This document shows, piece by piece, positions 1 through 33,225 of a DNA stretch of 33,225 nt (position 1 is its first letter; every line of letters begins with the position of its first letter). The translations under genes and the position numbers were made by a program. The notes under the pieces are model-generated. The model had not been told where the DNA came from. It searched no databases and saw nothing but the letters and a program-made list of their open reading frames with translations. Source of the DNA: Acidobacteriota bacterium (GTDB lineage: Bacteria > Acidobacteriota > Terriglobia > Acidiferrales > UBA7541); NCBI GenBank assembly GCA_003224105.1, contig QHYL01000260.1:1-33225 (forward strand). Direction: 5' to 3'.

Positions 1-127
1 GTCCCGCCCTGCACGTGAAGTGCGCGCAAAAATCGCTGCCCGTGCCAGGGTGGCCGTTCAGCGTTTCAAAAATCCGCTGTATCGCTCCCGCTGCAAAAAC
101 AAGCCGCCTCCCCACCATTCCACAGCC

Positions 128-700
128 TCAATTCAAAACTCGTGAGAAATCCGGGTTAGGTGCGTGTCCCGACCAAAAGTGTTTCAACGGCTCAGGACAA
201 TCAGACTTTTCAGGATGGGTGGACCGGAAGCGCCGGAAGATGTTGAAACCTCCGCGCTCGTGCGGCACGTAGTCGAGATTCGGATGCAGGGTGTCGCTGA
301 GGGCGTTCGATTGCAAAAGCTGCGCGCCAGTCGAAGCAGGCGTCCAGTTCGCCGGTAGCTCACGTACTCACGAAGCACCACGGCAAGCTGTCGGCAGAGG
401 TCCACTTAGCGAGTCCCGTTCTTTGTTTTTCAGGTATGGCTGAATCTCCCCGCGCTTTGCCTTCTGCAAGATATAGAGGTGCGGAAGTCTTCGGGTACAG
501 CCATTTGTCCAGGGCATATCGGCGGTTGTCGATCGTCGTCTGTTCGACGGATGACGTTTGCGGTTGGCGAGAGACTTAAGCCAGAGTTTCGCTTGCTGTT
601 TGAGAGTGATTGTGCTGGTTGATTCAATAAAATGCTGAGCGGAGTTGATGCCGAGCGTTTCGATTTCCTCCACGTATCTGCGCTCGCCGTCATACCGTCA
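128..700 (-). pseudogene. Decayed phage-type (tyrosine recombinase) integrase
   Basis: This is a relic of a site-specific tyrosine recombinase, read on the - strand in at least four pieces lying in different frames. From its N-terminal side, piece A (about 700-549) carries GERRYVEEIETLG and ends NRKRHP. Piece B (546-492) continues as EQTTIDNRRYALDKWLYP, typical of the N-terminal SAM-like core-binding domain; a one-base loss near 547 explains the A to B shift. Piece C (405-361) reads VDLCRQLAVVLREYV, as in the middle of the catalytic domain. Piece D (about 330-155) carries LQSNALSDTLHP, FNIFRRFRSTH and LKHFWSGHAP, matching the box II region with its Arg and His residues. Sequence between B and C is missing and the final Tyr motif is absent. 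The fragment order matches this family by memory, not by a search. It cannot encode an active enzyme. It probably marks an old integration event at this edge of the locus. Confidence 0.72.
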
Positions 701-816
701 CCTCACCGCCGTCGGGGCTCACATCTTTAATTCCTCCCTCCCTTTTCCCTGTAGGGGATTAATAACGCCATACCGCCACAAGCCCCATTTGACGCGGGTC
801 CTTGCGAATTTTGATC

Positions 817-892
817 GGCCACAGCCGGATCCGTGTGGCGTTTTGTTTTTCGTTCCATCTCCTCTGAAATGAGCGGTGTGGCGGCTGTGGCC
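817..892. repeat. 11-bp perfect inverted repeat pair
   Basis: GGCCACAGCCG at 817-827 is matched by its exact reverse complement CGGCTGTGGCC at 882-892, 54 bases apart. An 8-bp direct repeat, GTGTGGCG, lies inside it at 833-840 and 876-883. The pair sits just upstream of the integrase relic, so it could be a leftover recombination arm or operator. It could equally be a long-range RNA stem. No target-site duplication was recognised. Confidence 0.5.
818..850 (+). terminator. Rho-independent terminator-like hairpin
   Basis: GCCACA at 818-823 pairs with TGTGGC at 834-839. The loop contains the palindrome CGGATCCG (826-833), and the stem is followed by a T-rich tract with only two interruptions (841-850). 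The shape fits an intrinsic terminator for + strand transcription entering from the left. No intact + strand gene upstream of it is visible in this window. Confidence 0.45.
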
Positions 893-1041
893 CTTTCACT
901 AGGGGTGCAGGGCGAAGTAATGCCAGAAATCCGCAGAAACCGCGGCCACGCATCCCCGAAGCCCCGGTCAGGTCGTCTCCGATGAAATTTTAAGGTTTTC
1001 ACCTCATAGTAAAGCACTTCCGCTCAGCTTAGCGTAGCCTC

Positions 1042-1054
1042 GGGGGGTGCCCCC
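1042..1054 (+). promoter_or_regulatory. G5/C5 hairpin upstream of regulator gene
   Basis: A run of six G (1042-1047) is separated by TG from five C (1050-1054), which allows a five-pair GC stem with a three-base loop. The stem is followed by TCTTTC, which is too short a T-tract for a confident terminator. It lies about 85 bases before the LuxR-type gene and may insulate that gene from upstream transcription. Confidence 0.3.
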
Positions 1055-1080
1055 TCTTTCGACCAATGAACCCGGGTCCT

Positions 1081-1150
1081 GGCCCCGGACGATTAGGCCC
1101 CGGACAACTTGGTTTGACGTGACTTAGAAAACCAAGCCCATGAAAACCAA
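1081..1150 (+). promoter_or_regulatory. Repeat-rich leader/possible operator of LuxR-type gene
   Basis: Three ordered repeats fall directly before the start codon at 1140. GGCCCCGGAC occurs twice with a 15-base period (1081-1090 and 1096-1105). CTTGGTTT (1108-1115) is mirrored by AAACCAAG (1129-1136), a perfect 8-bp inverted repeat with a 13-base spacer that ends three bases before the ATG. AAAACCAA occurs at 1128-1135 and again at 1143-1150 inside the first codons, also with a 15-base period. No Shine-Dalgarno sequence is visible. The layout suits an autoregulatory operator or a stem that hides the start codon. This is inference from the sequence alone. Confidence 0.45.
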
Positions 1151-1994
1151 TCTGAGGCCCGGGAAGCCAGTCAGAGTGTTCATTGCTGATTCAAGCAGCA
1201 TGGGCTGTCAATTGATGGTGCGGGCCCTGCAACAGAGCCGCCGAACGATTCGGGTTGTCGGTTCTGCTACTGAGTCGGCTGAGATCCTCAAGGGGCTGGG
1301 CGAAAATCCCGCAGACGTTGCCATCATCAGCGCAAATTTGAAAGATGGCCCAACCAAGGGCTTTCAGGTGGTGCGGGGAATACGGGTTTCTCGGCCGCAG
1401 ATTCGTAATATTGTACTGATCGATTCTCCGGATCGCTCCATGGTTGTGGAAGGGTTTCGCGCTGGGGCTGACGGTGTATTCTCCCGCGGCGAACCCTTTG
1501 AAATGTTATGCAAGTGCATCCATGCAGTCGGCCGGGGGCAAATTTGGGCTGGAAGCGACCAACTGCGCTTTGTCATTGAGTTTATGGCTACTAACGGGAC
1601 GAGGCCTATCAAAGACGCCAATGGTACAAAACTGCTGACCAAAAGAGAGGAAGAGTTGGTGCAGTTGGTGGCCCAAGGTTTGACCAACCGGGACATCTCT
1701 CGTCAGCTCAATCTGACGGAACATACGGTCCGCAATTACTTGTTTCGCATCTTTAACAAACTGGGCATTTCGAGCCGTCTCGAACTAGCCCTTTACGTAA
1801 TAAGGCACAGAGGACCAGATCACGGCTCACAGTTTGCCCGCGCGTTTCTCAACGAGCCGGCGCCCGTGATGAGCGATGGGCGGCTTCGGACGTCTGGTCC
1901 TAACGTCGAGCCGCAAAGCCTCAAACACGCGTTACCTCCGGTGAGGCCAACCCTCAACGGACGCACCTACCAAAAACCAACAGCTAGAAACTGA
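1140..1994 (+). CDS. LuxR/NarL-family regulator with atypical receiver domain
   Basis: This is a DNA-binding transcription regulator. Residues about 11-130 follow a receiver (REC) fold: VRVFIADSS at the first strand, DVAIIS at the third, and a GADGVFSRG stretch near the end. Residues about 165-225 form a clear LuxR-type helix-turn-helix (LTKREEELVQLVAQGLTNRD, then TEHTVRNYLFRIFNKLG). The expected phosphoacceptor Asp is Ser64. The usual acidic pair is reduced to Asp17-Ser18, the conserved Thr/Ser is Asp-like (VLIDSP), and the conserved Lys is Arg. Phosphorylation by a sensor kinase is therefore unlikely, and the protein may act constitutively or bind a ligand or partner. A Pro/Arg-rich tail of about 50 residues follows the HTH. 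No sensor kinase is adjacent. The start at 1140 is chosen because the REC strand begins about 10 residues in. Its 3' end overlaps a convergent pseudogene by 11 bases. Confidence 0.85.
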   Translation: MKTNLRPGKPVRVFIADSSSMGCQLMVRALQQSRRTIRVVGSATESAEILKGLGENPADVAIISANLKDGPTKGFQVVRGIRVSRPQIRNIVLIDSPDRSMVVEGFRAGADGVFSRGEPFEMLCKCIHAVGRGQIWAGSDQLRFVIEFMATNGTRPIKDANGTKLLTKREEELVQLVAQGLTNRDISRQLNLTEHTVRNYLFRIFNKLGISSRLELALYVIRHRGPDHGSQFARAFLNEPAPVMSDGRLRTSGPNVEPQSLKHALPPVRPTLNGRTYQKPTARN

Positions 1995-2399
1995 AGAAGT
2001 CCCATGTCGTTGCGGATGTGGCAGCAGCACCTGGGAGCACGGTGACACCCAAACTCTCCAGCGCAAGCCGAAGAATGGTTTCGTGTTGATAGAGCGTCGT
2101 CGATTGATACGCGACCTTAGAACATTTTGGGCTAATTAGCACTGCCGCGACGCCCCCCGCCATCAGTGTTACCTTGGCTGACTCGTCGAACACAACGATG
2201 AGCAGGCACTCTGCCCCGTCATCACGGTCTGATTTGTCGGCTGGGTCGTGATCGAGGGAGGTGACTGTGTGAAATGTGCGTTTAAGCTGGTTGCTCCGGT
2301 GCAGCCCGACAGACCTATGGCCATTAATAGTAAAGGTGCCCCTACGACCCAGCTTCGGAAAGGCATAAGAAACCCCCGCGAGAAAATCTCGCAACTCAC
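1984..2399 (-). pseudogene. Chimeric relic: lipoprotein N-terminus joined to phosphoesterase C-terminus
   Basis: Read on the - strand, 2399 to about 2210 encodes a start, a hydrophobic segment and a lipobox (LSGC). It continues with an Ig-like opening (ITTQPTNQTVMTGQSA) typical of secreted acidobacterial proteins. That frame then closes. Immediately after, in another frame from about 2206 to 1984, the sequence reads LLIVVFDES, GGVAAVLISP, YQSTTLYQHETILRLALESLGV and PGAAATS, which closely follows the C-terminal end of the phosphoesterase/phospholipase C-like family (PF04185). The whole catalytic core between the two is absent. The simplest reading is one secreted Ig-phosphoesterase gene that lost its middle in a deletion that also shifted frame. 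The product would not be functional. Family recognition is by motif memory. Confidence 0.65.
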
Positions 2400-2436
2400 T
2401 TTTGTTGTATGGCTGAGTAAAACCCCGCACGAACAA

Positions 2437-2829
2437 AACCTCTTTGGCCGAGTTACATCCGTTGTTCCGAACTCGATAACCAGTCCTTTCCCTTCGGGGA
2501 GCTACCTTGTCAGGTCTCTCTAGTTCAACGGACCGTCGAGGTGAAGCAGCCGGGCGCGTCGCTCCCTAAGGGCGAATCCGTGACTGTACGCAGGTTTCCC
2601 CCGAGCACAAGGAGCGAAATGTCTCCCTAGATCACAGGGCACGACGAAGGACTTTTGTACCTGAGACCGCATTGACTTTCGTACCCAGCACGTTGTGGAA
2701 AACAGAAGCTGTTTCTATCCTCAGGCAAATGTCTTCCTCCTCAGAGGATATTTCGCTTCTTGTGATCAGTTCAGAGGCGCACATACTCTCTTTCCTGGTG
2801 AATTCTAAAGCCTTCGGTTGAGGTGACCC
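2437..2829. other. Intergenic stretch before PilZ gene
   Basis: Nearly 400 bases without a credible gene on either strand. The long - strand open frame over 2632-3072 is an antisense shadow of the PilZ gene. The stretch presumably holds divergent promoters for the pseudogene and the PilZ gene, but I could not assign -35/-10 boxes. No known riboswitch core was recognised. Confidence 0.4.
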
Positions 2830-3171
2830 GTGGGAACGCCGGAAAATGCCCGAAAAGCCATTCGGTTCCCGTTGGAAGTGCCGATTGTGTTTTGGTGGGT
2901 GGACTGTGGAAATGAGAAACGGAGTGAGGGCCGCACGCGTGACATCAGCGAGATGGGGGCATTCATTTTTGCCCCTGCTTATCCGCCCATGGGAACTCAG
3001 GTTTGCTTCAATTTCCTCCTTCCGATGCTCCCCGGGCTGGAAGCCAAAACACAGGTGGACGCAGAGGGCCAAGTTCTGCGGGTGGAGCGGCCCAGCGTTC
3101 GCGAAAAGCGCAGCGGCTTTGCGATTTCAACTCGACGCACGCTCTTGCGCATTAACAACGACACTCATTAA
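2830..3171 (+). CDS. PilZ-domain protein (c-di-GMP receptor candidate)
   Basis: This small single-domain protein of 113 residues probably binds cyclic di-GMP and passes the signal to the surface or exopolysaccharide machinery. Both PilZ ligand motifs are present: RxxxR at Arg8-Arg12 (RKAIR) and D/NxSxxG at Asp38-Ser40-Gly43 (DISEMG). The barrel continues through residues about 55-105. There is no signal peptide or membrane segment, so it is cytoplasmic. The GTG start at 2830 is chosen because GAGGTG lies five bases upstream and the RxxxR motif normally sits near the N-terminus. It precedes the NusG-like gene that opens the polysaccharide locus, so control of that locus by c-di-GMP is a reasonable inference. 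A second PilZ gene closes the cluster near 32482. Confidence 0.82.
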   Translation: MGTPENARKAIRFPLEVPIVFWWVDCGNEKRSEGRTRDISEMGAFIFAPAYPPMGTQVCFNFLLPMLPGLEAKTQVDAEGQVLRVERPSVREKRSGFAISTRRTLLRINNDTH

Positions 3172-3244
3172 TCGGGAGAGAGCGTAGCAAGAAGTCGCGT
3201 TTGAATTGAGTTGTTGGTTTTGATGCGGGAAAGTTCCAGTCATT

Positions 3245-3286
3245 GCCATCGGCCCAGGTTGATCACCCGGAACAGGGACCGATGGC
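3245..3286 (+). promoter_or_regulatory. Inverted repeat in the leader of the NusG-like gene
   Basis: GCCATCGG at 3245-3252 and CCGATGGC at 3279-3286 form a perfect 8-bp inverted repeat. Extra CC/GG pairing is possible across a bulged A, closing a loop of about 20 bases. It lies in the roughly 230-base leader upstream of the antiterminator gene. It could be an RNA element on which the NusG-like protein or RNA polymerase pauses, or a DNA operator. No known family was matched. Confidence 0.4.
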
Positions 3287-3377
3287 CGGCCGGGATAAAC
3301 ATGGGTTCTGTAAGTCACAGGGCGAAGCTATGTCCATTTGGGGCTCTCAGGAACGTAGAAACTAAAAAGCAACGCAA

Positions 3378-3404
3378 CTGCTTCCAAGAAGCAGCTAGGG
3401 GAAA
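3378..3404 (+). promoter_or_regulatory. Hairpin abutting the Shine-Dalgarno site of the NusG-like gene
   Basis: CTGCTTC (3378-3384) and GAAGCAG (3388-3394) make a perfect seven-pair stem with a CAA loop. It ends two bases before an AGGGGAAA Shine-Dalgarno-like run (3397-3404) and 14 bases before the chosen ATG at 3409. A stem placed here could act as a pause/antitermination signal or as a translational control element. Confidence 0.45.
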
Positions 3405-3408
3405 CCGT

Positions 3409-4002
3409 ATGGTGGAGCAAGATCTTGATTATGAATGGTACGCGGTTTGCACTCGTCACCAACACGAAAAAGTTGCAGCCCGAGTTCTAGCGTATAAGCA
3501 ACTTGAGGTTTTTCTGCCGCTCTATAAAGCGCGCCGCAGATGGAAAGATCGCTTCAAGGAAATTTCTCTACCCCTTTTCCCTGGATATTTGTTTGTCAGG
3601 GAAAGGCAAGAGAGATGGCTTCCGATCCTCACCGCACCTGGCGTCTGCCATATCGTCAGTTGCGGCGAACGGCCAGCCGCCATTCCATCTTCAGAAATCG
3701 AGGCGCTACGGCGAATTGTTGAAAGTACTTTGCGCATTGAGCCTCATCCCTTCCTGAAATCCGGTGATTGGGTCAGAGTAAAGTATGGCCCCATAGCAGG
3801 GGTGGAAGGCATATTACTCCGGAAAAAGAACATCGATCGGTTGGTTCTTTCCGTGGATATGCTCGGAAAATCGGCTGCCGTGGAGGTCGACGTAACCCAC
3901 GTCGAGCGCATACCTGCGCGAACGCCTGAAAATCATCCCGTTCCTCGAATCAATCCTATTTCTGTGCCGACAAGCGGTCGGCCTGCCCTTTCTGCGGCGT
4001 AA
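3409..4002 (+). CDS. UpxY/RfaH-like NusG paralogue, transcription antiterminator
   Basis: This is a specialised NusG paralogue of 197 residues that should ride on RNA polymerase and keep it transcribing through the long polysaccharide operon. The NGN domain spans about residues 8-105, with EWYAVCTRHQHEKVAA at its start and the characteristic LFPGYLFVR motif. A KOW domain follows from about residue 120 (GDWVRVKYGPIAGVEG). A polar tail of about 30 residues rich in Pro closes the protein. The ATG at 3409 is preferred over longer in-frame starts because the NGN strand begins at residue 9 and AGGGG lies just upstream; 3211 is the far alternative. It stands first in the export gene series, the usual place for UpxY-type proteins, which act on their own operon leader. 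Confidence 0.85.
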   Translation: MVEQDLDYEWYAVCTRHQHEKVAARVLAYKQLEVFLPLYKARRRWKDRFKEISLPLFPGYLFVRERQERWLPILTAPGVCHIVSCGERPAAIPSSEIEALRRIVESTLRIEPHPFLKSGDWVRVKYGPIAGVEGILLRKKNIDRLVLSVDMLGKSAAVEVDVTHVERIPARTPENHPVPRINPISVPTSGRPALSAA

Positions 4003-4153
4003 GCGAGCCGAGGTGTTTTCTGCAATGTCCAATCCCATGGTGCGTCCCCAGCTGATAGACGAATCCTCGAGTGTGTCCCCGTCTGTTGGTGGGGAGTAAC
4101 TCGTCAGCGCACCTGCAAATCGACGCACGTTGCAAATAGCAAGAGCGTGCCTC

Positions 4154-7100
4154 ATGAAGAACCTGGAGCAGTTGCATCGTCAAGATGGGAAAATGGTCTG
4201 TCTTGCAGTCCTCTTCGCTCTCTCAGTTGGTTCGTACCTCGTTTTGAGTAGACTTACAGCCCGACAAGGGAAAGATCGCGGGGCGCTTCTGCGCTCCCCC
4301 GATACAAGGCTACCCAGGAGCTCGTCTGCTCAGCGGACTTCAGCCTTGGTGGAACCATCGATTCTTTTGGCAAAACCTGCGCCAGGATCTCGCGCTTCCC
4401 TGCAGGAAAGCTATGGCAAAAACCCTTTGGCTTTCGAGGCCAATCAGGGCCAGGCGGACGCAAGGGTGAGGTTCCTTTCACAGGGCACCGGTTATGCCCT
4501 CTTTTTCACGGCGAAGGAAGCTGTTGTAGTGATGCGTAAATCGGCAGCCGAATCCTCAACCGCTAGCTCTGTTTCTGAACCACAGCCCTTTGCTGCGATG
4601 CGGATGCGTTTCGTAGGTGGTAACCGCTCTCCTCGCGTCTCCGGCTCGGACGAGCTTCCAGGCAAAGTGAACTATTTTATCGGCAACGATCCCAAACAGT
4701 GGCGTTCCGGGGTCTCCACCTTCGCCCGCGTGCGCTACGAAAACGTGTACCCGGGCGTCAGCGTGGTCTACTACGGAACACCAGGACGTTTGGAATATGA
4801 CCTCGTCATTGCCCGCGGTGTCGACCCAAAGATCATCGCCCTAGACTGTCTGGGGGCAAGCCAGGTGAGAATCGATTCCCAAGGCAATCTTCGCCTCGTG
4901 ATCGCCGGCAGCGACTTGCTCTTGAGCAAGCCCCACATCTATCAAATGACTCCAAACGGACCAGCGCGGCGAAAGAGTATTCCTGGCGGGTATCTCCTCA
5001 AAGCCGGAGGGCACGTTGGATTTCAAGTCGGCGAGTACGACCGGAACCAGCCACTTATCATTGACCCTGTGTTGACCTACTCCACGTATTTGGGAGGAAG
5101 CGGATACGACGCAGGGACCGCGATTGCTGTGGACACTTCGGGCAGCACGTACGTTACCGGCTTCACTCGATCCACAAATTTTCCGGTGACAGCGGGGGCT
5201 TTGCAAACCAGCTGTGGAACGACCGGCACGTGTAATGGATATTTTTGGGACGCTTTCGTCACAAAGTTAAATTCCACCGGACAGTTGGTCTACTCGACTT
5301 ACTTGGGCGGGAGCGCAAATGACATAGGAAAAGCCATTGCTGTAGACGCTTCTGGCTCCGCATACATCGCCGGCCAGACTTTTTCGACCGACTTTCCGAC
5401 TACGGCGGGAGCTCTTAATACGGCTTACGCCGGAGCGGGAGATGTGTTCTTAACCAAGCTGAGCGGCACGGGAACATCACCTCAATATTCGACATACCTG
5501 GGAGGCACCGGAATTGACAATGCCGAAGGCATAGCTGTTGATGCTGCCGGCAACGCCTATGTGACGGGTCAAACGTACTCCACGGATTTTCCTACGGTCG
5601 CGCCGACCCAGGCCTTTTATGGCGGCAACCAGGACTCGGACGCCTTCGTCACGGAAATCAACAGCACCGGCTCAGCTTTGGTGTATTCCACTTATCTTGG
5701 CGGCAGCAGTATGGATTGGGGTAATGCGATTGCCTTGGATGCTTCCGGAGACGCCTATGTCGTTGGCTTCACAAGATCAACCGATTTCCCCTTGGCAGGT
5801 TCACTTCAGCCCGTCTGCCGTGGATGCCCGGGCTTCGCAGACGCTTTCATAGCCGAATTGGCACCCAATGGTACCTCCCTGCTCCACTCCACTTACTTGG
5901 GAGGCAGTGGTGATGACCAAGCTGCCGGTATCGCCGTCGACACAGACGGCAATATTTATGTGACTGGCTTTACCTATTCCACCGATTTCCCGACCATCTC
6001 CGGCGCTTACCAAACCACTCTGACAACTGGGCAATCCGCCGCATTTGTAACCAAGATTGCGCCCGGCTTCTCTTCCCTTACTTGGTCAACATACCTTCGA
6101 GGGACCGGGCTGAACTACGGAAAGAGCATCGCGGTGGATACGGGAAATGTCTTCGTTGCGGGAGTGACGTATTCTCCAGCGTTCCCGGTTTTGCTTCCCA
6201 CCCAAAGCACGTGTGCCCCTTCGAACTGCTATTACGGCACTGGCTTCATTGCCGAGCTAAACGCCTCCGCCTCAGGCCTGATTTTCTCGACCTACCTGGG
6301 TGGCTCGCACGGCGATGACATTGCCGGAATTGCGCTCGATCCGTCCGCAAACATTCAGTCGACAGGACAAGCCGCTTCAACAGATTTTCCAGTGGTGAAC
6401 GCCGTTCAGGCCTCCTTCGCTGGCAGCTACGGCGATGCGTTCGTTACGAAGATCTCGCTCCAACCCGTGGCTACACCTTCCCCAACCAGCTTAACCTTCG
6501 GCAGCCAGACTGTGGGCACCACGAGTTCTCCGCAGACAGTTACACTTTCCAGCAACGGCACCGCTCCTTTGCATATCACAGGCGTATCTATCAACGGCGA
6601 TTTTGCAGAGACCGATAACTGCACTCCTGGAGTCGCCGCCGGATCCACATGCACGCTCAATGTAACCTTCACTCCGACAGCGAGCGGCACGCGCACCGGC
6701 ACGCTGACGATCAATGACAACTCTGGCAGCCCGCAAGCGGCTACGCTTACGGGCACAGGTACATCTGCGGGGGTGCCCGTCGCGAGCTTGTCAACTTCAA
6801 GCCTTTCGTTTGGCAATCAGCCGCTGGGCGCAACCAGCGCACCTCAAAACTTTAACCTAACAAATACGGGTGACGCGCCGTTGTCAATCACTAGAGTCAC
6901 CATCAGTGGTCTGAACCCTGGTGACTTCGCGCAAACCAATGATTGCGGGACTACGGTGGCAGTCGGAGCAAGTTGCACCTTTAGCGTCACGTTTACTCCT
7001 ACTGCAATTGGGAACCGCTCTGCGACTATAAACATTACGGACAACGCTAGCGGCAGTCCGCAGCATGTAAGCCTGGCCGGCACAGGTTTCGGGCCGATGG

Positions 7101-8053
7101 TGACTCTGAATCCGACCAGCCTTCCCTTTGGCAATCAGAATGTTGGCACTACCAGCAGCGCAAAAGCCATACAACTCAAGAACACAGGCAATGCGACACT
7201 CACCGTAAGTAGCCTCACCATTACCGGGACGAACGCCACTGATTTTACCCAGACGAGCAATTGCCCGAATTCGCTAGCTCCGGGCGCGCAATGCAACATA
7301 AGCGTGACCTTTACTCCCACGAATATTGGAACGCGCGCCGCAGCCGTGAGTGTTTCTGACGACGCGCTTAACAGTCCTCAGACGGCTAGCCTGACAGGAA
7401 GTGGCACGTCTGGCTCTACCAAAGTAACTCTGACCCCCAACAAACTCTCTTTTGGCAACCAAGCGATGGCATCAACAAGCTCCGCTCAGACCGCGATCCT
7501 CAAAAACACTGGTCAAGCCATCTTGGTCATCTCAAGCATCGCCATTGCTGGTCCCAATTCTGGCGATTTCGCGCAAACGAATGATTGTGGAAATACGATG
7601 GCAGTCGGAGCCAGTTGCATGTTCAGTGTCACGTTTACTCCTACTGCAAGCGGGAACCGCTCCGCGACCATAAGCATTACGGACAATGCGGGGGGCAGCC
7701 CACAGCACTTAAACCTCACCGGCACGGGTTTCGGCCCAATGGCAACTCTGAATCCGACCAGTCTCTCCTTTGGTAATCAGAACGTGGGCACAACCAGCGG
7801 CGGAAAGGGCATCCAGCTGAAGAACACAGGCAATGCCGCGCTCACGATCAGCAGCATTGTGATAGGCGGGACGAACGCCACCGACTTTGCACAAACCAAC
7901 AACTGCCCCGGCTCGTTGGCTCCCGGCGCGCAATGCAATATAAACGTGAAGTTCTCACCAGCCGCGTCGGGAGCCCGCACGGCAACGCTTACCATCTCGG
8001 ACAATGCTACCAACAGCCCCCAGACAGCAAGTCTCACAGGAGCGGGCCAGTGA
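4154..8053 (+). CDS. Giant secreted SBBP-repeat / choice-of-anchor-D surface protein
   Basis: This is a predicted exported or cell-surface protein of about 1299 residues. A hydrophobic N-terminal segment (about residues 14-33) can act as signal or anchor. Residues about 90-305 resemble the domain that usually precedes SBBP repeats (FEANQGQ, YFIGNDPKQW, VYPGVSVVYYG, DYSTYLGG-type entry). Seven SBBP repeats follow (about 308-766), each beginning STYLGG or a close variant and ending near TDFP, which suggests a seven-bladed beta-propeller. Five immunoglobulin-like choice-of-anchor-D/HYDIN-type units of about 105 residues close the protein (about 774-1299), each with FGNQ near its start and TFTPT or a variant inside. 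Units 2-3 and 4-5 look like a duplicated block with a period of about 642 bases. There is no PEP-CTERM or LPXTG tail. The ATG at 4154 is preferred to the upstream TTG at 4130. Its partner is unknown; adhesion or polysaccharide binding is inference. Confidence 0.85.
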   Translation: MKNLEQLHRQDGKMVCLAVLFALSVGSYLVLSRLTARQGKDRGALLRSPDTRLPRSSSAQRTSALVEPSILLAKPAPGSRASLQESYGKNPLAFEANQGQADARVRFLSQGTGYALFFTAKEAVVVMRKSAAESSTASSVSEPQPFAAMRMRFVGGNRSPRVSGSDELPGKVNYFIGNDPKQWRSGVSTFARVRYENVYPGVSVVYYGTPGRLEYDLVIARGVDPKIIALDCLGASQVRIDSQGNLRLVIAGSDLLLSKPHIYQMTPNGPARRKSIPGGYLLKAGGHVGFQVGEYDRNQPLIIDPVLTYSTYLGGSGYDAGTAIAVDTSGSTYVTGFTRSTNFPVTAGALQTSCGTTGTCNGYFWDAFVTKLNSTGQLVYSTYLGGSANDIGKAIAVDASGSAYIAGQTFSTDFPTTAGALNTAYAGAGDVFLTKLSGTGTSPQYSTYLGGTGIDNAEGIAVDAAGNAYVTGQTYSTDFPTVAPTQAFYGGNQDSDAFVTEINSTGSALVYSTYLGGSSMDWGNAIALDASGDAYVVGFTRSTDFPLAGSLQPVCRGCPGFADAFIAELAPNGTSLLHSTYLGGSGDDQAAGIAVDTDGNIYVTGFTYSTDFPTISGAYQTTLTTGQSAAFVTKIAPGFSSLTWSTYLRGTGLNYGKSIAVDTGNVFVAGVTYSPAFPVLLPTQSTCAPSNCYYGTGFIAELNASASGLIFSTYLGGSHGDDIAGIALDPSANIQSTGQAASTDFPVVNAVQASFAGSYGDAFVTKISLQPVATPSPTSLTFGSQTVGTTSSPQTVTLSSNGTAPLHITGVSINGDFAETDNCTPGVAAGSTCTLNVTFTPTASGTRTGTLTINDNSGSPQAATLTGTGTSAGVPVASLSTSSLSFGNQPLGATSAPQNFNLTNTGDAPLSITRVTISGLNPGDFAQTNDCGTTVAVGASCTFSVTFTPTAIGNRSATINITDNASGSPQHVSLAGTGFGPMVTLNPTSLPFGNQNVGTTSSAKAIQLKNTGNATLTVSSLTITGTNATDFTQTSNCPNSLAPGAQCNISVTFTPTNIGTRAAAVSVSDDALNSPQTASLTGSGTSGSTKVTLTPNKLSFGNQAMASTSSAQTAILKNTGQAILVISSIAIAGPNSGDFAQTNDCGNTMAVGASCMFSVTFTPTASGNRSATISITDNAGGSPQHLNLTGTGFGPMATLNPTSLSFGNQNVGTTSGGKGIQLKNTGNAALTISSIVIGGTNATDFAQTNNCPGSLAPGAQCNINVKFSPAASGARTATLTISDNATNSPQTASLTGAGQ
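6776..8050 (+). repeat. Intragenic tandem duplication of two anchor-D units
   Basis: Within the giant surface-protein gene, the two-unit block at about 6776-7410 reappears at about 7418-8050. Units 2 and 4 share GDFAQTNDCG, VGASC, GNRSATI, SPQH and GTGFGPM. Units 3 and 5 share TLNPTSL, GNQNVGTTS, GTNATDF and LAPGAQCNI. The matching ACT CTG codons at 7103 and 7745 give a period of 642 bases. The DNA itself is similar, so the duplication is fairly recent and could expand or contract by recombination. Confidence 0.7.
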
Positions 8054-8093
8054 TGACCCTATGCGTTCAATAGAGGCTGAAGGGAGTCTGCTG

Positions 8094-8996
8094 ATGAAAA
8101 AATCAATAGCCGTTCTATGTTGCGCGTTGCTCTTAGTTCTTTGTTTTCCTGCAGGTGATTTCAAAGCGCAAACTCAGGATGTCATTCTTGTCGGAGCCGG
8201 CGACATTGCCCGTTGCGGCCCGGAAAACCTTCACTATCCCCAGGCCACCGCCACGTTACTCGATTCCCTTCCCGGCAGCGTCTTTGCCATCGGCGACCTT
8301 GCGTACGTCGACGGACTGGAAACCGAGTTCAACAGATGCTTTGACGCCACTTGGGGGCGCCACCGTGGTCGCCTGCATCCGGTCCCTGGCGTGCACGACA
8401 TGATCGCGCCAAACGCTTTTGGCTACTTCAATTATTTCGGGCCTTCCGCGGGCGATCCCACGAAGGGCTACTACAGCTTTAACTATGGTGCCTGGCACGT
8501 GGTGGTCCTCAATAGTGTGTGTACCAAGGCGCCTACCTTACCTGGCGCTTGCACAGCCACTTCGCCCGAGGGGCAATGGCTTCAAGCCGACCTGGCCGCG
8601 AATCCCACTGCCTGCACCGTGGCTCTCTGGCATACCCCGCTCTACACTTCCTCGACGGCCGACGCAACTCCCGCCGTGCAGCCTTTCTGGCAGATTCTCT
8701 ACAACGCCAGAGCCGACCTGATCATCAACGGCCACGCCCACAACTATGAACGTTTCGCCCCGCAAGACCCCAACGGCAATTTGGATACAGCCAGCGGCAT
8801 TCGCGAATTCGTCGTTGGGACCGGTGGCGAAACTCTGATGTCCTTTGACACCACACTCGCGCCAAACAGCGAAGTCCGCAACAGCTCGACCAACGGCGTC
8901 ATTCAAATCACTCTTCATGCAACCAGCTTCGATTGGCAGTTCATACCAGTCGCAGGTCAAACCTTTACTGATTCGGGTTCCCAGGCGTGCCATTGA
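8094..8996 (+). CDS. Secreted metallophosphoesterase (purple-acid-phosphatase-like)
   Basis: This is a predicted exported phosphoesterase of 300 residues with a signal peptide at residues 1-25 (MKKS, then a Leu/Cys-rich core, cut near FKAQ). The calcineurin-like metal-binding blocks are in order: GDI (Asp37), GDLAY (Asp68, Tyr71), GVHD (residues 99-102), WHTPLY, and NGHAHNYER near residue 220. Block 3 normally reads GNHD or GNHE. Here the metal- and phosphate-binding Asn is Val100, so activity may be altered or lost. The ATG at 8094 has GGAG seven bases upstream and gives the signal peptide; a longer frame overlaps the previous gene. It lies 40 bases after the giant surface protein and upstream of the export genes. 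Its substrate is unknown; phosphate recovery or trimming of a phosphorylated glycan is inference. Confidence 0.82.
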   Translation: MKKSIAVLCCALLLVLCFPAGDFKAQTQDVILVGAGDIARCGPENLHYPQATATLLDSLPGSVFAIGDLAYVDGLETEFNRCFDATWGRHRGRLHPVPGVHDMIAPNAFGYFNYFGPSAGDPTKGYYSFNYGAWHVVVLNSVCTKAPTLPGACTATSPEGQWLQADLAANPTACTVALWHTPLYTSSTADATPAVQPFWQILYNARADLIINGHAHNYERFAPQDPNGNLDTASGIREFVVGTGGETLMSFDTTLAPNSEVRNSSTNGVIQITLHATSFDWQFIPVAGQTFTDSGSQACH

Positions 8997-9064
8997 CGGT
9001 AGACCCGCTGCCTCTTGTGGCGCCACCGAAAATCACACCTGGAGAGTTCGAGGAGAAAATGTCC

Positions 9065-9799
9065 ATGCATAGCAAAATTCTTTGTTTTTTCGGAGCTTGG
9101 ATTCTTCTTGTGACGGCCGGGCGTGCATGCGCGGGCCAAGGAAAGCCAGAGGCGTCCACAGCCGACGCACTGACGGCAGCGGGTGGTCCCAAGACGACTC
9201 CAGAGGCGGTGGACCGCCCTGAGCTACATCGACGGAATCCGCGATACCAGTTGAGCAAAGACGATGTCCTTCAGTTGAATTTCGCTTTGACACCAGACTT
9301 AAATCAAACGGTCAGTGTCCAGCCAGATGGCTACATCACTTTGCTGGGTGTGGGTGATCTACATGTGGAGGGACAAACGATTCCAGAGGTCAGGGAATCG
9401 ATTCGCCTGGCTTACGCCAAAACGTTGCACAACGCCATCATCACCGTCCGCCTGATGGACTTCGAGAAACCGTATTTCATCGTGGGTGGAGAAGTGGGAC
9501 ATCCAGGCAAATTTGAATTGCGTGGAGACACGACTGTGACGGAGGCGGTAGCCATCGCGGGCGGTTTCACAGAAAGCTCGAAACACTCACAAGTCTGGCT
9601 TTTCCGCCGCGTTTCGAACGATTGGGCGGAGACACAGCGGTTTGACTTAAAGAGAATGCTCAAGAGCGGCGATCTGCGGGAAGACGCGCATCTGCGTCCT
9701 GGCGACATGTTGTACGTTCCCAAGAATACACTCTCGAAGATGAAACGCTTTATCCCCGTCGCTACTTTAGGAACGTATCTCAATCCGGGCCAGTTTTAG
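9065..9799 (+). CDS. Polysaccharide export protein (Wza-like, Poly_export/SLBB)
   Basis: This is the outer-membrane or periplasmic component that forms the exit channel for exopolysaccharide. It has 244 residues. A signal peptide covers about residues 1-21 (KILCFFGAWILLVTA), with cleavage near ACA-G; no good lipobox is visible. The Poly_export domain covers about residues 55-140 (YQLSKDDVLQLNF, VSVQPDGYITLLGVGDL). One SLBB-type beta-grasp domain follows (YFIVGGEVGHPGKFELRG, TVTEAVAIAGGF). Canonical Wza is longer, with several SLBB domains and a C-terminal helix, so this is the short form common outside Proteobacteria. The ATG at 9065 is nine bases after AGGAG; the ATG at 9059 is also in frame but too close. 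It directly precedes the Wzz-like gene, the usual Wza-Wzz pairing. Confidence 0.85.
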   Translation: MHSKILCFFGAWILLVTAGRACAGQGKPEASTADALTAAGGPKTTPEAVDRPELHRRNPRYQLSKDDVLQLNFALTPDLNQTVSVQPDGYITLLGVGDLHVEGQTIPEVRESIRLAYAKTLHNAIITVRLMDFEKPYFIVGGEVGHPGKFELRGDTTVTEAVAIAGGFTESSKHSQVWLFRRVSNDWAETQRFDLKRMLKSGDLREDAHLRPGDMLYVPKNTLSKMKRFIPVATLGTYLNPGQF

Positions 9800-9834
9800 C
9801 CACACGACTCGAATGTCCTTGGAGGAGGTCGATC

Positions 9835-11367
9835 ATGGACGAAGCGAAATCAGAAAAAAAACACAATGGTAACAATGGCGCGTCGCCCTCTTTTTCTTTG
9901 CGGGATTTGCTTGGTGCGATTTTTCGCCGCAAAAGACTGATCCTGCTCTCCTTCATGGGAGTTTTGCTGGGCGCCCTTCTCGCAATTATCATCCTGCCTT
10001 CCACGTATGAAGCGCAGATGAAAATCCTGGTGGAGCATGAACGTGTGGACCCGGTCGTATCTCCTCAGGGCAACGTAGTTGAATCAGACCGGTACCTCAC
10101 TCCCGACGAGGTTTCCTCGGAAGTCGAGCTGTTCCAGAGCCGTGATTCCCTAAAACAAGTCGTCGTGGATCACGGACTTCATGAAATCAAGAATCCGTGG
10201 TCTCTGGCAGGCATCAAGATGCGTGTGCTGGGAACCCTCGGACTTGCGCCCGGCAAGGATGAGCGGATTTTTAAGGCTGTCCTTAAGCTGGAAAAGGACC
10301 TGCATGTCATTCCGCTGAACAACTCAAATATGATCCGGGTGACGTACGAGGCGCGCTCGCCCCAGACCGCTGAGCAGGTGCTTACCGGGCTAGGGAACCT
10401 CTACCTAGCAAAGCACGCCGAGGTGCATCGTCCAGGGGGGACCACTGAGTTCTTCGAGCAGCAAGCCGATCAATACAAGAGAGAACTGGCCAGCGCCGAG
10501 TCGCGGCTGATCAAAATGAGTCAGCAAACCGGAGTCGTTTCCGCGGACTTCGAGAAACAAGCCACTTTGCAGAAACTCAGCGATTTCGACGTTTCGCTTG
10601 AGCAAACACGCGCCTCCATCGCCGAGACAAAACAACGGATCCAGGCCTTGCAAGAAAAAGAGGAATCCATTCCTTCCCGCATTACGACCCAGGTTCGTAA
10701 CGCGGATAATCCCGAACTCATGGCAAACCTTAAAACGACCCTGCTGAATTTGGAAATCAAACGCACGGATTTGCTCGAGGCTTATGAGCCGGGCTATCCA
10801 CTGGTTCAAGAAGTTGAGAAGCAGATTGCCCAGGCAGTGACAGCAATCGCGGACGCCAAGGCAGGTGCAGTTCACGAAGAGACCACTGATCAGAATCCCA
10901 CTCATGAGTGGGTCAGCACCGAGATGGCCAAAGCCCAGGCCGACTTAATGGGCTTGGAAGCGCGCTCTTCCGCGCTTTCCCGAGGCCTCAACACTCTTCA
11001 TCAAAAGGCCTTGAAATTGGACCAACAATCGGTGGTTCAGCAGGACCTCTTGCGCACGGCTAAAGCGGACGAGGACAGCTATCTGCTGTATCACAGGAAG
11101 CGCGAAGAAGCGCGCATTGCCGATGCGCTCGACCGCAGCAAGATTATCAACGTGGCCGTAGCAGAAGCGGCAGCCGCTCCATTAGTCCCCACGGGGCTTT
11201 CGTTGACGGTAAAGCTCATCTTAGCGATTGTCATCGCTGCCCTCGCAAGCTTGGGAGCAGGCTTGCTTCAAGAGCATCTCGATCCCTCCTTCCGGACAAC
11301 CGCCGAAGTTAAGGAGTATCTGGACATTCCCTTGGTGGCTGCTGTTCCAAGAAACGATCATAGGTAG
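9835..11367 (+). CDS. Wzz/GumC-like polysaccharide chain-length/export protein
   Basis: This is an inner-membrane polysaccharide co-polymerase of 510 residues that should set chain length and couple synthesis to the Wza-like channel. A first transmembrane segment (about residues 33-55) opens a Wzz domain (ILPSTYEAQMKILVEHERVDP). Long Gln/Glu/Leu-rich coiled coils fill about residues 200-420. A second membrane segment lies near residues 450-475, followed by a short tail ending PLVAAVPRNDHR. The Pro-rich motif before the last helix (PTGLSLTVKL) fits the family. There is no fused tyrosine-kinase domain, unlike Wzc, so a separate partner is expected; the only candidate nearby is the degenerate CpsD-like protein. 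A strong Shine-Dalgarno, GGAGGAGG, lies upstream of the ATG. The ATPase gene starts five bases after its end. Confidence 0.86.
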   Translation: MDEAKSEKKHNGNNGASPSFSLRDLLGAIFRRKRLILLSFMGVLLGALLAIIILPSTYEAQMKILVEHERVDPVVSPQGNVVESDRYLTPDEVSSEVELFQSRDSLKQVVVDHGLHEIKNPWSLAGIKMRVLGTLGLAPGKDERIFKAVLKLEKDLHVIPLNNSNMIRVTYEARSPQTAEQVLTGLGNLYLAKHAEVHRPGGTTEFFEQQADQYKRELASAESRLIKMSQQTGVVSADFEKQATLQKLSDFDVSLEQTRASIAETKQRIQALQEKEESIPSRITTQVRNADNPELMANLKTTLLNLEIKRTDLLEAYEPGYPLVQEVEKQIAQAVTAIADAKAGAVHEETTDQNPTHEWVSTEMAKAQADLMGLEARSSALSRGLNTLHQKALKLDQQSVVQQDLLRTAKADEDSYLLYHRKREEARIADALDRSKIINVAVAEAAAAPLVPTGLSLTVKLILAIVIAALASLGAGLLQEHLDPSFRTTAEVKEYLDIPLVAAVPRNDHR

Positions 11368-11372
11368 AGCCG

Positions 11373-12353
11373 ATGTTCCTCGATCATTTCGGTCTGCGCG
11401 GGCAACCATTCGGGGTTACTTCGGATCCCCAGTTTCTCTATTTCGGCCCGTCCCATCAGGAGGCTTTGGCTTCCCTGTTTTATGGGATTCAGACGCAACG
11501 CGGATTCATAGCCCTGATTGCAAAACCGGGGATGGGCAAGACCACCCTGCTCTTCCACCTATTAGAGCATTTACGAAGCTCCGCCCGCACCGCCTTTTTG
11601 TTTCAAGCGCACAGTGACTCGCGGGAGTTTCTGCGCTCTCTTGTCGCCGATCTAGGGGTCAATGTCGAACAGGATGACCTTCGGGGGATACACCGCAAGT
11701 TGAATGACCTTCTGATCCAGGAACTGCGCGCTGGCAGGCGCGTTGTCATTGTGATTGATGAAGCGCAGAACCTCGACGACTCGGTGCTGGAAACGGTACG
11801 AATGCTGTCCAACTTCGAAGTCCCGGGAACAAAGCTCATGCAGATCCTCCTCGCCGGCCAGCCGCAATTGGCCGACAAACTGGCAAGCAAAAATATGGTT
11901 CAGTTGCGTCAGCGAATCTCCATTCTGTGCAGCTTGGCGCCGTTCAGCGCGCCTGAAACTGCAGATTACATTGGCCATCGCCTGCGCGTCGCGGGCTACC
12001 GCGGCAAACCCCTCTTCACTGCCGGGGCGCTGGCGTTGATCCATTCCCGAAGCGAGGGAATACCACGCAATGTCAATAACCTCTGCTTCCACGCGTTAAC
12101 TTTAGCGTTCGCCAATGGCCAAAAGACCATCGACACCTCGACCCTGAACGAAGTGTCTGAGGACCTGGCTATGGAGATGCTCGGCTCCTCTCCTGCAAAT
12201 CAAACCTCTGCGCGGTTGCAATCCAAGCCCGGAGACGCGGCGGATCTGACTCAGATCACAGCGGAACAAAATGGGGAGGCTTCCGAATGGCTAGAAGAAG
12301 AGGGCGTCTCCGGCACCCAGGTCATCTCGGGTCGTGTCAAACTGCGTCTTTAA
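11373..12353 (+). CDS. ExeA/XrtA-system-type AAA ATPase
   Basis: This is a P-loop ATPase of 326 residues of the ExeA-like family often found in acidobacterial and PEP-CTERM exopolysaccharide loci. The start MFLDHFGLRGQPFGVTSDP is the family's N-terminal signature. Walker A is KPGMGKTT with Lys56, and Walker B is VVIVIDEAQNL with Asp129-Glu130. A sensor-like arginine region (QLRQRISILCSL) and a winged-helix-like part (EGIPRNVNNLCFHAL) follow. The last 60 residues are Glu/Ser-rich and look disordered. Both nucleotide motifs are intact, in contrast to the CpsD-like product of the next gene. The gene lies five bases after the Wzz-like gene, so translational coupling is likely. It probably drives or regulates the membrane export complex. 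No exosortase is in this window. Confidence 0.85.
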   Translation: MFLDHFGLRGQPFGVTSDPQFLYFGPSHQEALASLFYGIQTQRGFIALIAKPGMGKTTLLFHLLEHLRSSARTAFLFQAHSDSREFLRSLVADLGVNVEQDDLRGIHRKLNDLLIQELRAGRRVVIVIDEAQNLDDSVLETVRMLSNFEVPGTKLMQILLAGQPQLADKLASKNMVQLRQRISILCSLAPFSAPETADYIGHRLRVAGYRGKPLFTAGALALIHSRSEGIPRNVNNLCFHALTLAFANGQKTIDTSTLNEVSEDLAMEMLGSSPANQTSARLQSKPGDAADLTQITAEQNGEASEWLEEEGVSGTQVISGRVKLRL

Positions 12354-12450
12354 TTTCAGCGCGGAAGGGAACGCAATGAAGTGTGCTGAGGAATACTTCT
12401 TCACGGTCAAGTAGGGTCTTGGCAGCTCGCAAGCGAATGGGAGGCACATC

Positions 12451-13191
12451 GTGAGCAAAAATATTGAAGTACTTCTGCGGGCCAAAGAAACAACGGAGCT
12501 GTTCAAGCCCAAAAGCGTTCCTCAGAAGTGTTCGGAACCCCGGCTCCCGTCCAAACCCACCGAAGCCGTCGGTTCTGCGGAAGAAGCCGACTTGGTCCAA
12601 CAGGTGTTCCTCCTGCCTGCTCGGGAGGTGCCTCGCGTTGTGGTGTTTTATGGCGTCGGGGAGGTAGATGGAGCGATTGGTATTTGCGCCCGCGCCGCGG
12701 AAAACCTTGCCAACCAGACCGGTTCGTCGGTGTGCGTTGTCGAGGGACATTTTCATGCTCCCTCTGTGCATGGATATTTTGGTGTAAGTAACTCCCGCGG
12801 ACTTACGGATGCTATCCTGGAGCCGGGGCCGATCCAGGATTTCGTTTGCCCTCTTCCAGAAAGCAACCTCTCCGTCCTATCCGCCGGCTCTCGTTGCGGA
12901 GAGGCGCATGCACTTTGGAAATCCGAGTCGTTGCGAGCCCGCATGGAGGAGCTTCGCTCTAAGTTTTCCTACGTGTTGATTTATTGCTCTCACGCGAATC
13001 GCCACGTTGACGCGATGCTCCTAGGTCAAATCGCGGACGGAGTCATCCTAATTCTTGAGTCTATGGTGACTCGACGTGAGACCGCGCGAACGGTCAAAGA
13101 AAATCTAGATGCTGCAAATGTGAAAATTCTGGCGGCAGTACTGAACAACCATTCTTATTCCATCCCGGAAAACCTTTATAGAAAGCTCTAA
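12451..13191 (+). CDS. CpsD/CapB-like protein with lost nucleotide-binding motifs
   Basis: This 246-residue protein has the MinD/CpsD fold pattern (VCVVEGHFHAPSVHGYFG, GLTDAILEPGPI, ADGVILILES, REETARTVKENLDAANV-like, AVLNN) seen in polysaccharide tyrosine autokinases. The catalytic elements are gone. The Walker A loop reads YGVGEVDGAIG (from about residue 67) with no GK[ST]. Walker A' has Glu-Gly-His where the Asp-Ala-Asp-like motif is expected, and Walker B reads YVLIYCSH where YVIIDTPP is usual. There is no Tyr-rich C-terminal tail. It is probably a pseudo-kinase that acts as a scaffold or modulator of the Wzz-like protein and the ATPase. The GTG start is supported by GGGAGG eight bases upstream. 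The reading frame is clean over its full length, which argues for selection rather than decay. Confidence 0.75.
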   Translation: MSKNIEVLLRAKETTELFKPKSVPQKCSEPRLPSKPTEAVGSAEEADLVQQVFLLPAREVPRVVVFYGVGEVDGAIGICARAAENLANQTGSSVCVVEGHFHAPSVHGYFGVSNSRGLTDAILEPGPIQDFVCPLPESNLSVLSAGSRCGEAHALWKSESLRARMEELRSKFSYVLIYCSHANRHVDAMLLGQIADGVILILESMVTRRETARTVKENLDAANVKILAAVLNNHSYSIPENLYRKL

Positions 13192-13287
13192 TAGAGAGCT
13201 GTGCCGAGCGCGTGTTTGCGCCAGTCCCGTTCGCTCTGCCGGCCGCGCCTGACTTTTTCTGGATTCCGAGAATTCTGCAGGAACCAA

Positions 13288-14496
13288 GTGAAGCCCGATT
13301 TGGTTAGACATAATCACACGGAGAGATCGGCAGCCACACTCTCCAAGGATTTGCAGAGAACGGAGTTTGACATCCACGGGGTTTTGGGGGTTGCGCTCGT
13401 CGATCCTTCCTCTGCGGATGTGAAAGCGGTTATCAAGCATCTTGGACCTCTTCGGGGGCCTTTGCTGCGCGAGCCGGACATCACCATCCGCTTTGACAAA
13501 AATCTGGCGCCCCTCTGCTTACGGCACTTAGGTCAGAAGCAAAACGCCTTCACGGACGATGCATTCTTTGTTTTTGATGAGACAGACAGAAGCGCCATGG
13601 CGAAGATTCCCTTCGACCAAGTAGGAAGTCGCTGTGAAATTGTTTGCACGCGTAGCCGCGGGTCCATGCCCCTTCTGGTGCCCCTCTTGAGTTTGATTGC
13701 CTTGGCGAAGGGCTTTGTCGCGGTTCATGCATCCGCTTTTGTTCATCGTGGCGTAGGCATCCTGATGGCCGGATGGGCTGGAAGCGGAAAGACCACGGCG
13801 CTTCTCGGGTTTGCTAGCGAAGGAGCGGAATTTATTGGAGAGGAATGGGTTCTCCTCAGCGGAGACGGACAAACCATGTGTGGGCTTCCGAGGGAGATCG
13901 AACTCTCGCCCGCCCACTTGGACACCGTGCCCGAAGTTCGTCGCGCGATTAAACGCTCGAGGCTCTGGGGATTTGAAAGCCTTCGTCACCTAACCACAAT
14001 GCAAGACCTTCTTCCCAGGAAAGCCGATGGCACAACTCCCGCGAAGGCCCTGCGAAAAGTGATTTCCGCGGCACAGCGGCGCATTCTCCCCACAGTGCGC
14101 CCACAGGCGCTTTTTGGCGACCGCGTCGCTTCGTTGACCGCAAGGCCCGACAAAGTCTTCCTGCTGATCAGTCACGATGATCGCAACGTAGAAATAATAC
14201 CGACTCCGCCCCGGGAAATGGCGCGCCGCATCGCTCACATGATGCAGTATGAGCAGCGCCGGTTTATGGAACACTACCTCGCCTTCCAATTTGCATTTCC
14301 TGAAAGGAAGAACGCCTTCGTAGAAGAATCGTCGAGCTATCGATATGAATTACTCTTGAGCGCTCTCCAGGGAAAGGAAACTTATACGGTACGGCACCCG
14401 CATCCGATAGCCTTTTCTTCGCTGTATGAAGCAGTGAAGCCATTTTGCGGAACCACGAAAAGTATTCAAACCGAGGTGGTTTGTGCGGTCCCATGA
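13288..14496 (+). CDS. HprK-like P-loop protein (serine kinase-like)
   Basis: This protein of about 402 residues contains an HPr-kinase/phosphorylase-like C-terminal P-loop domain. The Walker A motif GWAGSGKTT lies at about residues 162-170 and is preceded by the family's FVHRGVGILMAG strand. GEEWVLLS stands where HprK has its acidic pair, with Glu in place of Asp. The N-terminal 150 residues resemble the variable lead-in of HprK-related proteins in exopolysaccharide and peptide-modification loci (VHASAF before the P-loop). No PTS protein or HPr is nearby, so a classical role in carbon control is unlikely. Phosphorylation of an export component is inference. The GTG at 13288 has AGGA six bases upstream; an in-frame GTG at 13201 would add 29 residues of unconvincing sequence. 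The gene follows the CpsD-like gene closely. Confidence 0.68.
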   Translation: MKPDLVRHNHTERSAATLSKDLQRTEFDIHGVLGVALVDPSSADVKAVIKHLGPLRGPLLREPDITIRFDKNLAPLCLRHLGQKQNAFTDDAFFVFDETDRSAMAKIPFDQVGSRCEIVCTRSRGSMPLLVPLLSLIALAKGFVAVHASAFVHRGVGILMAGWAGSGKTTALLGFASEGAEFIGEEWVLLSGDGQTMCGLPREIELSPAHLDTVPEVRRAIKRSRLWGFESLRHLTTMQDLLPRKADGTTPAKALRKVISAAQRRILPTVRPQALFGDRVASLTARPDKVFLLISHDDRNVEIIPTPPREMARRIAHMMQYEQRRFMEHYLAFQFAFPERKNAFVEESSSYRYELLLSALQGKETYTVRHPHPIAFSSLYEAVKPFCGTTKSIQTEVVCAVP

Positions 14497-14683
14497 GTCT
14501 CAACTGCGGGAGTAGTGGAGTTTTTGCCAGATACACTGTCTTTGGAACACAAGATTGCTTCGCTTCGCGGACAAAGAAAGAACGCAAACGGATGAGCTGG
14601 ACTGGGCATCGGTCCAAAGCTCGGGTGCCAGGGCAGGCATGTGTCCCGGTCCGGCGAGCCAATAGGAACAACGAAAACTAAAG
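14497..14683. other. Intergenic gap before first flippase
   Basis: About 190 bases without a credible gene. Frames on both strands are short and low in recognisable content. A GC-rich patch around 14608-14660 has several short self-complementary words but no clear single hairpin. It may carry a promoter for the flippase block. Confidence 0.3.
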
Positions 14684-16234
14684 ATGGCTTCCATAGCTGA
14701 AGTGATCCCGGCCGAAACTCAGTGCGCGAGGGATGCGACGCGGACGCAGATCCGCGGGTCCAGCCTTTTCCTCGCGGGTAGGTTCCTCTCAATGGGAATC
14801 AATTTCTCGGCACAGGTGTTGATGATCCGCTATCTCGCCACGTCAGAGTTTGGCGCACTTGCTTATGCCCTGGCAGTTGTTGCGTTCTTCCAACCCTTCG
14901 CCACGCTTGGATTACACGAAGCAGTTTCCCGCTTTGTTCCCATCTATCAAGAGAACCGCGAATTTCCAAAGATGCTCGGGACGATCCTGCTCTCCATCGG
15001 CACAGTTTTCTCGACGGGCCTGCTGATCATTGTGGCCATCTGGAGCGGCCCCGCCCTTCTCACCCATTTCATGACGTATGAAAGACTGCCCCGCCACCTT
15101 CTGTCCATCCTAATAATGGTCGTGCCGCTGGATGCGGCCGATGAGCTGTTTAATTCGCTCTTCGCGAGTTTTGCCAAAACACGGGCAATCTTTTTCCGCA
15201 AGTATGTCTTAGGCCCAAGCCTCAAGCTGGGCACCGTGCTTCTGCTCATCGGGTTGAAAAGCTCCGTCGTTTTCCTGGCGTACGGCTATCTAGTTGCCAG
15301 TGCAGCCGGAATCGCGATTTACGGTTGGATGCTTGTACGCCTCTTGCAGCAACAACATCTCTTGCAGCAACTACGGTTAGGCCCAGTGAAAATCCCGGCT
15401 CGTGAAATTCTGGCATTTGTTCTACCAGGAATCACTTCCAGCTTGGTTACGGTGGCTATTCACTCGGTCAACATTTTTATCCTGGGTTACCTGCACCCGA
15501 TGACGGAGGTGGCCTACTATCGGGCGGTGGTTCCCGTGGCGCAATTAAACGGTGTGGTTATGGCTAGCTTCACGCTTCTCTATATGCCGGCGGCCGCACG
15601 TCTCTTAGCCAAATCGGACTATCATGGAATCAATAAGCTGTATTGGCAGACGGCTGCATGGATGTCCGTGATGTCTTTTCCGGTTTTTGCACTTACCTTC
15701 TCTTTTGCGCAGCCGCTGACTGAGTTTCTTTACGGCGCCCGCTATGCGCGGTCAGGCCCCATCCTAGCGTTGTTAGCCCTGGGGAGCTATACGAACGTTG
15801 CCCTCGGCTTCAACCTGCAAACACTCAAAGTTCTGGAGAGGTTGCGTTACATCATTGTGGTGAGCTTGGTTGCAGCGTTGGTGGACGTTGTCCTGAATCT
15901 CCTGTTGATTCCCGGTCATGGAGCCCTTGGCGCAGCCATCGGCACGGCGGCAACACTTATCATTTACAACATACTCATGCAGGTGGGATTGCTTCCGGCC
16001 TCGAAGTTCACCGCGTTTGACCATCGCTATCTGCCCGTCTACCTGAGCATCGCGCTAGGCGCGGGAGGGCTGTTCTTGGTTCAATCGTTGCGCTCGATGA
16101 GTTTGTACCTTGCTGTGCTCTTGGTTGCCTCTATGTCGTTCCTAGTATTTTCCGTGACTAAGAAGACGCTTAGAATTGCCGAAACGTTCCCGGAACTATT
16201 GAAGGTGCCTTTGATGCGTCTGATTTTTGCTTGA
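14684..16234 (+). CDS. Wzx-type oligosaccharide flippase, copy 1
   Basis: This is an inner-membrane flippase of 516 residues from the MOP/polysaccharide-biosynthesis family that should move undecaprenyl-linked oligosaccharide to the periplasm. It has a cytoplasmic start (DATRTQIRGSSLFLAGRFLS), then about a dozen hydrophobic segments through residue 500. Family landmarks include YLATSEFGALAYALA and RFVPIYQENRE near the N-terminus and LYGARYARSGPILALLALG and GFNLQTLKVLERLRY in the second half. It is clearly paralogous to the flippase at 17540, aligning end to end with well over half of positions alike by eye. A GNAT-like gene lies between the two. Its ATG lacks a strong Shine-Dalgarno sequence, but the conserved RGSSLF start is near the N-terminus in both copies. 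Confidence 0.88.
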   Translation: MASIAEVIPAETQCARDATRTQIRGSSLFLAGRFLSMGINFSAQVLMIRYLATSEFGALAYALAVVAFFQPFATLGLHEAVSRFVPIYQENREFPKMLGTILLSIGTVFSTGLLIIVAIWSGPALLTHFMTYERLPRHLLSILIMVVPLDAADELFNSLFASFAKTRAIFFRKYVLGPSLKLGTVLLLIGLKSSVVFLAYGYLVASAAGIAIYGWMLVRLLQQQHLLQQLRLGPVKIPAREILAFVLPGITSSLVTVAIHSVNIFILGYLHPMTEVAYYRAVVPVAQLNGVVMASFTLLYMPAAARLLAKSDYHGINKLYWQTAAWMSVMSFPVFALTFSFAQPLTEFLYGARYARSGPILALLALGSYTNVALGFNLQTLKVLERLRYIIVVSLVAALVDVVLNLLLIPGHGALGAAIGTAATLIIYNILMQVGLLPASKFTAFDHRYLPVYLSIALGAGGLFLVQSLRSMSLYLAVLLVASMSFLVFSVTKKTLRIAETFPELLKVPLMRLIFA

Positions 16235-16315
16235 GGGCGTGGATTCTGTCCCTCTGCTTATTACTTTCCGCCGTAATCCTATCAGTCGGGTTCGCACAAG
16301 TTTGGGTGTTTCAAA

Positions 16316-17539
16316 ATGGGACGCGTACGAGCCTTTGTTCAGGATGACATTCCAAGAGTAGCGGAGTTGTACTGGCAATTCCTTCAGAGCCAGAAAGGCC
16401 CGCATCCTCCAGGCTTGGAGGAGTATTTTCAAGAAGTTTTTCTTCACAACCCGTGGTTTGACAGTTCCATTAGATCGCTCGTTTATGAGGACGGAAGCCG
16501 GATCGTCGGCTTTCAAGGCGTCGTGCCGCGGCCAATGTTCATGAACGGAAGAGCCATTCAGGCAGCTTTTGGGAGCAGTCTTGTGGTTCACCCGGAGAGT
16601 CGAGCGACGTTGGCGGGGCTGAAATTGCTCGTGGCCTTCATGGACGGGAAACAAGACGTGGCCATGACTGACACCTCGAACCGGTTGAACCAGCAGCTCT
16701 GGGAAAGATTGGGAGGAAGTACATCAGCCGCATATGGCATGAAGTGGGCGCGCCCCTTGCGGCCGGGCTTGTACGGGCTCTACACCATGTCCCGCCTTGG
16801 AAAGGAACGCTTCTCGGGCGCTGTCAGTCACCTGTGTGGGGTCCTCCAAGAGACCATCAACGTCGTGGCCGCAAGAATTCCCCGAGGCCACCTCCGCCGG
16901 CCGCCTGATGACGTCACGGAAGAAGAACTCGAGATTGACACGCTGCTGCGTTCCTGCCTCCCAGGTACTTCTGAGTGTTATTCGCTGCGGCCCGAGTATA
17001 ACCGGGAATCACTGAGATGGCTTTTGGATTTCATGAGCCGGATGAAGGCATTCGGAAATCTGCGCAAAGTCGTCTTGCGAGGCGCAACGAAAGAAATCAT
17101 CGGTTGGTTTATTTACTACGCGAAATGCGGCGGGATCGCTGATGTGGTGCAGATGGAGGCGGCAAAGTTCCACATGAACAAAGTCTTAGACTACTTATTT
17201 TGGGACGCATGGAACCGCGGAGCGATAGGTGTCCAAGGCAGGCTCGAAATTCGTTATGCGCAGGAATTATCAGAGGCGCGCTGCTTCTTTTGGGGGAGCG
17301 TTCCCTTACTTCTCCGTACTCGTAATCCGGAACTGGCGCGACTAGTTCAGCGGGGTGACGCTTGCATCTCGCGACTGGATGGCGAGTGGTGCCTGAGATA
17401 TGGCGCGCCAGGGCACGAGGGCGCGAGTGCCGCATTGGATCTCGCCAGCAAGCAGGAATCGAATCCCGAAACCACAAAGAAGCTCGCGCCAAGCAACTTT
17501 CAGCCTTCGCAGCCACTGCAACCGAAGGCGGCCGAATAA
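16316..17539 (+). CDS. GNAT-like acyltransferase of exopolysaccharide locus
   Basis: This is a predicted cytoplasmic N-acyltransferase-like protein of 407 residues. The first 150 residues follow a GNAT fold (VRAFVQDDIPRVAELYWQF, then IVGFQGVVPRPM, then SLVVHPESRATLAGLKLL), though the acetyl-CoA loop is not the textbook Q/RxxGxG/A. The second half (about 230-340) contains another strand-helix pattern with VLRGATKEIIGWFIYY, suggesting a tandem or FemAB-like arrangement. A 60-residue Ala/Gln/Pro-rich tail ends the protein. Its stop codon directly abuts the ATG of the second flippase, so the two are probably co-translated. A likely job is acylation of an amino sugar, which would fit the DegT/DnrJ aminotransferase downstream. 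The substrate is unknown. Confidence 0.65.
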   Translation: MGRVRAFVQDDIPRVAELYWQFLQSQKGPHPPGLEEYFQEVFLHNPWFDSSIRSLVYEDGSRIVGFQGVVPRPMFMNGRAIQAAFGSSLVVHPESRATLAGLKLLVAFMDGKQDVAMTDTSNRLNQQLWERLGGSTSAAYGMKWARPLRPGLYGLYTMSRLGKERFSGAVSHLCGVLQETINVVAARIPRGHLRRPPDDVTEEELEIDTLLRSCLPGTSECYSLRPEYNRESLRWLLDFMSRMKAFGNLRKVVLRGATKEIIGWFIYYAKCGGIADVVQMEAAKFHMNKVLDYLFWDAWNRGAIGVQGRLEIRYAQELSEARCFFWGSVPLLLRTRNPELARLVQRGDACISRLDGEWCLRYGAPGHEGASAALDLASKQESNPETTKKLAPSNFQPSQPLQPKAAE

Positions 17540-19081
17540 ATGGAAGTAGCCCTGGAAACCACCAAGACGCCTGGCGAACAGGACGCCACACGCAAGCAGA
17601 TCCGTGGCTCCAGTCTATTTCTCTTCGGTCGCATGTTGTCTCTGGGCATCAATTTTTTTACTCAAGTGCTAATGGTGCGCTACCTCTCGACGAGGGACTA
17701 CGGAGAGTTGGCTTATGGACTGGCGGTGGTCAGTTTTCTCCGAATTTTTGCTTCGTTGGGTCTGCAGGATGCAATTCCGCGTTTCGTGCCGATTTACAGG
17801 GAAAACCGCGAGTACGGAAGGATGTTCGGTACGATTCTCTTGGCCGTAGGAGCAGTTCTAGTTACCGGACTCCTTATCGTCGTCGTTATATGGAACGCAC
17901 CCCTGTTTCTCATGCCCTTCATCACGCACGAGGGCCTGCCTACCTTGGCTGTATTTTCGATCTTGATTGTCTTGGTACCTGTCGAAACGGCGGACGCACT
18001 GTTAGATGGTCTTTTTGCCAGCCTCGCGGGCACTCGGGACATTTTCTTTCGCCGGTACTTGCTGGGACCGGGGCTTAAGTTTGGTGTCGTGGCTCTTCTC
18101 TTGTGGATGAAAAGCACAATTATTTTCCTGGCGTGCGGATATCTCCTGGCGGGCGCAACGGGAGTGTTGATCTACGGAGTTCTGTTCATAAACCTTCTGC
18201 GCAAGCAAAACCTTCTTCAGCACTTGCGGCTTAAGGAGATAGCCATTCCTGCCCGAGAGACACTTGCTTTCGTTCTCCCGGGCCTTGTTTCCACTCTAGC
18301 CACGTGCATCGCTCCCGTGCATGTCTTCTTGCTGGGTCGCCTACGGACCATGCCGGAGGTCGCATTTTATCGAGCCGCGGTTCCGATTGCTGATCTAAAC
18401 AGCATTGTTTTTGCGAGCTTCACACTGTTGTACACGCCCCTTGCAGCGCGCCTTTTCGCCAGGTTGGACTACCGCGGCATCAACGGCCTTTACTGGCAGA
18501 CGGCCGCGTGGATGTCCGTATTGTCCTTTCCCATCTTCGCCGTTACCTTTTCTCTCGCAAAGCCTCTCACGGTGTTGCTTTACGGGGCGCGTTACGCACC
18601 GGCTGGTCCCGTGCTGGCTGTGCTTTCGTTATCCGTTTATTTCAACGTTATCCTCGGCTTCAACCTCCAGACGCTGAAGGTCTTTGAAAGACTGCGCTAC
18701 GTCATCGGCGCGAGCGTCACGGCGGCGCTTGCCAACCTCGTGGTGAGCGCAGTCTTGATAAAGCTATATGGAACAATAGGCGCTGGGATCGGTTCAGCCG
18801 TGACGCTGATTGGGTACAACTTGCTGTTGCAAGTGGGTTTATTACCGACCGCGGATTTTCATGTCTTTGATCGGCGCTATTTTTGGCTCTATTTGACGAT
18901 CGCATTGGCCGCGTGCGGTCTGTTTTTTGTGGGCTGGCTTACTTCATTAAGTTTGTATGTTTTACTTCCTCTTGCAGCGTGTGTCTCCTTATGCGTGCTT
19001 GCACTGGCAAAGAAGAAGCTCAGCATTGCGGAAACTTTCCCGGAGTTGCTTACCTTGCCGTTCGCGCGGCTCCTTACGTGA
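17540..19081 (+). CDS. Wzx-type oligosaccharide flippase, copy 2
   Basis: This second MOP-family flippase of 513 residues is paralogous to the one at 14684. Shared blocks include RGSSLFL, RFVPIY, FVLPG, YWQTAAWMSV, LYGARYA, GFNLQTLKV, QVGLLP and AETFPELL at matching places. The gene starts at the base after the GNAT-like stop codon, so translation is probably coupled. Divergence is spread along the whole length, including the membrane segments that line the channel, which suggests an old duplication with possible change of substrate. Both copies keep an intact frame. The alternative is simple redundancy after duplication of a flippase-GNAT unit. A single locus normally carries one Wzx, so two is notable. 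Confidence 0.87.
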   Translation: MEVALETTKTPGEQDATRKQIRGSSLFLFGRMLSLGINFFTQVLMVRYLSTRDYGELAYGLAVVSFLRIFASLGLQDAIPRFVPIYRENREYGRMFGTILLAVGAVLVTGLLIVVVIWNAPLFLMPFITHEGLPTLAVFSILIVLVPVETADALLDGLFASLAGTRDIFFRRYLLGPGLKFGVVALLLWMKSTIIFLACGYLLAGATGVLIYGVLFINLLRKQNLLQHLRLKEIAIPARETLAFVLPGLVSTLATCIAPVHVFLLGRLRTMPEVAFYRAAVPIADLNSIVFASFTLLYTPLAARLFARLDYRGINGLYWQTAAWMSVLSFPIFAVTFSLAKPLTVLLYGARYAPAGPVLAVLSLSVYFNVILGFNLQTLKVFERLRYVIGASVTAALANLVVSAVLIKLYGTIGAGIGSAVTLIGYNLLLQVGLLPTADFHVFDRRYFWLYLTIALAACGLFFVGWLTSLSLYVLLPLAACVSLCVLALAKKKLSIAETFPELLTLPFARLLT

Positions 19082-19152
19082 AACGCGTCTCGAAGAAGTC
19101 GGGATGCGCGACTCTTTCTTTCGTTCGCGCCTGACTTGGATCGTTGAACGCT

Positions 19153-20733
19153 ATGAGAACCATGTCCATAGATGCCTTCGCGGTACGTGATGCGAAGGCT
19201 CTGCTGCCGTTTGCCGTTGGCGGCTTCGCTATTTTCTTTCTGCTGCAACTCAACGTAGTGGTGGCAGCAGGCGCGCTCATCCTCGTTGGCGTGCTGGCGT
19301 TAATGCTTCGTCGGCCGGAGCTGGGAGCGGCTGTAGCTCTTTTCGCCATCTACTCGAATATCGCCGTTCTCGCCATGCGGTCCGAGAGAGCAGTTCAAAC
19401 CGCGGCGGGATCGGCCGGCCAGAATCCGCGAATCGCGATGGTGCTGGCGGCGGTGTCGTTGCTTCTCTTGGTGCCTTTGGTCCACCAAACAATGGTCCGC
19501 AGACAAAAATTGATCTTCGATCGCGGATTTGTTCTCATGCTCGTCCTCGTTGCGGCTTTACTCGCATCTTCCTTTTTTGCCCGAGACTGGCAAATCGCGG
19601 AATCGCAGGTTGCCGACTATCTACTTGAGGGCCTCGTTCCCTATTTTCTCTTGACCAACGTCATCCGCGATTTCTCGACCCTGAAACGAGTTACCTGGAG
19701 TTTGCTTCTCGCCGGTAGCTTGATGGGCGGGCTCACTCTCTATCAAAGAGCGACACATACCGAGGAAAAAATTTACGGCGGCCTCGCCCAGATGGGCGTG
19801 GACATTACCTTGAGTGAAAACGGGCAGGAACGTTCGCTGCGGCCCGTCGCTTCGGCCGAAGAAAACGGGCAAACAAGAGGCCAGTTGCGAGCGGCAGGTC
19901 CCATCGGCGAGCCGAATCGGTATGCACAGATTCTGCTGGTTCTTCTCCCGTTAGCTGCTCTGACATTTCGCATGGAGCGCTCCCGCAGGCTGCAAGCACT
20001 CGGCTTGGCTACGGGCGCCCTCATCCTCGGCGGTCTCCTGCTGACATTCTCGCGATCCGCTATTCTCGCGGGATGCGTGTTGTTCGCCATGATGGCGTAC
20101 CTGCGATTGCTAAAACCTCGCCAAGTTCTTGTGTCCGGGTTCGGCCTGGGCGTGGTGACCCTAGCTTTTGCCCCAGGGGTGGTTGGCAGGCTGGCAACTC
20201 TGGAGAATTTGAAGAGCCTGGTGCTCCATACGGACTACACTTACCGGGCGCCGGACAGTTCCGCGGTCCACCGCTATGTATTGAATTCCGCGACGTGGCA
20301 TGTGTTCCTGGATCACCCGATCCTCGGCGTTGGCCCAGGGCACTTTGCCGAATATTACGCGATACCCTATTCCAATCGCGTTGGCTTGATCGAAACAAGA
20401 AAAAAGTATCGAGGCCATAACCTTTATCTGGAAACGCTGGCGGAAACGGGTGTCATCGGCTTTGTCTCGTTGCTAGCCATTCCGTTCGTCGTCATGCGCG
20501 AGCTCTGGAAAGAACACCGCTCGTTGGAACAAACCCATCCGGAACTCCGAAACTGGGCGGGGGCGTTCTTTCTCTGCCTTTGTGGCTACGCCATAACGGC
20601 TATCTTTGACCATTTATCCTACCAGAGGTACTTCTGGCTGCTGGTGGCAGTCTGCAGCGCCGCAGCTCGGATTGTGCGTTCCGAGCGCAACGCGCAGGAC
20701 GTGAAAGGATCCTTTTCGTTTCAAGGAGTTTGA
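19153..20733 (+). CDS. O-antigen ligase/polymerase family membrane protein (Wzy_C)
   Basis: This polytopic inner-membrane protein of about 526 residues has roughly a dozen hydrophobic segments. It belongs to the Wzy/WaaL/EpsF-like group that polymerises or ligates undecaprenyl-linked repeat units. The large periplasmic loop of the Wzy_C domain covers about residues 340-430, with RYVLNSATWHVFLDHPILGVGPGHF-type sequence and HNLYLETLAETGVIGF. The His of HNLYLE is the position implicated in catalysis in WaaL. A shorter polar insertion (about 205-250, rich in Glu and Gln) precedes it. The start is uncertain: ATG at 19153 is chosen, with TTG at 19144 and ATG at 19162 close by, and none has a strong Shine-Dalgarno sequence. 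It follows the second flippase, which completes the Wzx/Wzy pair. Confidence 0.82.
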   Translation: MRTMSIDAFAVRDAKALLPFAVGGFAIFFLLQLNVVVAAGALILVGVLALMLRRPELGAAVALFAIYSNIAVLAMRSERAVQTAAGSAGQNPRIAMVLAAVSLLLLVPLVHQTMVRRQKLIFDRGFVLMLVLVAALLASSFFARDWQIAESQVADYLLEGLVPYFLLTNVIRDFSTLKRVTWSLLLAGSLMGGLTLYQRATHTEEKIYGGLAQMGVDITLSENGQERSLRPVASAEENGQTRGQLRAAGPIGEPNRYAQILLVLLPLAALTFRMERSRRLQALGLATGALILGGLLLTFSRSAILAGCVLFAMMAYLRLLKPRQVLVSGFGLGVVTLAFAPGVVGRLATLENLKSLVLHTDYTYRAPDSSAVHRYVLNSATWHVFLDHPILGVGPGHFAEYYAIPYSNRVGLIETRKKYRGHNLYLETLAETGVIGFVSLLAIPFVVMRELWKEHRSLEQTHPELRNWAGAFFLCLCGYAITAIFDHLSYQRYFWLLVAVCSAAARIVRSERNAQDVKGSFSFQGV

Positions 20734-20775
20734 ACTCCTGATGTGGCAGAGTTGGAGTAAGCCGCCACTCCACTG
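20724..20775 (+). promoter_or_regulatory. Two adjacent hairpins sharing the same stem words
   Basis: AGGAGT (20724-20729) pairs with ACTCCT (20734-20739) across the ligase stop codon. GGAGT (20754-20758) pairs with ACTCC (20767-20771), extendable by AGT/ACT across one bulged T. The halves are interchangeable between the two stems, so alternative pairings are possible. No T-run follows. The second stem ends just before the GAGGAGG Shine-Dalgarno of the lipoprotein gene. This may set expression of that gene relative to the membrane genes upstream. Confidence 0.4.
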
Positions 20776-20787
20776 AGGAGGTTCGCC

Positions 20788-22470
20788 ATGACTATATGCG
20801 GAGTGAGTGATAAAAAGGGCGGCGTCGCCGGTCGGGTAAGGTTCTCTGTATGGCTGCTAAGTCTGGGAGCGGCCACGGGTTGGCTTACGGGTTGCGGAGG
20901 AGGCCAGGCGTCCGAACCCGTTACCTTGGTTTCCATCACCGTGACCCCGGCCAACGCTTCCCTTCAAGCGCCAGCGAGTCAGCAGTTTACCGCCACTGGC
21001 GCCTTCAGCGACGCTTCGACAAAGGACATCACCAAGTCTGTGAGTTGGACATCTTCGGACACCAGCAAGGCGACCATTCAGAATTCGGGACTCGCGACCG
21101 TTGTCGCGGCCGGTTCGGTAACCATTGCAGCCGCATCCGATGGCAAAACCGGAACGGCAACGCTCGCGATCACCGCGCCCACTCTGACTTCAGTTGACGT
21201 AAGCCCCCTCAATCCCACGATCGCTGCCAATGGAACGCAACAATTCTTTGCCAATGCCAGATACAGCGACAACTCCCTCCAAGATGTCACGCAAAATGCG
21301 ACCTGGACATCTTCAGATCCGAATGTCGCCACGGTTCAGAGTACGGGCCAGCAGAACCCCGGCCTGGCCATGGGCGTAGCGGCTGGGACGGCGACGATCA
21401 CAGCCGCTTTCAATGGCACGAGCAGCTCAACCTCCCTCACGGTAACCATTCCAGCCGGCAACGGCACCAAGATACCCTTGATGGACATGACACCGTCAGA
21501 AAACTATTTGACTTTCCAGGGAGGGCTATACGAAAACAGCAGCGGCACAGCCTCCCCGGATCATGACAGGGCAGGCTTAGCAGCGGCCGCCACGATTCAA
21601 CCCCTGGATATAAACGGGAACCCAAGTGCGTCGGGCAAGATTGTCTTCGTCGCAGTTGGCAGGTCCACCACTGTGGACGAGTTTGCGGCCTTCATGAACC
21701 AAGCCGCGGCCAATTCTGGCGTCAATCACGCCACGCTGGTAATTGCGAACGGAGCACTCAGCGGAGCCATGCCCTGTGTTTGGACCGTGGCTAGCGGACT
21801 GCCGCCGTGCGACCCGAGCCTGGGGAACCAGTATGATCGCGTTCGGGATTCAGTCCTCGCTCCACTAGGGCTCACTGAAAAGCAGATACAAGCTGCCTGG
21901 ATCGAAGAATACAACGCTGACCCGGCCGGTGACGGCTTCCAATCCTTGTGCGATCCCACGGTCGCCGGGTGCTCGAACAGCGCGAGCCAAACAGAGGCAT
22001 TGCGCTACGAGCAGCAGTTGGGAGGCGCCTTACGAGCTGCCAAGACGCGCTGGCCAAACTTGCAACAGGCTTTTCACTCCAGCCGCATTTATGGCGGATA
22101 TGCGACCACAAACCATAGCTCTGAGCCATATCCGTACGAGTATGGCTTTTCCGTGAAATGGCTGATCCAAGCGCAGATTCTCCAAATCCGCGGCGGCGGA
22201 ACGTCCATCGATCCCACAGCCGGCGATTTGAATTACCAAGTTGGCGCGGTTCCTTGGACGGCGTGGGGTCCTTACACCTGGGCCAACGGTGACACACCGC
22301 GCTCAGATGGCTTGGTCTGGTGCAACGGGCAAGCCGGCTCGCCGTGCAACGGCGAAGTGGACTTCCAGACCGATGGCACGCATCCAAATCCTCAAGGCGA
22401 CACTAAGGTGGCGAATCTGTTGATGAACTTCTTCCTGAATTCTCCTTACACCCCCTGGTTCCGGCCATGA
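20788..22470 (+). CDS. Lipoprotein with two Big_2 domains and an SGNH-like hydrolase domain
   Basis: This is a predicted outer-membrane or surface lipoprotein of 560 residues. A hydrophobic segment (about 19-33) ends in the lipobox LTGC with Cys36. Two Big_2-like immunoglobulin domains follow (about 46-130 and 133-220), each with a WTSSD motif. The C-terminal 320 residues contain an SGNH-like pattern: GRS with Ser293 after a hydrophobic strand, VIANGALSG in the middle, and the closing DxxH motif DGTHPN with Asp529 and His532. That points to an esterase or lipase-type enzyme, possibly removing acyl groups from surface polysaccharide. The fit with the GNAT-like gene upstream is inference. The ATG at 20788 has GAGGAGG six bases upstream. 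The hydrolase assignment rests on these few motifs. Confidence 0.72.
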   Translation: MTICGVSDKKGGVAGRVRFSVWLLSLGAATGWLTGCGGGQASEPVTLVSITVTPANASLQAPASQQFTATGAFSDASTKDITKSVSWTSSDTSKATIQNSGLATVVAAGSVTIAAASDGKTGTATLAITAPTLTSVDVSPLNPTIAANGTQQFFANARYSDNSLQDVTQNATWTSSDPNVATVQSTGQQNPGLAMGVAAGTATITAAFNGTSSSTSLTVTIPAGNGTKIPLMDMTPSENYLTFQGGLYENSSGTASPDHDRAGLAAAATIQPLDINGNPSASGKIVFVAVGRSTTVDEFAAFMNQAAANSGVNHATLVIANGALSGAMPCVWTVASGLPPCDPSLGNQYDRVRDSVLAPLGLTEKQIQAAWIEEYNADPAGDGFQSLCDPTVAGCSNSASQTEALRYEQQLGGALRAAKTRWPNLQQAFHSSRIYGGYATTNHSSEPYPYEYGFSVKWLIQAQILQIRGGGTSIDPTAGDLNYQVGAVPWTAWGPYTWANGDTPRSDGLVWCNGQAGSPCNGEVDFQTDGTHPNPQGDTKVANLLMNFFLNSPYTPWFRP

Positions 22471-22662
22471 GTTTCCACACCCATGACATCGGGCAGCAGT
22501 GCACGAACTCAGTGAATGATGGAGTCGGTGTTTGCCTCGGAAGTTGCAATTTCCCGAATCGAGCAAAGACCTCCAGTGAACCGGGTCACGCGTAGCCTGA
22601 AAGGCTTCTGGGCAACGCGCCTACCATAGTTTGTTTCACAAAAAGGTAAAAGGAGTCTAGCC
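22471..22662. other. Intergenic gap after SGNH-type lipoprotein gene
   Basis: About 190 bases with no gene I can support. It ends in a strong AAAGGAG Shine-Dalgarno (about 22649-22655) that serves the broken IPT/TIG gene. Confidence 0.3.
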
Positions 22663-23153
22663 ATGAAGAGAAACATTAGAAATGTCGAAATGCACGTGCT
22701 CGCCGCTAGAGTTACGGCGGCTCGCCATTCACGGTGGAGTCGGCGGCGTTGCCTACTATCACCTCGTTCTCGCCGGCGAGCTTCACCGTGGTATCGGACA
22801 CGCAGATCACGGCGACGGTGCCGGGCGGAGCGCTAACCGGCTGGATCAGCATGAAGACGGCTGACGGCACCGCCTGGAGCAGCAGCAACTTCGCCGCGAC
22901 CTCGGCGGGCGCGCCCACGATCAGCAGCTTCTCGCCCGCCAGCGGGTCGGCGGGCTGGACGGTGACGCTGACAGGGACGAATTTCACCGGCACGACGGGA
23001 GTGAGCATCAACGGTACGGCTGCCACCACGTTCTGGGCCACCTCGGACACCCAACTCAAAGTAAGCGTGCCGAGCGGGGCGACGAGCGGACCAATCGCAG
23101 TGACCAACACAGCAGGGACAACCACGAGCGCGAGCAACCTCACAGTGAATTAA
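22663..23153 (+). pseudogene. Broken IPT/TIG-domain secreted protein gene
   Basis: A good start site, AAAGGAG followed by ATGAAGAGAAAC at 22663, opens a frame that turns into Arg-rich nonsense and stops after about 57 codons. The meaningful coding sequence lies in a different frame, from about 22713 to the TAA at 23151-23153. It carries a shortened first IPT/TIG unit (PTITSFSPAS joined directly to FTVVSDTQITATVP, so the strand region between them is missing). A complete second unit follows (PTISSFSPASGSAG, VTLTGTNFTGTTGVSINGTAAT, SDTQLKVSVPSGATSGPIAV). The intact second unit could be translated from a GTG at 22734 as a 139-residue fragment without a signal peptide. The simplest reading is a secreted IPT/TIG protein that lost an internal part and its reading frame. 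The region is unusually GC-rich compared with its neighbours. Confidence 0.6.
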
Positions 23154-23154
23154 A

Positions 23155-23199
23155 GGGCGAGCGAGGCAGGGACCCGTATTTCTCCTGAGGCCCTTTTTT
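23155..23199 (+). terminator. Possible terminator after IPT/TIG relic
   Basis: GGGC at 23155-23158 can pair with GCCC at 23190-23193, with an inner CAGGG/TCCTG pairing. The structure is followed by six T (23194-23199). The stem is interrupted by an internal loop, so this is a weak candidate. Its place two bases after the relic's stop codon supports it. Confidence 0.35.
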
Positions 23200-23234
23200 C
23201 AATCTCCGAGCTAAAACCTGAAACGACGATCCTC

Positions 23235-24215
23235 TTGCTGAGAATCCTGGCATACCATCGAGTCGCTGAATTACGGGACACACCTACGGTAGATTCCCGG
23301 AGCGTCAGTGCGACGCCTGCGGTTTTTACTCGGCAGATGCAGCATCTGGCGCGTCATTATCATGTCATCGGTATGCCCCAACTCTTGAACAGCATTGAGA
23401 GCGGGGCGTCCCTTCCCAAGCGAGCCGTGCTGATTACTTTTGATGACGCTTATGCCGACTTCGCCGAAATCGCGTGGCCAATTCTGAAGCGATTGGGGCT
23501 GCCCGCGACCATGTTCGTTCCAACCGCTTATCCAGACCATCCCGAAGTGCCCTTTTCGTGGGACAAGCTGTATCAGGCGTTCAAAGCTACTGCTCGAACA
23601 GAATTGTGCGGAACGCCGCTTGGCCATTTGCCGCTCCGCGACTTTGAAGAGAAGCGGCGCGGCCTACGCAAAGTCCAAGGCTGCTGCACCACCATCCCAC
23701 ACGATGAGGCGATGAGACTGGTTGATTCGGTGTGTGCTGAACTCGTGGAAGGACAGGAATATTCAGGGAGCGTCTTGACCTGGGACCAACTCCGCAAACT
23801 GACAAAAGAAGGACTTACGCTGGGATCACACACACGAACACATCCCATCATGACCCAAGTGACGGCAGACACTATGCGCGAGGAGGTCAAGGGATCTCAA
23901 GAAGATCTCAAAAGAGAAATGGGAACTGCTCTGCCAATCTTTTGCTATCCCAACGGGAATCATAACAACACGGTCGTTTCGGTTGTGAGAGACGAGGGTA
24001 TCCGGCTAGCTTTTACAACACTCAGCGGAGAAAACAAGTCGGAATCGCTGGACCTCCTGCGGTTGCGACGCGTCGTTATCACTCCCCGAACATCGATTGC
24101 TGTTTTCTATGCCCGCCTCTTCCGGATAGGCGCCTACCTCGATGCCTGGCGCCATGGAAGCTTGAAAAAGAATCCAATTGCAACGTGGTCCAAGCATCGA
24201 GCCAGCGTCGTCTAG
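23235..24215 (+). CDS. Polysaccharide deacetylase family protein (NodB-like)
   Basis: This is a carbohydrate-esterase-4-type deacetylase of 326 residues expected to remove N- or O-acetyl groups from a polysaccharide or its precursor. The NodB blocks are visible: TFDDAY with the catalytic and metal-binding Asp70-Asp71, the metal-binding HTRTHP with His199 and His203, and a CYPNGNHN block near residue 240. The N-terminal MLRILAYHRV is the usual start for the family and forces a TTG start codon at 23235, since no ATG or GTG is available in frame upstream. No signal peptide is visible, so it may act in the cytoplasm or be secreted by another route. About 110 residues between the TFDD and HTRTHP blocks hold a helical insert found in exopolysaccharide-locus members. 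Confidence 0.84.
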   Translation: MLRILAYHRVAELRDTPTVDSRSVSATPAVFTRQMQHLARHYHVIGMPQLLNSIESGASLPKRAVLITFDDAYADFAEIAWPILKRLGLPATMFVPTAYPDHPEVPFSWDKLYQAFKATARTELCGTPLGHLPLRDFEEKRRGLRKVQGCCTTIPHDEAMRLVDSVCAELVEGQEYSGSVLTWDQLRKLTKEGLTLGSHTRTHPIMTQVTADTMREEVKGSQEDLKREMGTALPIFCYPNGNHNNTVVSVVRDEGIRLAFTTLSGENKSESLDLLRLRRVVITPRTSIAVFYARLFRIGAYLDAWRHGSLKKNPIATWSKHRASVV

Positions 24216-24342
24216 GCCCGCACTAGACTCCACTATTAAGCATGAAAAGAGTTCTGAATACGCTCTTAGGAAACTGCTGACGACTAACCGGGAGGGTCCG
24301 GAATTTCCGCATAGATACTCACATCCGTTGGACTAACGACAA

Positions 24343-25668
24343 ATGAATAGCCAGCCCCTAACATCTGGGACGCTCATGTTTGACGGCGGAATCGGGACGA
24401 CGATCTCGCCGTCGGACGCCCCATTGAAAAGGCCGGACTCGCAGTCAAGGTTAGACAGGGTCCTGATATTGGATGGAAACACCAGAAGCGCGCTCGCGGC
24501 AACGCGGTCTCTGGGAATGAAAGGAGTGCATGTCGTAGTCGCTGACGAGAACAAAAGAACCTTGGCGGGCGCCTCGCGATACTGCAGCGAGAGGTTTACC
24601 TACCCGTCCCCAACCGGCGACCTGGAAGGCTTCCTGGCGACCGTTAAGAGGGAATGCTCCCGGCGCGAGATCGGGGTGATCCTGCCCATGACGGATATTA
24701 GTACCTCGACGGTGTTGAGACATCGCGAAGAATTTGAACCTTTGCGAGTGCCGTTCGCGGAACTTAAAGCTTTTGAAGCGTTGACTGACAAATGGAGGCT
24801 GTTCCAACTCGCGCAACAGCTCAATCTATCGATGCCAAAAACGCAGTTCGTGAGGGACATCAACTCACTCGGCGATGTCTTTCAAGCGCTGAAGTTCCCC
24901 GTAGTCCTGAAACCCCACCGTTCCATGATCTCGTCCAACGGACGCTGGATTGCAACCTCCGTACGGTACGCCCGCTCGGTCGAGGAGCTAAAAGCGATTG
25001 CGGCGCGATATGAGTACTTTAGCCGGCACCCTTTCATGATCCAAGAATATATCTCGGGCCAAGCCGAGGGAGTATTTGTTCTGTGCGATCAGGGCAAACC
25101 GATTGTTTTTTTCGCGCACCGGCGCTTGCGAGAAAGACCACCAACTGGCGGAGTCAGCGTTCTGAGTGAAAGCATCGAGCCGAATCCGGAAGCGCAGAGG
25201 ATAGCGCGCACCATACTCGAACACGTTGGATGGCACGGCGTGGCCATGGTCGAGTTCAAGGTTTCCGCTGAGGGAACTCCGTACCTCATGGAAGTGAATG
25301 GGCGCTTTTGGGGATCGCTGCAATTAGCAATCGACGCGGGCGCAGACTTTCCTTGGCTCCTCTATCAATCGGCGATTGGAACAGATTTAGACAAGGTAAA
25401 ACCATACAGCACCGGAGTCAAATGCCGATGGCTGCTGGGTGATTTGGTCAGCCTTTGGAAGGTATTAATCAGCAACGGATCAGGTCCCCACCCGTTACCT
25501 TTCGGGAAGGTCCAATCGATTCTGCAGTTTTTGAATTTCTTCGAAAAAGCCTCGCGATGTGAAGTAAACCGCTGGGACGACCTTAGGCCTTTTTGGTTGG
25601 AAATGACCCAGTACGCCAGGGAATTGGGATCCAGCTTTGTAAAGCGCATCGTTCGACCCCGCATTTAA
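24343..25668 (+). CDS. ATP-grasp ligase
   Basis: This is an ATP-grasp enzyme of 441 residues that should join a carboxylate to an amine or thiol through an acyl-phosphate. After about 35 polar residues, an N-terminal Rossmann-like domain reads VLILDGNTRSALAATRSLG. The ATP-grasp core covers about residues 145-350: LTDKWRLFQLAQQLNL, FPVVLKPHRSM with the ATP-binding Lys, MIQEYISGQAEGVFV, and MEVNGRFWGS with the metal-binding Glu and Asn. Similar proteins in exopolysaccharide loci are annotated as carbamoyl-phosphate-synthase-like. Here the enzyme could attach an amino acid to a sugar carboxylate or amino sugar, but no substrate can be read from sequence. It lies between the deacetylase and the aminotransferase genes. 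No strong Shine-Dalgarno precedes the ATG. Confidence 0.8.
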   Translation: MNSQPLTSGTLMFDGGIGTTISPSDAPLKRPDSQSRLDRVLILDGNTRSALAATRSLGMKGVHVVVADENKRTLAGASRYCSERFTYPSPTGDLEGFLATVKRECSRREIGVILPMTDISTSTVLRHREEFEPLRVPFAELKAFEALTDKWRLFQLAQQLNLSMPKTQFVRDINSLGDVFQALKFPVVLKPHRSMISSNGRWIATSVRYARSVEELKAIAARYEYFSRHPFMIQEYISGQAEGVFVLCDQGKPIVFFAHRRLRERPPTGGVSVLSESIEPNPEAQRIARTILEHVGWHGVAMVEFKVSAEGTPYLMEVNGRFWGSLQLAIDAGADFPWLLYQSAIGTDLDKVKPYSTGVKCRWLLGDLVSLWKVLISNGSGPHPLPFGKVQSILQFLNFFEKASRCEVNRWDDLRPFWLEMTQYARELGSSFVKRIVRPRI

Positions 25669-25784
25669 GTCTAGGACCTTTTTCGATCAAGCAATCTAAA
25701 TATGTGAGCAATTTCCGTCTTCGAGCAGGCCTCATTCCACAAGGCTCCATCGCTGACAGCCACACATCTGGAGAAGCTACTCCT

Positions 25785-26957
25785 ATGACAACTTCGACGG
25801 TCACAAAATCCGTGCCTTTCCACGTTCCCTCGATTGGAGAAGAGGCGATCCGCGCCGTGACAGAAGCCTTAGAGAGCGGGTGGATCACAACAGGGCCCAA
25901 GACGAAGTGCTTTGAAGAATCATTCGCCCGTTTTATTGGCGTGCGGCACGCTCTCGCCGTGAGTTCCTGCACGGCGGCGCTACATCTTTCTCTCGATGCG
26001 GCGGGCCTCAGCGAGGGCGATGAAGTATTGATCCCCACGCTGACCTTTGCGGCGACGGGGGAAGTGGTGACGTACCTCAAGGCAAAGCCGGTGCTGGTAG
26101 ATGTCGACCCTGTCCATTTCAATTTGAACGTGGAAGATGCCAGGCGAAAAATCACAGCAAAAACCAAGGCCGTCATTCCGGTGCACTTTGGCGGCCATCC
26201 GTGCCCCATGCATGCCATAGGCGAATTCGCCGTGGCGAATAGCTTGACGGTCATCGAAGATGCGGCTCACGCGATCCCCGCAAAGTTCCGAGGCCAAAAT
26301 ATCGGAACGCTGAGTCCCCTGACGGCATTCAGCTTTTATGCCACGAAGACGCTGACAACCGGCGAAGGCGGAATGGTGACGACAAACGATGACGCGCTGG
26401 CAAATCGCGTCGCCCTCATGCGGCTGCACGGAATGAGCCGCGACGCCTGGAAGCGATACACGGCGGAAGGAACGTGGCGATACGACATTACGGAGGCCGG
26501 GTACAAATACAACCTGACCGATCCGCAAGCCGCTCTGGGGCTGGTGCAACTCGCCAGGTGCGAGGAGATGTGGCGGCGGCGGGTGGAAATCGCGGAGGAA
26601 TATGACAAAGCTCTGAACTCACTGGAGGCGTATCGCACGCCTCAGGTGGCACAGGACGTACAACACGCCTGGCACCTGTATGTGGTCCTCGTCGAACGGT
26701 CTGCTCTTCGCATTCATCGTGACCAAGTGATTGAAGAGCTACGCCAGCGTGGAATCGGGACGTCGGTTCACTTCATTCCGCTGCACTTGCACCCGTATTA
26801 CCAAAGAGTTTGGGGATATCGAGGGGGCGAATTCCCCGTCGCGGAAGATTATTTTGACCGGTGCATTTCGTTGCCTATTTATCCCGGCATGACCAATGAA
26901 GATGTGCAGTATGTGATTGAAGCCTTGCGCGATATTTCCAAACAGTTTCGCAGATAG
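25785..26957 (+). CDS. DegT/DnrJ/EryC1/StrS aminotransferase (sugar aminotransferase)
   Basis: This PLP-dependent enzyme of 390 residues should convert a keto-sugar nucleotide to an amino-sugar nucleotide, using Glu as likely donor. It opens with the family's ALESGWITTGPKTKCFE. The PLP-binding landmarks are SSCTAALHLSL, EDAAHAI (Asp contacting the pyridine nitrogen), and FYATKTLTTGEGGM with Lys188 as the Schiff-base lysine. The C-terminal domain shows VHFIPLHLHPYY and CISLPIYPGMT. Length is normal for the family. The ATG at 25785 is preferred because the conserved fold starts about 10 residues later and GGAG lies 11 bases upstream; a longer in-frame start at 25593 overlaps the ATP-grasp gene. 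Together with the SDR and GNAT genes it points to an N-acylated amino sugar in the repeat unit. Confidence 0.9.
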   Translation: MTTSTVTKSVPFHVPSIGEEAIRAVTEALESGWITTGPKTKCFEESFARFIGVRHALAVSSCTAALHLSLDAAGLSEGDEVLIPTLTFAATGEVVTYLKAKPVLVDVDPVHFNLNVEDARRKITAKTKAVIPVHFGGHPCPMHAIGEFAVANSLTVIEDAAHAIPAKFRGQNIGTLSPLTAFSFYATKTLTTGEGGMVTTNDDALANRVALMRLHGMSRDAWKRYTAEGTWRYDITEAGYKYNLTDPQAALGLVQLARCEEMWRRRVEIAEEYDKALNSLEAYRTPQVAQDVQHAWHLYVVLVERSALRIHRDQVIEELRQRGIGTSVHFIPLHLHPYYQRVWGYRGGEFPVAEDYFDRCISLPIYPGMTNEDVQYVIEALRDISKQFRR

Positions 26958-27033
26958 CTAAACGCAGGCCCGGCGGGACTTACGCCCAACGTCACGCCAA
27001 AAACAAACACAGGACAAATGGAGGTTACAAGCC

Positions 27034-27813
27034 ATGAGCAGAGTTCCACAACTTCGCCGGGGCTGCGCGCAGAGTCGCGGCGCAAGCGGCTTGCCGGCCA
27101 CCCGCGCGGGAGAAACCAAGAACCGCGTAAGCCCAGAAAACTTGGGGGCGAGAAGTGGGTTCTACGTGCGTTTTGGCAAGAGGATATTTGACTCCGCCGG
27201 AGCCGCCGCGGTGTTGGTGATCGCAGCTCCTTTTCTCCTCCTTTGCGCACTTGCGGTGCGACTAGAGTCTCGAGGTCCAATCTTCTTCCGGCAATGGCGA
27301 GTCGGCCAGAACGGCAAACCTTTCCAGGTCATCAAATTTCGGAGCATGGTTCGTGGAGCGGACAAACAGGGACTGAAAATCACAGCCTCGGGCGACCCGC
27401 GAATCACCAAGATGGGTAGACTTCTTCGACGAAGCAAAATGGATGAACTTCCGCAACTATTCAACGTACTTCGAGGCGAAATGAGCCTTGTAGGACCGCG
27501 CCCGGAAGTGCCGGAGTACACGGCGAAATACAGTCTCGCCGAAAGGAAAGTTCTGGAGGTGAAACCCGGAATCACCGGACCCGCCTCCCTGGCTCACATT
27601 GACGAGGAGCAGCTTCTCGCTGGCCGGTCGGACAAAGAGCATTTCTACGTCAGCACGATCATGCGGCGCAAACTGCAGATCGATCTGGCGTACTGCCGGA
27701 ACGTAGGCTTTGGCGAAGACGTGAAGAACCTATTGTTGACCGCGGGAGCCTTGTTTATGCCGGGAAATTTTCGCGCGAAGAGCATGGAGACCGCCCCGGA
27801 AGGCATCGAGTAG
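27034..27813 (+). CDS. Initiating sugar-phosphate transferase (bacterial sugar transferase, short form)
   Basis: This is a phosphoglycosyltransferase of 259 residues that should load the first sugar-phosphate onto undecaprenyl phosphate and start repeat-unit synthesis. After an unusual polar, Arg/Gly-rich leader of about 45 residues comes a single hydrophobic, re-entrant-type segment (KRIFDSAGAAAVLVIAAPFL). The catalytic domain follows: PIFFRQWRVGQNGKPFQVIKFRSM, the Asp137-Glu138 pair in SKMDELPQL, and LRGEMSLVGPRPEVPEY. The multi-span N-terminal half and Rossmann-like domain of WcaJ/WbaP are absent. A membrane domain resembling that half is instead fused to the next gene's SDR. A good GGAGG Shine-Dalgarno lies nine bases before the ATG at 27034. 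Confidence 0.88.
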   Translation: MSRVPQLRRGCAQSRGASGLPATRAGETKNRVSPENLGARSGFYVRFGKRIFDSAGAAAVLVIAAPFLLLCALAVRLESRGPIFFRQWRVGQNGKPFQVIKFRSMVRGADKQGLKITASGDPRITKMGRLLRRSKMDELPQLFNVLRGEMSLVGPRPEVPEYTAKYSLAERKVLEVKPGITGPASLAHIDEEQLLAGRSDKEHFYVSTIMRRKLQIDLAYCRNVGFGEDVKNLLLTAGALFMPGNFRAKSMETAPEGIE

Positions 27814-27827
27814 ACGGATAAGCAAGC

Positions 27828-27859
27828 GCGAAGGTCCCCGCAAAGGGCTTCGCACGGGG
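27828..27859 (+). promoter_or_regulatory. Two mutually exclusive hairpins between transferase and SDR genes
   Basis: GCGAAG (27828-27833) pairs with CTTCGC (27848-27853). CCCCG (27836-27840) pairs with CGGGG (27855-27859). The arms interleave, so both stems cannot form as simple hairpins at once. A pseudoknot is formally possible, but only one base separates the last two arms, which makes it strained. The element lies 14 bases after the transferase stop codon and may modulate the downstream SDR gene. Confidence 0.35.
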
Positions 27860-27898
27860 CTGATGCGTGAGCATGCTACTTCGAAGGAGAAGAAGGCG

Positions 27899-29509
27899 AT
27901 GTGGAATGCAATGCGAACGACGTTTCAGAGTATCAAGTGGCGGAACGTGGCTCCTCGAATCGTCGCGGATTTCGCGGTGATCCACTGCGCCATGCTGGTT
28001 GCGTTCGGCATTTCGATGGCCTATCAGACGCGGGCGGACGATTTGTCGAGCGTGTCGAATCTGGCAAACACTTTTCGGCACTATTACCTTTCGCAATTTT
28101 TGTTTTTGTCGCTCCTGTTCCCGGCGGCCTTCTTTGCGAACGGACTTTACACACACGTGCGTTACTATCCGACCAAGGCGAAGCTGGAACGATTTACCCT
28201 GGTGGTTTTCCTGTCGCTGACGGTTTTTCTCACCGCGAATTATCTGGTGATCCAGTATAGGAATCCGATCGGCCGGAGCGTCTCGCTCACGTTCGGAGTG
28301 GTAGCTCTGTTGGGATTAGTGGGAACCCGAGTGGGCAAAGAATGGTTCATCGGGGGCGAGCGAATCGAGAGAAGAAAGAGCTCGCGAGCGCCTAAAGACG
28401 GCTTGGTGCTGGTGATCGGCGGGGCCGGGTACATCGGGTGCTGTCTCGTCAGGCGCTTACTCGAGCAGGGCAAGCGCGTTCGCGTATTGGATACTGCGGT
28501 GTACGGGTTGGAACCAATTCAAGATCTTTTGAATCACCCCAACCTGGATTACGTGTATGGCGACTGCCGGAATATTCAGGATGTTGTGAAAGCAATCCGT
28601 CACGTGTCGCGGATTGTTCATTTGGCGGCAATCGTCGGCGACCCGGCCTGCGAGCTCGATCAAAAGACGGCGATTGAAATTAATTACGCCGCGACACGGA
28701 TGCTCATCGAGGTCGCAAAGGGTTGTGGAGTCGAGCGTCTCTTGTTCGCGTCAAGTTGCAGCGTCTACGGCGCTACCGATGAATTCATGGACGAACACTC
28801 GAAGGTGCAGCCAGTTTCCTTGTATGGAGAAACGAAAGTGTCTTCCGAACAGGTACTGCTGGAAAGCGCCAGTTCGGGCTTTCATCCCGTGATCATGCGG
28901 TTTGCCACGGTCTTCGGCCTTTCGAACCGGCCACGGTTCGACCTGGTTGTGAACCTTCTTTCCGCGAAGGCGATGCAGGACGGCCGAATCACCATTTACA
29001 ATGGTCAACAGTGGCGGCCGTTCATTCACGTCAGGGACCTCGCCGAGGCGATCCTGCTGCTTCTCAACGCACCTCTGAGCGCCGTGGACAGGGAAATCTT
29101 CAATGTGGGTGACAACCACTTGAACCATACGCTCGCCGAGGTCGCCGAAGTTATCCAGCGTGTGTTTCCGGGGGCCTGCGTCGAACATCGCGAGAATGCG
29201 GACCGGCGCAATTATCGTGTTGACTTTACGAAGATTGAGAAACGGATCGGATTCCACTGCAAGTACGGGCTGGAAGATGGTGTTCGAGAGGTCAAAGCCG
29301 CGATCGATTCCAACGAAATTGAGGATTACCGGAACATTCGCTTCAGCAACATCGGGTTTCTCCGTGAAATAGGAACGCCCGAGAACAAGAGCGAATTCGA
29401 CGCCGCGGTAATGGCGGCCCTTGGGACCGAGCAAAGTCGCGCAGGTACCGCGGGGAAAATGAGCCAGCAATATTTCCAAGTAAAGACAACCCCAGCTTTG
29501 CCAAGTTAG
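27899..29509 (+). CDS. Membrane-anchored NAD-dependent sugar epimerase/dehydratase (GalE-like SDR)
   Basis: This is a two-part protein of about 536 residues. The first 150 residues hold four hydrophobic segments with a layout like the membrane half of WcaJ- or WbpM/CapD-type proteins. From about residue 170 an extended short-chain dehydrogenase begins. Its Rossmann motif GGAGYIG starts at Gly174, DCRN follows the second part of the nucleotide fold, and the active site is SSCSVYG and Tyr309-Lys313 in YGETK. RPFIHVRDLAEAI and FNVGD are the substrate-side landmarks of GalE/UDP-sugar epimerases. Soluble members of this branch are about 330 residues and lack the membrane part. The ATG at 27899 is preferred because AAGGAG lies upstream; ATG at 27863 is the alternative. 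The enzyme probably makes a keto or epimerised sugar nucleotide at the membrane for the aminotransferase or transferase. Confidence 0.83.
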   Translation: MWNAMRTTFQSIKWRNVAPRIVADFAVIHCAMLVAFGISMAYQTRADDLSSVSNLANTFRHYYLSQFLFLSLLFPAAFFANGLYTHVRYYPTKAKLERFTLVVFLSLTVFLTANYLVIQYRNPIGRSVSLTFGVVALLGLVGTRVGKEWFIGGERIERRKSSRAPKDGLVLVIGGAGYIGCCLVRRLLEQGKRVRVLDTAVYGLEPIQDLLNHPNLDYVYGDCRNIQDVVKAIRHVSRIVHLAAIVGDPACELDQKTAIEINYAATRMLIEVAKGCGVERLLFASSCSVYGATDEFMDEHSKVQPVSLYGETKVSSEQVLLESASSGFHPVIMRFATVFGLSNRPRFDLVVNLLSAKAMQDGRITIYNGQQWRPFIHVRDLAEAILLLLNAPLSAVDREIFNVGDNHLNHTLAEVAEVIQRVFPGACVEHRENADRRNYRVDFTKIEKRIGFHCKYGLEDGVREVKAAIDSNEIEDYRNIRFSNIGFLREIGTPENKSEFDAAVMAALGTEQSRAGTAGKMSQQYFQVKTTPALPS

Positions 29510-29529
29510 ATTCCGTTGCAGAGGTCTGT

Positions 29530-30228
29530 ATGTTTTCCGTGGCACTTATTGGCCCCGATGGAGCAGGAAAGTCGACGATCACCCAGGCACTCGTCGAGAC
29601 ATCGCCGTTCGCCTTCAAGGCCATTTACATGGGGGACAACATCGACGCTTGTAACTTCTCTTTGCCTACTTCCCGGCTCGTCCAGTATTGCCGAAAGCGC
29701 CGCCAACGTGGAAACACTGAAAGAACAGCGGGAGGCGAGCCTCCTGTGGGGAACGGCAACCGGAAACCGTCACGTGGACAAATGCTTTGGTCCGCGTGCC
29801 GACTCGTCAATTTCTTGGCCGAAGAGTGGTACCGGCAGCTATTGTCCTGGAGCTACCAGGCGCGTGGATACATCGTTTTGTATGACCGACATTTCCTTTT
29901 TGACTTTTGTCTGGATGGAGTCGACAGCGATGTGTGGCCTCTCGAAAAGCGCCTGCACCGCTGGTTCCTGACATGGCTCTACCCCGCGCCCAATTTGGTG
30001 GTTTATCTGGACGCACCCGCAGCGATCCTCTTCGCCCGCAAGGGAGAAAAGACTCCCGCGGAACTTGAACATCGGCGACAAGCGTTCCTTCGCCAAGGAA
30101 CACGAGTCCGGAACTTTGTGCGAGTGGATGCGATGCAGCCACTCGAGAAGGTTTGTGCCGAGATCTGCAGACTCATTTCTGAATACTCCGGCCGCCCCAG
30201 TACAGCAGACGCCTTTGCCGACTTGTAA
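29530..30228 (+). CDS. Thymidylate-kinase-like P-loop kinase
   Basis: This nucleoside-monophosphate-kinase-like protein of 232 residues has the P-loop GPDGAGKST at about residues 8-16. The DR motif of dTMP kinases appears as YDRHFLFDF, and a basic lid-like helix is seen near residues 180-200 (RKGEKTPAELEHRRQAFLRQ). The stretch from about 50 to 85 is a polar, Arg-rich insert not typical of housekeeping dTMP kinase. Stand-alone copies in polysaccharide loci are usually called thymidylate-kinase-like, and their substrate is not established. It could phosphorylate a nucleotide or a sugar/lipid intermediate in the locus. GAGG lies five bases before the ATG. It starts 20 bases after the SDR gene, so the two are probably one transcript. 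Confidence 0.77.
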   Translation: MFSVALIGPDGAGKSTITQALVETSPFAFKAIYMGDNIDACNFSLPTSRLVQYCRKRRQRGNTERTAGGEPPVGNGNRKPSRGQMLWSACRLVNFLAEEWYRQLLSWSYQARGYIVLYDRHFLFDFCLDGVDSDVWPLEKRLHRWFLTWLYPAPNLVVYLDAPAAILFARKGEKTPAELEHRRQAFLRQGTRVRNFVRVDAMQPLEKVCAEICRLISEYSGRPSTADAFADL

Positions 30229-30402
30229 GCATCGTTGGGTCGCTTAACTGCACCGACTAACTATGACAATTCCCTGGCCTTCGGCGCCTTGACCAAAGTT
30301 CTCCCACAGTTCCAAATGCGCGGTCCTTATGTCTTCAATTCACTTCGCGATCAATTCACCGCTCGCCTGAAAGCCGAGCAGTTACAAGCTGAGGAACGTT
30401 CA

Positions 30403-31134
30403 ATGAAAAGCCAAAGCGACCTTGTGCGCTCAGTCTTCCAGACAGCTGAGTGGCATCTCAAGGCAGCGTACAACATCCGGATTCGAAGAGAAACGGTACA
30501 AGCATTTCTCAAATACGAATCCTTTACGCGAATCTTGGACATCGGATGCGGTGATGGATCACTCTCGCTGCCTTTGCTCACTGCCGAGCGTTATCTCACG
30601 CTGCTTGATTTTTCCGAGACCATGCTTTCGTTGGTGCGATCGCGAATTCCGAATGAACTGGCCGACCATGTTGAATTGCTCAATCAAAATGTACTTTCCG
30701 CGACCTTGAGGCCGCACAGCTACGACTTGATTCTCTGTGTCGGCGTAATCGCGCATGTGGAGTCGCCTAATGCCCTTCTCGAAAAGATCATCTCTTGGCT
30801 GAAACCGGGAGGGAGCCTGATCCTGCAGAATACAGAGGCAGATCATGTCCTGACCAGCGTCGCACGCTTCTTGGAAAGGATACGCTCCGTTCTCCGTCCG
30901 AAGATATACGACCGAAACCAGCTTCGAAGCTCTGAACTTCTTGGCGCTCTTACTCGTAAGAACTTTGATTTACAAGCAGCGTTTAGCTATGGCTTGCCGT
31001 TGTTGGGGATGCGACGAATCGCTAGCCAAGAGACGCTGTATCGGGTGGTCCGACTCGCTTACGGCGCCTATCCGGATGCACGACTGCCGTCATGCGGTAA
31101 TGAATGTCTTTATTTTCTCAAGGCTAGGCCTTAA
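30403..31134 (+). CDS. Class I SAM-dependent methyltransferase
   Basis: This methyltransferase of 243 residues probably methylates a sugar or the end of the glycan chain. The SAM-binding motif I is ILDIGCGDGSLSLPL, followed by LTLLDFSETMLSLVR (acidic loop), then YDLILCVGVIAHVESP and LKPGGSLILQN as post-motifs. A C-terminal helical part of about 85 residues (YDRNQLRSSELLG and onward) resembles substrate-binding regions of polysaccharide methyltransferases. The ATG at 30403 is chosen because GAGGAA lies six bases upstream and the usual NIRIRRETV lead-in follows. ATG at 30316 and TTG at 30235 would add up to 56 residues. The glycosyltransferase gene begins nine bases after its end. Confidence 0.82.
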   Translation: MKSQSDLVRSVFQTAEWHLKAAYNIRIRRETVQAFLKYESFTRILDIGCGDGSLSLPLLTAERYLTLLDFSETMLSLVRSRIPNELADHVELLNQNVLSATLRPHSYDLILCVGVIAHVESPNALLEKIISWLKPGGSLILQNTEADHVLTSVARFLERIRSVLRPKIYDRNQLRSSELLGALTRKNFDLQAAFSYGLPLLGMRRIASQETLYRVVRLAYGAYPDARLPSCGNECLYFLKARP

Positions 31135-31143
31135 TCCCAAAAA

Positions 31144-32403
31144 ATGGATGCCGCGAGCCGGGATGCGAGAGGGTTCTCTTCTGCCTTCGCCGTTTTGCAG
31201 GCCGATGCGCTGCGTCCTAGGTTTTATGAGCAGGTAACGATGATGTTTCGCGGTCAAGCACGTCAGCTATGGGCGCGTACACTTACGAGCTGCGGTGCAG
31301 TGCCTAGTACGATGGCTTGCGCGGTGGAGCCCCACGCAATTGAGCTGGGAACAATTGAGCTTCCAGAACAAAAGCGGCCCATCCGGGTTCTTGCCGTCAC
31401 CCCGCTGCCTAGCTCCAAGTCCTCGATGATCTACGTCACCAGACAGGTGGCGTCTCTCGAGGCCGTGGGAGTCACCTGCCAGACCTTCAGCGTTGCCTCG
31501 CGCACGTCTCCATGGGTGGTCCTAGGCGAGTGGCGCAGATTGCGCAGAGAGATTCGGAAATTCCAACCTGAGCTAGTGCATGCGCACTACGGAACGGTGA
31601 CAGCATTCTTGGCCGTTCTGAGTACAACCCTCCCAGTCGTAGTCACGTATCGAGGAAGCGATTTGAACCCAAATCGCGGGCGGGGATGGCTGCGCGAGGT
31701 TGTCGGCGTGCTGCTTTCACAAATTGCTGCACTACGAGCGGCACGAATCATCTGCGTGAGCAAGCAGCTAAAGAACAAACTTTGGTGGCGACGAAACCTC
31801 GCCAGCATCATCCCCACGGGAGTGGACATGACTCTCTTCTATCCTCACGACTTGCAGGAAGCGCGCCGGGAGCTTGGATGGGGGCTGAGCGAGCGCGTGG
31901 TGTTCTTCAACGCAAGCGATCCCCTTTGCAAGCGTTTGGATTTAGCCAAGGCGGCCGTTCAATTTGCAGAGTCTTTGTGCGGAAGAATCCGGTTTGCGGT
32001 CCTGAATGGCAATGTTCCTCCCAATCTCATTCCGCTAATGATGAGCGCCGCTGATTGTCTATTACTGACGAGCGACTGGGAAGGTTCTCCTAACGTGGTC
32101 AAAGAGGCGCTTGCTTGCAATCTTCCTGTGGTTTCTGTGGATGTGGGGGATGTCCGGGAACGATTGGACGGAGTCTGGCCATCGCTGATTGTTCCGCGGG
32201 ATGCCCGCGAAATCGGCAAAGCAATTTGCGAGATTCTGGGGCGGGGCCAGAGGTCTAATGGCCGCGAGTCAGAAAAGGATTTGTCAAGCGAAGCCGTCTC
32301 GGCGCGAATTGTCTCGGTCTACAGAGCGCTTCAAATCGATGGTCTAAAGTCTGACTCTGCAGTCTTGGAGACGACCAAATCACCGTCCTCCTTACGAGCC
32401 TGA
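31144..32403 (+). CDS. Glycosyltransferase family 4 (GT-B fold)
   Basis: This retaining glycosyltransferase of up to 419 residues should add a sugar to the lipid-linked repeat unit on the cytoplasmic face. The N-terminal Rossmann domain starts near residue 78 (RPIRVLAVTPLPSS), with VHAHYGTVTAF and VVTYRGSDL. The linker reads ICVSKQLKNKL and IIPTGVDMTLFYP. The nucleotide-sugar-binding domain ends in SDWEGSPNVVKEALACNLPVVSVDVG, the EX7E signature of GT4. The first 75 residues before the fold are unusual, and the true start may be the ATG pair near 31240, where CAGGTAACG precedes it. The gene sits nine bases after the methyltransferase gene. It is followed by a small PilZ gene instead of directly by the next GT4. 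Confidence 0.85.
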   Translation: MDAASRDARGFSSAFAVLQADALRPRFYEQVTMMFRGQARQLWARTLTSCGAVPSTMACAVEPHAIELGTIELPEQKRPIRVLAVTPLPSSKSSMIYVTRQVASLEAVGVTCQTFSVASRTSPWVVLGEWRRLRREIRKFQPELVHAHYGTVTAFLAVLSTTLPVVVTYRGSDLNPNRGRGWLREVVGVLLSQIAALRAARIICVSKQLKNKLWWRRNLASIIPTGVDMTLFYPHDLQEARRELGWGLSERVVFFNASDPLCKRLDLAKAAVQFAESLCGRIRFAVLNGNVPPNLIPLMMSAADCLLLTSDWEGSPNVVKEALACNLPVVSVDVGDVRERLDGVWPSLIVPRDAREIGKAICEILGRGQRSNGRESEKDLSSEAVSARIVSVYRALQIDGLKSDSAVLETTKSPSSLRA

Positions 32404-32481
32404 GTTTGAGGAGTGAAGAACTGCTTCACTCACCTCAACTCACGTTGCTGATATCTATTTTTACAGAGCGGCTGGCAGCCG

Positions 32482-32775
32482 ATGCCTATGCCAATTGGCC
32501 GGTCCGAGAAGCGTGCGCCGATAGAAATGACTGTGACGCTCACTCGCGTGAGCAAAAGGTCATTCACGGAAAAGACTATCACAGAGAACGTGAGCTCCCA
32601 TGGCGTGCGCGCCGTTACAAAAAAGATATGGGAGGCTGGGGCTGGCTTGCTGATTTGCTTTGCTGGCAAGGACATCCCGGATCAGGCCCGCGTTGTTTAT
32701 TGTCAACGCCTGACAAACAAGAGGTTTGCTGTGGGACTTGCATTATATGTGAAGGAGCAGAAATCGGACGACTGA
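32482..32775 (+). CDS. PilZ-domain protein, second copy
   Basis: This small cytoplasmic protein of 97 residues is made up of one PilZ domain, a likely c-di-GMP sensor. The RxxxR motif is Arg7-Arg11 (RSEKR), and the second motif is Asn36-Ser38-Gly41 (NVSSHG). The barrel strands continue to about residue 88 (RVVYCQRL, FAVGLAL). It is not a close copy of the PilZ protein at 2830 and the two flank the polysaccharide locus. The ATG at 32482 has no good Shine-Dalgarno sequence; CGGCTG-G-CAGCCG (32469-32481) ends at the start codon and could form a short hairpin. ATG at 32488 is also possible. It lies between two glycosyltransferase genes, so it may be co-transcribed with them. Confidence 0.8.
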   Translation: MPMPIGRSEKRAPIEMTVTLTRVSKRSFTEKTITENVSSHGVRAVTKKIWEAGAGLLICFAGKDIPDQARVVYCQRLTNKRFAVGLALYVKEQKSDD

Positions 32776-32880
32776 TCCTCGCAACTGCACTGCGTTTCAC
32801 TTTTTTGATCTGGTGCCTACTGCACCATGCGAGCGCTGTGAGCCAGACCTGACCGGAACAATGGAGGCCGCGACATCCCT

Positions 32881-33225
32881 ATGAAAATCGTCATCCACAC
32901 GCAGTATTTTCCGCCGGAGATTGGAGCAGCTCCGAACAGGCTAAGCGCTTTAGCTCACGGCCTGGCGGATGCCGGCCACCAAGTTACGGTGCTCACAGCG
33001 ATGCCCAATTATCCGATGGGCCGCTATTTTCCGGGCTATTCAGGATTGGTCCGGCGCGAAAATCACAATGGCCATGGTGTCATTCGCACATTTATTTACC
33101 CGACTCAAAACGCGGGAATGATAAAGCGGCTCCTGTGCTACTTTTCGTTCGTTTTCTCTTCCGTGGCGCTGGGAGGCCATTTTTTAGATGAGCCGGATTA
33201 CATCCTCACAGAAAGTCCGCCCCTC
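32881..33225 (+). CDS. Glycosyltransferase family 4 (WcaI/WbuB-like), 5' part only
   Basis: The first 115 residues of a GT-B glycosyltransferase run off the end of the window. The start MKIVIHTQYFPPEIGAAPNR is characteristic of WcaI/WbuB-type fucosyl or N-acetylfucosaminyl transferases. HGLADAGHQVTVLTAMPNYPMG is the first Rossmann fold, and a hydrophobic amphipathic stretch near residue 90 (LLCYFSFVFSSVALGG) may touch the membrane. ILTESPPL continues the fold at the edge. The nucleotide-sugar-binding half is not seen, so activity cannot be judged. GGAGG occurs 13 bases before the ATG, somewhat far for a Shine-Dalgarno site. Confidence 0.85.
   Translation, partial: MKIVIHTQYFPPEIGAAPNRLSALAHGLADAGHQVTVLTAMPNYPMGRYFPGYSGLVRRENHNGHGVIRTFIYPTQNAGMIKRLLCYFSFVFSSVALGGHFLDEPDYILTESPPL

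Follow-up and report, generated by a model that had tools for sequence, protein, structure and literature searches.

Gene content of the locus and its two flippase genes

The window analysed here, 33,225 nucleotides in length, is one entire contig of a 5.1-Mb draft genome from a soil acidobacterium (736 contigs, 3.4% contamination). It carries a polysaccharide locus in which two paralogous flippase genes stand on either side of a gene for a GNAT-like protein, with the following main features.

8987 to 9799, forward strand: Wza-like outer-membrane export protein (PF02563, 57.1 bits)
9835 to 11367, forward strand: Wzz/EpsF-like chain-length determinant (PF02706, 43.7 bits; TIGR03007 under its cut-off)
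13201 to 14496, forward strand: HprK-related protein, upstream of WzxA (TIGR04355, 33.7 bits, under the cut-off of 200; 71% identical in L057, part of the related locus described below)
14684 to 16234, forward strand: WzxA, PST-family (MOP superfamily) flippase of 516 aa (PF01943, 55.2 bits; PF13440, 44.9 bits)
16316 to 17539, forward strand: GNAT-like protein of 407 aa (weak match to PF13527, E=0.009)
17540 to 19081, forward strand: WzxB, PST-family flippase of 513 aa (PF01943, 42.8 bits; PF13440, 32.5 bits)
19144 to 20733, forward strand: WzyC or O-antigen-ligase-like polymerase, after WzxB (PF04932, 76.9 bits)
27034 to 27813, forward strand: PglC/Bac_transf initiating phosphoglycosyl transferase (PF02397, 200.7 bits)

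Both flippases score above the Pfam cut-offs of 28.2 bits for PF01943 (Polysacc_synt) and 23 bits for PF13440 (Polysacc_synt_3). In a BLASTP comparison they align end to end with 302 of 505 residues identical (60%), two gap positions and a score of 588 bits, and at the DNA level the two genes can be aligned over the whole coding sequence with clear similarity ending at the gene boundaries. The open reading frames, Pfam matches and BLASTP alignment bear out the sequence-only reading of this stretch, which had described two flippase copies around the GNAT-like gene that align end to end yet differ throughout. Its statement that the second copy is directly coupled to the GNAT-like stop codon is correct as anatomy, as the TAA stop (17537-17539) abuts the ATG of WzxB (17540) with a gap of 0, the two codons together filling 17537-17542, and we infer translational coupling of the GNAT-like gene to WzxB. 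Composition lends no support to the idea that either copy was recently imported by horizontal transfer, as GC3 and codon use of both WzxA and WzxB match the locus.

The locus begins with NusG-like, choice-of-anchor-D/SBBP-repeat and calcineurin-like phosphoesterase genes followed by Wza, Wzz, AAA and HprK-like genes and then by WzxA, the GNAT-like gene and WzxB. Beyond WzxB lie WzyC, a Big_2 protein, a polysaccharide deacetylase, ATP-grasp and DegT aminotransferase genes and the PglC-like transferase, with epimerase, dTMP-kinase-like, methyltransferase and glycosyltransferase genes making up the last part. Wzx is encoded here alongside a Wzy polymerase, Wzz and an initiating phosphoglycosyl transferase, and the fact that Wza, Wzz, the WzyC polymerase and the PglC-like initiating transferase each occur once in the window argues for one polymer. 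Other flippase genes do occur on other contigs and a second polysaccharide locus lies on contig C2. The window, moreover, covers its contig from end to end, and the locus may thus be truncated. One of the flippases could then serve a second glycan, with the remaining genes for it situated elsewhere or past the limits of the contig. We consider this unlikely given that both flippase genes sit within one co-directional gene run and that polymerase, chain-length protein and initiating transferase are each encoded only once in the window.

The NusG-domain gene that opens the locus (3211-4002) is possibly a dedicated antiterminator for a long operon. The protein with a Big_2 Ig-like domain encoded between the wzyC and deacetylase genes (20788-22470) has no counterpart in the related locus described below. 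Varying subsets of the HprK-like, Wzx-type, WzyC, dTMP-kinase-like, deacetylase and ATP-grasp genes (13201-30228 in the window) recur together in other Acidobacteria and in a Chloroflexi record (L073, L078 and L009), and what the HprK-like and dTMP-kinase-like proteins do in exopolysaccharide loci of this kind is not obvious.

A related locus with one flippase and the age of the two copies

A scan of genome contigs found only two relatives, and among 89 genomes of the family the Wzx type of this locus is present only in the window genome and in one congeneric genome, Acidobacteria bacterium gp2 AA88 (hereafter G032). The syntenic locus in G032 (L010/L056 and L057) is spread over two contigs, each of them broken off within the GNAT gene. 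The first runs directly from the HprK-like gene into GNAT with no Wzx between them and the second carries GNAT, a single Wzx and WzyC; a search of the G032 genome returned no other close Wzx. The two loci share the order HprK-like, GNAT, Wzx, WzyC, deacetylase, ATP-grasp, DegT, PglC and epimerase, with most genes 68-86% identical and with WzyC 68% identical to the G032 gene that lies beside its Wzx. They differ in that G032 is without WzxA and has a methyltransferase gene between the deacetylase and ATP-grasp genes (L010 4926-5846) where the window has none. WzxB stands where G032 has its single Wzx and, with no flippase between the HprK-like and GNAT genes of G032, WzxA is the copy that differs.

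This synteny also bears on whether the pair could have arisen by chimeric assembly, the genome being metagenome-assembled. The draft state of the assembly and its level of contamination leave some room for such an artefact, but synteny with G032 holds on either side of the pair, composition is uniform and copies that are 60% identical cannot derive from collapsed strain variants, which makes a chimera very improbable.

A frameshift interrupts the G032 Wzx in the assembly, and the sequence therefore entered the analysis as two separate reading-frame pieces with nothing mended. Pairwise identities are nearly equidistant (WzxA-WzxB 59%, WzxA-G032 61% and WzxB-G032 62%) and in the protein tree the three sequences form one clade with support of 100/99. 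The best tree pairs WzxB with the G032 Wzx at 93/90, in line with synteny but not firm: in the AU test constraining WzxA with WzxB cost 5.3 lnL units (p=0.07) and constraining WzxA with G032 gave p=0.06, neither being rejected, and the codon model expressed no clear preference in the branching order of the three. A mosaic history of the flippase copies is possible, the sole hint of it being the start of the G032 Wzx (MDAIAEV), which is similar to that of WzxA (MASIAEV). The intergenic comparison of the window with G032 was uninformative.

In order to look at selection a branch-wise codon model was fitted to 490 codons in five sequences. The resulting omega values were 0.072 for WzxA, 0.077 for WzxB and 0.106 for G032, all of them rough given long branches and probably saturated synonymous sites, and omega=1 was rejected for WzxA and for WzxB at a cost of about 17 lnL units for either copy. 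Judged from the codon model, neutrality is ruled out over the history of each copy and neither has been a relaxed pseudogene over that history. The duplication is old by the same sequence comparisons, and a recent tandem duplication is rejected by the 60% identity, the long codon-model branches and the lack of clear flanking similarity. A very recent duplication in which one copy is under relaxed selection, named in the sequence-only reading as the outcome that would speak against it, is contradicted on both counts, as the distance between WzxA and WzxB is at least as great as their distances to G032 and omega=1 is rejected for each; the phylogeny with related Wzx proteins shows WzxA, WzxB and the G032 Wzx to be long diverged and not a recent pair. 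An identity of 60% together with rejected neutrality in each copy fits the retention of two functional flippases.

Predicted structure and conserved residues

The AlphaFold model of WzxA (pLDDT 78, pTM 0.78) has the two-helix-bundle fold of the MOP superfamily as in MurJ and WzxE, and a structural search with it gave MurJ (6nc6) and WzxE (9g9n) as best PDB matches with TM scores of 0.77-0.79 (target); a PDB sequence search with the Wzx profile returned nothing at E 0.01. The window locus resembles WzxE (9G9N) and the Wzx-Wzy loci in its PF01943/PF13440 matches, its MurJ/WzxE-like predicted fold, its WzyC neighbour and its Wza/Wzz setting. It differs in having two paralogues versus one and in an identity of only 18% to WzxE in the structural alignment. 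Both copies keep arginines that are invariant or nearly so in the family (R83/81, R280/278, R306/304, R353/351 and R388/386); in WzxE the positively charged lumen residues are R44/R239/R143/R282.

Charge differs between WzxA and WzxB at many positions. Relative to 60 positions that are invariant in nine homologues WzxA departs at three and WzxB at six, and WzxB carries changes in a conserved late transmembrane motif (P to K408, A to T412 and A to G416) of which the proline is invariant in the nine homologues. These substitutions could reflect a changed preference or a weakened, reduced function. The excess of departures in WzxB and the loss of the motif proline would suit a scenario of functional decay in WzxB (or in WzxA), its role having passed to the other copy, but the low omega of WzxB, the rejection of neutrality and its fully open frame make this rather unlikely, with the proviso that a very recent relaxation would escape detection.

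Possible roles of two flippases in one locus

The explanation that we favour, held tentatively at a little short of even confidence, is that WzxA and WzxB are functional and anciently diverged paralogues of one Wzx/Wzy locus that have been kept most likely for different versions of the repeat unit. Under this explanation an ancestral duplication, or the capture of a closely related copy, would have set WzxA between the HprK-like and GNAT genes. Each flippase would take a repeat unit linked to undecaprenyl pyrophosphate across from the cytoplasmic leaflet to the periplasmic one, the single WzyC would polymerise the flipped unit and Wzz and Wza would carry the polymer out. Purifying selection would have kept both copies, most likely because the two prefer different forms of the unit, such as one that bears a substituent and one that does not. 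We infer the flipping activity, the shared polymer and the split of substrates. Taken more broadly, the two paralogues probably differ in repeat-unit preference or jointly raise capacity.

A possible but less probable reading is that both copies flip an identical unit and owe their retention to capacity or redundancy. It is favoured by the single polymerase and single initiating enzyme of the locus, by the core charged residues being alike in both copies and by the eps cluster 1 of Lactiplantibacillus plantarum MC5, where two wzx genes were read by the authors as giving greater transport capacity (PMC10185785). On the other side, 60% identity and long, separate and constrained histories exceed the divergence needed for pure dosage, and the charge differences between the copies likewise speak against it. 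If the copies are redundant the case is one of ordinary duplication.

The GNAT-like gene raises the question as to whether a modification distinguishes the two cargoes. Its product reaches 16.4 bits against PF13527 (Acetyltransf_9), for which the cut-off is 25, although a relative in the same genome (L053) scores above it at 27.9 bits. The profile of the GNAT-like protein resembles N-myristoyltransferase and aminoglycoside acetyltransferase at E values of 0.04-0.45, and an AlphaFold model made from two sequences (pLDDT 38) was too poor for use of the fold. The label GNAT-like for 16316-17539 is reasonable but weak on such sequence matches; the protein is probably a cytoplasmic acyl- or acetyltransferase of the locus, and a role as cytoplasmic modifier is plausible. 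In a more speculative reading the GNAT-like gene and the two flippases would make up a cargo-sorting unit: the GNAT-like protein would acylate part of the lipid-linked repeat-unit pool, acylated units would go to the co-translated WzxB and unmodified ones to WzxA, and the ratio of flippases would thereby set the acylation pattern of a single polymer, a scheme that we regard as improbable.

The relative L053 (G000:C2:12132-13199) lies in the second polysaccharide locus of the genome together with two AMP-binding ligases, a carbamoyltransferase and an asparagine synthase.

How much of the repeat unit a Wzx protein recognizes, be it the whole, the end or only a little, remains a matter of debate. 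Two paralogues in one single-polymerase pathway, together with a related locus that has one flippase, offer a natural comparison for the determinants of flippase preference. The ability of MOP flippases to respond to a single terminal sugar or substituent is illustrated by Wzx1 and Wzx2 of Yersinia pseudotuberculosis, which tell apart terminal dideoxyhexoses (PMC6436433), and by pneumococcal TacF, which monitors phosphocholine (PMC13385700). Both differ from the present case, as the Yersinia proteins come from separate gene clusters and not from one locus and TacF is a 14-helix teichoic acid flippase. For the group B streptococcal carbohydrate a second flippase has been proposed for its two building blocks (PMC4931226).

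The premise of the sequence-only reading that polysaccharide loci normally carry one Wzx is fair as a generality, and single copies of this Wzx type with 40-53% identity are found in other Acidobacteria and one Chloroflexi record, but there are exceptions both in the literature and in the same class. When 151 genomes of the class were surveyed with PF01943, a pair being taken as two intact flippases within about 15 kb and counts being minimal, at least two other such loci were present among the matches listed (G004:C22 and G156:C156), with copies 39% and 38% identical respectively. Like the window, each has two intact PF01943-family flippases in a polysaccharide locus; unlike the window, the copies are about 9-12 kb apart and do not surround one GNAT gene, and the flippases of both loci and of L. 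plantarum MC5 belong to Wzx subfamilies other than that of the window. Possession of two flippases is uncommon for a locus but has parallels elsewhere in the class and in L. plantarum MC5. The G156 locus (L083, G156:C156:64000-83500) also contains a broken third flippase copy that is 66% identical to one of the intact copies, and in the G004 locus (L084, G004:C22:24000-41000) a gene of the FemAB/GNAT fold adjoins one flippase.
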